The notes below the pieces were generated by a model, which did no database searches, was not told the origin of the DNA, and saw nothing but the letters and a program-made list of their open reading frames with translations. Positions 1-64,000 of a DNA stretch of 64,000 nucleotides are shown here, one piece after another. Each line of letters begins with the position of its first letter. Within the stretch, counting starts at the first letter, position 1. Source of the stretch: Hydrococcus rivularis NIES-593 (GTDB lineage Bacteria > Cyanobacteriota > Cyanobacteriia > Cyanobacteriales > Microcystaceae); NCBI RefSeq assembly GCF_001904635.1, contig NZ_MRCB01000004.1:62001-126000 (forward strand), written 5' to 3'. A program made the position numbers and the translations under genes.

Positions 1-303
1 TTTTTTGAAGCGCTGAATTTCTTCCTCGCTGAGAATCTCCCGCAGCCAACTCATGAAAGTGTTAATGTCCGTCTCTGGATATTCCAAGATAATCATTTCA
101 CCGCGATCGCGCATGCGCGGCAGTTCTCCAACTCCCAAGTGAACGTCAGAATAACCTTCATCATAGGCACGACGAATCAGTTGTGCCAGCGACGGCTGAT
201 TGGGGGCGCGTCCTGCTACTCTAGGAGGCGGAGTCACAGCGGTTCTAGGCGGCGGTGGCGGTGGCAGAGGGACTGGCGGAACCGAACGCGGTGCTTGGGT
301 CAT
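1..303 (-). CDS. pilT: Twitching-motility ATPase PilT, N-terminal part (cut by window edge)
   Basis: The first 101 codons of a gene that runs off the left edge. After the ATG at 303 comes a proline-rich leader (runs of PPPPPP), then a stretch reading LAQLIRRAYDEGYSDVHLGVGE followed by a proline-arginine and DRGEM. The SDVHLGVGE/RGEM pattern is the N-terminal (PAS-like) domain of cyanobacterial PilT1, the hexameric ATPase that retracts type IV pili. The Walker motifs lie outside the window, so the assignment rests on the N-terminal domain only. PilB or another PilT paralogue cannot be fully excluded, but the proline-rich leader plus this motif fits PilT best. Confidence 0.7.
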   Translation of the reverse strand, partial: MTQAPRSVPPVPLPPPPPPRTAVTPPPRVAGRAPNQPSLAQLIRRAYDEGYSDVHLGVGELPRMRDRGEMIILEYPETDINTFMSWLREILSEEEIQRFKK

Positions 304-444
304 AGAAATCTCCAGAATCTAAAAAACCTAATTTCTCTATCCGTTATCGCTAGTATTCCCAAACCCCAATCATTGATAACATCGATAGTCATTAGTGGTC
401 AGTGGTTGCTTGTCCGACTTCCGACCTTCGTTCTTAGAAAGTTC

Positions 445-1785
445 TTAGTCCCCTTGAATATAGCTTTCGACTTCGTTCCCTTCTCTTGCTATCGGTGTTA
501 CCAAGACTTTATCAACTCGATTCCCATCCATATCGACAACTTCAAATCGTAAATTCCCCCATTCAAAACTATCGGCTGCCATGGGAATTTTGCCGAGAAG
601 GGTAATCACAAATCCGCCGACAGTATGATAATTTCCCTCTTTTTCTCCTGGTAATTCTTCGACATGAAAAACTTCTTTAAAATCTTCAATCAATAAAATC
701 CCATCGACTAACCAGCTACCGTCTTCCCGTTGAACGATTTGCGGCGCTTCTGGCTGACCTGTTGTCGGAAGGTCTCCGATAATAGCTTCTAAAATGTCGG
801 TGATAGTAACTAAACCTTGAATCACGCCATATTCGTCTACTACCAGTGCAAGATGATTGCCGCTTTGTTGAAATAATTCGAGAACTTTTAATCCTCTAGT
901 ACTTTCGGGGACAAATAACGGCTGTCGTAAAGATGAGGTAAGATCGAAAGGCTGATTGGCAAAACAACAGGCAAGTAAATTATTGACTTGCACGATCCCT
1001 AAAACCTCGTCTAAACTGCCTTGGCAGACGGGGAAACGAGTATAGTTGCTGGTAATAATTTTTTGGCGATTGACTTCGGAAGAATCTTCGAGATCGAGCC
1101 AGACAATTTCCGGTCGCGTTGTCATGAGGGTGCTGACTCGGCGATCGCCCAAGCGCAAAACTTGCTCTAGCATATCCTGTTCGGCTTCCTCAAAGGTGCC
1201 CGCCTCGGTTCCCTGCTGGATCAAAATTTTGATTTCTTCTTCAGTAATGAGGGGTTCGTTAGAAACCGTTCCCGCACCCAAAAGGCGCAGCACCAAATCG
1301 GTGGAGAAACTCAACAAGCGAACGATTGGAGAAACCCCGCCAGATAGCCAGCGTAAGGGCATGGCGACGAGTCTGGCAATTTTTTCGGGATTATTTAAAC
1401 CGAGGCGCTTGGGGACTAATTCGCCAATCACTAGCGATAGATAGGTGATGATCAAAACCACGATCGCAAATGCGATCGCTTGGCTTTGAGCGGCTAGAAT
1501 GGGAACTTGTTCTAATAATGCTGTCAGACGTTGTGTGATGTTTGCGCCTCCATAGGCGCCAGCAACAATCCCGATCAGGGTAATGCCAATCTGAACTGTG
1601 GAGAGAATTTGGTTGGGATTGTTGGCGAGTTCTAACGCTACCCTAGCCTGTTTGTCCCCTTGAGCGCTAAGCTGTTCTAGGCGGATTTTGCGGGCTGAGA
1701 CAATCGCTATTTCAGATAGAGCAAAGACGCCGTTGAGGACGATTAACAAAAGAATGACTAAAATTTCGCTAGCGACAGAGAACAT
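445..1785 (-). CDS. CNNM/CorC-family (HlyC/CorC) membrane protein
   Basis: A 446-residue member of the hemolysin C/CorC/CNNM family, implicated in Mg2+/Co2+ or Na+ handling at the cytoplasmic membrane. Domains in order: a DUF21/CNNM transmembrane domain (about residues 1-190) containing the motif GELVPKRLGL, two CBS domains (about 210-335), and a C-terminal CorC/HlyC domain (about 350-430) with the typical GNYHTVGGF. Length and order are normal for the family. It is divergently transcribed from mfd. Older annotations call such proteins hemolysins; that name has no support here. Transport substrate unknown. Confidence 0.9.
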   Translation of the reverse strand: MFSVASEILVILLLIVLNGVFALSEIAIVSARKIRLEQLSAQGDKQARVALELANNPNQILSTVQIGITLIGIVAGAYGGANITQRLTALLEQVPILAAQSQAIAFAIVVLIITYLSLVIGELVPKRLGLNNPEKIARLVAMPLRWLSGGVSPIVRLLSFSTDLVLRLLGAGTVSNEPLITEEEIKILIQQGTEAGTFEEAEQDMLEQVLRLGDRRVSTLMTTRPEIVWLDLEDSSEVNRQKIITSNYTRFPVCQGSLDEVLGIVQVNNLLACCFANQPFDLTSSLRQPLFVPESTRGLKVLELFQQSGNHLALVVDEYGVIQGLVTITDILEAIIGDLPTTGQPEAPQIVQREDGSWLVDGILLIEDFKEVFHVEELPGEKEGNYHTVGGFVITLLGKIPMAADSFEWGNLRFEVVDMDGNRVDKVLVTPIAREGNEVESYIQGD

Positions 1786-2091
1786 AGATTAAATAACTTG
1801 AGTTGCCTTGCCTCGTTGGCAGGATAGGCGAATGCCGATCGGGTCTAGTATTCGTCAAACATCATCATAGCTCGTATCTCTCGTACAATCTGTTAAAGAA
1901 CAACCGGCGCTATCCACTTCGGGGATGATTCGCGATCGCGAATTCGCTACAGAAAATAACTTTGCAAATAGCTCGTGACGACACGTAGTTTTATAGGAGC
2001 CAAACTAGCCATCAAAAGCACTAAAGCTATACTGTTAGAGAGATAAGGGTCTTTCTTCCATTGAGATCGTTATTATCGACAAATAATTAAA
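1786..2091. other. Divergent intergenic region, CorC-like gene / mfd
   Basis: 306 bases between two divergent genes, so it should hold promoters for both. It contains several HIP1-like GATCGC motifs and A/T-rich stretches but no RNA gene, strong hairpin or recognisable operator that I can see. Confidence 0.4.
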
Positions 2092-5000
2092 ATGACATTA
2101 GAGTCCATCGTCCGTGCTTTAGCGCGATCGCCCCTCACTCAAGAATTGCTTCAAAAACTAAACCAGCAGCGATCGCTTCTGTTGTCTGGCATTTCTCGCT
2201 TACCGAAGGGATTAGTCGCTTCGAGTTTGGCGCAATCTCAAGACAAGAACCTATTAGTTGTCTGCGCCACGATTGAAGAAGCAGGGCGCTGGGCGGCACA
2301 ATTAGAGGCGATGGGGTGGAAGACCGTACATTTCTATCCTACCTCAGAAGCATCGCCCTACGAGCCATTTAACCCCGAATCGGAGATGATTTGGGGACAG
2401 ATGCAGGTATTGTCCTCTGTCGTTATCAATTATTTGTCATTGGTTGGGGAAAAAGAACAAAGGACAAAGGACGAAGGACAAAAAACTAATATTGCTATCG
2501 TTGCAACAGAGAGAGCGCTACAACCTCATTTACCGTTGCCAGAGATTTTTCAATCTTACTGTTTGGAGTTCGAGCTAGGAATGGCGCAGGAGGCAAAAAC
2601 CCTAGACTCGCACTTGGCAAAATTGGGTTACGAACGAGTCCCTCTGGTAGAAACTGAGGGGCAATGGAGTCGCCGAGGGGATATCGTCGATCTTTTCCCC
2701 GTTTCGGCAGAATTGCCCGTGCGACTGGAGTGGTTTGGCGACGAACTAGAACAAATTCGAGAGTTCGATCCGGCAACGCAGCGTTCCCTCGATAAAATCG
2801 ATCGCTTGGTTCTTACCCCGACAAGTTTTGCACCGATTATTGCTGCTGCAATTAAAAATGTAGAAGATGCGCTATCGATCTATCTTTCTGTTCAAGAAAA
2901 AGAAGCTTTTAGTGCGGGAAATTTACCGGAAGGAATGCAACGATTTTTGGGAATTGTCTTTGAAAAACCCGCTTCTTTATTAGAGTATTTACCCAAGAAT
3001 ACTCTATGCGTATTCGATGAAGTCGAACAGTGTCGCGCCCATAGCGATCGCTGGGTTGAGTATGTCGAAGAGCGATGGTTAGAGTTAGACAAACCTTTAC
3101 CGAAAATTCATCGTTCTTTCGAGGAATCTTTTCAATTAGCCGAACAATTTCCAATTGTTTATTTATCCCAACTTGCCGAAGAAAGCTATCATCATTCAAT
3201 TTATACAGTTAATCTTTCCAGCCGTCCCATTCCAACAACTCCCCATCAATATGCAAAACTAGCCGAAATTTTGCGAGGAAAGCGAGAAATTTATAGTGGC
3301 ATTACCCTTAGTAAATATGCTAGCTGGATTATTTCTGCTCAACCTTCTCGGACGGTTTCGCTATTACAAGAACACGACTGTCCCGCACAATTTATCCCCA
3401 ATCCACGGGACTATCCAGCCATAGAAAAACTCAACGCGCAAAATACAGCAGTTGCCTTAAAATATTCTGGCTTAGCAGAATTAGAAGGGTTTATTTTACC
3501 GACTTATCGCATCGTCGTCGTTACCGATAGAGAATTATTCGGACAACACGCATTAGTCAGCCTTGGCTATGTACGAAAACGTCGCCGTGCTGCCTCTAAA
3601 CAAGTCGATCTCAATAAATTGCGTCCGGGAGATTACGTCGTTCATAAAAGTCATGGAATCGGGAAATTTGTCAAGCTAGAGACGTTATCCGATCGCGAAT
3701 ATTTAGCCATTCAATATGCCGATGGATTGTTGAGAGTTCCGGCAGATTCTTTTGATAGTTTATCTCGCTATCGTCAGACGGGAAATCGTCCTCCCGAATT
3801 ACATAAAATGTCGGGGAAAGCTTGGGAGGCGACCAAAAATAGAATTCGCAAATCGGTCAGAAAATTAGCCGTCGATTTATTGAATTTATATGCCAAGCGA
3901 TCGCAACTTTCCGGTCATGCTTATCCCGCCGATACGCCTTGGCAAGCGGAATTAGAAGATTCTTTTCCCTATCAACCCACGCCGGATCAACTCAAGGCCA
4001 TTCAAGATGTCAAGAGAGATTTAGAAAGCGATCGCCCGATGGATCGTCTCGTCTGTGGCGATGTCGGTTTTGGCAAAACCGAAGTGGCAATTCGCGCCAT
4101 CTTTAAAGCTGTCACCAGCGCACACAAACAAGTCGCTTTTCTCGCGCCAACGACGATTCTAACTCAGCAACACTATCACACGCTAAAAGAACGATTTGCT
4201 CCCTATCCCATTAACGTTGGCTTGCTCAATCGTTTTCGAACTGCCTCGGAGAAAAAAGAGATTTTACAGCGCCTCGCAACGGGAGAATTAGATATCGTCG
4301 TCGGCACGCAACAATTATTAAGTAAAGATGTCAAATATAAAGATTTGGGACTGCTAATTATCGACGAAGAACAGCGATTTGGAGTCAATCAAAAAGAAAA
4401 AATTAAAGCGATGAAAACGCAAGTCGATGTACTAACTTTGACAGCGACTCCGATTCCTCGAACCCTTTATATGTCTTTGTCGGGAATCAGGGAAATGAGT
4501 TTAATTACTACTCCCCCGCCTTCCCGTCGTCCTATCAAAACCCATTTATCGCCCTACAATTTAGAAGTCGTCAGAACGGCCATTCGCAACGAACTCGATC
4601 GCGGCGGACAAGTATTCTACGTCGTTCCCAGAGTCGAAGGCATTGAAGAAACTGCCGGACAGTTAGGACAAATAATCCCCGGTGCGAGAATTGCCATTGC
4701 CCACGGACAAATGAATAGTTCCGAACTCGAAGCAACCATGCTGGCTTTCAATAACGGAGAAGCCGATATTCTAGTGTGTACGACGATTATTGAATCGGGA
4801 TTGGACATTCCCAGAGTCAACACCATTATCGTCGAAGATGCCCAGCTATTTGGATTGTCCCAACTATATCAGTTGCGCGGACGAGTCGGGCGATCGGGAG
4901 TGCAAGCACACGCTTGGTTATTGTATCCCAGCAAAGAAACACTAACAGATACCGCACGCCAGCGCTTGCGTGCCTTGCAGGAATTTACCCAACTCGGTTC

Positions 5001-5625
5001 TGGCTATCAATTAGCCACCCGCGACATGGAGATTCGCGGCGTGGGCAATCTGCTAGGGGTAGAACAGTCGGGGCAAATGGAGGCGATTGGGTTTGAGTTA
5101 TATATGGAGATGTTGCAGGAGGCGATTAAGGAGATTCAGGGACGGGAAATCCCGCAAGTGGACGATGCGCAAATCGATCTGAAGCTGACTGCTTTTATTC
5201 CAACCGATTATATTCCCGATCTCGAACAGAAAATGGATGCATATCGGGCAGTTGCGCTGGCGAATTCCAAGCGAGAATTGCAACAAATCGCCGCAGATTG
5301 GAACGATCGCTATGGCAAGCTGCCTACACCCGTAGAACAGTTGTTGAAGGTAGTCGAACTCAAACAAATTGCCAAATCGCTGGGGTTTTCTCGCATCAAA
5401 CCGGATGGCAGCCAGCACGTCATTTTAGAAACCCCCATGGAAGAACCTGCCTGGAAGTTATTGCAAGAAAAGCTTCCCGAACACTTGCGATCGCGTTTCG
5501 TTTACAGTCCGAAAAAAGTGACGGTGAGAGGATTGGGCGTATTGAAACCCCAGCAGCAGTTAGAGAATTTAATCGATTGGTTGGGTAAGATGCTTGATGC
5601 TTTACCTGAGGCTAAGGTTGTTTGA
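2092..5625 (+). CDS. mfd: Transcription-repair coupling factor Mfd
   Basis: A 1177-residue DNA translocase that removes RNA polymerase stalled at lesions and recruits UvrA. The UvrB-like N-terminal part (about 1-400) is followed by the CarD-like RNAP-interaction domain with [12 protein letters not shown] near residue 514. The RecG-like helicase core has Walker [10 protein letters not shown] near 656 and DEEQRFG near 757, and the C-terminal TRCF domain closes the protein. Length is normal. The start ATG gives a standard N-terminus. Odd point: residues about 115-132 (positions 2436-2490) are encoded by an intergenic-type repeat that has entered the frame, in a linker that varies among cyanobacteria. 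Confidence 0.97.
2436..2490 (+). repeat. Intergenic-type repeat inside mfd
   Basis: The short tandem motif GGACAAAGGAC/GAAGGACAAA matches the repeat found between genes elsewhere in the window (for example 42908-42966, 44655-44755 and 59239-59290). Here it is read in frame as a lysine/glutamate/glutamine-rich linker ([12 protein letters not shown]). Confidence 0.7.
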
Positions 5626-5649
5626 ATTTCGCGCACGGATAAAACCCGA

Positions 5650-6309
5650 CTAAACGAGAAGCTTTTGCCGCAGGGTTTTTGCCCGTTGCGCGATCGCGTC
5701 CCAATCCCTTGTTTCTAGAAGTTGTTGGGGAAATAATTGACCCGAAAGACCAACAGCGATCGCGCCTGCTTCGATAAATTGACAAGCATTTTCTATGCTA
5801 ATCCCTCCGGTGGGAATCAGCGGAATTTCCCGCAAAGGACCTTGTAAACTTTTGATGTAACTGACTCCGCCAACTGCATCGACGGGAAAAACTTTGACGC
5901 AGCTAGCACCGGCTTGCCATGCCGCGACAATTTCGGTAGGAGTAAGCGCCCCAGCAACGATGGGAAGATCGAATTCGATCGCCGTTTGAATGAGTGATAA
6001 ACTCACGTGAGGGGTGAAACAGAATTGAATGCCGCAGGCGATGGCATCTTTGAGGCGATCGACGGTTAAAATCGTGCCAGTCCCGATGATACAGTTAGGT
6101 AATTGCGATCGCAGTTGACTAATTAACTCGGCAGCGCGATCGCTATTCCAAGTAATTTCAATTAAGCGCATTCCTCCTTCGGCAGCGGCTTTCGCCATTG
6201 ATAAGCCTAGTTGTTTGTCAGTGGAACGAATAATTGCGATCGCCCGATGGTGTTGCAGTAGTTGCAACCAGTCATTTAAGCCGCAAGATGACAAATAGGA
6301 GTCGGACAT
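5650..6309 (-). CDS. eda: KDPG/KHG aldolase
   Basis: A 219-residue class I aldolase of the Entner-Doudoroff pathway, cleaving 2-keto-3-deoxy-6-phosphogluconate to pyruvate and glyceraldehyde 3-phosphate. It is a single TIM barrel. The catalytic glutamate lies in LIEITW, the Schiff-base lysine in SCVKVFPV, and the phosphate-binding IPTGGIS lies near the C-terminus. It is about 10 residues longer at the N-terminus than short bacterial homologues. It converges on mfd, with only about 25 bases between the two stops. No other Entner-Doudoroff gene is in the window. Confidence 0.9.
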   Translation of the reverse strand: MSDSYLSSCGLNDWLQLLQHHRAIAIIRSTDKQLGLSMAKAAAEGGMRLIEITWNSDRAAELISQLRSQLPNCIIGTGTILTVDRLKDAIACGIQFCFTPHVSLSLIQTAIEFDLPIVAGALTPTEIVAAWQAGASCVKVFPVDAVGGVSYIKSLQGPLREIPLIPTGGISIENACQFIEAGAIAVGLSGQLFPQQLLETRDWDAIAQRAKTLRQKLLV

Positions 6310-6372
6310 ACGCCCACTTTAGCGCCGAACAATACTCATGAACGTTTTTGAACTTTGAACGATTTCGGTCAA

Positions 6373-8580
6373 CTATCGAACTTCCTTGAGCGTCTCTACT
6401 TTCTTGGTGAACAGTTCGGTAAATAAACTCAAGACAGTGCGATCTTCTCGGATTTTGATGTTAGCAGTAACACCCATGCCCGATTGGAGGGGAAGTTCTC
6501 TACCACTAGAGACCAAAACCTGTTTATCTAATTTGATTCTGACGGGGAATCGCTCAAAACGCTCGTTAGGGTTAGTTTCACTAGGAGGCAAGGCATCCGA
6601 ACCGACAGAAATCACCTCCCCTTTGATATCCCCAAATTCGCTATACGAGTAAGTGAGCAGTCTGACATCAGCTTTCTGTCCTTTGCGCACGAAACCGATA
6701 TCTTCATTGGTCACATTCACTTGAGCAACCAAATAATCATCTGGAACGATTTTGAGTAAAGGTTCGGTTTGGGTTTGCGGCGCGACGTAGCCTGGGCTAG
6801 CTTTTAGATCGAATACCGTTCCAGCGACGGGCGCTCGCAATTCTTGATATTTTAGGGTGACTTTGGCGCGACTGATTTGACTGTCGAGTTCTGCGATGCG
6901 ATTTTCATTGTCTACCATTACCTTGGTTAGTTGGCTGTCGATTTCAGCAATACGCTTTTCGTTTTCTGCTATCTTATCGCGGACTTCTTTACCAGACAGG
7001 GCAACCGTATTGTTTAACTCTTCCTTTGCCTGAGCGATATCTAAGCGCAACCGTTTCTCTTCTTCGAGGAGTTTTTCGATTTCAGCCCGACGGGTTTGAA
7101 CTTGTTGTTGTTGCTTGTTATATTCAATCGTTCCGTCGGCTCTTTGCTTAATTAATTCCGCGCGGCGATCGTTGATCGATTGTCGCTGTCTCTCTAATTG
7201 AAGTTTGGCTAATGCTCCTTCTGCTAGGAGCGGTTCGACATCGCCAAGAATTTTTTCTTCAATAGCTAAACTTTCTTCCGCTTGTGCGACTGCTTTTTTG
7301 TTTCTCGCTTCGATTTCTGCGAGCGTTTTTCGATCGTCGTTCAGCTGTTTTCTAGCATCGGCTAACTGGACTTGATTTTGCGACAGTTGTTTTTGGAGTT
7401 GCTCCATCTCTAGTCTCGCTGCCTCGACGCGGGACTTCGATTCGTCGATAGCATTTTGTAGGCGAGCGAGTTGTTCGGTACTGAGTTTGCCTTGCTGCGC
7501 CGTTCCGTTCAGCTGTGCCTGAAAGAGTTGATTTTCCGACACGAGCGCTGTGCGATTGCGAGCAAGGGCTGCCACTTGTTTGGGTAAGTTCAGTCGAGCG
7601 ATCGCTCGTTCGACTTCGGACGGATTTAAAGGTCGTTCCATCAAGGTTTGATAAAATTCATTTTCTCGCTGAAGCGACTGACGAATTTTTTGATAGGAGA
7701 CAAGTTCGGCTGCCGATGCTGTAGAGTCTAGCGTCACCAGAACCTGCCCTTTCTCTACCTTCTGTCCATCTTCTACCAAGACTTCTTGAACGACCCCATC
7801 GACGGGAGCTTTAATTTCTTTGACTTTCCCTTCTGGCTTGAGGGAACCTTGAGCGGGAACGACCTGTTCGATTTTGGCAAATGCCGCCCAAATAATCCCA
7901 AAAGTCGTTACGCCAATCAGCGACCAAATAATTGCCCGCGACCACCTGGGAGATTGGCGCAGAATGACTGTTTGCTCGAAGGGCAGGGTTAGCGCTTCGG
8001 ACTTGGAGCTGACTGCTAGCGTAGATTTTGCCGAGCCGTTCCTCAAGCCGACGGAAGACACTAATTTTCCTCTCAGCTGCCCGGAAGTCGGTTTTACGAT
8101 TGCCGCGCTCCCCACTTCTGCTTTCATTTTGGGAGCGATTTTTTCAAACAGTCCCGGTCCGATATGGACGTAGCCTTTATAGATCGAACGAATGGCTTCT
8201 CTGAGTTCTTTGGCTGGGGTTCCTTTGAGCAAATAGCCTTTGGCTCCTGCATCGAGAGACTCTTTGACGTACTCGTGGTTGTCGTAACTACTGAGAACGA
8301 GAACTTTAACCTCGGCAGATTTTTGACAGATTGTTTGCGTGGTCGTTACGCCGTCTACGTCCGGCATTTCCATATCGACGAGAACGACATCGGGTTGTAG
8401 CAATTCTACCTGCTCGATCGCCGTCCGACCGTCAGCAGCCGTGCCAACGACTTCTAAATCCGGCTCTGTATCGAGTAGCGCCTTGAGTCCTTCTCGAATC
8501 ATTCTCTGATCGTCTACAACCAGGATGCGAATTTTTCCTTCGCGATCGCCATTTGGTTGGTTGCCGTTTGCTAAATTCAT
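6373..8580 (-). CDS. Response-regulator receiver fused to HlyD-type membrane fusion protein
   Basis: A 735-residue fusion. Residues about 17-135 are a NarL-type receiver domain with VVDD, the phospho-acceptor aspartate in VLVDMEMPDVDG (about residue 69), the serine of VLSSYD and the lysine of YLLKG all present. No DNA-binding helix-turn-helix follows. After a linker there is one transmembrane segment (about 214-235), a split lipoyl domain (VKEIKAPVDGVVQEV), a long coiled coil (about 300-600) and an HlyD C-terminal beta-barrel. It should be the periplasmic adaptor of a type I secretion system with a cytoplasmic phosphorylatable head. The HlyB-like exporter gene lies just upstream on the same strand. 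The ATG at 8580 was chosen over an in-frame TTG three codons earlier. No kinase is nearby. Confidence 0.88.
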   Translation of the reverse strand: MNLANGNQPNGDREGKIRILVVDDQRMIREGLKALLDTEPDLEVVGTAADGRTAIEQVELLQPDVVLVDMEMPDVDGVTTTQTICQKSAEVKVLVLSSYDNHEYVKESLDAGAKGYLLKGTPAKELREAIRSIYKGYVHIGPGLFEKIAPKMKAEVGSAAIVKPTSGQLRGKLVSSVGLRNGSAKSTLAVSSKSEALTLPFEQTVILRQSPRWSRAIIWSLIGVTTFGIIWAAFAKIEQVVPAQGSLKPEGKVKEIKAPVDGVVQEVLVEDGQKVEKGQVLVTLDSTASAAELVSYQKIRQSLQRENEFYQTLMERPLNPSEVERAIARLNLPKQVAALARNRTALVSENQLFQAQLNGTAQQGKLSTEQLARLQNAIDESKSRVEAARLEMEQLQKQLSQNQVQLADARKQLNDDRKTLAEIEARNKKAVAQAEESLAIEEKILGDVEPLLAEGALAKLQLERQRQSINDRRAELIKQRADGTIEYNKQQQQVQTRRAEIEKLLEEEKRLRLDIAQAKEELNNTVALSGKEVRDKIAENEKRIAEIDSQLTKVMVDNENRIAELDSQISRAKVTLKYQELRAPVAGTVFDLKASPGYVAPQTQTEPLLKIVPDDYLVAQVNVTNEDIGFVRKGQKADVRLLTYSYSEFGDIKGEVISVGSDALPPSETNPNERFERFPVRIKLDKQVLVSSGRELPLQSGMGVTANIKIREDRTVLSLFTELFTKKVETLKEVR

Positions 8581-8603
8581 ACTTCCCAATTTATATTTCT
8601 TTT

Positions 8604-8668
8604 TGGTTAGTGGTTAGTGGTTAGTGGGGAAAAATTGACTAACTACCAACTACTCACGATTAACTATT
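8604..8668. repeat. TTAGTGG short tandem repeat with inverted partner
   Basis: Three copies of TTAGTGG in a row are followed by a complementary stretch (CTAACTACCAACTACT), in the gap between the two secretion genes. A similar sequence lies at 14400-14447 and a fragment at 385-410. This is a typical cyanobacterial intergenic repeat that could fold in the transcript. Confidence 0.6.
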
Positions 8669-8675
8669 ATCTAAA

Positions 8676-11600
8676 TTACATTCTGGCTTCTTGTTGTTGA
8701 TACAAATAGTAATAACGTCCCTTGAGTTTCATTAGTTCTTCATGGGTTCCCTGTTCTACTACCGAGCCAGCGTCCATCATAACGATAACGTCGGAATTTT
8801 TAATCGAGCCGAGACGGTGAGTGATAAAAAAGACTGTGCGATCGCGAAAAGCGTCGATGAGATTAATACAGACTTGTTGCTCGGTGGCGTAGTCGAGGGC
8901 GCTAGTTGCCTCGTCGAGGACGAGAATGCGAGGCTGTTGCAGTACCGTCCGCGCGATCGCGATCCGCTGTCGCTGTCCGCCAGAGAGCGCCGAACCTCTT
9001 TCGCCGACTCTGGTATTGTAGCCATTGGACAAGGTCATGATGAATTCGTGGGCGGCTGCGACTTTAGCGGCTTCGATGATTTCTTCTGTCGTCGCATCGG
9101 GATTGGTCAGGGCAATATTTTCCTGCACCGTTCCATCGAACAGGAGGGTTTCTTGGGGGACAACGCCTATCTGACGGCGTAAGGAGTACAGCTCTACTTT
9201 GCTGATGTCGTACCCGTCGATGAGGATACGTCCCGATTCTGGCTCGTAAAGCCTTGAGATGAGTTTGGTTAGGGTACTCTTGCCCGCCCCACTTTGTCCG
9301 ACGACGCCAACAAAGGTTCCGGGAGGAAAATCTAGATTGACGTTATACAGTTGTAAGGGACCGTGACTCTTGAAGCGGAAGGAGACATTTTCGTATTTGA
9401 CTGCTCCTTCGATCGAAGGCATGGGAATGTTGGTGCGGTCTTGTTCGGCTTCTTGCGGCGTATCGACGATATCTGCCAGTCTTTCTAAAGAAAGGGCGGT
9501 TTCTTGGAAATTCTGCCACAGTTGCGTCAGGCGCAGGATGGGAGAAGTTACGTAGCTAGCGATGATGCGGAAGGCGATCAGCTGACCCAAGGTAAGCTGT
9601 TGGTCTAGGACTAAGAAAGCCCCAACCCAAAGAACCAGAAGCCCGGAGAGCTTGTTGAGGAAGCTACTGGTCGAACCGGCTAGGGTCGAGGTAATGACGG
9701 TTTGGAATCCCGCCGAGACATAGTTGGCGTATTTTTCTTGCCACTGCCAGCGCGATCGCAGCTCGATATTCTGTGCCTTGACCGTTTGAATGCCCGTCAT
9801 CACTTCGACGAGATAGGATTGAGTTTGGGCATTGCGTTCTGCTTTGGTTCGCAGTTGTCGGCGAATAATGGGCGAGAAAAAGAGGGTCAGACCGATAAAG
9901 AGCGGGATAATCCCCAATGCTACCAAGGTCAGGATCGGGCTGTAGACGATCATCGCCACGATGTAGACGATCGAAAAGATCGCATCCAAGACTACGGTCA
10001 AAGCGGTTCCCGTGAGAAACTGCCGGATATTTTCCAGTTCGTTGACGCGCGTGGAAATTTCCCCGACGGGTCGGCGCTCGAAATAGCGCAGGGGCAAGCG
10101 TAGGAGGTGGTCGATAATTTCTGAACCCAAACTCATGTCGATGCGGTTGGTCGTATCGACGAAGAGGTAAGTTCGCAGGGTGGTGAGAATGGCCTCAAAA
10201 ATGGCGATCGCTAAGAGAAACACCCCTAAAACTTGTAGGGTATCGACGCTATTTTGGACGATTACCTTATCGATGATGACCTGAACCATTAGGGGATTGG
10301 CTAGTCCGAATAGCTGGACGAAGAAAGAGGCGATAAAGACTTCGATCAGCACTCGGCGGTAGCGCTTTAAGGCGGGGAGAAACCAGCGCAGCCCGAAGCG
10401 TTCTTGGGGAGTTTCTTTAGTTTTTTGCAGCAGCAGGACTTCCCCTTGTGTGCCCCAACTGTCGAGAAAATCGGCGCTCGGACGGCGCAGGATCCCAATT
10501 TCCGGCACGCCAATAATCGCGTGGCGATCGTTAATTTCGTAGATAATTGCTAGACTATCTTGCCAGCGCACCAAAATGGGAGTTTTGAGATTGGTAACGG
10601 CTCTGGCGGGAACCTTCACCAGTTGAGCGTTGAGTCCCATCAACTCCGCGATCGCGCCGCACACGGGCAGCGATAGGGTATTGCTACGCTGTAGTTGCTC
10701 TGTAATAATACGACGGATGACTTCCTTGCGAAAGGGCATCCCAAAATATTGACTGAGCATTTGGAAGCAGGCAACCCCTACTTCTTGCGGCGTTTTTCCA
10801 TGGACGTATGGATAGTCCTTCTCTTTAGTGACATCGATGGCTTGTTCGGCGCTGCTATTATCTGCCTCTAGCAGTTCTGCTTCCGCATAGGGAATATCTC
10901 GCACCGACTCCGGAAGCGATTCGACGGATGAAGTAGCCGATAGAGAGGCATCTGCTTGAGTTGCCAGTTGCCAGTTTTCCGTTGGCAATTGGGCGGGCAA
11001 TCCGATCAGACGCGCTGGCATCGACCCATTTACCTCGATTTTTTGGGTATCACAGAGATCGAGACGGTTGCCGATAGGGCAACTGGCGATATTGCCGCCG
11101 CTCACCACCCAGATTCTCTGAGAATCCTGTAGGGGTGGGTGTTCTTTAATCGACGACGTACCCGGAGGAAGAGAGTACACTGCCACATCATTGATTATCT
11201 CAGTGGTCAATTGTTTGAGGTCGATCTCTGCGAGTGCTTGCTGCTCTAATTGATAGCCTAGAAGCTCGAAGACTTCAACAAGCGCCGCTTGCTGGTAAAA
11301 TGCCTCGCCAAATTGGGGATATTGTTCTAGAAGTTGAAGAAACTCACTGTTTCTAATCGTCAAGCAAACGGCTTCCGTAGAAGAAATGACGGTTTCGCCG
11401 GGAATTCCTCTAATTAAGTTAACCCAACCGATTATCGCGCCGGGCTTGAGTAACTTTAAAGTAACGGGGATTTGAGTGCGAGGGTCGTAACCGAGCAAAC
11501 GCGCTTTGCCTTCATATAAAATTGCGACGTGTGGCAGCATTTTTTTTTGCGTCAGCACGATCTGACCCATCCGGTAGCGCCACGGCTCAAATTTTTGCGC

Positions 11601-11687
11601 TAGTTCGGCGATGACTTCGGGGGGCAGTCGGTCAAACGGGGCTACCGAAGAGATAAATTTTTGAAATTCGACAGTTGTATAGCTCAT
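8676..11687 (-). CDS. HlyB-type ABC exporter with cyclic-nucleotide-binding-like domain and inactive C39 domain
   Basis: A 1003-residue type I secretion ATPase. Residues about 1-150 resemble a Crp/cNMP-binding domain. Residues about 285-420 are a C39 peptidase-like domain in which the usual catalytic DCG reads EVG (context QEVGVACFQML), so it is probably a docking domain as in HlyB. A six-helix ABC transmembrane domain follows (about 440-740). The ATPase carries Walker A GQSGAGKST (about 796), signature LSGGQRQRIAIA, Walker B ILVLDEATSALD and H-loop ITHRLG. It resembles Synechocystis Sll1180, which is likewise paired with an HlyD (Sll1181). The HlyD-type partner follows directly. The secreted substrate and the TolC partner are not in the window. 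Confidence 0.88.
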   Translation of the reverse strand: MSYTTVEFQKFISSVAPFDRLPPEVIAELAQKFEPWRYRMGQIVLTQKKMLPHVAILYEGKARLLGYDPRTQIPVTLKLLKPGAIIGWVNLIRGIPGETVISSTEAVCLTIRNSEFLQLLEQYPQFGEAFYQQAALVEVFELLGYQLEQQALAEIDLKQLTTEIINDVAVYSLPPGTSSIKEHPPLQDSQRIWVVSGGNIASCPIGNRLDLCDTQKIEVNGSMPARLIGLPAQLPTENWQLATQADASLSATSSVESLPESVRDIPYAEAELLEADNSSAEQAIDVTKEKDYPYVHGKTPQEVGVACFQMLSQYFGMPFRKEVIRRIITEQLQRSNTLSLPVCGAIAELMGLNAQLVKVPARAVTNLKTPILVRWQDSLAIIYEINDRHAIIGVPEIGILRRPSADFLDSWGTQGEVLLLQKTKETPQERFGLRWFLPALKRYRRVLIEVFIASFFVQLFGLANPLMVQVIIDKVIVQNSVDTLQVLGVFLLAIAIFEAILTTLRTYLFVDTTNRIDMSLGSEIIDHLLRLPLRYFERRPVGEISTRVNELENIRQFLTGTALTVVLDAIFSIVYIVAMIVYSPILTLVALGIIPLFIGLTLFFSPIIRRQLRTKAERNAQTQSYLVEVMTGIQTVKAQNIELRSRWQWQEKYANYVSAGFQTVITSTLAGSTSSFLNKLSGLLVLWVGAFLVLDQQLTLGQLIAFRIIASYVTSPILRLTQLWQNFQETALSLERLADIVDTPQEAEQDRTNIPMPSIEGAVKYENVSFRFKSHGPLQLYNVNLDFPPGTFVGVVGQSGAGKSTLTKLISRLYEPESGRILIDGYDISKVELYSLRRQIGVVPQETLLFDGTVQENIALTNPDATTEEIIEAAKVAAAHEFIMTLSNGYNTRVGERGSALSGGQRQRIAIARTVLQQPRILVLDEATSALDYATEQQVCINLIDAFRDRTVFFITHRLGSIKNSDVIVMMDAGSVVEQGTHEELMKLKGRYYYLYQQQEARM

Positions 11688-12031
11688 AACTCGATTAGCT
11701 TCTCGCGCCCTAACCTTTGGTAACCGATTGCAGATCGTTATTTATATATACCCAGATTGGTTTCAATAATTCACACATGGTAACCAAAAGAGATTTTGTT
11801 GGGGGCGGATAGAAACTTTTGCTATTTTAGGTTACTTCGCTCTAACTTTACCGCGAATTGATAAATAAATGATAAACGAGTTTTTCCTCTTCGGCTAACG
11901 CCTGTTTTCAGTAGCTAGTTTGGTTTTTCAGTTGAGTTTAATGCATCTATGAAATAGAGAATTGGCGATCTGTGCCAAGGGAAAATTGACCGATCGCCAA
12001 TTTCTAAGAAAATCATGGTAATAAGCAACAA
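11688..12031. other. Intergenic region between hypB end and exporter start
   Basis: 344 bases that hold the presumed promoter of the secretion operon (right-to-left transcription from about 11700-11900) and a long inverted repeat near the end of hypB, listed separately. No other feature seen. Confidence 0.4.
11960..12002 (-). terminator. Possible hypAB terminator hairpin
   Basis: AATTGGCGATC (11960-11970) and GATCGCCAATT (11992-12002) form a perfect 11-bp stem around a 21-base loop, 30 bases beyond the hypB stop. There is only a weak T-rich tail on the minus strand, so it could be a terminator or just a HIP1-derived palindrome. Confidence 0.4.
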
Positions 12032-12913
12032 TCAAGCAATTTTAGGAAACATAAAGGAACAATGCTCCTGAAATTGAGCTTTTAGCCATTCGTACCAATC
12101 CTCCAACCCTTCACCGGTTAAAGCAGAAACCTGAAAGATACGAATGCGAGGATTCACCTGTCTGGCATATTGTAGACAAAGTTCTATATCAAACTGGACG
12201 TATGGGAGCAAATCAATTTTCGTCAAAATCATGACATCGCTGACGCGAAACATATAAGGATATTTAATCGGCTTATCGTCTCCCTCTGTCACTGAGAGAA
12301 TAGCCACTTTAGCCCGTTCGCCCAAATCAAATAAAGCCGGACAAACGAGATTGCCAACATTTTCGATCGCCACGATCGAGTGGGGGGGAGGGTTGAGTTC
12401 GCTATAGCCTTGCTCGACCATTGCTGCATCTAAATGGCAGCCCGTTCCCGTATTGATTTGGACGACTTGACAGCCCGTTTCCTTAATTTTTCGAGCGTCG
12501 TTGACCGTTTCTTGATCGCCTTCGATAACGCTGATGGGAATCTGCGCTTTGAGGTCGTTAATCGTGCGGATTAAGAGGGTAGTTTTTCCGGCACCGGGAG
12601 AACTTACCAAATTCAGGGCGAGAATATCGCGACCTTTAAACCAGCCTCGATTTTGAGCCGCAATCAGGTCATTTTTTCTGAGGATATCTTGCTCTAGCGA
12701 AATCGTCGTCCCGTGCATCCGAGCGTGAATCCGGGGAGAGTCAACGGAGGGGGTTGGATAATGGGAATGAGAATGAGTCATTACCGTGCCATCTGGAAGC
12801 GTATGAGTATGATAGTGTTCGCCTTCTTTCATCTGTTGCCTAACAGTTTCACCCGTTTGAAAATGGGTAATCTTGATGGAATCGTCGCCAGAACAACCGC
12901 AAGTTACGCACAT
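12032..12913 (-). CDS. hypB: Hydrogenase nickel-incorporation GTPase HypB
   Basis: A 293-residue GTPase that delivers nickel to the [NiFe]-hydrogenase large subunit. The N-terminus MCVTCGCSG carries the CxxCGC high-affinity nickel motif, followed by a short His-rich stretch (HYHTHT, HSHSHY). The P-loop is SSPGAGKTT, and the metal/GTPase region includes NVGNLVCP. The ATG at 12913 was chosen because it puts the CxxCGC motif at the N-terminus and has GGAGG upstream; the frame is open further upstream. It overlaps the end of hypA by 10 bases, suggesting translational coupling. No hydrogenase structural genes are in the window. Confidence 0.95.
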   Translation of the reverse strand: MCVTCGCSGDDSIKITHFQTGETVRQQMKEGEHYHTHTLPDGTVMTHSHSHYPTPSVDSPRIHARMHGTTISLEQDILRKNDLIAAQNRGWFKGRDILALNLVSSPGAGKTTLLIRTINDLKAQIPISVIEGDQETVNDARKIKETGCQVVQINTGTGCHLDAAMVEQGYSELNPPPHSIVAIENVGNLVCPALFDLGERAKVAILSVTEGDDKPIKYPYMFRVSDVMILTKIDLLPYVQFDIELCLQYARQVNPRIRIFQVSALTGEGLEDWYEWLKAQFQEHCSFMFPKIA

Positions 12914-13248
12914 ACCTTTTCTACCTCCATTTCTTTGATTTTTAATTCCGTGCCCCGAACAATTTCTAGATCGGCGCTGCCGCAGCGATCGCAAATGCCA
13001 AAGGGTTCGTTAAGGGCAACCTCTGTCCCGCACTGACGGCATTTTCCCAAACCCGGAATTTCCAGGATTTCTAAGGTCGATCCTTCTAAAACCGTGCCTC
13101 GGCAGCAGACATCAAAGCAGAAGCGAATGGCATCGGGCATCACTGCCGAGAGTTGGCCGATTTCTAAGGTTACTCGTTTGACGGGAAAGCCTTGGGCGTG
13201 TTCGTTAACGATCGCAACGATATTTTGAGTGATTCCGAGTTCGTGCAT
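12904..13248 (-). CDS. hypA: Hydrogenase maturation nickel metallochaperone HypA
   Basis: A 114-residue protein that works with HypB in inserting nickel into [NiFe] hydrogenase. The nickel-binding MHE at the N-terminus (MHELGIT) is intact, and a zinc-binding domain has two Cys pairs (CRQCG and CDRCG) about 15 residues apart. It is first in a two-gene unit with hypB. The gap between it and dhaL holds a decayed osmC. The other hyp genes (C-F) must be elsewhere. Confidence 0.95.
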   Translation of the reverse strand: MHELGITQNIVAIVNEHAQGFPVKRVTLEIGQLSAVMPDAIRFCFDVCCRGTVLEGSTLEILEIPGLGKCRQCGTEVALNEPFGICDRCGSADLEIVRGTELKIKEMEVEKVCA

Positions 13249-13320
13249 TTCGGGGAGCGATGTATGGGGTTGTACTTACTATCTATTGCAGCTCTAGAAT
13301 TTTTTTATCTGAGGTTTTGT

Positions 13321-13763
13321 CTAGAAATTCTTAAGGTTACTTGCTTGCGGATCGTTAGATTCTAAAACGACTGGTTCGTTGAGTACGGGGAAAGCGACGG
13401 AATTAGCGATGAAGCATTCTTAATGAGCTTGATGGCGAGCTGCGATCGCACTTTGTAAATCGTCGCCAGCTTTGATAATCACTTTTGGATGCAATACGAC
13501 TTCGATAAATTTCATCTTGCCGTCTTTGTATGCCATCTTTCCCACTGCTTCGTCGGAGTAATCAATTACTCGAATGCGGTTGCGGGCGCAGATAGCCAAG
13601 TAGCTCGACATATGACGGGCAGATAGGGCAATAACCACTAAATCTTCTGGATTGTGTAGATTGCGATCGCCCCTAAAGGTTGGACTGCCGACCCGACAAA
13701 AAGAGGTTTCCCTTCTATGCTAGCGGTATACTCGCGAGAATAGGACTGGTAAACCAATATCAT
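13321..13763 (-). pseudogene. Degraded OsmC-family peroxiredoxin gene (frameshift plus nonsense)
   Basis: Conceptual translation gives an OsmC-like protein in three pieces. The first piece, YSREYTASIEGKPLFVGSA, is open in one frame. About one base is then missing (near 13693-13699), and the next piece, PTFRGDRNLHNPEDLVVIAL through ARHQAH, continues in another frame. An in-frame TAA at 13420-13422 follows, and the frame resumes as ECFIANSVAFPVLNEPVV to a TAG at 13321. In intact OsmC proteins these pieces are contiguous (GSxDPxFRGD, NPEDLL, HxxAHxxCFIANSV). The N-terminal 20 or so residues also look missing. The catalytic-type Cys of ECFIANS lies beyond the stop. The gene sits between hypA and dhaL and is almost certainly non-functional. 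Confidence 0.85.
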
Positions 13764-13766
13764 TAT

Positions 13767-14396
13767 TCAAGAGCATTCAAGAGCAGCTAACAAACTCTTC
13801 AACATCAAATAAGAAGAAGTCGCCCCCGGATCTTGATGACCGATGCTGCGTTCGCTTAAATAGCTAGCCCGACCTTTCTTTGCCAGCATCGGTATCGTGT
13901 CTTTCATGCCTTGCTCGGCGGCGGCTACTGCCTGTTGCATCGCTTGGCACATATCTTTATTCTCTGCCGCTGCTGTCTGGAAAGCCGTCACCGCAGGAAA
14001 GAGGGCATCGACCATCGTCTTGTCGCCCAGTTGTGCTTTGCCGCGATCGAGTACCCCCTCTAATCCGGTTTGCAGAAGTTTGAGCATATCTTCTACAGTC
14101 AGTTCCTCTTTGCCAGCCACTGCCCCACTCGCTCGCAAAAATAGCGTCCCATACAGGGGACCGCTAGCACCGCCGACAGTGGAAATTAGCGTCATGCTTA
14201 CCAGCTTCAAAATGCTGCCAATATCTTTGTTAGCCAGGTTAGGCAGTTGACTTGCTACCTTTTTAAAGCCGCGATCCATATTGATACCATGGTCGGCATC
14301 GCCGATCGCAGCATCCAGTTCTGTCAAATAGTCCTTATTTTCTTCTATAGCGGCTGCAAACATTTGCAACCATTGTATTACTTGGTCTTTAGTCAT
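13767..14396 (-). CDS. dhaL: Dihydroxyacetone kinase, ADP-binding subunit DhaL
   Basis: A 209-residue all-helical nucleotide-binding subunit. Motifs: the Mg/ADP aspartates in AIGDADHGINMDRGF, GGASGPLYGTLF, and the C-terminal KGRASYLSERSIGHQDPGA. The sequence is close to the E. coli-type DhaL, in which bound ADP is re-phosphorylated by the PTS protein DhaM. It follows dhaK on the same strand with a 53-base repeat-containing gap. No dhaM is next to it; the following locus is the osmC remnant and then hypA. Confidence 0.93.
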   Translation of the reverse strand: MTKDQVIQWLQMFAAAIEENKDYLTELDAAIGDADHGINMDRGFKKVASQLPNLANKDIGSILKLVSMTLISTVGGASGPLYGTLFLRASGAVAGKEELTVEDMLKLLQTGLEGVLDRGKAQLGDKTMVDALFPAVTAFQTAAAENKDMCQAMQQAVAAAEQGMKDTIPMLAKKGRASYLSERSIGHQDPGATSSYLMLKSLLAALECS

Positions 14397-14449
14397 TTGT
14401 TAGTGGATAGTTGTTAGTAGTTATATTAACCATTAACCACTAATCCCAA

Positions 14450-15523
14450 CTAGATTCCCCATCGCATACTGGGCGTTTTTACGGATGCATCCCATAAGCG
14501 AATCATCTCGTCGTCTAACTTGAGCAGAGTAATCGAGCAACCTTGCATTTCCAGAGAAGTCATGTAGGAACCGATGAGGTTGCGTGCGATTTGCAGTCCG
14601 TGTTTTTGACAGATTTGGGCAAGTTTGCGGTAGACCAGATACAGTTCGGAAAGGGGAGTTCCGCCCATGCCGTTGACAAAAGCTAACACGCGATCGCCTT
14701 TTTCCAAGGGGGTATCTGTCAACGCTACCTCCACCCATTCGCCTTTGTCTTCATCCCATTCGCGTACCGTCCTGCTGTAGACTGAATCCTCAATAATAGA
14801 CAGTGCTAACATCTCGGTAATTTCATCGGCTGACTTGAGTGCCGTGCGTTCTCGTCCCGGTTCGCCGTGAATGCCGATTCCGATTTCCATTTCATTTTCG
14901 CCCAGTTCAAAGGTTGGAGTTCCTTTGGCGGGAACCGTACAAGAAGTCAGTGCCATGCCCATGCTGCGTCCATTCAAGTTAACTCGTCGGCACAAATCCG
15001 CTATTTGGCGGAGATCGTAGCCTCCTTCAGCAGCCGCACCGCAAATTTTTTCTGCCAGCACCGTCGTCCCTACGCCCCTGCGTCCTTGGGTATAGAGGCT
15101 ATCTTTGACGGCTACATCGTCATCAATTAAAACATTCAACGTGCGGATACCCTCTGCACGGGCTAATTCCGTTGCCATCTCGAAATTCATCACGTCGCCG
15201 CTGTAATTTTTGACGATGTAGAGGATGCCAGCCCCACCATTTACCCATTTGGCTGCCTCTAGCATTTGGTCGGGCGTGGGCGAAGTGAAAATTTCTCCGG
15301 GACAAGCGGCATCGAGCATACCCATGCCAACGAAGCCAGCGTGCATCGGTTCGTGTCCGCTGCCCCCACCGGAAACGATCGCTACTTTTCCCTGCACGGG
15401 GGCATCGACTCGATAGACGAAGGTGGGATCGAAGTTTACTCGAATCAAATCGGAATGAGCGGCTGCCATGCCTTCTAAACTTTCGCGCACGAAGTCTTCT
15501 GGCTTATCGATCAGTTTTTTCAT
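14450..15523 (-). CDS. dhaK: Dihydroxyacetone kinase, substrate-binding subunit DhaK
   Basis: A 357-residue subunit that binds dihydroxyacetone as a hemiaminal to a histidine, here the His in GIGIHGEPG. The dimer-fold motifs [16 protein letters not shown] and [12 protein letters not shown] are present. Normal length for the family. It works with DhaL to phosphorylate dihydroxyacetone for entry into glycolysis. First gene of the dhaK-dhaL unit; ATG at 15523. Confidence 0.95.
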
Positions 15524-15574
15524 GGTTTCAGCGCTCCTTGCCCATTGGCTCCTAAAACCAAGGATAACTTGAAT

Positions 15575-16858
15575 TTACAAAACCCTCGCTCGCTTCATCG
15601 GCGTGGCAAAGAGGTCTTGAAAAGCCGATTGACGCTGTTCTAGAGGTTCTTGGGCTAAATTCCACAAACTTTCGTAGAAAAAGAACGAAACGCCGGCAAA
15701 TCCCTGCTTGCGGACGGCTTTTACCTGTGTCTTAATTTGTTCGATCGGCACGGGACGACCTTTTAATCCAGACAAAACCCCAATGCCGAAGGGAATATGT
15801 TCTTTGGCGGTTCTGACTTCCGCTTGAGATAATTCCCTCAAGAAAGCTTTCATATCGTCGCGATAGACTTGTAGAACTATTTCTTCAACTAACCCCATTC
15901 TTTCCCATTTCTGCCAGTCTGCCAGATAGCAGTTTAAGGAAAACGCTTGCGGATTGGGAGAAACAGAAACGATCGCATCGGGATTGCTTTCTTTAATCGC
16001 GGCAAACAACTGTTTTAGGTAGTCTGTCACTTTATTTGCCCGCCAGCGCGTCCATTCTGTCCATTCTCGATTGTTAGCGACGCAATTATTCACGGTTTTG
16101 ATGTTAGCTGGCGGTTTGGGCGGTAGTTTGCCGTTATGTTCTTGTTGATAGAGTTTGATAGTGTAATCGTCATACCCGAAGTCGTAAGGAAAACCGAAAT
16201 GGTCGTCTACTTGGATGCCATCGACATCATATTTACTAACGATTTCGACGACGAGATCGGTAATGAATTGCTGGACATCGGGACGAAAAGGATTGAGCCA
16301 CACTCGTTTGTGAATGTTTCCTTCTAGCCAAACCGTGCTGCCGTCGAGACGTTTGGTCAGCCATTCGGGATGGCGTTTGGCTAATTGCGAGTCGGCAGGT
16401 GCCATAAAACCGAACTCAAACCAGGGAATGACTGCCATTCCTTTGTCTCGTCCTCGTTCGATAGTTTCTGCCAGGATATCTCTTCCTTGGAGTCCTTGCG
16501 CGGGATCGAGGGAAAGTCCAATAACTGCTTCGGCGACTGCGCTGGGATAGAGCGTATGACCCCAGTTCCAAACCGTAGGATAGAGGGTATTAAAGTTTAA
16601 TTGAGAAAGGGTATCGATCGCATCGGCAAGCCTTTGTTGCTCGAAGAGAACGTCGCTGTCGATATTGGTCAGCCAAACGCCTCGGATTTCAGCGGGTTCG
16701 TTGTAAGGATTTTGCGATCGCGCTGGCAAAGCGAGCGAGGCAAGGGTAAAACCGAAGATAAGTAGAAAAATCAACCAGGCTTGACGACCAAACCGACGAC
16801 TAAACTCAACCAATCCGTGCGCACAGACAGTCAGGATTTTGTAGAGGTACTGTTTCAT
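15575..16858 (-). CDS. GH10-like (GHL10/YngK family) secreted glycosidase
   Basis: A 427-residue member of the GHL10 (formerly DUF187) glycosyl-hydrolase-like family, a TIM barrel. A hydrophobic segment at residues 28-47 after a basic N-terminus acts as signal or membrane anchor. The catalytic-type region starts EIRGVWLTNIDSDVL and includes GIQVDDHFGFPYDFGYD; SPNPQAFS is also present. Such proteins are thought to act on cell-wall or surface glycans; the substrate is unknown. It lies upstream of dhaK on the same strand with about 50 bases between, but a functional link is not evident. Confidence 0.85.
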   Translation of the reverse strand: MKQYLYKILTVCAHGLVEFSRRFGRQAWLIFLLIFGFTLASLALPARSQNPYNEPAEIRGVWLTNIDSDVLFEQQRLADAIDTLSQLNFNTLYPTVWNWGHTLYPSAVAEAVIGLSLDPAQGLQGRDILAETIERGRDKGMAVIPWFEFGFMAPADSQLAKRHPEWLTKRLDGSTVWLEGNIHKRVWLNPFRPDVQQFITDLVVEIVSKYDVDGIQVDDHFGFPYDFGYDDYTIKLYQQEHNGKLPPKPPANIKTVNNCVANNREWTEWTRWRANKVTDYLKQLFAAIKESNPDAIVSVSPNPQAFSLNCYLADWQKWERMGLVEEIVLQVYRDDMKAFLRELSQAEVRTAKEHIPFGIGVLSGLKGRPVPIEQIKTQVKAVRKQGFAGVSFFFYESLWNLAQEPLEQRQSAFQDLFATPMKRARVL

Positions 16859-17013
16859 CTCTAGTGAAGATCGAGTCAGACACTAGCTTATCCGACAGGG
16901 CGATCGCTATCTTCAAAAACTAGATATAGAAAAAACTTATTTCCGTAGACGGTTTAAAAATCGAGAGAGTTCCATACTAATCTAAAAAATTGGGAGATAT
17001 TAGAATCCACAAG

Positions 17014-17547
17014 ATGAACCAAGAAAAAGTGATTTGTACGACTGACTGGATTACCGTTAAAAAAACAGCGAGAGGTTTTTATTACTTAGAAAGAAAAGGA
17101 AGAGACTCGGTTGCCGTCTTCCTAGTCAGAAAAAATCACTTAAAAGAGTACGAGGTTCTGATTAGACAGCAACCACTTTGTATCGATAATTCGGAGGTCA
17201 ATGGAAAACTTAAACTCTATCCTTGCCCTATTACTGGAGGCATTGATGGAGAGGAAACGCCCCTAGAAGCAGCGATAAGAGAAGTCAAAGAAGAATCAGG
17301 GTTTTCAGTTTGCGTTTTGCCTTTGGGTCAATATATTGTCGGAACGCAAACCAATGAAATTTGTTATTTATATTATGCCGATGTCACTGGACTAGAACCG
17401 GGAGTCGCAACTCAAGATGGCAGCTATTTTGAATCGATTAGCAAAAATGAGTGGCATCTATTCGAGTATTTAAGTCAATGCGATTATTCAGCTTGTCAGA
17501 TTGGGTATTTTAAGTTAAAAGCCATTCTTTTTAATACCAAATTGTAG
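17014..17547 (+). CDS. Nudix hydrolase
   Basis: A 177-residue protein with a complete Nudix box (G-x5-E-x7-REV-x-EE-x-GF, in the stretch GIDGEETPLEAAIREVKEE and following), which binds Mg2+ to cleave nucleoside diphosphates linked to another moiety. The fold resembles the ADP-ribose pyrophosphatase group, but the substrate cannot be told. The ATG at 17014 was chosen over a TTG at 16990 that has no better ribosome site. It is divergent from the glycosidase gene. Confidence 0.85.
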   Translation: MNQEKVICTTDWITVKKTARGFYYLERKGRDSVAVFLVRKNHLKEYEVLIRQQPLCIDNSEVNGKLKLYPCPITGGIDGEETPLEAAIREVKEESGFSVCVLPLGQYIVGTQTNEICYLYYADVTGLEPGVATQDGSYFESISKNEWHLFEYLSQCDYSACQIGYFKLKAILFNTKL

Positions 17548-18272
17548 GCGAGTGGTTTACAAGACACCCCTCTATCATAGCCAAATTTGATATTAATATT
17601 GGCTGCTAGTATCGATTTTACTGGGGCGATCGTCCCAAAGTAAAGGGCAGCGATCGCGTTTATTGCGTTGAACTTCAGATCTTGCACCATTCTCAACAAC
17701 CGCTCTTTTAATTCATTTCCTAGCTGATAGAAAAAGTTTTCTCAATAAGTACCTCTTTTAACCGATTGGTATTATCCGCCAATAAATCCCTGTACGGTCT
17801 TTTTAAGGCAAAAAAATAAAAAAAACATTCCTACCTCTGTAAGGCTTATTCTTTACCTTAGCTAGAAATCTTTCTTTAGGTGGAACTTGAATTGCCGCTC
17901 AAAGGCTAAAATCATCTCAAATTTGATTAAATAGTCAGCATAGATCGTGCAAGCAGGACGCTCGCGAGTAAAATGCTCTCCCTAGATATTGTAGTTTTTC
18001 AAGCAGATTTGATATCATAAGGTACGCAATTAAAATCTCAAAAGGAGTTGCCATGACACCAGTTTAATGCCAATCTTGGCAACATTTGTTCATCTCTTGT
18101 TTGCGCAATAACAACCTGAAGATGAGTAGATAAAAATCGTTTTTTATCTTCTCATTGTTGAATAAAATTGCCTAATTAGATTGGTATGATTTTTATCTTT
18201 ACAGTCGAACTGGAGTCTAGTTGACTTCCAAGTCGTTAAAAGAACCAAGTAAAAACGATTAAAGGAGTTTAT
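17548..18272. other. 725-base gap upstream of the GT4 gene
   Basis: A/T-rich sequence with no gene of normal size. At 18043-18052 a strong ribosome site (AAAAGGAG) precedes a four-codon frame ATG ACA CCA GTT TAA (from 18053). Its stop overlaps another ATG (TAATG) opening 14 codons. The short palindrome TGCCAATCTTGGCA follows. This may be a decayed gene or a leader; no known element is recognised. Confidence 0.35.
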
Positions 18273-19358
18273 ATGCGAATTGCTCAAGTAGCTCCCCTGT
18301 GGGAGAGAGTACCTCCGCAAGGCTATGGTGGGATAGAACTCGTAGTCGGTCATCTGACTGACGAATTGGTCAATCGCGGTTATGAGGTAACCCTTTTTGC
18401 GTCCGGAGATTCCGAAACTTTAGCCGAACTGAAAGCCATTGTCCCTCGCGCACTCCGTCTCGATCCGTCAATCAAAGAACCCGTCGCCTACGAGTTACTT
18501 CAGCTAACTCAAGTGACCGACATGGCAAATGAGTTTGACCTAATTCATTTCCATACGGGGATAACCCCATTGCCCTTTGTCCCCATGCTAAAAACATCGG
18601 TGGTTCATACACTGCATGGATGCTTCACATCGGATAATCACAAAATCTTCGATCGCTACCGCGACCAACCTTATATTAGTATTAGCAATGCTCAGCGTCG
18701 GGGAGCGCCTCAGCTTAATTACCTCAGTACAGTATATAACGGGATTAGAATAGAAGACTATCCGTTTCAAGAGCAACCAGAAAATCCTCCCTACTTAGCC
18801 TTTTTAGGGAGAATGTCTCCAGAAAAAGGACCGCAACACGCGATCGCGATCGCCCGTGCGACGGGCATACCATTGAAAATGGGGGGAAAAATAGATAAAG
18901 TCGATCGCGACTTCTTTGAGGCAGAAATCGTTCCTCATATCGATGGCAAAAATATAGAGTATTTGGGCGAACTCGATCTGTCAGAGAAATCGCAACTCTT
19001 TGCTAATGCAAGTGTTACCCTATTTCCGATTACTTGGTCCGAACCCTTTGGTTTAGTCACGATTGAATCGATGTGTACCGGAACCCCGGTAGTTGCCATG
19101 AATTTGGGTTCGGTTCCCGAAGTCATCGCCCATCAGAAAACGGGTTGGGTTTGTTCTAGTCTAGAGGAGATGATTGCAGCCGTTCCCAAAGCAATGGAAC
19201 TCGATCGCCGAAAATGTCGCGAATATGTAGAGCAACGCTTCAGTATTATCAAAATGGTGGATGATTACGAAGCAGCTTACAAACGAGCCATTCAAGAAAA
19301 ACTATCGTTTAACGGCAAAATTTCTAATTCGGCACCGATCTCAAATCCGTTTAATTAG
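18273..19358 (+). CDS. Family 4 glycosyltransferase
   Basis: A 361-residue GT-B retaining glycosyltransferase. The N-terminal domain starts MRIAQVAPLWERVPPQGYGG with the loop GGIELVV. The C-terminal nucleotide-sugar site has GRMSPEKGPQHAI and the GT4 E-x7-E motif EPFGLVTIE followed by CTGTPVVA. It is likely to add a sugar in surface polysaccharide or glycolipid synthesis; donor and acceptor are unknown. Strong AAAGGAG site seven bases before the ATG. Stands alone after a long gap. Confidence 0.88.
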   Translation: MRIAQVAPLWERVPPQGYGGIELVVGHLTDELVNRGYEVTLFASGDSETLAELKAIVPRALRLDPSIKEPVAYELLQLTQVTDMANEFDLIHFHTGITPLPFVPMLKTSVVHTLHGCFTSDNHKIFDRYRDQPYISISNAQRRGAPQLNYLSTVYNGIRIEDYPFQEQPENPPYLAFLGRMSPEKGPQHAIAIARATGIPLKMGGKIDKVDRDFFEAEIVPHIDGKNIEYLGELDLSEKSQLFANASVTLFPITWSEPFGLVTIESMCTGTPVVAMNLGSVPEVIAHQKTGWVCSSLEEMIAAVPKAMELDRRKCREYVEQRFSIIKMVDDYEAAYKRAIQEKLSFNGKISNSAPISNPFN

Positions 19359-19532
19359 TCCCGCTTGCGACTCCTGTTGGTCGCACTACTGGTTATTGTG
19401 GTCGTTCATCCGGATTTGATATGACAAACAAAGTCACTTCCTAGAATAGCGTTCGCTGTCGTTCGGAAGCAATAAACACCAAATGATTCCGAACGATGTA
19501 TTCCAAGTCATCGCAGATTTGCGATGACTGGA

Positions 19533-21647
19533 CTAGGAGCAACTGCCACACTCAGGAATATGCAAGACATTATCGCTAAACGCGATCGTACAGGTAACGT
19601 CACTGTCGATATCGGGCAAATTTTTCTCTATTGTCAACTGAGTGCCACCCGTGCTGGCTAAAGGTTTGGTAGGAATTACTTGACTTTTTGGCAATGGAGT
19701 ACCATTTTTTAGATGGTCGTACATCCTGTCGAGAGCTTTTCCTAGATAATAATGCAAAGGAATTTGCGTATCGATGTCAAATGCCTGATTGAGCGCGTCT
19801 AAGTGATGGGCGTGAAGGACTTCAATGTAGGCTAGCTGACTGTTTTCGCCCTCGATTTTTTGGTTTAAGCCATAGTAGGAGCGAGAAGTAAAATTGACGT
19901 GAAGCAGCGCATCATCGCGACCGTGTATGATAATTGTCGGTTTTCCTTGTAAATTCCCGCTGGCTAAAATTTCCTCAATGCCCGCCTGAATGCGATCGCA
20001 ATAGTTAGCTGCCTCGCCGCTGAGAGAAGTGCCCGTATCTGTCGTTACTCCAGTCGTGCCAGTCGCTAATTGTCGCAAGCATAAAGCTCCCTGGAGATAT
20101 TCATCGAGGTTATTATTGGCATCGACGCTATAGCGAAAATTCACTCCCGCACCGTTATTACCAAAATTGTTGATTAAATTCGTTCTGGCGCTGGGGGGAA
20201 TGCCGTTGCTGGAGGAAAAATCGTTGGCTAAATCTGCGTTGGGTTTAGCGCTGGGAGGATTGCTACCATCGCTATAAGCGTAGCTGTAGCCACAGAGATT
20301 ATCTACCACGCTAAAGCGTCCGTAAGCGTTCCCATAGAAGGGCGCGATCGCGGCATAGACAAAAGCCGCATTGTATAAGTGGGCGATAATATTAGTGCTT
20401 TCTAGAGTGCCAAAGTCATTCAACAGTTTTTGGGATTCGGCAATTTGTTCTTCTAAAGTATTGCCGTTCAATAAACCGGCGTCGCGCAAGGCGGTACAGC
20501 GTCCGGGCGATCCTGCCAAAAATCCGCCGTTCTCTGGTTTTCCCTTAGCGGGATCCCAACCAAAAGCAATCTCTGTGCCAGCACTCGCACAAGGTTGGTA
20601 GATATTGTAATAAGTAATGCTCTCAAATAGCGGCTTGCCGTGGACGCTATTGGGATAGATTTTATTTCCTTGTTTAAGGCTAAACTCTTGTTTTTCCGGC
20701 AGTTGGCGCGGATTGATATTGGGTTCGGATACGACGACGCCATTAATTAACCCCCGCTCGTCTTGTTCGGCAGCCCGCAGGGAAGCAGCGCCACCATTAG
20801 AGATGCCAGACGCGATGACGATAGTATTTTCTGGGGTAATCGTTCTTAAAACTTCCGAGCCGGAGACTAACCCAAAGTTTTCTGCTATATTGAGGATATA
20901 ATAGGCAAATTTTATGGCATTTAGGACATCTCTGCCCCAATTGGCTTCGGGATTTTGTTGCGAGTGGGCGTGTTTGTAGGCAAGGCGAAAGGGATAGCGA
21001 GCGTTGTAAGTTGCCAAACCTATTTCTGCCGTGCCTTGAGCGATAAAATTAGCATCTGTGCCAACTTCAGCGACAGTACCGCGCGTGCCATCAATGCGAT
21101 TGACAGTATCGGTATTTAAATCGTGTAGGCCAATGCCCGTACCTTTATCGGTATAGACGACCGCACAGCGGTTTTTTAAGCCCCATTCTCCGACAGCGAT
21201 CGCGCCATATACGCCGCGAGAACCAGGGGACGGAGCGACGAGGATACAAGGATTGGCGCGATCGAAATTATCGGGAATCTGAACCATCATCGTGACATTT
21301 TTTTGCCCGCTGCCATCATCGGCGTAAGCGATATATTCTTTTCCTGCTACTTTGCCATCGCTGCTTGGGGTGGAGAAGCGATCGGGCGCTGCGGGACCGT
21401 ATAATGTGCCATAACCGGCTTTAGGGCGCAAATCCACTAGCGCTTTGTATTGATTAATAATCGTTGCTCGGCGAATTTCTGCTGGCGTAGGATTTTCGGG
21501 ATCGGTTGCCGTTGGCGGCGCATCCATCAAGCCATCTTGTCCTACGCCTGCGGTTAGCAAGTCGTCGCTCAAGCCATCATAGTAGTGTATTGTAATGCTA
21601 CCACTAACGAAAGAAGGTAATGTGTTTATTCGATCTGCTGCTGCCAT
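19533..21647 (-). CDS. D-(-)-3-hydroxybutyrate oligomer hydrolase family protein
   Basis: A 704-residue member of the 3HB-oligomer hydrolase family, alpha/beta-hydrolase-like enzymes that cut soluble oligomers released from poly-3-hydroxybutyrate. The nucleophile serine is in ASGISNGGA, and a likely acid/base pair lies in HGRDDALLHVN and VLHAHHLDA. Other family features are GTLYGPAAPDRF, SPGSRGVYGAI and VYTDKGTGIG. Family members often have a signal peptide. None is visible here, so the enzyme may be cytoplasmic. The ATG at 21647 has an AGGA site. The frame stays open 39 codons further into murD (to 21764), but that part shows no family similarity. Only 43 bases separate it from murD. Confidence 0.8.
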   Translation of the reverse strand: MAAADRINTLPSFVSGSITIHYYDGLSDDLLTAGVGQDGLMDAPPTATDPENPTPAEIRRATIINQYKALVDLRPKAGYGTLYGPAAPDRFSTPSSDGKVAGKEYIAYADDGSGQKNVTMMVQIPDNFDRANPCILVAPSPGSRGVYGAIAVGEWGLKNRCAVVYTDKGTGIGLHDLNTDTVNRIDGTRGTVAEVGTDANFIAQGTAEIGLATYNARYPFRLAYKHAHSQQNPEANWGRDVLNAIKFAYYILNIAENFGLVSGSEVLRTITPENTIVIASGISNGGAASLRAAEQDERGLINGVVVSEPNINPRQLPEKQEFSLKQGNKIYPNSVHGKPLFESITYYNIYQPCASAGTEIAFGWDPAKGKPENGGFLAGSPGRCTALRDAGLLNGNTLEEQIAESQKLLNDFGTLESTNIIAHLYNAAFVYAAIAPFYGNAYGRFSVVDNLCGYSYAYSDGSNPPSAKPNADLANDFSSSNGIPPSARTNLINNFGNNGAGVNFRYSVDANNNLDEYLQGALCLRQLATGTTGVTTDTGTSLSGEAANYCDRIQAGIEEILASGNLQGKPTIIIHGRDDALLHVNFTSRSYYGLNQKIEGENSQLAYIEVLHAHHLDALNQAFDIDTQIPLHYYLGKALDRMYDHLKNGTPLPKSQVIPTKPLASTGGTQLTIEKNLPDIDSDVTCTIAFSDNVLHIPECGSCS

Positions 21648-21690
21648 AACCGATCCTAAGAAAACTTTCAGCGATCGCGCGGATGCGATC

Positions 21691-23058
21691 TCAAAGCTGC
21701 AAGCACAATTGCCGGAAATGATCGCCTCGATGCTCGAAACTCTGATATTGGTCAAAACTAGCACAAGCCGGAGACAATAACACCACCTTCGCGCCTTTTT
21801 GTTTGGCGAGTTCTAACCCTCGTTTTACCGCATTATCCATGGTTTCAACAAGCTCGTAGGATTCGTAACCCGACGCTTGCAGTTGCCTGGCAAAAGCTGG
21901 TGCGGCATCGCCAATCAATAACACTGCCGCAGCGCGATCGCGAATTGCATTTATCCATCCCGTATCGTCGCCTTCTTTAGCTTCTCCTCCAGCAATTAAG
22001 ATAGCGGGAGACTTGACTGAAGATAAACCCACTTCTGCTGCATCGTAGTTAGTGGCTTTGCTGTCGTTGATAAAGTCTATTCCCGCTATATTACATATAT
22101 ACTCCAAGCGATGGGGAACGCCAGGAAAAGTGGCAATCGCTTGCGCGATCGCGCCTTTCTCGATTCCGGCTAACCGCGCCGCTGCCACTGCCATCAGCAA
22201 ATTTTGCCGATTGTGCGATCCCGCCATTTTAAATAGGTGTACGGGCATAATTAATTCCCCAAAAGCCTTTACCCAACTGTCTTCGAGATAAACTCCCTTC
22301 GCCGGTTCGCACAATAATTTGCTTTTGCCGCGAACGCTCGTCCAATAAACATTCTGCCATTGGGTCAACCCTACGCTTCTTAGGTAAGGATCGTCTCCAT
22401 TAAAGACTTGATAGTCGCAGCGTTTCAGCAGAGAAGCTTTAATATTGTAATAATTTTCTAGGGTTTTGTGACGGCTGAGGTGATCGGGAGTAAAAGTCGT
22501 CCAAATGCCAATTTTGGGGGCAAGTTCAAAAGAAGACTCGATCTGATAGCTACTAATTTCAGCAACGATCCAATCGTAGGAATTTTGGATGGTCGTTTGA
22601 GAGTCTTTTAATGCTAACTCGCAGGCAGCATAGCCAATATTGCCGCAGGCAGGCGCATTCAATCCCGCCGTTTTAAAGATGGCAGCAATCAAAGACGTTG
22701 TAGTCGTTTTGCCATTGGTGCCCGTAATTCCCAGCCAAGGGGAAGACTTAAGATAGCGCCAAGCGAGTTCGATTTCTCCAATCGTGTCAATGCTTTTTTC
22801 TCTAGCCTCGACTAAGACGGGAATGTCCCAAGGAACGCCAGGACTGACAACGATTAGATTGGGCAAGTCGGTTGGGTTGAGAGTAAATGTATGGCCGAGT
22901 TTTACGGTAATCCCTTCCATTGCTAGATCGCGCTGGGTTTGTCGTAGAGATTCGCTATCAGCGCGATCGCCTAGAATTACTTGCCAACCTTCTTGTTTGA
23001 GTAACTTTGCAGCAGCCACTCCCGATCTTCCAAGTCCAATTACGTAAGCTTTGGGCAT
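21691..23058 (-). CDS. murD: UDP-N-acetylmuramoylalanine-D-glutamate ligase MurD
   Basis: A 455-residue cytoplasmic ligase adding D-glutamate to UDP-MurNAc-L-Ala in peptidoglycan synthesis. The N-terminal UMP-binding Rossmann domain starts [18 protein letters not shown]. The ATP-binding P-loop is [11 protein letters not shown] (about residue 110), with [10 protein letters not shown] in the central domain. The C-terminal ligase domain contains [12 protein letters not shown] and ends with [17 protein letters not shown]. Normal length. Confidence 0.97.
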
Positions 23059-23153
23059 ATATTCAATCTATTACAAGCACCCTTTATAGTACCTTCAATC
23101 TGGTTTTTGCTTATAGACGTTCGATTGCAAAATTGTTTCCTTTTGTATGGGAT

Positions 23154-24347
23154 TTAACGACTATCAGTGCCTAATTTCTTCTCTAACTTTCTGCTAGCAA
23201 AAGACATCGAATAACAACAAACCCAATAAATTGCGGCAATGAAAAGATAAATTTCCCCGTAGCGTCCTAGATATTTGGGATTGGCAAGAATCGACTGCGA
23301 GACTCCCAACAGATCGACTAGACCGACAATTGCCAATAGAGAAGTATCTTTAAACAAGCTAATAAACTGTCCCACAATGCTGGGAATAACGGCTTTGAGT
23401 GCCTGAGGAAGCACGATTAAACCCAAAACCAATGGAGTATTCAATCCTAGTGCTTTGGCGGCTTCGACTTGACCGCGAGGAATGGATTGCAAACCACCAC
23501 GCACGTTTTCTGCGAGATAGGCAGCAGCGAACATCGTAAATCCCGCGATCGCTCTCATAACGCGCTCCAGTCGAACGTTGGCAGGCAATACTAAAGGTAG
23601 CATCACCTGCGCGACGAACAAAATGCCAATGAGGGGCAAGCCTCGAATTAGTTCTATGTAAGCGATCGACAGCCAACGAATTGCGGGTAAGGAACTTTGT
23701 CTCCCCAGTGCCAGCAACACGCCAAAGGGAAAAGACAGGAAAATACTGGCGATCGCGACGAATAGCGTCATAATCAGCCCGCTTTCATCGATTTTGACTT
23801 TTCTGAGAAAAAGCCCTCCTTCGAGCAACCAAAGCAGCACGAAGAAAGCAAGCAGCCAAATGAGCGGCAACCAATTAGCAAGACTAGGAATTCGTTTTCC
23901 AACTTGCCGTCCTATCAATGCTCCAACGATTAGAATCGACAACATTCCCAACAGGAGAAGGCTAGATTGAATTCCCGCAGGTAGGGCAATCGCAACGCAG
24001 ATTGCCCCCAAAATTCCCAAAATAATTAGCGTCGTCCGGTTAAATAAAACTCTCGTCCTCGTCAAAATTCCCCAGGACAAACCACCCAAGGTCATAATGA
24101 TTCCTAACGATGTCCAGGCACGCCATAGCAGTTCGGCTGGATATAGCCCGACAAAAAAGAGCCGCAAATTAGCTCCAATGACTCCCCATTGAGCTTGAGT
24201 AAATGCCCAGCCAATCAGTCCCGATCCCAGCCAGTAGAGAAATAGTAGGCTGAAAATCGTTAGAAGACCGTTATACCAAGTGCTAAAGAGATTTTGTTTA
24301 ACCCAAGTTAGTGGTGTAGATTGACCGTTTGACCCTGAATTTGTCAT
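23154..24347 (-). CDS. Polar amino-acid ABC transporter permease (AapM/NatH type)
   Basis: A 397-residue inner-membrane permease with about eight hydrophobic segments. The C-terminal half carries the HisM-type permease domain with the EAA loop (QVEAAKALGLNTPLVLGLIVLP). The long N-terminal half with extra helices is characteristic of the AapM/BztC group; in Anabaena the comparable protein is NatH of the acidic/neutral amino-acid system N-II. The partner permease, binding protein and ATPase are not adjacent and must be encoded elsewhere. Confidence 0.87.
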   Translation of the reverse strand: MTNSGSNGQSTPLTWVKQNLFSTWYNGLLTIFSLLFLYWLGSGLIGWAFTQAQWGVIGANLRLFFVGLYPAELLWRAWTSLGIIMTLGGLSWGILTRTRVLFNRTTLIILGILGAICVAIALPAGIQSSLLLLGMLSILIVGALIGRQVGKRIPSLANWLPLIWLLAFFVLLWLLEGGLFLRKVKIDESGLIMTLFVAIASIFLSFPFGVLLALGRQSSLPAIRWLSIAYIELIRGLPLIGILFVAQVMLPLVLPANVRLERVMRAIAGFTMFAAAYLAENVRGGLQSIPRGQVEAAKALGLNTPLVLGLIVLPQALKAVIPSIVGQFISLFKDTSLLAIVGLVDLLGVSQSILANPKYLGRYGEIYLFIAAIYWVCCYSMSFASRKLEKKLGTDSR

Positions 24348-24561
24348 TGCTTATTGCTTATCTCGAAGATTTTCCTGAAATGGAGGCTGTTTGTCTGAAA
24401 AACATCTGTTTTGTCGCGATCGATTTTTGAGCGATTCCGATTGGCGTTCAATCTCTCTAAGGGGTTAGCGGTTTTTTTAAATCCTACTGCAATAGCGATC
24501 GCACGCGAATAGAGATAAGCTAATGTAAAGTAAACCTGTAGCGATTAATTAAAAGTAGATT

Positions 24562-24753
24562 ATGATTCTGCCAGGTGCAACCGTTCGCGTTATCAATCCC
24601 GACGATACTTACTACCTGTTTGAAGGACTGGTACAAAGAGTTGGCGACGGTCAAGTCGCAGTCCTGTTCGAAGGCGGCAACTGGGATAAATTAGTGACTT
24701 TCAACCTGTCAGAATTAGAAGAGGTCGAGCTAACGGCGGGTAAGAAGAAATAG
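24562..24753 (+). CDS. ndhS: NDH-1 subunit S (ferredoxin-docking subunit)
   Basis: A 63-residue SH3-like subunit of the photosynthetic NDH-1 complex that forms part of the ferredoxin-docking site in cyclic electron flow. The whole protein matches the family: it starts [15 protein letters not shown], then [20 protein letters not shown] and the ending [14 protein letters not shown] at 24562; there is no clear Shine-Dalgarno sequence. Confidence 0.95.
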
Positions 24754-24831
24754 TCATTGGTCAGCGATTGGTTAACGGGATGGGCAAACAACTGATTACC
24801 GATCGCCGATCGCCAATTACTAATTACTGAT

Positions 24832-25503
24832 ATGCGGCTTCCCCTACCTCAATTTTCTACCGACAATCGCCATCCCAACCATATTGCCGAGGTGATAGAA
24901 ACGGCAACGACGGGATTTTTGGCTCAATGTTTAGAACCAGAAGATTTAAACTTTCCAGCGATGCCGCCTTTTGGAAGTTGGGTTAAGGCGCACGACGAAG
25001 AATCGGGCAACAAAATTGTTGGGGTTGTCACCTACGTTACCACTTCTCCCATTGATTCGGTGCATCGAGCAGTGGCTTTGGGATTATCTTTGGCGGAGTT
25101 GCGAGAACAACAACCGCAGATTTTTGCCATGCTCAAAACGGAGTTTCGCGTGGCGATTCTGGGATTTGAAGCCCCTCCTTTGGCTGTCAACGGTCATAGT
25201 TACAGTCGCGGACAAATTTATCAGTATCTGCCCCCTCGTCCTCCCCAAATCCATCAAGCCGTCTATCGTTGCGATCCCTCAGAAATCGTTTACTTTAGCG
25301 AAGAATTAGATTTTTTAAGAATTTTGCTGCAAGTTAGCGACGTACCCGCAGAAGCTTTAGTGGCGGCAGCGATTCGGGAAATTTATCAGTTGCGCAATTG
25401 CGATCGCGAGTGGCTGGTAAAAGTTGGGAGAAGCCTAAATGTCTTGCTAAAAGATGACTACGATCGCTTGCGATACATTTTCAGTCAAATCAGATTGGCT
25501 TAA
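24832..25503 (+). CDS. HAS-barrel domain protein, cyanobacterial conserved
   Basis: A 223-residue protein. The N-terminal 110 residues look like a HAS-barrel (the beta-barrel seen at the start of HerA-type ATPases), with IAEVIETATTGFLAQCL and GSWVKAHDEESGNKIVGVV. No ATPase domain follows. The C-terminal half is helical (LLQVSDVPAEALVAAAIREIY). The function is not known. It lies just after ndhS. The start is embedded in a repeat (TACTGATATG) and lacks a clear ribosome site. Confidence 0.7.
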   Translation: MRLPLPQFSTDNRHPNHIAEVIETATTGFLAQCLEPEDLNFPAMPPFGSWVKAHDEESGNKIVGVVTYVTTSPIDSVHRAVALGLSLAELREQQPQIFAMLKTEFRVAILGFEAPPLAVNGHSYSRGQIYQYLPPRPPQIHQAVYRCDPSEIVYFSEELDFLRILLQVSDVPAEALVAAAIREIYQLRNCDREWLVKVGRSLNVLLKDDYDRLRYIFSQIRLA

Positions 25504-25992
25504 CTAGGATTCTAGCTCGTTCCTATCCGACTTGAGGCTGGCTTCTAATTGCTGGAGCTGTTTCTCACGAAGTTCGAGTTGTTCTTTTTCTTGTTTGAGA
25601 CTGGCTTCTAGCTCTTGAATGTGTTCTCGTTGAGTTTCTACTTCTAGATAGCGACGGGTTAACTCTAAACTTTGTGCCGTTATCTCCTGCCGCCACTGCT
25701 CGATTCTGGCTTGTTCTTGTCGAACGAATTCGGGAGTAATCGAACTACAGCTCATATACTGTTGAATCAAACTCACTATCCAGTCTTTGGCATTTTTTAG
25801 CTCGATAATTTGCCCGCGTTCGTCGAGTTCGACTAAAACTAACAAACCTTCGCTGAGGTAATTTTCTCCGCCAATAGGTATGATTTCTGCGTTACTTATC
25901 CCCCAAATACTATCGGATTTTTGGTAAGCAAGTAACTGAAGTTCTATTGTGCCAGAAGCTATATTTTTGGTGACTTGGGCTAGGTATAACAT
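25504..25992 (-). CDS. Conserved cyanobacterial protein with C-terminal coiled coil
   Basis: A 162-residue protein I do not recognise by function. Residues 1-90 are a compact beta-rich domain (MLYLAQVTKNIASGTIELQL), and residues about 95-160 form a coiled coil with the repeated phrase LEASLK-(Q/S) at two places. Its stop lies directly against the stop of the convergent HAS-barrel gene. No signal peptide. Possibly a scaffold or regulator. Confidence 0.65.
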   Translation of the reverse strand: MLYLAQVTKNIASGTIELQLLAYQKSDSIWGISNAEIIPIGGENYLSEGLLVLVELDERGQIIELKNAKDWIVSLIQQYMSCSSITPEFVRQEQARIEQWRQEITAQSLELTRRYLEVETQREHIQELEASLKQEKEQLELREKQLQQLEASLKSDRNELES

Positions 25993-26083
25993 AACCTATC
26001 GGTCAGGGGCAGAAGTCATGATGAGACATAACACGTTACGTCTACGTAATTGGAGAATAGCGGACAACTGACAAGATAAGACA

Positions 26084-28984
26084 TTAAAGTTCTTTTAGAT
26101 GTTGCAAGCGATCGCGCAGAATTTCAGATTGTTTTTGAGCCTCTGCTAGAGACTCTCTCGCTCCTTGGACGACATCCGCAGGAGCGTTATTAACAAAACC
26201 CGGATTATTCAAACGCGCCGTTAGCGATTTTATCTCTCCCTCCACTTTATTCAAATTTTTCTCCAGTTTAGCGATGAGAGCGTCAATATCTACGATTCCA
26301 GACAGAGGAATTAATGCCTGGATAGTTCCAACAACGCCCGCAATGACTTGTTCCGCATCTTCTTCCAGGACAGGTACGATGGTTAATCGATCGACTTTGG
26401 CTAGGTCTTGAATATAGGTTCGACCAGCTTCTAGAATAGAACGTTCCTCATTGCTTTCGCTCTGAAGAATGACTGGAACTTTCACCCCCGGCTTAATTTC
26501 TGCTTCAGCCCTCAGATAGCGAATGGTGCGAATCGTACCGATAAGTAGTTCAAAGGATTGTTCTAATTCCCTGTCGATCGCGCTTGCATCGACTTCTGGG
26601 TAAGCTTGTAGGGCAAGCACTTCATCGGTTGACTGCGTCAGGGTATGCCAGATTTCCTCGGTAATATGAGGCATGAAGGGATGCAAGAGTTTGAGGATTC
26701 CTTCGAGGACGTAGGCTAGAGTCTGTTGGGCGACGAGGCGAGATTCGGCTTGCGCGTCTTTTCTTAGACGAGATTTGACCAGTTCGATATACCAGTCGCA
26801 GAAGTCTCCCCAGATAAACTCATAGAGTCCCTTCGCCGCTTCTCCGAGTCCGTAGGTTTCGATATAGTCTCTGGTTTGCCGGACGACTTGATTAAAGCGC
26901 GAGAGAATCCAGCGATCGCACCATTCCAACGCCTCCGTTGTGGGTTGTCCTAGCTGTTGGGGCGTTTGCCCGTCCAGATTCATCATCACGAAGCGGGCGG
27001 CATTCCAGAGCTTGTTGGCAAAGTTGCGCGAGGCTTCTACCGACTCCGACATCGGCGACGCTTTTGTCAACTCTGATAACTTTGCCAACTCCGATAACAT
27101 CGATCCGAGTTCTGATTCTGACTTATTCGGGAAAACTTTTTTTTGCAACTCCGAGATCGTTTCGGATCGCGATTTATTTGGCGATGTTTCTATAAACCGC
27201 TCGATAACTTTTAGCTCGTACAGTTTGCGATTCAACTGCAAGCTAATATCTTGACCTGCGCCTGCTACTTCCTTAATCAAGGTATAGCGCAGTGCATCAG
27301 TACCGTATTCATCGATCAAAATTAAGGGATCGATGCCGTTATTGGCTGATTTAGACATTTTCTTGCCATTTTCGTCCCTTACCAAGCCGTGGATATAAAC
27401 GTCTTTAAACGGCATCTGACCGGTGAAATGTCCTGCCATCATCGTCATGCGAGCAACCCAGAAGAAGATGATGTCAAACCCGGTGACTAAAACGCTTGTT
27501 GGATAATAGGTTTTGAGATCGGGGGTTTCTTGGGGCCATCCCATCGTCGAGAAGGGCCACAAACCCGACGAAAACCAAGTATCGAGAACGTCGGGGTCTT
27601 GTTCTAACCGAATCTCGTCTCCGTATTGCCGTTTGGCTTTTTCCTGCGCTTCTTCTTCGCTGTAGGCAACCACGAAGGGAGTGTGGTCTGCAATTTCTCC
27701 GTTGGTTTCACTGACGACGTACCAAGCTGGAATTTGATGGCCCCACCACAACTGACGAGAGATGCACCAGTCTTTGATTTTAACTAGCCAATCCCTGTAA
27801 ACTTTCGTCCAGCGATCGGGCACGAATCGCGGCGAGTTTTCTTCGTCGAGACAGGTCAAGGCTTTTTTGGCTAAGGGTTCTATCTTGACAAACCACTGGG
27901 TTGATAGTAAGGGTTCGACGGGCACTTTCCCGCGATCGCTATAGGGAACCGCGTTGCGATAGGGTTCCACTTTCACCAGGAAACCATCTTCCTCTAGTCG
28001 CTTAACCACATTTTGGCGGGCGACAAAGCGGTCCTCTCCGGCAAACGGACCCGCATTTTCATTGAGGGTACCGTCTTTGTTCATGATGTTGATAAACGGC
28101 AGTTGATGGCGCTTGCCCATCTCGAAGTCATTGGGATCGTGGGCGGGCGTTACCTTCACGCAACCCGTTCCGAATTCAGGATCGACCAATTCATCGGCAA
28201 TAATAGGAATTTCCCGCCCCATAATTGGCAGCGTCAAGGTTTTGCCGATAATGGACTTGTAGCGATCGTCGTTGGGGTTCACTGCTACTGCCGTATCGCC
28301 CAACATGGTTTCGGGGCGAGTAGTTGCCACTTCAACATAACCCGTCCCATCGGTTAGGGGATAGCGAAAATGCCACAGATTCCCGTCTACTTCTTTGCTT
28401 TCGACCTCTAGGTCGGATACTGCCGACTGAGATTCCGGGCACCAATTCACTAAATAATTGCCTCGATAAATGAGTCCTTCTTCGTAGAGTTGGATAAAAG
28501 CTCGCTTTACTGCGCGGGATAGACTTTCATCTAGGGTAAATCTTTCTCGCGACCAATCTGCTGAGAGTCCCAAGCGTTTGAGTTGGTTGACAATCGTGCC
28601 GCCAGATGCTTTTTTCCACTGCCAAGCTCTCTCTAAGAACTTTTCCCGTCCTATATCGTAGCGAGTTTTCCCCTCTTGCTTTAGCTCCTTTTCTAGGAGC
28701 GTCTGCACGGCAATGCTAGCGTGATCGGTTCCTGGTAGGCACAGCGTGTTGTAACCGCACATGCGATGATAGCGCACCAAGACATCCATTAACGCTGTAT
28801 TGAAAGCATGTCCCATATGCAAGCTTCCCGTTACGTTTGGTGGCGGGATAACGATACAATAGGGATTGCCACCGCGATCGGGGTTGGCTTGAAAAACTTG
28901 ATTTTCTTCCCAGTGCTGCTGCCACTTGGCTTCTGTTGCTTTCGGGTCATACTGGGTTGGCAGGATTGGTAAAGTTGCGGTCAT
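26084..28984 (-). CDS. valS: Valyl-tRNA synthetase
   Basis: A 966-residue class Ia synthetase charging tRNA-Val. It has the HIGH signature [13 protein letters not shown] near residue 55, the editing domain, the KMSKS loop [10 protein letters not shown], the anticodon-binding domain, and the C-terminal coiled-coil arm ([15 protein letters not shown]). Odd point: between AGQDISLQ and [16 protein letters not shown] there are about 60 extra residues of low-complexity Ser/Glu/Lys/Leu sequence (about residues 583-645). Most ValS proteins have only a few residues there. The insertion lies downstream of KMSKS, and the frame is intact. Confidence 0.96.
27050..27235 (-). repeat. Low-complexity in-frame insertion in valS
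   Basis: About 186 bases with internal near-repeats (AACTCTGATAAC / AACTCCGATAAC and GAGTTCTGATTC), encoding runs such as [11 protein letters not shown] and NKSRSE/NKSESE. It behaves as an inserted segment in an otherwise well-conserved protein. Boundaries are approximate. Confidence 0.55.
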
Positions 28985-29351
28985 CGAAAAAATGCGAACC
29001 AGGCTTTATAGTTTTTGACAGATATTAAAAATTGTTTCACTTATCCAGTTTACTACCTTTCCTTCAATCCCCGATCGCGATCGAAGATGATTTTCTCTAA
29101 AGTAGAGTTAAATAATCGTCGAACGCTAATTTAAGAGCTAGCGATCGAAGCATAACTCGATGGTTTTAGTCTCCTAATAGATTTTCTGTGAATCCATCCT
29201 TAGGATTAAATATGTTTTTATCAATCTGAAGTCAAAATAGTTGAAAACTTTTGGCAACCTTTAAATCTCCGGTAGCTTCTTTAAAGCCACTTTATCCATT
29301 AAATCTTTCGTTAAGAGTTTGACCTTCTACCTTCGATCGAATGAAAAGAAA
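28985..29351. other. Intergenic region upstream of valS
   Basis: 367 bases upstream of valS and downstream of the HMA2-domain gene. A/T-rich, with a few GATCGC motifs. No T-box-like element, RNA gene or strong terminator seen. Confidence 0.4.
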
Positions 29352-29951
29352 TTAAATTCTCTCGCCTTTTCCTTTAACATTCTGTTCCGGTTCGCTAGTG
29401 TAATGAAACTTGACAAAACTATCAAAAGCATACCAAGCTAGAACATACCAAGGAATAATTTCGAGTTGCCATCCCTTGGCAAGCAACTGCCGCAGGGCTA
29501 GAGCACTAAAACCGAGGGGGACGAGAAACCGCAGATCGACAGCTCCATTAGTAAGCTCTTTAACGCGCTGGTCGAGATCGCTAACAACGCTCGTTACTTG
29601 TGCCGCTGCTGCTGATTTTCCGCTAGGAATAGCCGCTTCTTCGCCAGTAACATCGAGGATAATAACACCCAAATCTCGTAAAAGAGCGCGGATATCTTCA
29701 AAAGTGCTGTGTTCTTTGGCGTGGTATACAGTGATGCTGCCGCTGTCAACGTTACTTCTGACTCGATAAATCTCAAGACGCTGTTTCAATGCGTCGGTAA
29801 TTGGTTCTATGTGGCGTTTTTGACGGTGCGGATGAGAGACTCGAAAGCGAACTCGCCCCGGACTCTGACTGATTATCTGGGCGCGAACGGGGGATAGTTT
29901 TGTTGTAGGCACTGCTTGAGTTAGCTGTGACGCTTTGTTGTTATCATCCAT
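29352..29951 (-). CDS. HMA2-domain membrane-associated protein
   Basis: A 199-residue protein. Residues about 25-95 form an HMA2-type ferredoxin-like fold (IISQSPGRVRFRVSHPHRQ) lacking the CxxC of metal-binding HMA domains. The C-terminal part has one or two hydrophobic segments (VDLRFLVPLGFSALALRQLL, EIIPWYVLAWYAFDSFV). ATG at 29951 preferred because GAGG lies eight bases upstream; an earlier ATG at 29978 lacks one. It follows a DUF5132 gene; HMA2 and DUF5132 proteins occur side by side in many cyanobacteria, often near P-type ATPases. Function unknown. Confidence 0.75.
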   Translation of the reverse strand: MDDNNKASQLTQAVPTTKLSPVRAQIISQSPGRVRFRVSHPHRQKRHIEPITDALKQRLEIYRVRSNVDSGSITVYHAKEHSTFEDIRALLRDLGVIILDVTGEEAAIPSGKSAAAAQVTSVVSDLDQRVKELTNGAVDLRFLVPLGFSALALRQLLAKGWQLEIIPWYVLAWYAFDSFVKFHYTSEPEQNVKGKGERI

Positions 29952-29994
29952 CACCGTACCTCGACAATTAGCGTGCATTGTAGCTAAATTCCTT

Positions 29995-30306
29995 TTAGCT
30001 GGCTTCAGGATTGGATGATGCCGAGTCGGGGTCGAGAGCTTGTTGAGATTGCTCCTCAGCCATTTCAGCCTGAACTTCTGCTATAAGATCTTCAAACACT
30101 TCGCCCGTCTCTGCAACGGTACTTTTCACTTTTTCGTAGGCAAGAATACCACCTTTGATAGCAGCCTTAGCCACGGGTTTGCCAACTTTAGCAGCAGCAG
30201 GAATGACGACCGGAGCAAGGACGATAGCGCCGAGACCGGCTACAATGCCGGGAATTCCTAGGGTTTCGCCTAACTCTTCAAAGAAATTACCAATTTTTAA
30301 CGCCAT
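29995..30306 (-). CDS. DUF5132 family protein
   Basis: A 103-residue protein with a Gly/Ala/Pro-rich hydrophobic stretch (IPGIVAGLGAIVLAPVVIPA) and an amphipathic, acidic C-terminus. This is the signature of DUF5132, a small membrane-associated family with no known function. The ATG at 30306 has a perfect GAGGAGGG site; the frame is open further upstream without one. 43 bases separate it from the HMA2 gene, so the two are probably co-transcribed. Confidence 0.8.
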   Translation of the reverse strand: MALKIGNFFEELGETLGIPGIVAGLGAIVLAPVVIPAAAKVGKPVAKAAIKGGILAYEKVKSTVAETGEVFEDLIAEVQAEMAEEQSQQALDPDSASSNPEAS

Positions 30307-30532
30307 CTTTACCCTCCTCGATCGAGAATTTCTCGTTTGTTTTGTAGCTACACCTGATATATCGTAATACATCTATCTGAATTAGATCATCTTCATTTGG
30401 TCTAGTCCCCATCGCAAAGGTTGGGAAAAAATAAAGTTTTGCTGAGTCGCTCATCTTACTCGCAAATAATCATCAAAAGTCTTTTAAAATTTTGGTGGTA
30501 ATTGCAGCTTTTAACTACCTACCGAGGCGGTC

Positions 30533-31939
30533 TTGAGTGGAAATTCTAGTTCTAATCCATCTGTCTCCAACCCCTTAGTCTCTCGCAAGGAACTGCGGCA
30601 GTTAGTTCGCTCCGAACTAAAAATCCTACTTGAAGAAGGATACTTAGAAGCTGCTAAAACAGTACTAATGCCCGTACAGCCCGCAGATATTGCTGAGGCG
30701 ATTGAGGGATTGCCAGAAAAAATTCAGGCGATCGCGTTTCGTTTACTTCCTAAAGACAAGGCGATCGAGGTTTACGAGTATCTGGATTCTAGCGTCCAGC
30801 AAGCATTGATCGAAGACTTCAAGCGACAGGATGTCATCGATATCGTGGACAAAATGTCGCCCGACGATCGCGCTAAATTATTTGACGAACTGCCTGCAAA
30901 AGTTGTCCGCCGTCTGCTAGAACACATGACTCTCCAGCAGAGGCAATCAACGGCTTTGCTGTTGGGTTATAAACCCGATACGGCAGGTCGTATCATGACC
31001 CCAGAATATGTCTCTCTCAAAGAAGAGTGGACGGTAGAGCAAGCTTTTGAGTCGATTCGCCGCCTAGCGCCGACTAGCGAAACGATTTATTCTCTCTACG
31101 TCACCGATGCGCTGCATCGCTTAACCGGACATCTCTCCTTACGAACTTTGGTGACGGCTCAACCCGAACAAACCATCGGCGAAATAATGGAACGCCATCT
31201 TATCTTTGTTCACACCGATACGCCTCAAGAAGAAGTTGCCCGCTTGCTGCAACGCTATGATTTTCTAGCCGTACCCGTAGTCGATACAGAGAATCGCTTA
31301 GTAGGAATTGTAACCGTTGACGACGCGATCGATATTCTGCACGAAAAAACGACACAAGACATTCACGCCCTTGGCGGCGTTCAATCGCGGGGCGATCGCT
31401 ATTTTCGCAGTTCTCTAATGGGGATGGTTCGCCAACGCGCTCTCTGGCTAATTATCGTCCTTTTGACCACTGCCCTCGCTAGCATTATTATCAAAGGGCA
31501 GGAAGTACTGATAGAGAGGGTGGTTGTTTTAGCTGCCTTTATTCCCCTCTTAAATGATACGGCAGGCGACATCGGCTGTCAGTCTTCTACCGTCGTGATT
31601 CGGGGGTTAAATACCGAAGCTATTCGCGATCGCGGCGTTCTTTGGGTAGTCTACCGGGAAGCCGTAGCAGGAACTTTGCTGGGTTTGGTGTTGGGACTAG
31701 GAGCAGTCATTTGGGCTTACTTTTTCCAGGGAAATTTTCTTATCGCCCTGATTGTCGGAGTTAGCCTTTTGTTTCTCTCCATTTTCTCAACGGTTGCTGG
31801 AGCCGCCCTGCCATTCCTCTTCACTTTTTTAGGTTTCGATCCGGCGATGATGTCTGCTCCATTTATTACCACAATTGCTGATGTTTTAGGCGTTCTCGTT
31901 TATTTTTACATAGCCGATCTATTCCTACAATTAAACTAA
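30533..31939 (+). CDS. mgtE: Magnesium transporter MgtE
   Basis: A 468-residue Mg2+ channel of the inner membrane. It has an N-terminal superhelical domain (about 20-140, with the MSPDDRAKLFDELPAKVV repeat), two CBS domains (about 145-270) that gate the channel by Mg2+ binding, and five transmembrane helices. The pore region includes PLLNDTAGDIGCQSSTVVIRG. Length normal. The start used is TTG at 30533, with GAGG upstream at a suitable distance; no in-frame ATG lies near. Confidence 0.95.
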   Translation: MSGNSSSNPSVSNPLVSRKELRQLVRSELKILLEEGYLEAAKTVLMPVQPADIAEAIEGLPEKIQAIAFRLLPKDKAIEVYEYLDSSVQQALIEDFKRQDVIDIVDKMSPDDRAKLFDELPAKVVRRLLEHMTLQQRQSTALLLGYKPDTAGRIMTPEYVSLKEEWTVEQAFESIRRLAPTSETIYSLYVTDALHRLTGHLSLRTLVTAQPEQTIGEIMERHLIFVHTDTPQEEVARLLQRYDFLAVPVVDTENRLVGIVTVDDAIDILHEKTTQDIHALGGVQSRGDRYFRSSLMGMVRQRALWLIIVLLTTALASIIIKGQEVLIERVVVLAAFIPLLNDTAGDIGCQSSTVVIRGLNTEAIRDRGVLWVVYREAVAGTLLGLVLGLGAVIWAYFFQGNFLIALIVGVSLLFLSIFSTVAGAALPFLFTFLGFDPAMMSAPFITTIADVLGVLVYFYIADLFLQLN

Positions 31940-31973
31940 AAAAAATTCAGAATTTGGAGTTTAAAAATAGTTT

Positions 31974-32156
31974 TTATCCCCGGATTTTAAGAGTAGCTAC
32001 GATGCCAAAGTCCTTTAAAACTCTTTCAAAATTGGGATCTCCTGTCGTTGCAGGTGGCATGACTTTATATTTTGCTCTTGCTCGACCTACATTAATTGTT
32101 AATATTAAATAAACCAGTAAAGTTAAAACAGTTATTAACCTGGGAAAAGGTGACAT
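31974..32156 (-). CDS. Small exported or membrane protein, unknown
   Basis: A 60-residue product with a strong AGGAG site before its ATG. The N-terminal hydrophobic segment (LITVLTLLVYLILTINV) looks like a signal peptide or anchor, followed by a short tail of about 35 residues. I do not recognise the family. It lies about 105 bases downstream of the cytochrome c6 gene on the same strand and could be co-transcribed with it. Confidence 0.5.
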   Translation of the reverse strand: MSPFPRLITVLTLLVYLILTINVGRARAKYKVMPPATTGDPNFERVLKDFGIVATLKIRG

Positions 32157-32261
32157 AATTCTCTCCTAAATAACTATTTATTTTTGATTTTGACCAGACA
32201 CATAAAGAGAATTTTTTAAAATCTTACAAATCTTTCAAAAAGGTCACCAGTCAATTATAGC

Positions 32262-32600
32262 TTAACTTTTCCAATCATTTTTAGCTCTTTCCAGAACATA
32301 AGCAGCTACATCTTCTATTTCTTGTTTTGTCAAGCGATCGCGATAGGCAGACATATTATTTTTACCATTAGCCACTATATCTTGTATAGCTTCTAAAGAG
32401 TCCATTTTATTGCGCTGCAATGCCTTGATTTTGAGGGTTTTATTACGCCTTACAATATTGCCGCCATTTAGATGGCAGCCGGCACAATTAACATTAAAGA
32501 TTTTAGCTCCATTTATGGTATCTAATGCCATTGCTGGATCGTTCAATCCACTCGTCATTACTATGAGAAAAATTAAAAGGGATATTAGGAGTTGCTTCAA
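32262..32600 (-). CDS. petJ: Cytochrome c6 (or c6-like) precursor
   Basis: A 112-residue secreted c-type cytochrome. Signal peptide about residues 1-25 (ending AMA). The haem motif CAGCH lies near residue 39. The sixth-ligand methionine is probably in NNMSAYRDRL, and the C-terminal helix is EIEDVAAYVLERA. It should carry electrons from cytochrome b6f to photosystem I or the terminal oxidase in the thylakoid lumen. It differs from canonical c6 at several positions (for example YRDRL where FGGRL is usual), so a low-potential c6B/C-type paralogue is possible. Confidence 0.85.
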   Translation of the reverse strand: MKQLLISLLIFLIVMTSGLNDPAMALDTINGAKIFNVNCAGCHLNGGNIVRRNKTLKIKALQRNKMDSLEAIQDIVANGKNNMSAYRDRLTKQEIEDVAAYVLERAKNDWKS

Positions 32601-32650
32601 GATAATCGATCTCCTTTACATGCACAATTTAATTACCTAAAAAATTCCCT

Positions 32651-33400
32651 TTAAAGGGGTTTTTGCACAGGAATACCAACAGCACGAGGAAATTGTTCGG
32701 GAGTTGGTGACATTTTACGCAAGTAAATACAATGACGAATACTTTGACTCAAAGGCGTTACGAATTCAGTAACTCGTTCAATTTTACCACCGAGTTTTTC
32801 TGCGGCAAACTGTAAGGACAAATTATCTTTCCGATCCCAATGACCGCGATAGAGGATTGCCAAACCTCCAATTTTTAAAAGCGGCAAAGCATATTCAGCG
32901 CAGACAGTGGCTTCTCCTACTGCCCGAAGGAGAGCGAGATCGTAAGCTTGTCTGTGTAAAGGATTTTGTCCGATTTCTTCAGCCCTACCGATTAAAGTTT
33001 GAATATTTTTAAGATCTAATTTGGCGATTAGACCACTCAAAAAAAACATTTTTTTGCGAGTAGAATCGAGTAGCGTAACCGTCCAAAATGGTAGTGCGAT
33101 CGCGATGGGAATTCCTGGAAATCCGGCGCCAGTACCAATATCGATAACATAAAGAGGTTGACCTGCCTCTAGTTCGTTAGCAATTTCCAATCCGCTCAAT
33201 CCTGCAAGAGAATCCCAGAGATGTTTCTCCCAAAATTCCCTAGGTTCGGTAATGCGAGTCAGATTAAATTGACGGTTTCCGATGATAATTTCTTCATACA
33301 ATTTTTGAAATTGCTCTTGCTGTTTTTTGTTGGGTTGCCAGCCCAAAGTGGTTTGCCAAACTTCTCCTAGTACTGGCAACTGTTGTATTCGATCTATCAT
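32651..33400 (-). CDS. rsmG: 16S rRNA (guanine527-N7)-methyltransferase RsmG
   Basis: A 249-residue SAM-dependent methyltransferase (formerly GidB). It has the motif I loop VIDIGTGAGFPGIPIAIA and the RAVGEA motif, and NRQFNLTRI and HLWDSL mark the N-terminal half. The ATG at 33400 gives the standard length; the frame is open another 65 codons into the ABC gene but without family similarity. 14 bases separate it from the upstream ATPase gene. Confidence 0.94.
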   Translation of the reverse strand: MIDRIQQLPVLGEVWQTTLGWQPNKKQQEQFQKLYEEIIIGNRQFNLTRITEPREFWEKHLWDSLAGLSGLEIANELEAGQPLYVIDIGTGAGFPGIPIAIALPFWTVTLLDSTRKKMFFLSGLIAKLDLKNIQTLIGRAEEIGQNPLHRQAYDLALLRAVGEATVCAEYALPLLKIGGLAILYRGHWDRKDNLSLQFAAEKLGGKIERVTEFVTPLSQSIRHCIYLRKMSPTPEQFPRAVGIPVQKPL

Positions 33401-33414
33401 AAATCTTATAAAAT

Positions 33415-34074
33415 TTAGCTTGAAGAATGAACTAATAGCTCTGCTGGTTTGACAGACGCGAGTTTGCCACGATCGATCTTCCAGCAGCGATCGGCGATCG
33501 GCAATAACTCGCCAGGATCGTGGCTGACGATTAATAGCGTCCAATGAGTTTTGAGTTTTGCCAGTAGTTTGGCTAGCTGACGGCGCATAGACCAATCCAA
33601 TCCAGCCGTAGGTTCGTCCAACAGCAATAAATTAGGCTGACGAATAAGCTGTACGGCTAGGGCAAGCCGTCTCTGCTGACCGCCGCTGAGGGAGTGGGGA
33701 GGAGTATTCCACGGTATATGTTCTAATCCTACCTCTTGAAGCGCTTCCTCGATGCGATCGCGTCCCAATTCGGGATGACCCAAGCGCAATTCCTCTAAAA
33801 TCGTCCCCCCGCAAAAATGCCTCTCAGGAAACTGAAATACTAAACCTGCTAATTGTTGTAAGTGTAGAGGAGTCAATTCTTGGTCGCGCCAAAGAATCTC
33901 ACCTTGGGTTTTCTCAGCCAATCCTGCCAAAATCTCCAAAAGCGTCGTTTTACCGGAACCGCTCGGTCCGATAACCAATCCTAATTCTTGGGGAGCTAAT
34001 TCCAGGTTAATACCATTGAGTATTGGTGTAGACGTGGCAGGAGGATGATAAACCAGATTTTTTAGATATAGCAT
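33415..34074 (-). CDS. ABC transporter ATP-binding protein, CbiO/ECF-like
   Basis: A 219-residue ATPase with Walker A GPSGSGKTT, Q-loop VFQFPERHF (typical of the CbiO/EcfA branch), signature LSGGQQRRLALA, Walker B LLLLDEPTAGLD and H-loop VSHDP. It resembles the cyanobacterial/plastid ABCI11 (NAP14) group. It lies directly upstream of rsmG and is co-directional. No permease is adjacent; the substrate is unknown, and a metal or cofactor is plausible from the family. Confidence 0.85.
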   Translation of the reverse strand: MLYLKNLVYHPPATSTPILNGINLELAPQELGLVIGPSGSGKTTLLEILAGLAEKTQGEILWRDQELTPLHLQQLAGLVFQFPERHFCGGTILEELRLGHPELGRDRIEEALQEVGLEHIPWNTPPHSLSGGQQRRLALAVQLIRQPNLLLLDEPTAGLDWSMRRQLAKLLAKLKTHWTLLIVSHDPGELLPIADRCWKIDRGKLASVKPAELLVHSSS

Positions 34075-34196
34075 TAACGCGCTAACTTATATAAAAGAGT
34101 CATTCTAGCCTTTCTCAATTGTGACAGATTCTTTGATAGCATCGAGTCATTAAATTTAATCCCCATCAAACTTGCTATGATTTCTTGGAGAAAACC

Positions 34197-35117
34197 ATGA
34201 AAGCGCGGCTGACGACACGAAGACAAATTTCCGTGACTTTTTCTGTAGCAACTGCGATCGCTCTGAGTCTGTGGGGAAATCCAACCCTAGCAGGCGATCC
34301 CTTTCGCAAAACCAATCCTGAGAATATAGGAGAAAAAACCGAAGCAGCCTTTGAAGCAATTTTTCGTCAGGGAAACTATAAAGAGGCGAAAAATTACCTG
34401 ATTGAAGTGGATAACACCGAAGAAGCTAACGAACCCCTCGCCCATGCCATGCGGGCATCTATCGCCTACACCGAGAAAGATTGGGAAACGCTGAAAACCT
34501 ATGCAAGCAAGACCATAGAAACGGCAGAACGGTTAAAAGATCAAAATCCGGTGCGAGGAAATCTATACGTCGCCGTCGGTCACTTTCTAGAAGGAGCTTA
34601 TATCTACACGCAACAACAAGATCCCGTCAGTGCGCTGACGAAGCTTCAACAGGTTTTTCAATACCTTGATGCCGCAGAAGCAAGCGCTCCCGACGATCCA
34701 GAACTGAATTTAATCAAAGGCTATTTAGATTTAATTTTATCGGTCAATCTGCCGTTTTCCAGTCCCGAACAAGCGATCGCTCGCTTCGAGAAATATGCTT
34801 CTCCCGATTATCTCGTCGATCGCGGCATCGCCGTCGCCTATCGAGATTTAAAAGAGTACGATCGAGCCTTACAGTTTGCCGAAAAAGCGCTAGAAACTGC
34901 CCCCGAAAACCCAGAATTGCAGTATCTCAAAGGACAAATTCTCCGCAAGCAGGGCAAGCAAAATAAAGATCTCGGTCTCATGAAACAAGCCTTCTCTTAT
35001 TTCGATCGAGCCCTCACCAAAGAAGCACAACTTCCTGAAGCCGTTTTAATTGCCGTTCGGCACGAACGTAAAGTACTTGAGAAAGAAATGAACGAGTTTC
35101 AAGCCGATCGCTCTTAA
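34197..35117 (+). CDS. Secreted TPR protein (Sll0314-like)
   Basis: A 306-residue protein with an N-terminal signal peptide (hydrophobic segment about residues 10-30, ending LAGDP) and tetratricopeptide-like helix pairs, the clearest around residues 200-245 (YDRALQFAEKALETAPENPELQYLKGQIL). It resembles the conserved cyanobacterial Sll0314 family. The ATG at 34197 with GGAG seven bases upstream is preferred to a TTG at 34185. It is likely periplasmic or lumenal; its partner is unknown. Confidence 0.78.
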   Translation: MKARLTTRRQISVTFSVATAIALSLWGNPTLAGDPFRKTNPENIGEKTEAAFEAIFRQGNYKEAKNYLIEVDNTEEANEPLAHAMRASIAYTEKDWETLKTYASKTIETAERLKDQNPVRGNLYVAVGHFLEGAYIYTQQQDPVSALTKLQQVFQYLDAAEASAPDDPELNLIKGYLDLILSVNLPFSSPEQAIARFEKYASPDYLVDRGIAVAYRDLKEYDRALQFAEKALETAPENPELQYLKGQILRKQGKQNKDLGLMKQAFSYFDRALTKEAQLPEAVLIAVRHERKVLEKEMNEFQADRS

Positions 35118-35170
35118 ATAGGGATAACCCGCTGTATTAGGATAGAGATCTAATCGCGAAATGATTGATT

Positions 35171-36478
35171 ATGGTTGCGACTCCCATTGAATCCCCTTCT
35201 CTAATAGAAATTGCTAAAAAAACCCGCGACAGCGCGCGTCAATTAGCAACGCTTTCCAGCCAAGAGCGCGATCGCGCCATTGAAGCGATCGCTCGATCGT
35301 TAGAATCCGCAGCCCCAGAAATTATTGCTGCCAACGAAGCCGACTGCAAACAGGCACAAATAGATGGCATTTCCAAAGCCTTGTTGGCGCGATTAAAATT
35401 AGGCGAAACAAAACTAAAAGCAACCATTGACGGGGTAAGAGACGTGAAAAAACTTCCCGATCCCGTCGGGCAAGTACAAATTCATCGAGAATTAGATGAG
35501 GGATTAATTCTCAAGCGAATTACTTGTCCTTTAGGCGTATTAGGCATTATTTTTGAAGCGCGTCCCGAAGCGTTAATTCAAATTACTAGTTTGGCAATTA
35601 AATCTGGGAATGGCGTAATTCTCAAAGGGGGAAAAGAAGCCACTCGATCTTGTCAAACTTTAGTTAAAGTTATTAAACAAGGATTGGCAAATACCAAAGT
35701 CAATCCCGACGCCGTTCAATTGCTCGCGACTAGAGAAGAAATTCAGGCGCTATTAAAATTAGATGAATATGTCGATCTAATCATTCCCAGAGGATCTAAC
35801 GATTTTGTGCGATACGTGCAGGACAATACTCGCATTCCCGTTTTAGGACATGCCGACGGGATTTGTCATTTGTATGTCGATAAAGCAGCTAACATCGAGA
35901 AAGCAGTAGAGATTGCAGTAGATTCTAAAACTCAATATCCTGCTGCTTGTAATGCCATAGAAACTTTATTAGTGCATAAAGATACTGCTGCCCAATTTTT
36001 GCCCAAAGTAGCAGAAGCTTTAGGTCGCCACAAAGTAGAATTAAAAGGCGATGAAATTACTCGCGAATTTCTCAATATTGCCCCTGCAACTGAAGAGGAT
36101 TGGAAGACCGAATATTGCGATCTGATTTTATCGATTAAAGTGGTAGATTCCTTAGAAGCTGCGATAGGACATATTAATACTTACGGTTCAAAACATACCG
36201 ACGCGATCGCTACTGAAGATAATTTTGCTGCTGAAAGTTTCCTCAGTCAAGTTGATTCTGCGGGCGTTTTTCACAACTGTTCGACTCGCTTTGCCGATGG
36301 TTTCCGCTACGGTTTCGGTGCAGAAGTAGGGATTAGCACCCAAAAAATGCCTCCCAGAGGACCAGTCGGTTTAGAAGGACTTGTCACTTACAAATATCAA
36401 ATTACAGGTAACGGTCACATTGTTGCTGATTATACACGAGCAAATGCTAAATCTTTTACCCATCGAGATTTAACATAA
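35171..36478 (+). CDS. proA: Gamma-glutamyl phosphate reductase
   Basis: A 435-residue NADPH-dependent dehydrogenase converting L-glutamyl-5-phosphate to glutamate-5-semialdehyde in proline synthesis. It shows [18 protein letters not shown], the nucleotide-binding [12 protein letters not shown], and the catalytic cysteine region [13 protein letters not shown]. The ending [19 protein letters not shown] is typical. The ATG at 35171 was chosen over the TTG two codons earlier. It marks the left boundary of the nif cluster, converging on nifB. Confidence 0.97.
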
Positions 36479-36488
36479 TGTTAGCAGA

Positions 36489-36514
36489 ATTCCCCACCCT
36501 CCAGCGAGGTGGGA
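36489..36514. other. Hairpin between proA and nifB
   Basis: CCCACC (36493-36498) pairs with GGTGGG (36508-36513) in the 158-base gap between the convergent proA and nifB genes. No T-run directly follows, although a T8 run lies at 36558-36565. It may serve as a weak terminator for proA or be a repeat remnant. Confidence 0.35.
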
Positions 36515-36636
36515 ATGGATGCTGACCGATAAACAAACCGCGAAGCGACCACGTCTCTTTTTTTTGTGCTATAACCTTATCATTTTAGAAAAAAGGGCAT
36601 ACAAAATCGCTGCTTTTCTCAACTCAAATAGAGTAT

Positions 36637-37926
36637 TTACCCGCACCCCAAACCATCTCCCCCACAACCTTCTTGCTTGACGCCACATTCGGCTTTTTGG
36701 CGCTTGCCTTTAAGCTTTCCTAAATCGCCGCCTTCATAAACTGCTTTCAATCCCTCTTCGATAAAACCATTCATCTCTACAGGCAACACGCCGCATTTGG
36801 TTAGAATTTCCTTGGGATTATCGCCCATGCTAGCTGCTAAAACAGCCCGACAATCTTTAAGCGCGTCGGCTAGTTTTTGCCACCGTTCAAATCCCGTTCC
36901 CTTGTCGGGGGCTAAACGTTCTTCTACCATATGGAAGCCTTGGTCTGTTTTTTCCCAAATCTCGAACTGGTCAGCTTGACCTAAATGTTGATTGACCAAA
37001 ATCCCTTCGTAGGAAGCGACCGCTACATAAAGTCTATTCTTGGATTCTAAAGGAACGAGCGTCTTAGAACAAGAAATCAGACAGCCATGAAACTCTTCTG
37101 ATTGGTCAGCCCCTAACAATCCTACCGCATCAGCCCGACAGCGCGTACAGTGACGCATCTGGGGTAAATATTGCTCGCATTCGTGACGAATTTTCGCCAT
37201 TGTCAAGGCATCGGGTTCGATTAAATCTTCAAAAGGCGTTTCCGCTGTGGGATACAACGCCATTGCATTGAAGAGATCTGCGCCCAATTCTGACATTTTC
37301 TTGGCGACTTCAACGGCGTGATGGTCGTTGATTCCAGGAATGATAATGCAGTTAATTTTTACGGTAATTCCTGCTGCTTTGAGTCCCTTTACGGCTTCGA
37401 GTTGGCGTTGCAGTAATAATTCTGCTCCCTTGCGTCCTTGATAGACGGTTTTGCCATCTCTAACCCAACGGTAAACCTTGCGAGTAATTTCTGGATCGAT
37501 CGCGTTAATGGTTACTGTAACGTGAGAAACCCCAATTTTCGCTATCTCTTCAATATATTCTGGTTTTAATCCCAATCCGTTAGTAGCCAAACACAATATT
37601 AACTCTGGATAGCGATTTCTCAGCAAACGCATTGTTTCCAAAGTTTCTTGTGCATTCGCAAAAGGATCGCCAGGGCCAGCAATACCAGCTACAGTAATTT
37701 TAGGTTCCTTCTCCAATACTTTATCCATGTAGAGAACCGCTTGGGCAGGAGAAAGAACGGTGCTAGTTACCCCGGGACGGCTTTCATTGACACAATCATA
37801 CTTGCGATTGCAATAGTTGCATTGAATATTGCATTTCGGCGCGACGGGTAAATGAACTCGTCCAAATTGTCCTTTTACCTTAACGTTAAAACAGGGATGT
37901 TTTTCGTAATTTACCGTGACAGTCAT
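36637..37926 (-). CDS. nifB: FeMo-cofactor biosynthesis radical SAM protein NifB
   Basis: A 429-residue enzyme that fuses two [4Fe-4S] clusters and inserts the carbide to make NifB-co. The radical-SAM motif is CNIQCNYC (C-x3-C-x2-C), followed by AGIAGPGDPFAN. Further conserved cysteines lie in HCTRCRADAVGLLG. A NifX-like domain occupies the C-terminal third (about 300-405). The tail is Cys/Gly-rich (CGVKQEGCGGDGLGCG). The ATG at 37926 has a perfect AGGAGG site; 19 upstream codons in the open frame come from a repeat. Last gene of the nif run, whereas nifB is usually first in cyanobacterial clusters. Confidence 0.97.
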   Translation of the reverse strand: MTVTVNYEKHPCFNVKVKGQFGRVHLPVAPKCNIQCNYCNRKYDCVNESRPGVTSTVLSPAQAVLYMDKVLEKEPKITVAGIAGPGDPFANAQETLETMRLLRNRYPELILCLATNGLGLKPEYIEEIAKIGVSHVTVTINAIDPEITRKVYRWVRDGKTVYQGRKGAELLLQRQLEAVKGLKAAGITVKINCIIIPGINDHHAVEVAKKMSELGADLFNAMALYPTAETPFEDLIEPDALTMAKIRHECEQYLPQMRHCTRCRADAVGLLGADQSEEFHGCLISCSKTLVPLESKNRLYVAVASYEGILVNQHLGQADQFEIWEKTDQGFHMVEERLAPDKGTGFERWQKLADALKDCRAVLAASMGDNPKEILTKCGVLPVEMNGFIEEGLKAVYEGGDLGKLKGKRQKAECGVKQEGCGGDGLGCG

Positions 37927-37944
37927 GGTTCTTCCTCCTATTTT

Positions 37945-37988
37945 GTAGTGCGGGCATCTTGCCCGCGCGAGCGAGACGCTCACACTAC
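37945..37988. repeat. Palindromic repeat with GTAGTGCG ends, nifN-nifB gap
   Basis: Starts GTAGTGCGGGCATCTTGCCC and ends GACGCTCACACTAC. The inner GCGGGCATCTTGCCCGC is a hairpin. One of four such elements between nif genes (others at 40951, 41400 and 47832). Confidence 0.75.
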
Positions 37989-38007
37989 CTGGTCGCTGTG
38001 CGCTGAT

Positions 38008-39441
38008 TCAAAGATAACCGTATCCAACAGGCGAATCTGCTTGTTTTTTATCGATGAAGGCGTTAATAATGCGATCGAGCAGGGTTTGAGTGCCCCGATA
38101 GCCTAGATGTAAGATTCGCTGGCTGCCAAAGCGATCGTGGATGGGAAAACCCGCGCGAATAAGCGGAATGTTATGCTTGCGAGCGATAGGATAACCTTTG
38201 CTGGTGCCAATTAGGATATCCGGTTCTAACTGCTCGATTTCTTCAGAAATTTCGTAAAAATCGAAGCCTTCTTTAACGATAGGCGTTTCAGTTAAGATAT
38301 CTGAGGTTACGGCTGCGATCGCGTCTTGAAAATGCCCGCTATTGCCTCCAGAAGCGCATAGGACGGGTTTTATGCCGATTTCTGCCAAAAATGCTGTCAG
38401 CCCGACGACTAAGTCCTCCTCGCCATAAACTACTGCTCGCTTGCCGAAAACATATTTATGTCCGTCTACATAAGCATCTACTAGCCGTCCCCGTTCGAGT
38501 TCGTGCTTTCTGGGGGTTGGGCAACCGGAAACTTCTTCGAGAACATCAAAAAAGCGATCGCACTCTCGCAAGCCTATGGGCATTCCAATAGAATATAAAG
38601 GGACATGAAAGCGTTCTTGTAAGAGTTGACCTCCAGTCGAGTGCGATCGCTGGCATACTTGTCCGAACTCAATCGTAGCTTGAGAACTGCCCATGCCCTG
38701 AATTGCTGCAAGCGGGGTTCCGCCTTCAGGAATCTTCTCATAGTCTAATTGAGCCGGAGCATCCAAAGTTTCAGAAATATCTGGTAAAATTGTCCCAGAA
38801 ATACCAAAATCTCCGAGGATTTCTTTTAAATAACGGGTATCGGCTGGAGAACATAAGCCAGGCAGGATATTAACCGTTTTACTTTCTGTATGCTCATCTC
38901 CTCCTCTCCCCGTCTCCTCCTCTCCCCGTCTTCGAGTCTTCCCATCTCCAGTCGCTAACTGGTCGATTACTGCTCTCACCGTAGCGTGAAAGCCTTCCAT
39001 ATGAGTGCCACTATAGCTGGGAGTCGAAACATTTACTAGCGTTGGTAATTCTCTGTCGCCAAATTCAGCTTCAAACTCTTTCAAGAGTCTGGGAACGTCA
39101 TCGCCGATGGTTTCAGTTAGACAAGTAGTAGCGACACCGATAATTTTAGCGCCGTACTTATCCATGATGTTGAGGATACCTTTCATGAGATTGGGTCCTC
39201 CGCCATAAACGGCGTGTTTTTCGCTTAAAGACGATGAGGCGATGTCAATTGGTTCTCGAAAATGGCTGATAATATAGCGGCGCATATAGGTCGCGCATCC
39301 CTGAGAACCGTGCAAGTAAGGCACGCACCCTTCAATGCCTCGAAAAGCTAGGCAAGCACCTAGTGGTTTGCATAGTTTGCAAGCGTTGGTGGTGGAGACG
39401 TAGGACTGCGTCTTTTGTTGTATTTTTAATGTCTTAGACAT
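38008..39441 (-). CDS. nifN: FeMo-cofactor scaffold protein NifN
   Basis: A 477-residue subunit of the NifEN scaffold on which NifB-co matures to FeMo-co. It is homologous to NifK. N-terminal cysteine ligand region ACKLCKPLGACLAFRGIEG and GSQGCATYMRRY, then TTCLTETIGDD and STPSYSGTHMEGF. The NifB domain is not fused to it, unlike the NifN-B fusions of some anaerobes. Odd point: residues about 165-183 (DGKTRRRGEEETGRGGDE region) come from an invading repeat. Follows nifE; HIP1 sites are present in the coding sequence. Confidence 0.95.
   Translation of the reverse strand: MSKTLKIQQKTQSYVSTTNACKLCKPLGACLAFRGIEGCVPYLHGSQGCATYMRRYIISHFREPIDIASSSLSEKHAVYGGGPNLMKGILNIMDKYGAKIIGVATTCLTETIGDDVPRLLKEFEAEFGDRELPTLVNVSTPSYSGTHMEGFHATVRAVIDQLATGDGKTRRRGEEETGRGGDEHTESKTVNILPGLCSPADTRYLKEILGDFGISGTILPDISETLDAPAQLDYEKIPEGGTPLAAIQGMGSSQATIEFGQVCQRSHSTGGQLLQERFHVPLYSIGMPIGLRECDRFFDVLEEVSGCPTPRKHELERGRLVDAYVDGHKYVFGKRAVVYGEEDLVVGLTAFLAEIGIKPVLCASGGNSGHFQDAIAAVTSDILTETPIVKEGFDFYEISEEIEQLEPDILIGTSKGYPIARKHNIPLIRAGFPIHDRFGSQRILHLGYRGTQTLLDRIINAFIDKKQADSPVGYGYL
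38893..38949 (-). repeat. Repeat insertion within nifN
   Basis: Two copies of CTCCTCCTCTCCCCGT followed by CTTCGAGTCTTCCCATCTCC, a purine-rich cyanobacterial intergenic repeat, translated in frame as an Arg/Glu/Gly-rich loop. It interrupts a region between two conserved NifN blocks (AVIDQLA and VNILPGL). Confidence 0.7.
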
Positions 39442-39475
39442 GGCTCTAAGCCTCGATTATATAGGTGTTTTTATC

Positions 39476-39556
39476 TCACGCAGAGGAGGCACGGGTGCGG
39501 AACCTGCGTCCGCACAATGAGTGCCGTCGCGCAGAGGCGCAAAGGGTTCGCAGAGA
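39476..39556. repeat. Repeat cluster with AACCTGCGT-loop hairpin, nifE-nifN gap
   Basis: GTGCGG (39495-39500), loop AACCTGCGT, CCGCAC (39510-39515) form a six-bp hairpin, flanked by CGCAGAGG/CGCAGAGAGG motifs. The same loop, on a different stem, occurs at 59308-59330 between rpoB and rpoC2. Confidence 0.65.
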
Positions 39557-39558
39557 GG

Positions 39559-40920
39559 TTATACTGATTTGGCACGGGTTCTGCGAGGGACGAAGCGCCA
39601 GACGGGGGACATGACGGTGGAGTGGACTTCTTTGGCGAAGTTGAGCATTCCGACAAAGCCTTCTAGGGCTTCTTTGCGTTCGTGGTTGTGGTCGCAGAAG
39701 CCAAGTCCTAGTTTGTAGGCGATGGGACGTTCTTTTACGCCGCCGACGAAGATATCTACATCTTTTTCTTTGAGGAAGGCAGATAGTTCTAAGGGGTTGG
39801 AATCGTCTACAATAATCGTGCCTTCATCGGTGACTTCGTGCAGTTCTTTGTAGTCTTCGCTAGTGCCCGTCTGCGAACCGACCATCACGACATCCATTCC
39901 CAACAGTCGAAACGCTTTGACGAGGGAGAAGGCTTTGAAGGCACCGCCGACGTAGATAGCGGCTTTTTTCCCCTGCAAGTCTTTGCGGTATTCTTGAAGT
40001 TTGGGATAGAGGACAGCGATTTCATCGCGGACTACTTGTTGAGCGCGCTTGAGGATTTCGGGGTCGTCTTTGAAGAAGTTGGCGACTTTGTATAAGGCAT
40101 CTGCCATATCTTCGATGCCGAAGTAGGAAGCTTTCACGAAAGGAATGCCGTATTTCTCTTTCATCATTTTGGCTAAGTCCATCGTCGCCCCAGAACATTG
40201 AACGACGTTGAGGGCAGCACCGTGCGATCGCGCGATATCTTTTACTCGTCCGTCACCCGTGATATTTGCCACTACCTGAATGCCCATGCGTTCGTAATAT
40301 TCTCGGATAATCCAGATTTCCCCCGCCAGGTTAAAGTCTCCCAGAATGTTGATGCTGTGGGGAGAAATCCCAGTCGTGTCGCCCGTACCTACCAAGCGGA
40401 ACATGGCTCTGCAAGCGGCATTGTATCCTGCCCGCTTATTGCCTTTAAATCCTTCAGACTGCACGGGAATAACTGGGATACCTTTTTCTTGGCTAACTTG
40501 CTTGCAGATGCTCTCCATGTCGTCGCCGATAATGCCGACAATGCAAGTAGAGTAGACAAAGGCAGCATTGGGATGATGGCGATCGATCAGTTCGATTAAC
40601 GCTTGCTGAAGTTTTTTCTCGCCGCCGAAGATGACATCTCTTTCTTGTAAGTCAGTGGAAAAACTCAGGCGGTGTAATTCAGGACCAGAAGACAATGCAC
40701 CCCGAATATCCCAAGTATAGGCGGCACAACCGATGGGGCCGTGGACTAAGTGTATTGCATCGGCGATGGGATAGAGGACGACCCGCGAACCACAAAAGAC
40801 GCACGCTCTTTGACTGACAGCTCCCGCTAAACTATCCTTATTGCAGGCTAACTGAAAGGGAGCATCGCCTTTGCGGTGAATTTGATCGGCACGTTCTTGA
40901 AAGATAACTGTGTCAGTCAT
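39559..40920 (-). CDS. nifE: FeMo-cofactor scaffold protein NifE
   Basis: A 453-residue NifD homologue forming the NifEN scaffold. It shows QRACVFCGSRVVLYPIADA, HGPIGCAAYTWDIRG and STCIVGIIGDD, plus GFKGNKRAGYNAACRAM. The C-terminal block reads FCDHNHERKEALEGFVGM. Normal length. Ribosome site AAGGTAAC before the ATG. Lies downstream of the ferredoxin gene, from which it is separated by a tandemly duplicated repeat element. One HIP1 site in the coding sequence. Confidence 0.96.
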   Translation of the reverse strand: MTDTVIFQERADQIHRKGDAPFQLACNKDSLAGAVSQRACVFCGSRVVLYPIADAIHLVHGPIGCAAYTWDIRGALSSGPELHRLSFSTDLQERDVIFGGEKKLQQALIELIDRHHPNAAFVYSTCIVGIIGDDMESICKQVSQEKGIPVIPVQSEGFKGNKRAGYNAACRAMFRLVGTGDTTGISPHSINILGDFNLAGEIWIIREYYERMGIQVVANITGDGRVKDIARSHGAALNVVQCSGATMDLAKMMKEKYGIPFVKASYFGIEDMADALYKVANFFKDDPEILKRAQQVVRDEIAVLYPKLQEYRKDLQGKKAAIYVGGAFKAFSLVKAFRLLGMDVVMVGSQTGTSEDYKELHEVTDEGTIIVDDSNPLELSAFLKEKDVDIFVGGVKERPIAYKLGLGFCDHNHERKEALEGFVGMLNFAKEVHSTVMSPVWRFVPRRTRAKSV

Positions 40921-40930
40921 GGGTCGTTAC

Positions 40931-41065
40931 CTTTTGATGGTTGGTTTGTTGTAGTGCGAGCGTCTCGCTCGCTTACCGTTGTACTCGCTTTTGATGGTTG
41001 GTTTGTTGTTGCGAGCGTCTCGCTCGCTTACCGTTGTACTCGCGCGGGCAAGATGCCCGCACTAC
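40931..41065. repeat. Tandem duplication plus palindromic repeat, ferredoxin-nifE gap
   Basis: Two copies of a 55-57-base unit (40931-40987 and 40988-41042), each starting CTTTTGATGGTTGG and containing GCGAGCGTCTCGCTCGC. The second copy lacks two bases. Element ends are GTAGTGCG (40951) and CGCACTAC (41058-41065). The right end supplies the TAG stop of the ferredoxin gene. Confidence 0.85.
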
Positions 41066-41379
41066 TTAGCAAATAAATAATCTTCTGCCGCCTTCCCTTC
41101 TTCTAGCGCATCGAGAATTTCGTCGATCGCAGCTTCATCGACCTCTCCATACCAATAGTTATCGGGATAAATCATCATGACGGGGCCGTGGTCGCACAGT
41201 TTCAGGCATCCCGTCGAAGAAACGAGGACATCATCCAAACCGCGATCGCTCAGTTCGCTTTCTAGATATTGAATGAGTGGGACAGCCCCTTTGCGTCCGC
41301 AAACGCCCTGAGCGTCGCCTTTCATTCTAAAGGACGCACAAACAAAAATGTGATGTTTTGGTTTTGTTAGTTTAACCAT
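41062..41379 (-). CDS. Thioredoxin-like [2Fe-2S] ferredoxin in the nif cluster
   Basis: A 105-residue protein of the thioredoxin-like [2Fe-2S] ferredoxin family. Cluster cysteines are visible at HIFVCASFRMKGDAQGVCG and SSTGCLKLCDHGPV, giving the C-x11/12-C...C-x3-C pattern, and MMIYPDNYWYGEV follows. Clostridium pasteurianum has a related ferredoxin that interacts with the MoFe protein, and similar genes sit in nif clusters of anaerobes. It probably serves nitrogenase as electron carrier or in cofactor assembly; this is inference. Strong AAAGGAGGTAA site. The TAG stop belongs to the adjacent repeat. Confidence 0.88.
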   Translation of the reverse strand: MVKLTKPKHHIFVCASFRMKGDAQGVCGRKGAVPLIQYLESELSDRGLDDVLVSSTGCLKLCDHGPVMMIYPDNYWYGEVDEAAIDEILDALEEGKAAEDYLFAK

Positions 41380-41399
41380 TTTCGTTACCTCCTTTTGTC

Positions 41400-41495
41400 G
41401 TAGTGCGAGCGTCTCGCTCGCGGATTGTATATTATCCGCTCGCAGGCAAGACGCGAAGCGCCCCTCCAGCGAGAGCGAAGGCTCTCCCGCACTAC
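41400..41495. repeat. Palindromic repeat with GTAGTGCG ends, nifK-ferredoxin gap
   Basis: Begins GTAGTGCGAGCGTCTCGCTC and ends CTCTCCCGCACTAC; the outer ends are inverted copies. It fills nearly the whole gap between the nifK stop and the ferredoxin ribosome site. Confidence 0.75.
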
Positions 41496-41507
41496 AATCG
41501 ATCTGTA

Positions 41508-42878
41508 TTACAGCACTAATTCAAACACTTCATCGGGATCGTCGCGATCTTTGCGTTCGAGGATCGTGTTGATAATGTTGCACAATAGATGCATACTGCC
41601 GCGATAGCCGAAGCTGGGGAAGAGACTATGACCAACGCGATCGAGAATGGGCCAGCCGTAGCGTACTAAGGGAATGTCTTCTGCACGGGCGATATACTTG
41701 CCATAGACGTTGCTAATTAACAAGTCTACGGGTTTGTTCTTGATAAGTTGATGCAGATAGAATAGGTCGGCGTTGTCGCGGATAACGGCATCGGGAACCC
41801 AATCTTTCAGGATTTCCTTACACCGAGTGACAAAATACGGAGAAACCGTACCCGTAATGACGTAGACGGGTTTAGCGCCGCAGCTTACCAAGAATTCGGT
41901 CACTGCAACCATTTGATCGGGGTCGCCGGAGAGGGCAACCCGCTTGCCATAGAGATATTGTTGCCAGTCAGTCATTAAGTCTACCAGCTTGCCTCGTTCG
42001 TCCATGAGGGATTCTGGCGGTTCGATTCCGGTGGTTTCGATGACTGCTTGAACAAAGCGATCGCACGCCGCAATCCCGACGGGTAAATCAAGTACTTTAT
42101 AAGGAACTTGGCATTTATTCTCTAATGCCACTGCTGCTGCTTTACTGGCATCTCCCAACGCTAGCGTATAGAGGCTGTCGCCTGTAGAACGAAGGGCTTC
42201 TACGGTCGTTCCGCCTTTTGGATACATCCGAAAATCGCCTGTTTGAGGAGTATCGACGACATCGGAAGTGTCGGGGAATACTACTGACTCAACTCCAAGC
42301 GTTTGCAAAAACTGCTTTAGATGGCGAACGTCGGATGGCTCTACATAGCCAGGGATGACGTTAAGCTGGTTTTTGGTCGTACCAGTCTTTTCGGACAGGT
42401 ACTTCACCATTGCTTCGGTCATATTCGACCAACCCGTGATATGGGTGCCGACGTAGCTGGGCGTGTTAGCGTGAATAACCGTTTTGCCTTCTGGAATAAT
42501 TCCGCTTTCGCGAGCTTCTCGGATAATGGTAGGAATGTCATCCCCAATGGTTTCCGATAAGCAAGTGGTATTGACGGCAATTACGTCTGGGTTGTACAGT
42601 TTGTACATCGTCGTGAATGCTTGGCGCAAGTTAGCACTGCCGCCAAATACTGCCGCCCCTTCCGTAAAAGAGCTAGTCGCTGCCATAATTGGCTCTTTGT
42701 AGTGACGAGTCAAGTGCGATCGGTGATAAGCGCAGCAGCCTTGCGAGCCGTGGGAATGGGGCAAACAGCCATGAATCCCTAATGCAGCATACATTGCACC
42801 GATAGGCTGGCAAGTTTTGGCAGGATTGATGCGTAATGCCTTGCGTTCGATAATTTCTTTGGGGGTCAATTCTAACAT
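41508..42878 (-). CDS. nifK: Nitrogenase MoFe protein beta subunit NifK (short type)
   Basis: A 456-residue beta subunit of dinitrogenase. P-cluster ligands are present in KTCQPIGAMYAALG, HGSQGCCAYHRSH and NTTCLSETIGDD, and the serine region NTPSYVGTH follows. It lacks the roughly 50-residue N-terminal extension of Azotobacter and ordinary cyanobacterial NifK (about 510-523 residues), matching the Clostridium-type subunit. Ribosome site GAGGAG in a leader identical to that of nifD. One HIP1 site in the coding sequence. Confidence 0.97.
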   Translation of the reverse strand: MLELTPKEIIERKALRINPAKTCQPIGAMYAALGIHGCLPHSHGSQGCCAYHRSHLTRHYKEPIMAATSSFTEGAAVFGGSANLRQAFTTMYKLYNPDVIAVNTTCLSETIGDDIPTIIREARESGIIPEGKTVIHANTPSYVGTHITGWSNMTEAMVKYLSEKTGTTKNQLNVIPGYVEPSDVRHLKQFLQTLGVESVVFPDTSDVVDTPQTGDFRMYPKGGTTVEALRSTGDSLYTLALGDASKAAAVALENKCQVPYKVLDLPVGIAACDRFVQAVIETTGIEPPESLMDERGKLVDLMTDWQQYLYGKRVALSGDPDQMVAVTEFLVSCGAKPVYVITGTVSPYFVTRCKEILKDWVPDAVIRDNADLFYLHQLIKNKPVDLLISNVYGKYIARAEDIPLVRYGWPILDRVGHSLFPSFGYRGSMHLLCNIINTILERKDRDDPDEVFELVL

Positions 42879-42907
42879 AATATTTTCTCCTCAATTGTGA
42901 GCCTCTT

Positions 42908-42966
42908 GTCCTCTGTCACTGGTCATTTGTCATTGGCACAAAGAACAAATGACAAAGGACAAATAA
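42908..42966. repeat. GTCATTTGTCATTGG-type repeat, nifD-nifK gap
   Basis: GGTCATTTGTCATTGG followed by its inverse ACAAATGACAAAGGAC gives an imperfect hairpin directly after nifD. Same family as the segment inside mfd and the ones at 44655-44755 and 59239-59290. Confidence 0.65.
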
Positions 42967-44640
42967 CTACTTCTGCCACGGTGCTTTGATGTATTTCCAC
43001 GCTTGACCGTTGACGCGCAGATCGACATCTTTTGCAAAGTTGACTGCGCCTCGGAACCCAGCAAAGGGTCCGCCGTAGTCGTAGCTATGCAACTGTTTGC
43101 AAGGGATGCCAAACTTCTCGATGATGTATTTGTCTTTAATCCCAGAACCGATGAGGTCGGGTTTAAAGCGTTTAATCAATACATCGAGTTCGTGGTGAGA
43201 GATATTGTCTACCAGTAAGGTATCTTCGCCCATGTCTGGCATCATCCCTTCGTAATCCCCAATCACTTTTTCTTCCCGCAACTGTTCTAGGACTTCTGGG
43301 GGACGAGTGGGATTGTATCGTTCGGGGTCGGGTTCGACTTCTAATTCTTCGATGTTGCGGCTGTCGGCATCAACCCTAATTTTTGGCAATGCCTGCCGTC
43401 CTTCGTAGTCGTCGCGGTGAGCGAACTCATATCCTGCTACAATCGTCTTCATACCAAGATCGGCAAATAATTCTTGGTAGTGGTGGGCGCGAGAACCACC
43501 AACAAATAGGAATACAGTTTTACCTTCCAAGCGCTTGCGATATTCGGCAAGTTGCGCCTCGGCAAGCGCTATTTCTTCAGTGAGTACTTCTTCTACCCGC
43601 GCGGTGAGTTCGGGGTTATCAAAGAAGCGAGCGACTTTACGAATGCTCTTGGCGAATGCATGGATGCCAATGAAGTTGACTTTAATCCAAGGAACTCCAT
43701 ATTTAGTCTCCATCATCGTTGCCATGTAGTTGATGGAACGGTGACACATAACTAAGTTAACTTTCGCTAGGTGCGCCTTAGTTGCTGCATCATAAGTGCC
43801 GTCGCCACTAAAAGTCGCTACGGTTTTAATGCCGCATTTTTCGAGAACGCGCTCGATTTCCCAAGCATCGCCGCCGATGTTGTATTCTCCCATCAGGTTG
43901 ACGGTGAAGCCCTCGATTTCTTCAGTTTCTGTATCCGTACCAATCCAGTGTTTGAAGAAACCGTTGTTGGCGATGTGGTGTCCTGCCGATTGGCTGACTC
44001 CTTTGTAACCTTCGCAGTTAAAAGCAACTACAGGAAGTCCCAGTTCCTCGGTTAACTCTTTCGCTGCACCTTGAATGTCGTCGCCAATTAAACCTACTGG
44101 ACAGGTAGCGTGAATGGTAATAGATTTTGGCTTGGGATCGAAAATATTGTATGCTTCGCGAACGGCTGTTTTGAGTTTATTGATGCCGCCAAAGACGATA
44201 TCCTCTTCTTGCAAGTCGGTGGAGAAGCTATAGTTGAGCCAGTTTCGTCCATCTTCGCGGGTTTTATATTGGTTGCGTCGCGTCATCCAGGCATAGTAAG
44301 AACAGCCAATGGGGCCGTGAACGATGTGGATGCAATCGCCAAAGGGTCCGACGACCACCCCTTTACAACCTGCATAAGCGCAACCCCTCTGGGTGATGAT
44401 GCCAGGAGTCGTTCTTTCGTTGGCGGCGATTTCTTGGTCTATTTCTTCGGGATTGCGAATGATGACGTGTTTGCTGCGTTTTTTAGCCACTTTGGCGGGG
44501 TAAGCTTCGAGAATTTCTTCAACTGTTTCCCGTGTCTCCTCTTTACTAATCGGAGATCTGGAGAGCATTACTTCTTCTTTTGCTTGCGCCGCCTGAACTT
44601 CTACATCGGTTTTAGGCGCTAAAAATGTGTTGTCTGTCAT
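42967..44640 (-). CDS. nifD: Nitrogenase MoFe protein alpha subunit NifD (long, anaerobe type)
   Basis: A 557-residue alpha subunit; ordinary cyanobacterial NifD is about 480-490. P-cluster cysteines lie in RGCAYAGCKGVVVGP, HGPIGCSYYAW and ATCPVGLIGDD. FeMo-co ligands are the Cys in LVMCHRSINYM and the His in QLHSYDY (equivalent to Cys275 and His442 of Azotobacter). The Val70, Arg96, Gln191/His195 and Arg359 equivalents are all there. The extra length is mainly an insertion of about 50 residues between EFAHRDDYEG and GEDTLLVDN, rich in Pro/Glu, as in Clostridium-type NifD. No HIP1 octamer seen in the gene. First of the nifDK pair. Confidence 0.97.
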   Translation of the reverse strand: MTDNTFLAPKTDVEVQAAQAKEEVMLSRSPISKEETRETVEEILEAYPAKVAKKRSKHVIIRNPEEIDQEIAANERTTPGIITQRGCAYAGCKGVVVGPFGDCIHIVHGPIGCSYYAWMTRRNQYKTREDGRNWLNYSFSTDLQEEDIVFGGINKLKTAVREAYNIFDPKPKSITIHATCPVGLIGDDIQGAAKELTEELGLPVVAFNCEGYKGVSQSAGHHIANNGFFKHWIGTDTETEEIEGFTVNLMGEYNIGGDAWEIERVLEKCGIKTVATFSGDGTYDAATKAHLAKVNLVMCHRSINYMATMMETKYGVPWIKVNFIGIHAFAKSIRKVARFFDNPELTARVEEVLTEEIALAEAQLAEYRKRLEGKTVFLFVGGSRAHHYQELFADLGMKTIVAGYEFAHRDDYEGRQALPKIRVDADSRNIEELEVEPDPERYNPTRPPEVLEQLREEKVIGDYEGMMPDMGEDTLLVDNISHHELDVLIKRFKPDLIGSGIKDKYIIEKFGIPCKQLHSYDYGGPFAGFRGAVNFAKDVDLRVNGQAWKYIKAPWQK

Positions 44641-44654
44641 AATATTTTCTCCTC

Positions 44655-44755
44655 TGTTTCAGTTACCAGTTATTTGTCATTTGTCATTTGTCCTTTGTCA
44701 CTTGTTCTTTGTACTAATAACTTTTGTACTAATAACTAATGACAAAGGACCATCT
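44655..44755. repeat. GTCATTTGTCCTTTGTC-type repeat, nifI2-nifD gap
   Basis: Several tandem TTTGTCATTTGTCCTTTG units followed by duplicated ACTAATAACTTTTGT and the inverse ATGACAAAGGACC; can form a long hairpin between nifI2 and nifD. Confidence 0.7.
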
Positions 44756-44771
44756 TCACTGGTTACTGTAA

Positions 44772-45167
44772 TTAGCCAGTCATTTCATCAACAGCGATCG
44801 CGCCAGTAACACCATTGCTCACCCGAACGGCTTCTTCTACTGGCAGAACGAAGATCTTACCGTCTCCAGGATTGCCTGTTTGGTTGGCGGCGATTAAGGT
44901 TTCAACAACTTTTGCTACCTTGTCGTCGGGAACGACTACGCTAATCAAACGCTTAGCAAGCAACTGAGGTCCGCGAGCGAGTATCGACAATACATCGCTG
45001 CTATCTTCTGGGTGTTCGTTGAGATTAGCGCACAGTTGAAAGTCAACAGCTTGCTTTCCTCGACCGACGACTTTGATGGCATTGAAGGCGGGGAACCCTG
45101 CTGCTACTAATGCTTCTTTTGTCGGGGTAATTTTGTTGGGTCTGATAACTGCCATCACTTCTTTCAT
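44772..45167 (-). CDS. nifI2: PII-like nitrogenase regulator NifI2
   Basis: A 131-residue PII-family protein. Starts MKEVMAVIRPNKITPTKEAL and carries the RGKQAVDF T-loop entry. The T-loop differs in sequence and length from GlnB. The C-terminal part has NPGDGKIFVLPVEEAVRVSNG. In Methanococcus maripaludis the NifI1-NifI2 complex binds dinitrogenase and switches it off when ammonium is added; 2-oxoglutarate relieves this. ATG at 45167 with GAGGAGAGG chosen; the frame is open 26 codons upstream. One HIP1 site near the 3' end. Confidence 0.92.
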   Translation of the reverse strand: MKEVMAVIRPNKITPTKEALVAAGFPAFNAIKVVGRGKQAVDFQLCANLNEHPEDSSDVLSILARGPQLLAKRLISVVVPDDKVAKVVETLIAANQTGNPGDGKIFVLPVEEAVRVSNGVTGAIAVDEMTG

Positions 45168-45263
45168 GACACCTCTCCTCGCTAAATTGGTTCTTGGTAA
45201 TGTATTGGTCATTTGTCCTCTGTTGATTCTTTGGCAAATGACCAACGATGCGCGAAAAAAGGA

Positions 45264-45629
45264 TTAGACTTTGGCTAATGGTTTAGTCGGGGGAGCGGCG
45301 ACATATTCTTGTTTCCCAGAGCTAACTGTATAGACTTCTTCGACTGGGGTAACAAAAATCTTGCCGTCTCCAGGTGCCCCTATGTTCCCAGTGCGGGCAC
45401 TTGCCAAGATGGTTTGGATGACGAAGCGTTTTTCTGAGTTGGGGACGACTACCATCAAGCAAACCTTGGGCAGTTCGTCGTAAACGACATTGCCGATTTT
45501 GAGACCCCCTTGTTTACCTCGACCGTAAACATCAATTTTGGTAACTGCTGGATATCCTGCATCCAAAAGCGCCTGCATGACTTCGGCACATTTTTCAGGT
45601 CGAATAATCGCTCTGACCATAAGAGTCAT
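45264..45629 (-). CDS. nifI1: PII-like nitrogenase regulator NifI1
   Basis: A 121-residue PII-family protein encoded directly after nifH. It shows MVRAIIRPEKCAEVMQAL, VTKIDVYGRGKQGGL and GAPGDGKIFVTPVEEVYTV. The short T-loop with GLKIGNVVYDELPK and the position between nifH and nifD are diagnostic for NifI1 rather than GlnB. Ribosome site GGAGG nine bases before ATG. A small stem (GAGAG/CTCTC at 45661-45678) lies between it and nifH and might stabilise or process the nifH transcript. Confidence 0.93.
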   Translation of the reverse strand: MTLMVRAIIRPEKCAEVMQALLDAGYPAVTKIDVYGRGKQGGLKIGNVVYDELPKVCLMVVVPNSEKRFVIQTILASARTGNIGAPGDGKIFVTPVEEVYTVSSGKQEYVAAPPTKPLAKV

Positions 45630-45702
45630 GGTAGTTTACCTCCATTTCATTAAGGGGGATGAGAGATGACAAACTCTCTTAGTTCTCGGTTTTCCGTCGC
45701 CA

Positions 45703-46912
<1,210 letters not shown>

Positions 46913-47809
46913 TTACAAAATAGCTTCAACTACGAGATCGGGAGAAACTCTTTCTTGCAACTTTGCTTCAATTCCCATTTTGAGAGTAGCGGTCGCGCTC
47001 GGACAACCATCGCAAGCACCTTTTAGTATTACTAGCACTCGGTTTCCTTCAACATCGTACAATTCTACATCTCCGCCATCTGTAGCAAGAAACGGACGCA
47101 CTTCTTTCTCGAGAATTTCTTGGATGAGAGATATCTTTTGCAAGTTAGTTAGAGGGACAGATGCAGAGGTTTTGGAGAGAGAAGGAGAGCGAGTGAAACT
47201 AGCTTCTATTTGTTGTGTCTGTTCGTTAACTTCTGCTAGTAGATCGTCTATGTCTGCCAAACAGGAACCGCATCCGCCACCTGCTTTGATGTAGTTGGTG
47301 ACTTCTTCGGCAGTGGTCAGGTGATTTTCTCGAATGACTCGTTTGATTTGATCTTGACTGACGGCAAAGCATTTACATACTAACCGACTGTCATCATCTT
47401 CGTCTTGTCTGATGGAAACACCTTTGTAGTTGGCAATGGCAGCTTCTAGCGCTTCTTGTCCCATGACGGAACAATGCATCTTTTCCTGGGGTAAACCGTC
47501 TAGATAGTCAGCAATGTCGCGGTTGCTAATTTTAAGGGCATCATCTACCTTCATTCCCTTAACTAAATCGGTGAGTGCGGAGGACGATGCGATCGCGCTG
47601 GCACAGCCAAAAGTCTCAAAGCGAGCATCTAGAATAGTGTCAGTTTCTCGATCTATTTTCAGATACAGTCTTAAAGCATCTCCACAAGCAACACTCTCCA
47701 CCTCGCCTATCGCGATCGCTTCTCCCGCTTTGCATTCATCAGGCGCGATCGCTCCGATGTTATGGGGATGATAAAACAGATCCATTACTTTTTCGCTATA
47801 GTCCCACAT
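46913..47809 (-). CDS. nifU: Fe-S cluster scaffold NifU
   Basis: A 298-residue full-length three-domain NifU. The N-terminal IscU-like domain has cysteines in VACGDALRL, FGCASAIASSSA and MHCSVMGQEAL. The central [2Fe-2S] domain has LVCKCFAVS and GGGCGSCLADI. The C-terminal Nfu domain has GACDGCPSATATLKMG. It builds clusters for nitrogenase using sulfur from NifS. Three HIP1 sites in the gene. The upstream leader lies in repeat sequence and lacks a clear ribosome site. Confidence 0.96.
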   Translation of the reverse strand: MWDYSEKVMDLFYHPHNIGAIAPDECKAGEAIAIGEVESVACGDALRLYLKIDRETDTILDARFETFGCASAIASSSALTDLVKGMKVDDALKISNRDIADYLDGLPQEKMHCSVMGQEALEAAIANYKGVSIRQDEDDDSRLVCKCFAVSQDQIKRVIRENHLTTAEEVTNYIKAGGGCGSCLADIDDLLAEVNEQTQQIEASFTRSPSLSKTSASVPLTNLQKISLIQEILEKEVRPFLATDGGDVELYDVEGNRVLVILKGACDGCPSATATLKMGIEAKLQERVSPDLVVEAIL

Positions 47810-47831
47810 TTTCAGTTACCAGTCCCCTTAA

Positions 47832-47914
47832 GTAGTGCGAGCGTCTCGCTCGCGTGTGCAGAATACCTGTTGTGCGGGAGCATATCCCATTGGCGGGCAG
47901 GATGCCCGCACTAC
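47832..47914. repeat. Palindromic repeat with GTAGTGCG ends, nifS-nifU gap
   Basis: Begins GTAGTGCGAGCGTCTCGCTC and ends GGCGGGCAGGATGCCCGCAC plus TAC. The right end, read on the minus strand, gives the TAG stop codon of nifS. Confidence 0.8.
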
Positions 47915-49173
47915 ATTTTTGTGAGCAACTGTTCGTTGCTTACTGATTTCAGCCAGCCTTTTTCTTCATCTTTCTCACTCTTAAAAGGTGAAATAGAGCG
48001 CAGGCGTTCTACAATTGTTGGCATGACTTCCAACACTCTCTCGATCTGTTCTCCACTGTTGTAACGGGAGAGGCTAAAGCGGAGCGAACCGTGGAGGAAG
48101 GTGTAAGGCAGTCCCATTGCGCGCAAGACGTGGGAGGGTTCCAATGAACCGGAAGTACAGGCGGAACCAGAAGAGGCGCAAATGCCTTCGCGATCCAACA
48201 TCAACAACAATGCTTCGCCTTCGACGTACTTAAAGCCGATGTTAGTAGTATTAGGCAAGCGCTTGCTGTGATGACCGTTGAGTTGACAGTCAGGGATGGC
48301 AGTCAGTAGTCCTTGTTCGAGGCGATCGCGCAATGCTCTTACTCTAGTACTTTCTTCATCTAAATGTGCGATCGCAAGTTCTGCTGCTTTACCCATCCCA
48401 ACGATACCAGGGACATTTTCCGTTCCTGCTCGCCGTCCTCGTTCCTGGTGTCCGCCAACCAAAAACGGACGGAAGCGAACGCCTTTACGGATATAAAGAG
48501 CGCCAATTCCTTTCGGTGCATGAAGCTTATGACCGGACATCACCAAGAAATCGACGGTACTATCTTTCATATTTAAAGGAATTTTTCCAACTCCTTGCAC
48601 TGCATCGACGTGAAATAAAATGCCTCGCTCTTTGACAATCTGTCCGATGCGCTCGATGGGGAAAATGTTTCCCGTCTCGTTGTTGGCGCACATAATTGAA
48701 ACGAGAGCAGTATTATCGTGGAGCGAGGCTTTTAGCTCGTTTAAGTTGAGTTGACCTTTGCGATCTACGGAAAGATATGTAATGCTATAACCTTCTTGTT
48801 CTAACTTTTTGCAAAGATTAAGAACTGCCGGATGTTCTACTTGCGTCGTGACGATGTGGCGCTTATCCGGCAGCGCTGCCAGTGCGGCGCGAATGGCAGC
48901 GTTATCTCCTTCACTTCCACAGCTTGTAAAAACGATTTCAGTTGGTTGTGCGCCAATTAATGTAGCTACGTTTTCTCGCGCTTCTTTGACTTTTCTGGCG
49001 ACCTGTCCGCCAAAGGTGTGCATACTAGAGGGATTGCCGTAGTACTGCGTCAGGTAAGGCAGCATTGCTTCTATTACTTCCCCTGCTACCTGCGTGGTGG
49101 CGTTGTTATCGAGATAAATAACTTCCGACTTCGCTCCCACTTCCGACTTCTGACTTCCGACTTCCAACTTCAT
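47911..49173 (-). CDS. nifS: Cysteine desulfurase NifS
   Basis: A 420-residue PLP enzyme giving sulfur to NifU. It shows VIYLDNNATTQVAGEV, the PLP lysine in MSGHKLHAPKG, the active-site cysteine in SSGSACTSGSLEPSHVL, and ends with an added tail SVSNEQLLTKM. Odd points: residues 2-17 (KLEVGSQKSEVGAKSE) are encoded by a TTCCGACTTC-type intergenic repeat, and the stop codon comes from another repeat. The start overlaps the stop of the upstream gene (ATGA). Two HIP1 sites. Confidence 0.95.
   Translation of the reverse strand: MKLEVGSQKSEVGAKSEVIYLDNNATTQVAGEVIEAMLPYLTQYYGNPSSMHTFGGQVARKVKEARENVATLIGAQPTEIVFTSCGSEGDNAAIRAALAALPDKRHIVTTQVEHPAVLNLCKKLEQEGYSITYLSVDRKGQLNLNELKASLHDNTALVSIMCANNETGNIFPIERIGQIVKERGILFHVDAVQGVGKIPLNMKDSTVDFLVMSGHKLHAPKGIGALYIRKGVRFRPFLVGGHQERGRRAGTENVPGIVGMGKAAELAIAHLDEESTRVRALRDRLEQGLLTAIPDCQLNGHHSKRLPNTTNIGFKYVEGEALLLMLDREGICASSGSACTSGSLEPSHVLRAMGLPYTFLHGSLRFSLSRYNSGEQIERVLEVMPTIVERLRSISPFKSEKDEEKGWLKSVSNEQLLTKM
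49121..49170 (-). repeat. TTCCGACTTC-type repeat forming the NifS N-terminus
   Basis: Four partial copies of CTTCCGACTT/CTCCCACTTCCGAC directly inside the nifS start codon. A fragment of the same motif occurs at 411-430. Confidence 0.7.
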
Positions 49174-49538
49174 ACCATCGCCTCCTCAGATTGCTGCCAC
49201 TTTTGGTAATAGTCAAACACTGCCGTTTCGATCGCGTCGTAGACTTGAACGGGTTCAATTCCTGCTGTGTGCAAGCGATCTTCTGCACTAGTTCCAATTT
49301 TTAAAACTAAAACGGCTTTGCAATCAGAAAGCTTTTGGAGGATGTCGTCCATTGCACTTTGTTCGCCGTAGCCACCTTTGCAGTAGGGAATGACTTGACG
49401 GCTTTCTAGAAAGGTAGCTTGTGTTTCATCTACTTCATAGATCTGAAATTCTTTGGCGTGACCGAAGTGTTCGTTGACGATTCCTCCGCCTTTTGTGGCA
49501 ACCGCCACTCGAATTGAATCCCGGACAGTAATCATCAT
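49170..49538 (-). CDS. NifX/NafY-like FeMo-cofactor-binding domain protein
   Basis: A 122-residue protein of the dinitrogenase iron-molybdenum cofactor family (single NifX/NifB C-terminal-like domain). It shows RVAVATKGGGIVNEHFGHAKEFQIYEV, with the characteristic HFGHA, and ends near DYYQKWQ. It is related to the C-terminal domain of NifB in the same cluster and may carry NifB-co or FeMo-co. AGGAGATAA site before ATG-ATG. First gene of the nif run; overlaps nifS by four bases. Confidence 0.88.
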   Translation of the reverse strand: MMITVRDSIRVAVATKGGGIVNEHFGHAKEFQIYEVDETQATFLESRQVIPYCKGGYGEQSAMDDILQKLSDCKAVLVLKIGTSAEDRLHTAGIEPVQVYDAIETAVFDYYQKWQQSEEAMV

Positions 49539-50336
49539 TCTGGTTATCTCCTACGAATGGGAGAATTCTATTTTTTGAGCACAATCTGAAGCGCGATCGC
49601 TCATAAGTTCTTTGCTGCTCTAGTTGCGATCGTACAACGCACCTTTTGCGACCAGCTCTTTGATTTTGTATAAGTTTTATCTAATTAATATTTTCTTTAT
49701 ATTTGCTCAGATTATAGATTAATCTCTACGAGACTTAATTTACTGAACTTTTTTATCAATGCAATTTTTCTTTTGAGATTTATTACAAATTTTTTTTGCC
49801 TGGAGGGTGCGGGGATAGCTCAGACAAACCTAAAAACGCTTAAATCTGTTTTAGCTCTTTATAAATAGAGGTTTTGCTATTAGTTATCGTCAACTTTGTT
49901 TTGAGTACATAAGTTATTACGATTATCGCTTTAACTATTGAATTTTACAAAAAAATTTCACTAAATTTTACCTTAAATAAAGTCTTAGAGAAGAACTTTA
50001 AATTTATATTGCAAAAAGTTAAGGCGATCGCAACAATATAGATTTTGCTGAACTAAAAATATAGATGAATCCCAATTTAGCTTTTAGACAAAGTTTAATT
50101 CTGTATTCAAACTAACATTATTCCCTATCATGCCTTTTTTAAATGTCATTTTTGCATCGAAAAGTATAATTTTTTAGGGCAGAGTATTTTTACTTAGTAA
50201 ATTTAGAATTTTCTGGGTAGATTTACACTGTTAGAAAAAATACATTTTAGATTAAAATAAAATTAAAAATAATAGCTCTACATCTTAATGAATCGAAAGA
50301 AGTAGTAGTAATTAGCTAAAAGTAGAGAAAAACCTC
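49539..50336. promoter_or_regulatory. 798-base A/T-rich region upstream of the nif run
   Basis: Divergent gap between the nifX-like gene and the 100-residue protein gene. Very A/T-rich, with few repeats. It should carry the promoter of the nif run. The stretch GCGGGGATAGCTCAG (49809-49823) resembles the 5' end of a tRNA, but no complete tRNA can be folded around it. No sigma-54 or NtcA site seen by eye. Confidence 0.4.
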
Positions 50337-50639
50337 ATGAAGATTCAAATAGAGAGTAATGACTTCGAGGAAAAATCTTATTGCCACTTATGCGGTAGTG
50401 TCTTTTATCCCACCGAGGTCATAGCAAGAGCTTATAGGGATTCCGGCGAATACATAAGCGATGTTTGTCCCCAGTGTATCGCTGCCGAACCAGAGGGAAT
50501 GCGCCTGAGAATGCGCCGACGTGCTGAAACGATGAAAGCGATCGCATCCGAACTCGAACGATTGACCAGAGACGAGATTGAATCTCCCAGCCTCGACCAT
50601 TTCAGGGTTGCCAATCAAATTGCCAAGGCATTGCAGTAG
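50337..50639 (+). CDS. Small protein with Cys4 zinc-ribbon motif
   Basis: A 100-residue protein with CHLCG near residue 16 and CPQC near residue 44, probably a structural zinc site, then a basic helix (MRLRMRRRAETMKAIASELERL). Family not recognised; possibly a DNA- or protein-binding regulator. It is transcribed away from the nif run across the 798-base gap. Confidence 0.6.
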   Translation: MKIQIESNDFEEKSYCHLCGSVFYPTEVIARAYRDSGEYISDVCPQCIAAEPEGMRLRMRRRAETMKAIASELERLTRDEIESPSLDHFRVANQIAKALQ

Positions 50640-50805
50640 GTTTGGGCTATTAATTAACAAAAGCAATCCAACGGCTAAGTCACTCGCAACGATAAATATC
50701 TTATTGTTTAATATCGGAGCGAACAGCCCGAAAATCTATGAAGAACCAGTTCCGCTTCCGAAGATAAAGCGATCGCATTCCAACTCGAACGGCAACAAAA
50801 CCTTC

Positions 50806-51342
50806 TCACAATTTGACAATAAAACTGTCTCGCCGATGAAAGTCTGCTTGCGAACCGCGATGACTCAACGCCCAGTAAGTAATATTCCCGTCTTTAGATT
50901 TGACGACGGCAGTAACGGCAACGTCTAGGGTTCGATCGGCTAGGATACACTTATTCAAATCGAGTTCTAAAGTCAGCAGCAAAGCACTCGATTGACGCTG
51001 GACGCTAAACGGCAGAGACGCAATGGCAAGTTCCTCTTGCATCCCTTGCCGATAATCGTCAAAGCGATAGACATTCCAATGTCCTGCTGGCGAAAGGTTA
51101 AACTCCCAATAACAGGTTGAATTCTCAATGCCAAGGAAGAACTCGAAACAAGTTTCTTGCCAAAGTTCGTGCTTGCGGGCTCGCAAATCCGCGATCGCGG
51201 GAATGATAATTGTTGCTAAATCGCCGAGAAGTGTATAGCGAACGGTTAATCTATTCCCATTTCGGGCAATGCTGCCGTTAATCTTTAAATCGGGCAGCGA
51301 GTTTAAGCCAAATGGCTGCAAGGAAAAACTTTGCTCGTTCAT
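50806..51342 (-). CDS. DOMON-like domain protein
   Basis: A 178-residue protein resembling the bacterial DOMON-like type 1 (CBM9-like) family: a beta-sandwich with RKHELWQETCFEFFLG and YWEFNLSPAGHWNVYRFDDYRQGM, which in relatives binds sugars or haem. No signal peptide. It overlaps the upstream kinase-like gene by ATGA, so the two are translationally coupled. Ligand unknown. Confidence 0.75.
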   Translation of the reverse strand: MNEQSFSLQPFGLNSLPDLKINGSIARNGNRLTVRYTLLGDLATIIIPAIADLRARKHELWQETCFEFFLGIENSTCYWEFNLSPAGHWNVYRFDDYRQGMQEELAIASLPFSVQRQSSALLLTLELDLNKCILADRTLDVAVTAVVKSKDGNITYWALSHRGSQADFHRRDSFIVKL

Positions 51343-52454
51343 CGCGTTGCCTGAATAATGTCGCGAATGGTGGCTTCCTGAGATTCGATACTCTCGGTGA
51401 GCTTAAATTGTACGAGTGCCCTAGCAAGATTGTGTTCTGGATACTTAACCTTAAAGTAGACATTCCCTTCTAAATAATCGGTGAAAAATCGCAGCCCCAA
51501 CTCGAAAGCAATCAGGCGAATTGCGTCGTACAGATATTCATAGTCATTTTCGGTGAGGAAATCTTTTGCCACAAAGAGATAGCCTTGCAGGATGGACTGG
51601 CAAATGTCGGTGTCGAAACGCACCATCTCCCACTGTTCGGTTTCTTCTCCTAAAGGGTTGCAGCCCGATCGCAAGCAATCTCCGATATCATAATGAACTA
51701 AGCCAGGTTTAACGGTGTCGAGGTCGATCAGGCTAATGCCATGCCCGGTGGTAGTGTCGATCATGACATTGTTAACCTTCGGGTCGCCATGGATGGGACG
51801 CAGGCGCAGATGTCCTTTCGCTTGGGCATTTTCGAGGACGTGCGCCCAAGCTTTGCGATCGCGGACAAACTGCAAACAATACTCCACTTCTCTAGGTTGA
51901 TTCGCGCTGGTTTGTGGAGACCTTACATGTAACCTCTCCACCTTTTCATAATGCTGAAGGTAACGCGGTGTAATGTGAAACCCTTCTAATGTGTCAACCA
52001 ATTTTTCGACGGGCAAATCGCCAATCAGTTTATGAAATGTAGCGAGTGCATAGCCGACTTCGCGGGCGTGTTTGCTATCTTTAATGGTGTCAAAAGACTG
52101 TGCGGCTTCAATAAAACTAATTGCCCGCCAGAACGATCCCTTAGAATCAATCCAGTAATCTTGAGCATCCTGCGTCAGGAGGACTCGCGGAACCTCCCAG
52201 CGTCGTCCGCCGCCGAGAGGGGCGCGTTGCAAGCGATCGCGAACATGCTGGGTAAAGATACTCATGTTCTGCATAACGAGTTCTGGTTGACGAAACACTT
52301 GCGTGTTGATGCGTTGCAGGATAAAGTGTTTTTCTTGCGGGGAATCTAGGATTACCAGAAAGGTGCTATTGATATTGCCATGCCCAAATTCCTGGATATC
52401 GATAACTTTCCCCTGCGGCTTGAATCGATTTGCAATGTCAATAAGATTATTCAA
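51339..52454 (-). CDS. Aminoglycoside-phosphotransferase-fold kinase
   Basis: A 371-residue protein kinase-like small-molecule kinase. It shows FGHGNINSTFLV (nucleotide loop), the catalytic loop PIHGDPKVNNVM and the metal-binding SLIDLDTV. It resembles the N-acetylhexosamine 1-kinase/choline kinase branch (APH family, PF01636). The substrate is likely a sugar or amino alcohol; the coupled DOMON-like gene would fit a sugar. Resistance function is not implied. Confidence 0.8.
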   Translation of the reverse strand: MNNLIDIANRFKPQGKVIDIQEFGHGNINSTFLVILDSPQEKHFILQRINTQVFRQPELVMQNMSIFTQHVRDRLQRAPLGGGRRWEVPRVLLTQDAQDYWIDSKGSFWRAISFIEAAQSFDTIKDSKHAREVGYALATFHKLIGDLPVEKLVDTLEGFHITPRYLQHYEKVERLHVRSPQTSANQPREVEYCLQFVRDRKAWAHVLENAQAKGHLRLRPIHGDPKVNNVMIDTTTGHGISLIDLDTVKPGLVHYDIGDCLRSGCNPLGEETEQWEMVRFDTDICQSILQGYLFVAKDFLTENDYEYLYDAIRLIAFELGLRFFTDYLEGNVYFKVKYPEHNLARALVQFKLTESIESQEATIRDIIQATR

Positions 52455-52993
52455 GGTTTTGCCCGTTGGATTGAGATACTGGAAGAATTATAGAAAAATT
52501 TTTGTATAACACCTCTAGATGGATGATTAAGCAGAAAGTTCCGGTTCATTTCCCGGCTTGCGATCGCATATTTGGAAGGTTAACTCGTTATTTGGTATTA
52601 TCTCAGTAACGTCTTGAATGAGATCGACGAAGTAGATTAAATTGCTACTTACTTTCGTTGAGGCGCTAAGTGAAATGGCTTAAATCGGTTGTCGATCGCG
52701 ATCGCACAAAACTACTGCAACTTAACAAAGTTAAGCCGATTGCACGTTTTAATTAGAATTAAAGCAGCTAAGTTAAACCTTCGCCGAATTCGCCGATCGA
52801 TCCTCAAGAATTTCATTATCTTTCTCGTTTTTTGCGATCGCAGTTATTATTTACTCGAATCGTTCGCCAATCTTTTATGCAAAGTTTCAATATTCCCATC
52901 TGAGGCGTTGCCGAAATCGTCCAGGAGCAAGTCAGCCAACAACTATACCCCAATCGATAACTTAGCGAGCTAGCTTGTTAAGCGGTTCGATCT
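52455..52993. other. Intergenic region between kinase-like gene and hisD
   Basis: 539 bases upstream of the kinase-like gene and downstream of hisD. A 94-codon frame (52689-52973, TTG start) is present, but it is rich in basic and rare residues, has no ribosome site and no family similarity I recognise. No RNA gene seen. Confidence 0.4.
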
Positions 52994-54298
52994 CTAAAAC
53001 CCAAAATCCAGAATCCGCAGTCGAATCGAGTCGGCAGCAGCGGGCAATCCTTCGGTTTGGGCGAGAATTTGCAAGGCGCTAGAGATTTTTTTAAGGGCAG
53101 CGGGAGAGTATTCGATCATATTCGCCTGCTTCATAAACGTTTCTACCCCTACTGTAGACGCATAGCGAGCCGTTCCAGAGGTGGGAAGAATGGCAGAAGA
53201 TCCGCCCAGATAATCGCCCACTACTTTTGGAGTGGAGTTGCCTAAGAAAATGGCTCCAGCATGGCGAATTTGCTTCGATAATTCCCAGGGATCGCTGACT
53301 TGTAGGGCGAGATACTGAGGTGCAAAATGGTTGGCAAGTTCGACGGCTTCCTCTAAGTTATCGACGATCGCGATAAACCCATAGTGAGCGATCGCTTTTT
53401 CGGCAAAAATCCGTTGGGGATGGTGTTGCAGTTGTTGGCTGACTTGCTCCTGGACGATTTCGGCTAATTGAGCGTCGGGCGTTAGCAGAATGGCGGCAGC
53501 CGAGGTATCCTGTTCGGCTTGGGCCAGGAGATCGGCGGCGACTTGGATGGGGTTAGCTTCGCTGTCGGCAATAATCATTAAATCCGATACGCCTGCGGGA
53601 AAGTCGATCCCCACCGTTCCATAAACCATTTTTTTCGCCAGCGTGACGTAAATATCTCCCGGTCCGGTAATGACTTCTACCTTAGGGATGGTTTCCGTGC
53701 CAAACGCCAAAGCTGCGATCGCAGCAGCGCCGCCAAGGCAATAAATCTCCGTCACTCCCGCCTCTTGAGCAGCTACTAAAATTCTCGGATCGATTCTCTG
53801 TTGAGCGTCTGGCGGCGTAACCATGACAATCTGTTCCACGTTAATCGCTTTGGCGGGGATCGCTTGCATTAGAACGGTACTCAGAGATGGAGTCGTGCCT
53901 CCTGGTACGTAGAGTCCCGCTCGTTGGACGGGTAGATAGCGCTTGCCCCAGGCAACGTCGTCCTCGCGAAATTGCACCCAGGATTTGGGGACTCGCTGGC
54001 GATAAAATTCTTCGAGTTGGCGACAAGCTAACTTAATGGCATCGAGCAATTCTTTGGGAATTTGTTGATAGGCGGCATCGAGTACCGAACCACTTAAGCG
54101 CAATCGCTGCAATTCCAGCGGACGCTGCTCCAACTTGTCAGCATAGTCTAAAATCGCTCGATCGCCTTGCAATCTCACGGTTTCGAGAATTTCTCTAACC
54201 AACGCCTCTTTGGAGCGAATCTCGTCGTCGCGAGCGCGATCGCTGATTCTCCGCAGTTCTGTTCGTGCTTCGGCTTGCCCGGTAATGATTCGCAGCAT
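52994..54298 (-). CDS. hisD: Histidinol dehydrogenase
   Basis: A 434-residue zinc enzyme oxidising L-histidinol to L-histidine in two NAD-dependent steps. It shows [38 protein letters not shown] and [16 protein letters not shown]; the catalytic Glu/His lie in [11 protein letters not shown] and the loop [15 protein letters not shown] is present. Normal length. Transcribed away from rpsT. Confidence 0.97.
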
Positions 54299-54518
54299 GG
54301 AGTCTCAATGCCCGCAGTAGCTACTATCCGCGTAAGTTTGGCGAGACCCTGGCTCGCAAAACTCACACCTATAGCTTAACTTGGATTTTTACTCGCTCGC
54401 TTTATGAAGAAAGAAACTTCTTTCTTCCAGATTAATTGAAAATTTATGGCTTTTGTTGTTAGAATGATATGTCCTATTCTATTGTTTCTGTCTACCCAAA
54501 CGATTTTATAAGACAACT

Positions 54519-54812
54519 GTGGCTAATACGAAGTCTGCTATCAAGCGCATCCAAATCGCCGAACGCAACCGCCTGCGCAATAAAGCTTATAAGTCGGCGG
54601 TTAAAACCCTAATGAAAAAATATTTTAAGGCTGTAGAGGACTATGCTGCCAACCCCAGTCCCGAAACTCAACAAGCCGTTCAAAAGGCCATGTCAGAAGC
54701 TTACAGTAAGATAGATAAGGCAGTAAAGCGTCAAGTCCTGCATCGCAACAATGGCGCTCGCAAAAAAGCTCGTTTGGCGAAAGTTCTGGCGCAAGTTGCA
54801 ACGGCTTCCTAA
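54519..54812 (+). CDS. rpsT: 30S ribosomal protein S20
   Basis: A 97-residue basic helical protein binding 16S rRNA. It starts [20 protein letters not shown] and ends with ARLAKVLAQ. The start codon is GTG at 54519, which gives exactly the conserved N-terminus; GTG/UUG starts are common for S20 and may relate to its autoregulation in other bacteria. It is followed by tatD, as in Synechocystis and other cyanobacteria. Confidence 0.96.
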
Positions 54813-54972
54813 TTCTACGCCTGCCCAGGAGAGCGAAGGCGGGACACAAGCGAGTTGACCAACTAACACAAAACTGCCAAACTTTCTTAAGGGAGGTTAG
54901 ATTGCGGGGAATTACAGCTCAGTTAGCTCTCAGGAGGACGATACGAGCAAAATGTCTCGCCGGGAGGATTAG

Positions 54973-55791
54973 ATGCAGCTAATCGATACCCACGTCCACC
55001 TTAACTTTGATGTTTTTGCAGGGGAACTCGATGCCCTGCGAACGCGATGGCGAGAGGCACAAGTTGTTCGGCTCGTCCATTCGTGCGTAGAACCGGGAGA
55101 ATTTGCTAGTATAAAAGTCCTAGCCGATCGCTTCCCCGAACTCTCGTTCGCCGTTGGCTTGCATCCCCTAGATGTTCATAAGTGGACGCGACCGATGGCA
55201 GAGGAAATTTTGACGCTTGCCAGTTCGGATAAACGAGTCGTCGCCATCGGAGAAACGGGACTGGATTTTTACAAAGCCAACAACGAAGTCCTTCAAAAAG
55301 AAGCCTTGGAAGCGCAACTGACAATTGCCAAACAACTAGGTAAACCAGTTATCATCCACTGTCGGGACGCAGCGGCAGTCCTGCGAGAATTCTTGCAGGA
55401 TTTTTGGCAGCGATGCAGTTCGGTAGAGGGAGTGATGCACTGTTGGGGCGGCACGAAAGAAGAAACGCAATGGTTTTTAGACTTGGGATTATATATAAGT
55501 TTTAGCGGCATCGTGACCTTTAAAAACGCGCGGGACATCCAGGAGTCAGCTAAGATGGTGCCGAGCGATCGCTTGCTCGTCGAAACTGACTGTCCTTTTC
55601 TCGCCCCCACTCCCAAGCGAGGGAAAAGAAACGAACCAGCCTACGTTCGTTACGTGGCAGAATCCGTTGCCAATTTGCGCAACGTTTCCTTAGAAACCCT
55701 CGCCGAACAGACGACGGAAAATGCCTGCCGACTTTTTGGTCTATCATTAGTGGAACCCATCGAGGCCAAAACGACCACGATCGCAAAATAG
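54973..55791 (+). CDS. tatD: TatD-family metal-dependent hydrolase (DNase)
   Basis: A 272-residue TIM-barrel hydrolase of the TatD/YcfH family. Metal ligands: DTHVHLNFD at the N-terminus, [23 protein letters not shown] and [10 protein letters not shown]. Members act as 3'-5' exonucleases or deacylases. GGAGG six bases before ATG. Part of the conserved rpsT-tatD-rpoB neighbourhood. Confidence 0.93.
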
Positions 55792-55953
55792 ACATAACTA
55801 CCCCACTACCCCCAACTAGGGAATGACCGAATCAGCAATCAGCAATCAGTAATTAAGAATCAGTAATCAGTTAGCGCGCCTAACTGATTGCTGAATGTTG
55901 TTAATACGATTTTTCCAATTCTTCTACATTTCTTAGCGCAAGTACGGACAGCG

Positions 55954-58900
55954 ATGACGAATCTAACCTATAACCTGCTACCCGACCTCATCGAAATTCA
56001 ACACGCTAGCTTTCGTTGGTTTCTTGAAGAAGGATTGATCGAGGAACTCGATAGCTTCTCTCCCATTACCGACTATACAGGTAAGTTGGAGCTGCATTTC
56101 ATCGGTTCCGACTACAAACTCAAAGAACCCAAATACAGCGTCGATGAAGCCAAGCGTCGAGATAGTACTTACTCGGTGCAAATGTACGTTCCCACCCGCT
56201 TGATCAACAAAGAGACGGGAGACATGATCGACCAAGAGGTCTTTATCGGCGACCTGCCCCTGATGACCGAACGGGGGACTTTTATTATTAACGGAGCAGA
56301 GCGAGTTATTGTCAACCAAATCGTGCGTTCTCCAGGGGTATATTACAAGGCAGAAACCGATAAAAACGGTCGTCGCACCTACTCTGCCTCACTCATTCCC
56401 AACCGGGGCGCTTGGCTGAAATTTGAAACCGACAAAAACGGTTTAGTCTGGGTACGGATCGACAAAACTCGGAAACTGTCGGCTCAAGTGTTGCTCAAAG
56501 CGATCGGATTGAGCGATAACGAAATCATCGATACCTTGCGCCACCCAGAATACTATCAAAAGACGCTCGACAAAGAAGGCAACCCCAGCGAAGAAGAGGC
56601 ACTTCTAGAACTGTACCGCAAACTGCGTCCCGGCGAGCCGCCAACCGTCAGCGGCGGTCAGCAGTTGCTCGATTCGCGCTTCTTCGATCCCAAACGTTAC
56701 GATCTCGGACGGGTAGGACGCTACAAGCTCAACCGGAAATTGCGCCTCAACGTGCCGGACACGTTGCGGGTACTAACGCCTACCGATATTTTGGCGGCGA
56801 TCGACTACCTGATCAACCTGGAGTTCGATACGGGCAACACCGACGATATCGACCACTTGGGCAACCGCCGCGTGCGTTCGGTCGGCGAACTCTTGCAAAA
56901 CCAAGTTCGAGTGGGACTCAATCGCTTGGAGCGCATCATTCGCGAGCGGATGACGGTCAGCGAAGCCGATAAGCTCACCCCAGCTTCCCTCGTTAACCCC
57001 AAGCCGCTCGTTGCTGCAATTAAAGAGTTTTTTGGCTCCTCCCAGTTGTCTCAGTTCATGGATCAGACCAACCCCTTAGCCGAGTTAACCCACAAGCGGC
57101 GCTTGTCGGCTCTCGGTCCCGGAGGACTGACCCGCGAACGCGCTGGATTTGCAGTGCGCGATATTCATCCCTCTCACTACGGTCGCATCTGTCCGGTAGA
57201 AACGCCAGAAGGTCCTAATGCTGGCTTGATCGGCTCCTTAGCAACCTATGCCCGCATCAACCAATACGGCTTCATCGAAACGCCCTATTACCAAGTCGAA
57301 AACAAGCGCGTCAGACGGGATTTACCGCCCGTTTATCTGACAGCAGATGAAGAAGACGACTTGCAAGTCGCGCCGGGAGACGTACCGACCGATGCCGAGG
57401 GCAACATCCTCGGCGAAACCGTTCCCGTTCGCTACCGTCAAGAATTCTCGACCACAACGCCAGACCAGGTGGACTACGTTGCCGTTTCCCCCGTCCAGAT
57501 CGTCTCGGTAGCTACCTCGTTGATTCCCTTCTTGGAACACGACGATGCCAACCGCGCTCTCATGGGATCGAATATGCAGCGCCAAGCCGTTCCCTTGCTC
57601 AGACCAGAACGTCCTTTAGTTGGAACGGGGCTGGAAGCGCAAGCCGCTCGCGATTCCGGGATGGTAGTCGTCTCTCGCCATGAAGGTACGGTAACCTGGG
57701 TTGACGCAAATCAAATTAAAATTCGAGTCAACGAAACAGGCAACGAGATTGTCTATCGCTTACAGAAGTACGAGCGATCCAATCAGGATACTTGTTTGAA
57801 CCAGCGTCCCCTCGTTTATATCGGCGAAGATGTCGTGCCGGGACAAGTACTGGCTGACGGTTCCGCTACAGAAGGCGGCGAACTTGCCCTAGGACAAAAT
57901 ATTCTGGTGGCGTATATGCCGTGGGAAGGCTATAACTACGAGGATGCCATTCTAATCAGCGAACGACTGGTATACGACGACGTTTACACCAGCATCCACG
58001 TCGAAAAATACGAAATCGAAGCCCGACAAACGAAATTGGGTCCTGAAGAGATCACGCGAGAAATTCCCAACGTCGGCGAAGACGCCCTGAGAAACTTAGA
58101 CGAACGGGGAATCATTCGTACCGGTGCTTGGGTTGAAGCAGGCGACATCTTGGTAGGGAAAGTCACTCCTAAAGGGGAATCCGACCAACCGCCAGAAGAA
58201 AAATTACTGCGGGCAATCTTTGGCGAAAAAGCTCGCGACGTGCGCGATAACTCGCTGCGCGTGCCCAACGGCGAGAAAGGTCGGGTATTAGATGTCCGCG
58301 TCTTTACTCGCGAACAGGGCGACGAATTGCCGCCAGGAGCCAATATGGTCGTGCGGGTGTACGTGGCTCAGAAACGGAAAATTCAGGTGGGAGACAAAAT
58401 GGCGGGTCGCCACGGGAATAAAGGGATTATTTCCCGCATTCTCCCCATTGAAGATATGCCTTATTTGCCAGACGGTCGTCCGGTCGATATTGTACTCAAT
58501 CCCTTGGGGGTTCCCTCGCGCATGAACGTCGGACAAGTGTTTGAATGTTTGCTAGGATGGGCAGGAGAAAACCTGGGTATGCGGTTTAAGGTGACTCCCT
58601 TTGACGAAATGTATGGAGAAGAAGCATCCCGCCATACCGTACATGGTTTGCTACAGGATGCCTCAGCCAAACCCGGAAAAAAATGGATTTACAACGCCGA
58701 ACATCCCGGCAAAATTCAAGTCTATGACGGTCGCACGGGAGAACCTTTCGATCGCCCGGTCACAGTCGGTCAGGCATACATGTTAAAGCTGGTTCACCTG
58801 GTAGACGACAAGATTCATGCCCGTTCGACCGGACCTTACTCGCTGGTAACGCAACAACCGCTGGGCGGAAAAGCGCAACAAGGCGGGCAGCGATTCGGAG

Positions 58901-59238
58901 AAATGGAAGTTTGGGCGCTGGAAGCTTATGGTGCTGCCTATACCCTGCAAGAATTGCTGACCGTGAAGTCAGACGACATGCAGGGACGCAACGAAGCGCT
59001 CAATGCGATCGTCAAAGGCAAGCCCATTCCTCGTCCGGGAACACCAGAATCCTTCAAGGTATTGATGAGAGAATTGCAGTCCTTGGGATTAGATATTGCC
59101 ATTCACAAGGTAGAAACGACAGAAGATGGCACTCAGGATGTGGAAGTCGATTTGATGGCAGATTTCAGCCGACGCACCCCCAGTCGTCCTACCTACGAAT
59201 CCCTCACGGCAGAAGACCTAGAGGAAGAAGAAGTCTAG
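55954..59238 (+). CDS. rpoB: RNA polymerase beta subunit
   Basis: A 1094-residue core subunit. The start at 55954 ([20 protein letters not shown]) matches cyanobacterial RpoB; the frame is open 22 codons further upstream through repeat sequence. It includes the rifampicin-region equivalents ([31 protein letters not shown]), GNKGIISRI and [20 protein letters not shown]. No split or insertion seen. rpoC2 follows after 144 bases; rpoC1 is absent. Confidence 0.97.
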
Positions 59239-59382
59239 ATTGGGTCATTGGTCATTGTCATTGGTGATTGGTAAAAAACACCAATGACAAAGGCGAAGCC
59301 GCCGCAGCCTCTGGAACCTGCGTCCAGAGGAACGGCGGACAAGTGACAAACAAGAACTGATAACTGGTAACTGAAGAAAGAG
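59239..59382. repeat. Repeat-filled rpoB-rpoC2 junction where rpoC1 would be expected
   Basis: TGGGTCATTGGTCATTGTCA repeats with their inverse (CCAATGACAAAGG) surround a strong hairpin. The stem CCTCTGG (59308-59314), loop AACCTGCGT and CCAGAGG (59324-59330) lie inside an outer GCCGCC/GGCGG stem. It is followed by AGTGACAAACAAGAACTGAT. No trace of rpoC1 coding sequence is visible. Confidence 0.75.
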
Positions 59383-62300
59383 ATGGTATTTTACAATCAC
59401 ATTGTCGATAAAAATCGCCTAAAGAAATTAATTGCCTGGGCTTACCGCCAGTATGGTTCGGCTCGCTGTGCCCAAATGGCAGACGAACTGAAAGATTTGG
59501 GCTTTCGCTACGCGACAAAAGCAGGCGTGTCGATCAGCGTAGACGATTTGACCATCCCGCCCACCAAACGCAAGTTGCTCGATTCCGCCGAACAGGAAAT
59601 TAAAGTAACCGAGCAACGCTACGCGCGAGGAGAAATTACGGAGGTCGAGCGCTTTCAAAAAGTGATCGACACCTGGAACAGCACCTCGGAGTCGCTCAAA
59701 GATGAAGTCGTGCGGAATTTCCAAGAGACAGACCCCCTCAATTCCGTCTATATGATGGCATTCTCCGGGGCACGAGGAAATATGAGCCAGGTGCGGCAGT
59801 TGGTAGGAATGCGGGGATTGATGGCAGATCCGCAAGGAGAAATTATTGCCCTGCCCATTAAAACCAATTTCCGCGAAGGGCTGACAGTGACGGAATACAT
59901 TATTTCTTCCTACGGCGCGAGAAAGGGGTTGGTAGACACGGCGCTGCGGACAGCAGATTCTGGCTACCTGACTCGTCGCTTGGTAGACGTTGCCCAGGAT
60001 GTGATCGTGCGAGAAATCGACTGCGGCACCACTAGAGGGATACGAGTCACAGCCATGAAAGATGGCGATCGCGTCTTGATTCCTCTTGCCGACCGCCTGA
60101 TGGGACGAGTTCTCGCCGAAGACGTCGTCGTGGAGGGCGAAGTCATTGCCAAGCGCAACGATAGTATCGATCCCGAATTAGCTTCCAAACTAGGCAAGCT
60201 AGTCGATTCAGTCCTCGTGCGATCGCCCTTGACTTGCGAAGCAGCGCGTTCGGTCTGCCAGCACTGCTATGGCTGGAGTCTGGCGCACGGTCACATGGTA
60301 GATCTGGGCGAAGCGATCGGGATCATCGCCGCTCAATCGATTGGCGAACCCGGCACCCAATTGACCATGCGGACTTTCCACACAGGCGGCGTGTTTACCG
60401 GGGAAGTGGCCCGTCAAATTCGCGCTCAAACCAGCGGCACGGTGCGCTATAGTTCGGAACTCAGTACCCGTAAGGTGCGGACTCGCCACGGCGAAGACCG
60501 CGAACAAGTTGAAGTTGCTGGGGATCTAATTTTAGAGTCCGACTCTGGCGAGTCGATTCGCTATTCTACAACGCCGGGTTCTACCCTATTCGTAGCAGAA
60601 GGCGAGCGAGTCAAAGCCGGACAACTGCTCGCAGAAGTGGCAATGGCTAAGTTACAGCGTTCGACGGAGCGAGCAACCAAAGACGTAGCTTCGGATTTGG
60701 CAGGTGAAGTTTTGTTTGCCAACGTCGTGCCAGAAGAAAAAACCGACCGCCAAGGCAACACGACGCGCATCGCCCAGCGGGGAGGTTTGGTTTGGATTTT
60801 GTCGGGCGAAGTCTATAATCTGCCCCCAGGTGCCGAACCCGTAGTCAACAACGGCGAACGCGTCGAAATCGGAACGGTTTTAGCCGAAACGCGGTTGATT
60901 ACCAATAATGGCGGCGTGGTACGCTTGACCCCCGGCAGTCGCGAAATCGATATCGTCACGGCTTCCGTTCTGCTCGATAAAGCCCAGGTCAAGCTCGAAA
61001 GCACGGGCGGGCGAGAACAGTATACGATCTATACAGCCGAAGGACAGCGCTTTCTACTCAAAGCCGCACCAGGAACGAAGGTGCAAAACCACGCGATCGT
61101 TGCCGAACTAATCGACGATCGCTACAAAACAGAAACGGGAGGCATGATTCGCTATGCGGGAGTAGAAGTCTCTAAGGGAACTCGCAAGCAAGGCTATGAA
61201 GTAACCAAAGGCGGAACGATTCTCTGGATTCCCGAAGAAACCCACGAAGTTAACAAGGACATTTCCTTATTAATTGTTGAAGACGGTCAATACGTCGAAG
61301 CAGGAACTGAGGTCGTCAAAGATATCTTCTGCCAAATGAGCGGGGTAGTTGAGGTAATTCAAAAGAATGATATCCTGCGCGAGATTATCATCAAGCCAGG
61401 AGACCTGCACCTAGATATCGATCCGGATGTAGCAGCGACGATCGAATCGGGACAACTCGTTCAACCCGGCACCGAAATTCTCCCTGGCGTCGTCGTCTCC
61501 GACTTGCGTCAAGCCGAATGGGTAGAAACTACCGAAGGATTGGGGCTACTTTTGCGTCCGGTCGTAGAATATCAAGTCTTTGACGAACCTGCAGCGCCAT
61601 CTCAAGGCTCCATCAATCAGGAAGGCGGACGACAGATCGAACTGCGATCGGTACAGCGCACCTACTTCAAGGATGGAGAGCGGGTCAAGTCGGTGGAAGG
61701 CTGTCAATTGCTCAGCACTCAATTAGTGTTAGAGATTTCCGGCGACGACTCGGATTCGACAACAACGCTGTCTGCCGATATCGAATTGCAGGAAGATGAA
61801 GCCGAAGGCTGCCAGCGCTTGCAATTAGTCATTCTCGAATCTCTCGTCCTGCGTCGGGAAACCGATATCGACCCCCACGGCGGCAGTATCCAGACCAGGG
61901 TTCTCGTTGAAGACGGACAACAAATTCCGCCAGGAGCCGTAGTCGCCCGTACCGAGATTCAATGTAAAGAGCCGGGTCAAGTGCGCGGGATCCGCAGTGG
62001 GAACGAAGCCATTCGCCGCGTTCTCGTTGTGCGCAATTCCGACTTGATAACCCTGTCGATAGCCGAGAAACCATTAGTAGCTGACGGAGACTTAATAGTA
62101 GCAGGAACCCAAATAGCGCCGGGATATCAAGCATCGGAGTCGGGTCAAGTTCTCTCTGTGCGAAAATCGGCAAACGCTTATGAAGTGATTCTACGGGTTG
62201 CACGTCCCTATCGAGTTTCTGCTGGTGCCATCCTGCACGTCGATAATGGCGACTTAGTACAGCGCGGCGATAACCTGGTCTTGTTGGTATTCGAGCGAGC

Positions 62301-63306
62301 CAAAACTGGAGATATCATTCAGGGGTTGCCTCGGATTGAAGAATTGTTAGAAGCTCGCAAACCCAAGGAGGCCTGCGTCTTATCTCGCAAACCAGGAATC
62401 TGCCAGGTAGAGTACTTAGAAGATGAAACGGTCGATCTCAAGATCGTTGAAGATGACGGTACTGTCACTCAGTATCCGATTCTCCCCGGACAAAACCTTA
62501 TGGTCTCTGACGGACAGCGGGTGGGAGTTGGAGAACCTTTGACCGACGGTCCTGCCAATCCTCACGAAATTTTAGAGGTTTTCTTCGAGTATTATCTCGA
62601 AGAGAAAGGCGTTTACGAGGCTGCTTTGAAAGGATTGCAGGCGACCCAGAGTTTCTTGGTCGATCAGGTACAGTCAGTTTATCAATCTCAAGGCATTGAC
62701 ATTGCCGACAAGCACATTGAAACGATCGTGCGCCAGATGACTTCTAAAGTCAGAGTCGATGACGGCGGCGACACGACAATGCTTCCCGGCGAACTTGTCG
62801 AGTTGCGTCAAATCGAGCAGGTAAACGAGGCAATGGCGATTACTGGAGGTGCTCCCGCCCAGTATACGCCGGTTCTGTTGGGGATTACTAAGGCATCACT
62901 CAATACCGACAGCTTTATTAGTGCTGCTTCCTTCCAAGAAACGACTCGCGTCTTGACAGAAGCAGCAATTGAAGGTAAATCGGATTGGCTGCGAGGTTTG
63001 AAGGAAAACGTCATCATCGGACGATTGATTCCCGCTGGAACGGGATTTAATGCCCATGAAGACGCAATTGTCAACCCTGAGAGCGCGGAAGACATGGGAT
63101 ATAGTCGTCCTCTCGTCTATGGCATGGACGAGAATTCCTCGTCGTCGCGGTTGTTTACGAACAACTTGGAGGACGATGATAATATGATTCTTGACGATCG
63201 CATCGCCAGAGCTTATGCAGGAGGAGATTCCAGCGATTCCTTCGAGCCATTTCTAGATGATTTCTCGCCAGATGAGGATGAAGACTTTGATGGCGAAGAA
63301 GAATAG
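59383..63306 (+). CDS. rpoC2: RNA polymerase beta' subunit (C-terminal part, cyanobacterial)
   Basis: A 1307-residue cyanobacterial beta' subunit, corresponding to the C-terminal part of E. coli RpoC plus the large cyanobacterial insertion. It starts [20 protein letters not shown]. Zinc cysteines lie in IDCGTTRG and [16 protein letters not shown]. The bridge/trigger-loop region is [22 protein letters not shown] and [15 protein letters not shown]; the C-terminal core is INTDSF-like [20 protein letters not shown]. Acidic tail. Length normal. A clear terminator follows. Confidence 0.97.
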
Positions 63307-63344
63307 ACGCGGCTAACGCTTTTAAATCTCATCTATCTAGCTTG

Positions 63345-63375
63345 GCACGGACAAGTTTTGTCCGTGCTTTATTTT
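63345..63375 (+). terminator. Rho-independent terminator after rpoC2
   Basis: A perfect 10-bp stem, GCACGGACAA (63345-63354) with TTGTCCGTGC (63358-63367), three-base loop, followed by TTTATTTT. Confidence 0.88.
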
Positions 63376-63406
63376 CTCTTGGTATGGGATATTTACTATA
63401 TCTCAG

Positions 63407-63877
63407 TTACATCTTACTCACAATTCTTTGTAAAATCTCCATTCCCGTAACGGCTTGCCAGCCAAATAGAACCAACAGCCCTACATTGAGAAAAATATGA
63501 GTATAGCGAGCAAATTCATTTCCCTTTTGCATGTAAGGAACCAAGGCAGCAGAGGTAGCGATCGCACCCGTCATGCCCAAACCAACCAGTAAATGCGGTC
63601 CGAAAAAGAGTTTGCCATTGTTGATATAGGTGACTGCCATACCGCCAATGGTTCCTAGCACCATTAACGCTAATAAAATCGAACCTACCTTGTGATGTCT
63701 GATGTTGAAGCCTTTCCCCATCAGTTCTTTTCTGATTTCTTTGTCGGCGGTACGAGTGCGCCGAACTTGGATGCCAAGATACAATGCATAAATGGATAGT
63801 CCCAAAAGAACCCACATCAGAATTGGATGACCGAATTGAGACCAAGTTTTGACGGCTTCTGGAATTTCAAAATTCAT
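63407..63877 (-). CDS. DUF4079 membrane protein
   Basis: A 156-residue protein with four hydrophobic segments (about residues 17-36, 63-85, 92-112, 126-145) and histidines in IRHHKVGSI and ARYTHIFLN. This matches DUF4079, a family of cytochrome-b-like membrane proteins in cyanobacteria and plants with no firm function. GGAGAG lies about six bases before the ATG. It converges on rpoC2 beyond its terminator. Confidence 0.85.
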   Translation of the reverse strand: MNFEIPEAVKTWSQFGHPILMWVLLGLSIYALYLGIQVRRTRTADKEIRKELMGKGFNIRHHKVGSILLALMVLGTIGGMAVTYINNGKLFFGPHLLVGLGMTGAIATSAALVPYMQKGNEFARYTHIFLNVGLLVLFGWQAVTGMEILQRIVSKM

Positions 63878-64000
63878 CGTGTTCTCTCCGCTGAGGTGCG
63901 ACTCTTAAATCTTCATAAAACTTAACTTAGCACAAGCTCTTTCTGAATTTTGAATTTAGAATTTAGAACTCTCAATGCCCCTAATCTGGAAATAGAAAAA

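Follow-up and report, generated by a model that had tools for sequence, protein, structure and literature searches.

A stretch of 64,000 nt from Hydrococcus rivularis NIES-593, the window of this study (GCF_001904635.1, contig NZ_MRCB01000004.1, forward-strand positions 62,001-126,000), raises the question of how a nitrogenase operon of anaerobe type came to stand in an oxygen-producing cyanobacterium, and what it may do there. The original prediction had named the gene order nifH-I1-I2-D-K-fdx-E-N-B on one strand between cyanobacterial flanks, and proposed the import of a deltaproteobacterial-like cluster in the same event as, or one parallel to, that reported for Coleofasciculus chthonoplastes. 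Protein models, reading frames and trees confirmed that the minus strand carries this block intact and of Desulfobacterota type, and the flanks (proA, rpsT and rpoB) are as claimed. The claimed order omitted three genes of cyanobacterial type lying in the same coordinates, so that a simple import describes only nifHDKENB. The full order is nifB'-S-U-H-I1-I2-D-K-fdx-E-N-B on a single strand, which is the order of the Desulfo-type hybrid cyanobacterial nif operon:

54519-54812: rpsT, named from its sequence
50337..50639, plus strand: small ORF, divergent from nifB', a frequent operon neighbour; no Pfam or NCBIfam match
49170..49538, minus strand: nifB', stand-alone tail of canonical-type NifB with the Nitro_FeMo-Co domain, 122 aa (PF02579)
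47911..49173, minus strand: nifS, cyanobacterial type (TIGR03402, 646 bits)
46913..47809, minus strand: nifU, long form, cyanobacterial type (TIGR02000, 404 bits)
46528..46912, minus strand: nifU-nifH intergenic region, 385 bp, by position the meeting point of the two halves
45703..46527, minus strand: nifH, anaerobe type (TIGR01287, 455 bits)
45264..45629, minus strand: nifI1, P-II family (PF00543; position between nifH and nifD)
44772..45245, minus strand: nifI2, P-II family, start codon uncertain (PF00543; position)
42967..44640, minus strand: nifD, 557 aa including an insert of some 58 residues (TIGR01282, 671 bits; ligand motifs)
41508..42878, minus strand: nifK, short form, 456 aa (TIGR01286, 438 bits; ligand motifs)
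41062..41379, minus strand: 2Fe-2S ferredoxin, best fitted by a clostridial-type model (NF041612, 88.9 bits, under its cut-off of 150)
39559..40920, minus strand: nifE, anaerobe type (TIGR01283, 641 bits)
38008..39441, minus strand: nifN by position, anaerobe type (nifK model TIGR01286, 303 bits; nifN model TIGR01285, 296 bits; both below cut-off)
36637..37983, minus strand: nifB, anaerobe type, complete (TIGR01290, 398 bits; radical-SAM CxxxCxxC at residue 51)

All 12 operon genes are uninterrupted frames with one stop each, at the end. The NCBIfam models for nifB, nifD, nifE, nifH, nifK, nifU and nifS were each matched above the curated cut-off, and nifN, whose name rests on position, lies in a gene order conserved in relatives. 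Residues of about 413-472 of NifD have no counterpart in canonical NifD in the alignment. Comparison of motifs with the canonical copies showed that the canonical cluster-ligand residues have aligned counterparts in NifD, NifK, NifH and NifB, and these residues we take to be the cluster and cofactor ligands. Two P-II family genes stand side by side after nifH and ahead of nifD, the placement that characterises the NifI1/NifI2 post-translational switch.

We examined the ancestry of the two halves in phylogenetic trees. The canonical cyanobacterial rows were set apart by a branch with support 100 in all six single-gene trees (H, D, K, E, N and B), and NifHDKEN and the full NifB of this operon fell outside the canonical cyanobacterial clade, as the proposed transfer had anticipated. 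The anaerobe-type cyanobacterial rows formed one clade in five of these trees (98 for NifH); the exception was NifN, where they did not form one clade and no starred branch forbids one. All 17 anaerobe-type cyanobacterial rows were one clade (100) in the concatenated tree of 92 rows. Entry to this tree and to the single-gene trees required an ORF spanning 70% or more of the reference protein, so that partial genes, those of G028 and G091 among them, are absent from some. Sodalinema sp. P-1104 (L126, genome G171) lay inside this clade. A 39-row tree of chosen rows, including nearer Desulfobacterota, again held the cyanobacterial rows together (10/10, 100), as sister to G1019, G782 and G796 (97). 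Genomes G634 and G636 were not in the NifS/NifU, concatenated or single-gene trees. Judged from sequence, nifHDKENB groups within Desulfobacterota and shares a single clade with the remaining anaerobe-type operons found in cyanobacteria, which indicates one common event and not a parallel acquisition; for C. chthonoplastes itself the grouping rests on published descriptions. Among Desulfomonile-like clusters, L053 and L305 (= G1019) have the same H-I1-I2-D-K-fdx-E-N-B order and L309 (= G782) has it from nifI1 on; unlike the host operon, the L053 genome has nifU and nifS on a contig apart from its nif cluster.

The three upstream genes nifB'-nifS-nifU (46913-49538) are by all appearances of cyanobacterial type and make the operon a hybrid. 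NifB' corresponds to positions 328-439 of the NCBIfam NifB model (100.6 bits, below the whole-protein cut-off), shares 51% identity with the tail portion of canonical NifB from the host, and was separated from anaerobe NifB tails with support 100/100. Hybrid NifS proteins formed one clade (100/99), sister to 13 canonical cyanobacterial NifS and not nested in them, and hybrid NifU formed one clade (99/99) within 25 cyanobacterial rows. Both were held with canonical cyanobacterial proteins (100/100), against an outgroup limited to the phyla sampled and without Proteobacteria having aerobic-kind NifS/NifU; the host's own canonical copies were not the nearest. The complete nifB'-S-U flank was present in 14 of the 19 anaerobe-type cyanobacterial operons (one partial, two without, two on contigs that end before the flank). 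This sharing, together with the single NifS and NifU clades, points to one fusion. Independent acquisition from Desulfobacterota by several cyanobacterial lineages would suit the patchy spread over distant families and the state of G327 and G091, in which the sequence next to the operon is covered and lacks nifB'-S-U; single versus multiple entry is also left open in the parts of PMC12694226 that treat it. We nevertheless consider such repeated acquisition very improbable, since G327 and G091 are included in the one clade of the 92-row tree and 14 operons share the nifB'-S-U junction, with single clades of NifS and NifU.

The host also carries a canonical cluster, nifB-fdxN-S-U-H-D-K-E-N-X, on contig C56, which the original prediction had not seen. 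The import was therefore an addition to canonical nif, not a replacement. Canonical NifD was found in 5 of the 19 genomes with an anaerobe-type operon, and these operons are scattered over nine family groups. That one of the two host clusters is contamination or mis-binned can scarcely be credited: the host genome is a 67-contig draft, but the window itself carries the operon together with an rpoB grouping with family f1 (82/88), and operon GC lies inside the GC range of the window. Moreover, the same-genus genome G634 (NifD 99%) has both sets on one contig of 4,986,817 bases, with the same flanks as in the host on both sides of the operon.

Divergence within the genus bears on how the operon spread. 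Between the host (G000) and same-genus G636, dS for 11 of the 12 hybrid genes was below the lowest of nine host genes compared (of 12 host ORFs tried in one comparison, 8 could be aligned to G636 over 80 codons or more), and six canonical nif genes of the pair were far more diverged than the hybrid genes. The hybrid thus probably moved after the two species split, and the neighbours past nifB in G636 differ from those of the host. The operon and RpoB trees were in conflict, each data set rejecting the other's key grouping (p-AU 1.7e-9 and 3.1e-4; the operon test used 9 rows and a simpler model, and the groups were picked after the trees had been seen), and RpoB gave p-AU 0.027 when the host was held with G244. 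We also asked whether one early gain by a cyanobacterium, vertical inheritance and loss in most lineages could account for these data, dual genomes having kept an old pair. The single yet scattered hybrid clade would fit, as would the seven g18 genomes, among which the operon looks vertically inherited. The tree conflict, the low divergence of the hybrid genes and the lack of anaerobe-type NifD in the 27 other f1 genomes searched make this account improbable. The immediate source of the host's hybrid was probably another cyanobacterium, a step beyond the acquisition originally proposed.

The window contains no tRNA and gave no Rfam match at gathering scores, and thus offered no integration site of this type. 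In PLSDB three records exceeded 60% to NifD; all belong to Nitratidesulfovibrio vulgaris (63%) and none is cyanobacterial, so that no plasmid vehicle is shown. The small ORF at 50337..50639 adjoins nifB' in G634, G636 and G244 (46 aa only in G244), lies near the opposite operon end in three f5 genomes, and did not turn up in the stretches examined from f6 and f9. Exact GTAN8TAC was absent upstream of nifB' and nifH; it was equally absent upstream of canonical nifB and nifH, so its absence at the hybrid is uninformative. Hybrid and canonical upstream regions had no 14-mer in common when 2 mismatches were allowed and very AT-rich words were excluded. In G636 and G244 a CnfR-like gene lies close to the operon, and none was found on host contigs C34 and C56, both searched whole.

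We consider it very probable that the host keeps, beside canonical nif, a hybrid Mo-nitrogenase operon that arose by one fusion and has since spread horizontally between cyanobacteria, with a likely division of labour between the two sets. The nifH-I1-I2-D-K-fdx-E-N-B block would have come from Desulfomonile-like Desulfobacterota and, in a single event in some cyanobacterium, been placed downstream of nifB'-nifS-nifU of cyanobacterial type. As one unit the hybrid would then have travelled among lineages of cyanobacteria, and within this genus it would still have moved once the species had separated. NifS/NifU presumably supply Fe-S clusters, anaerobe-type NifB and NifEN would assemble the cofactor, NifHDK would fix N2, and NifI1/I2, going by relatives, may turn the enzyme off once fixed nitrogen returns. 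The second set would most likely serve anoxic, dark or sulfidic conditions and the canonical set ordinary diazotrophy. The origin of the operon is read from its sequence, whereas the NifI switch and the division of labour would follow by analogy with relatives.

Alternatively, the operon could be a decaying passenger without a present role, the canonical cluster doing all the work. A 908-bp insertion breaks nifN in G634, which indicates that the operon can be dispensable; there are losses in G244, G327, G091 and G028, and no copy of the operon was found in G635, a draft genome of the same genus at 92% completeness. With nifI1 cut to 33 residues in G244, and nifH-D-K-fdx without adjoining nifI, E, N or B in G327, retention of the NifI switch is not universal. 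In the host, however, all 12 genes are open, with dN/dS of 0.06-0.20 to G636, and we regard a passenger as unlikely, though less so than the other alternatives. A table in PMC12694226 counts against the preferred explanation of a working second set, listing cultured C. chthonoplastes PCC 7420 as showing no expression of nifHDK; nifH of a related strain is given there as expressed in nature.

Operons of this kind are already known from Coleofasciculus, Sodalinema, Geitlerinema PCC 9228 and Pleurocapsa PCC 7327. The Desulfo-type operon of Sodalinema spp. and C. chthonoplastes, as described in passages of PMC12694226, likewise has a truncated nifB' in a cyanobacterial nifB'SU ahead of a nifH-I-D-K-E-N-B of Desulfobacterota affinity. 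It differs in having nifV upstream in Sodalinema, whereas none was among the ORFs listed here from 50337-55791 (two without family match, APH family, histidinol dehydrogenase, rpsT-like and TatD), and none of the seven operon-carrying f9 genomes, Sodalinema P-1104 among them, has canonical NifD, unlike the host. Passages of PMC5061849 give a similar operon for Geitlerinema sp. PCC 9228 (nifXSU, iscA, nifHI1I2DK, fdxN, nifENB), and nifI1I2 operons with a NifHDK clade marked by nifI1I2 for Pleurocapsa sp. PCC 7327, M. chthonoplastes and Phormidium OSCR; those passages are silent on hybrid ancestry for S and U, and on a second nif cluster or a broken nifN in PCC 7327. Anabaena variabilis, in the sections of PMC8510180 on nif1/nif2 and CnfR1/CnfR2, is alike in keeping two Mo-nitrogenase clusters, one for anaerobic vegetative cells, but both are of cyanobacterial kind, whereas one here is of Desulfobacterota kind with nifI1/I2.

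Added here are the dual state, a probable single origin and probable recent mobility. Where PMC12694226, in its relevant passages, states that one versus several entries of sulfate-reducer nitrogenase into cyanobacteria is unclear, the trees and the common hybrid junction favour a single entry. We tentatively suggest, with rather less confidence than in the operon's history, that some cyanobacteria may keep two Mo-nitrogenases of independent ancestry, a canonical one and an anaerobe's, to be used by turns as redox conditions differ. The anaerobe's set would have lasted through its one-time coupling to cyanobacterial Fe-S supply genes and its passage among cyanobacteria as a mobile, self-contained nitrogen-fixation module. 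A genome with both nitrogenases is a natural test of an anaerobe's nitrogenase in an oxygen-producing cell, and the fitting of such a machine to a new host bears on the engineering of nitrogen fixation.

The nitrogenase genes lie in a hybrid operon on the minus strand, in which an anaerobe-type set stands behind cyanobacterial-type nifB', nifS and nifU:

49538 to 36637, minus strand: hybrid operon, transcribed in the order nifB'-nifS-nifU-nifH-nifI1-nifI2-nifD-nifK-2Fe-2S ferredoxin-nifE-nifN-nifB
49538-49170, minus strand: nifB', first gene of the operon
end at 36637, minus strand: nifB, last gene of the operon

The one-strand order nifH-I1-I2-D-K-fdx-E-N-B of the original prediction was found complete, and the flanks it named (proA; rpsT-rpoB) were recovered. 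On one side lies proA; the other carries two ORFs that match no family and then an APH-family gene, which separates them from histidinol dehydrogenase, an rpsT-like gene, tatD and rpoB. All 12 hybrid genes have a single open frame. NifD has 557 aa, of which about 58 residues (413-472) find no match in canonical NifD, and NifK is a short form of 456 aa. Motif comparison showed the P-loop of NifH, the CxxxCxxC of NifB and cysteines in line with the cluster ligands of the canonical proteins. NifN (window 38008-39441) contains a low-complexity charged stretch at about residues 175-205, near which a nifN piece of the same-genus genome G634 gave an alignment of only 65%.

The proposed check by phylogenies of NifH, D, K, E, N and B bore out the anaerobe affinity: canonical rows formed a separate side with a support of 100 in all six single-gene trees (FastTree, 69 to 106 rows). 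The anaerobe-type cyanobacterial rows lay on one side of a branch in five (H 98, D 96, K 88, E 99, B 99); in the NifN tree they did not, and no starred branch there forbids such a grouping. In a concatenated H-D-K-E-N-B tree made by a quick method (LG+G4; 92 rows: 13 canonical, 17 anaerobe-type cyanobacterial and 62 other), 17 of 17 anaerobe-type rows formed one clade (100) among Desulfobacterota. Closer NifD proteins, up to 68%, were found among 395 genomes of the phylum that holds the Desulfomonile-like locus L053. With 12 of these closer proteins' rows added, a 39-row tree by the quick method, in which two intended outgroup rows did not fall together, placed all ten cyanobacterial rows used in one clade (100), sister to G1019 (presumably Desulfomonile tiedjei), G782 and G796 (97). 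Two of these three sisters (loci L305 of G1019 and L309 of G782, nifH lying outside the L309 stretch compared) have a ferredoxin between nifK and nifE, like the window operon. The part of PMC12694226 covered places Desulfonatronovibrionaceae near the cyanobacterial clade; our trees comprise no row known as Desulfonatronovibrionaceae. The nearest plasmid-borne NifD (63%) is on 175-202-kb plasmids of Nitratidesulfovibrio vulgaris (PLSDB NC_008741.1, NC_017311.1, NZ_CP116248.1).

The front of the operon grouped elsewhere. Hybrid NifS (100/99) and NifU (99/99) each formed a single clade and joined canonical cyanobacterial rows (100/100), apart from non-cyanobacterial rows (NifS of 17 genomes, NifU of 11), in trees of 63 rows (49 different) for NifS and 47 (36 different) for NifU. 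Hybrid NifS was sister to 13 canonical rows; the NifU tree left the order of hybrid and canonical rows unsettled. Neither the two NifS of the host genome (G000) nor its two NifU were mutual nearest relatives. NifB' shares 51% identity with the canonical NifB tail of the host and was split from anaerobe NifB tails (100/100), including that of the NifB at the operon's far end; its tree did not settle its position among canonical NifB tails and NifX. These groupings place a Desulfobacterota block behind cyanobacterial-type nifB'-S-U. The same structure is described for Sodalinema in the part of PMC12694226 covered, where nifB' is called possibly non-functional. In our comparisons nifB' looks constrained, since its dN/dS was 0.08 to G634 and 0.20 to G636, another genome of the genus.

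At the level of sequence, the shared junction and the single clades of NifS and NifU argue for one fusion of the two halves. Among family groups (f1 being the host's), the operon tree opposed f1+f19+f14+f32+f56 to f28+f5+f6+f9 (100/99), whereas the RpoB tree kept f1+f19+f28 together. In AU tests of nine rows each (LG+G4; groups picked after the trees were seen, RpoB alone serving as species-tree proxy), the RpoB grouping was rejected on the operon data (p-AU 1.7e-9) and the operon grouping on the RpoB data (p-AU 3.1e-4). Between G000 and G636, dS was 0.31-0.63 in 11 of 12 hybrid genes (nifU 0.85), as compared with host values of 0.81 (proA) and 0.82-1.40 (eight further ORFs) and with 1.45-1.94 in six genes of the canonical nif cluster, the high values being near saturation and the host set comprising nine genes only. 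G634 has the window's neighbours on both sides of its operon; G636 has different genes after nifB on its operon contig, and its proA is on a 10-kb contig that carries no nif genes. A search of G635 (draft, 92% complete) found no anaerobe-type NifD, and its proA neighbours differ from the window's. Tree conflict, dS and neighbours together suggest that the operon moved after the fusion. Separately, at about residue 603 of the window's RpoB, the G028 protein (L211) has a long in-frame insert and the G137 match is also split.

The host also has a canonical cluster (contig C56), whose proteins grouped with f1 members L133 and L134 (95, concatenated tree); hybrid and canonical proteins are 40% (NifD) and 71% (NifH) identical. 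Canonical NifD is present in four of four genomes of the genus and the anaerobe type in three (100, 99 and 92%), G635 and G636 being drafts 92 and 91% complete. Both NifD genes of G634, which we take to be Pleurocapsa sp. PCC 7327, lie about 0.48 Mb apart on a single contig of 4,986,817 bases. For most canonical nif genes of G000 (L009 versus L233, L234 and L235), dS to G636 and G635 was about 1.0-2.4, above that of the compared host genes; exchange within the genus may have affected this cluster as well.

Anaerobe-type NifD of at least 72% occurred in 16 of 291 genomes of the order (G028 and G091 partial), the next best match being 48%. Four of 388 genomes of the class, a sample overlapping the first, passed E 1e-120 and added one, G327 (71%); with two more from the genus, 19 genomes have the operon. 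Canonical NifD (at least 85%) accompanies it in 3 of 17 checked (G000, G091, G327), or in 5 of 19 counting G634 and G636. NifB' with nifS and nifU was present in 14 of 19 operons; in G028 nifS and nifU are partial and a search found no nifB', G327 and G091 have neither nifB' nor nifS/nifU beside the anaerobe genes on that side, which is covered, and the contigs of G157 and G258 stop before it. The G091 stretch examined shows no more than a part of nifD, nifK and fdx. In G327 the anaerobe set, nifH-D-K-fdx without nifI, E, N or B, is about 9 kb from the canonical nifB-S-U-H-D-K on the same contig (C203; L131/L132), and is perhaps served by canonical NifB/NifEN.

The operon type is already known. 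Nine strains with two nif sets, the second from within the phylum, are reported (PMC8071049, part covered). For PCC 7327, the parts covered of two papers give a nif cluster compared by alignment on nifX, with cnfR notes (PMC8472315), and nifI1I2 (PMC5061849), so each half of the dual state may have been published on its own. The covered parts of PMC8071049, PMC5061849, PMC12694226, PMC12903952, PMC8399215, PMC5452144 and PMC8472315 hold no statement of one cyanobacterium with both nif kinds; we regard the dual state as unreported within this literature rather than outright.

Across the 12 hybrid genes dN/dS to G636 was 0.06-0.20, and they are under purifying selection. The necessity of the operon is weakened by relatives: G634 nifN is broken by a 908-bp insertion (L229:9436-10343), which looks like an insertion sequence and of which no copy was found in the G000 stretches searched; G244 nifI1 is cut to about its first 33 codons (L117:13245-13343), nifI2 being kept; and in G028 (L130) the nifU match runs straight into the nifH match, the middle being lost, and nifD lacks its C-terminal part, through either decay or misassembly. 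CnfR-like genes, with an HTH C-terminus and weak 4Fe-4S matches at the N-terminus, lie near each cluster in G636 and near the hybrid in G244:

L232:18192-19796 (G636): CnfR-like gene near the hybrid
L241:4434-5972 (G244): CnfR-like gene near the hybrid
L233:2775-4385 (G636): CnfR-like gene by the canonical cluster, a separate copy, 44.6% identical

Partial CnfR-like matches of 36-37% lie near four f9 hybrids. Two-cluster strains are said to carry two cnfR, and the second Mo-nitrogenase of Anabaena variabilis serves anaerobic vegetative cells (PMC8510180, part covered). For Sodalinema P-1104 only the present operon type is described, and under a light/dark regime this strain fixed N2 both in oxic medium and anoxically with sulfide (PMC12694226, part covered). 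In the hybrid operon, NifS/NifU would supply Fe-S clusters, NifB and NifEN would build the cofactor, and NifI1/I2 may provide the ammonia switch described in methanogens (cited in the part of PMC5061849 covered). By analogy, the operon would be used under anoxic, dark or sulfidic conditions.
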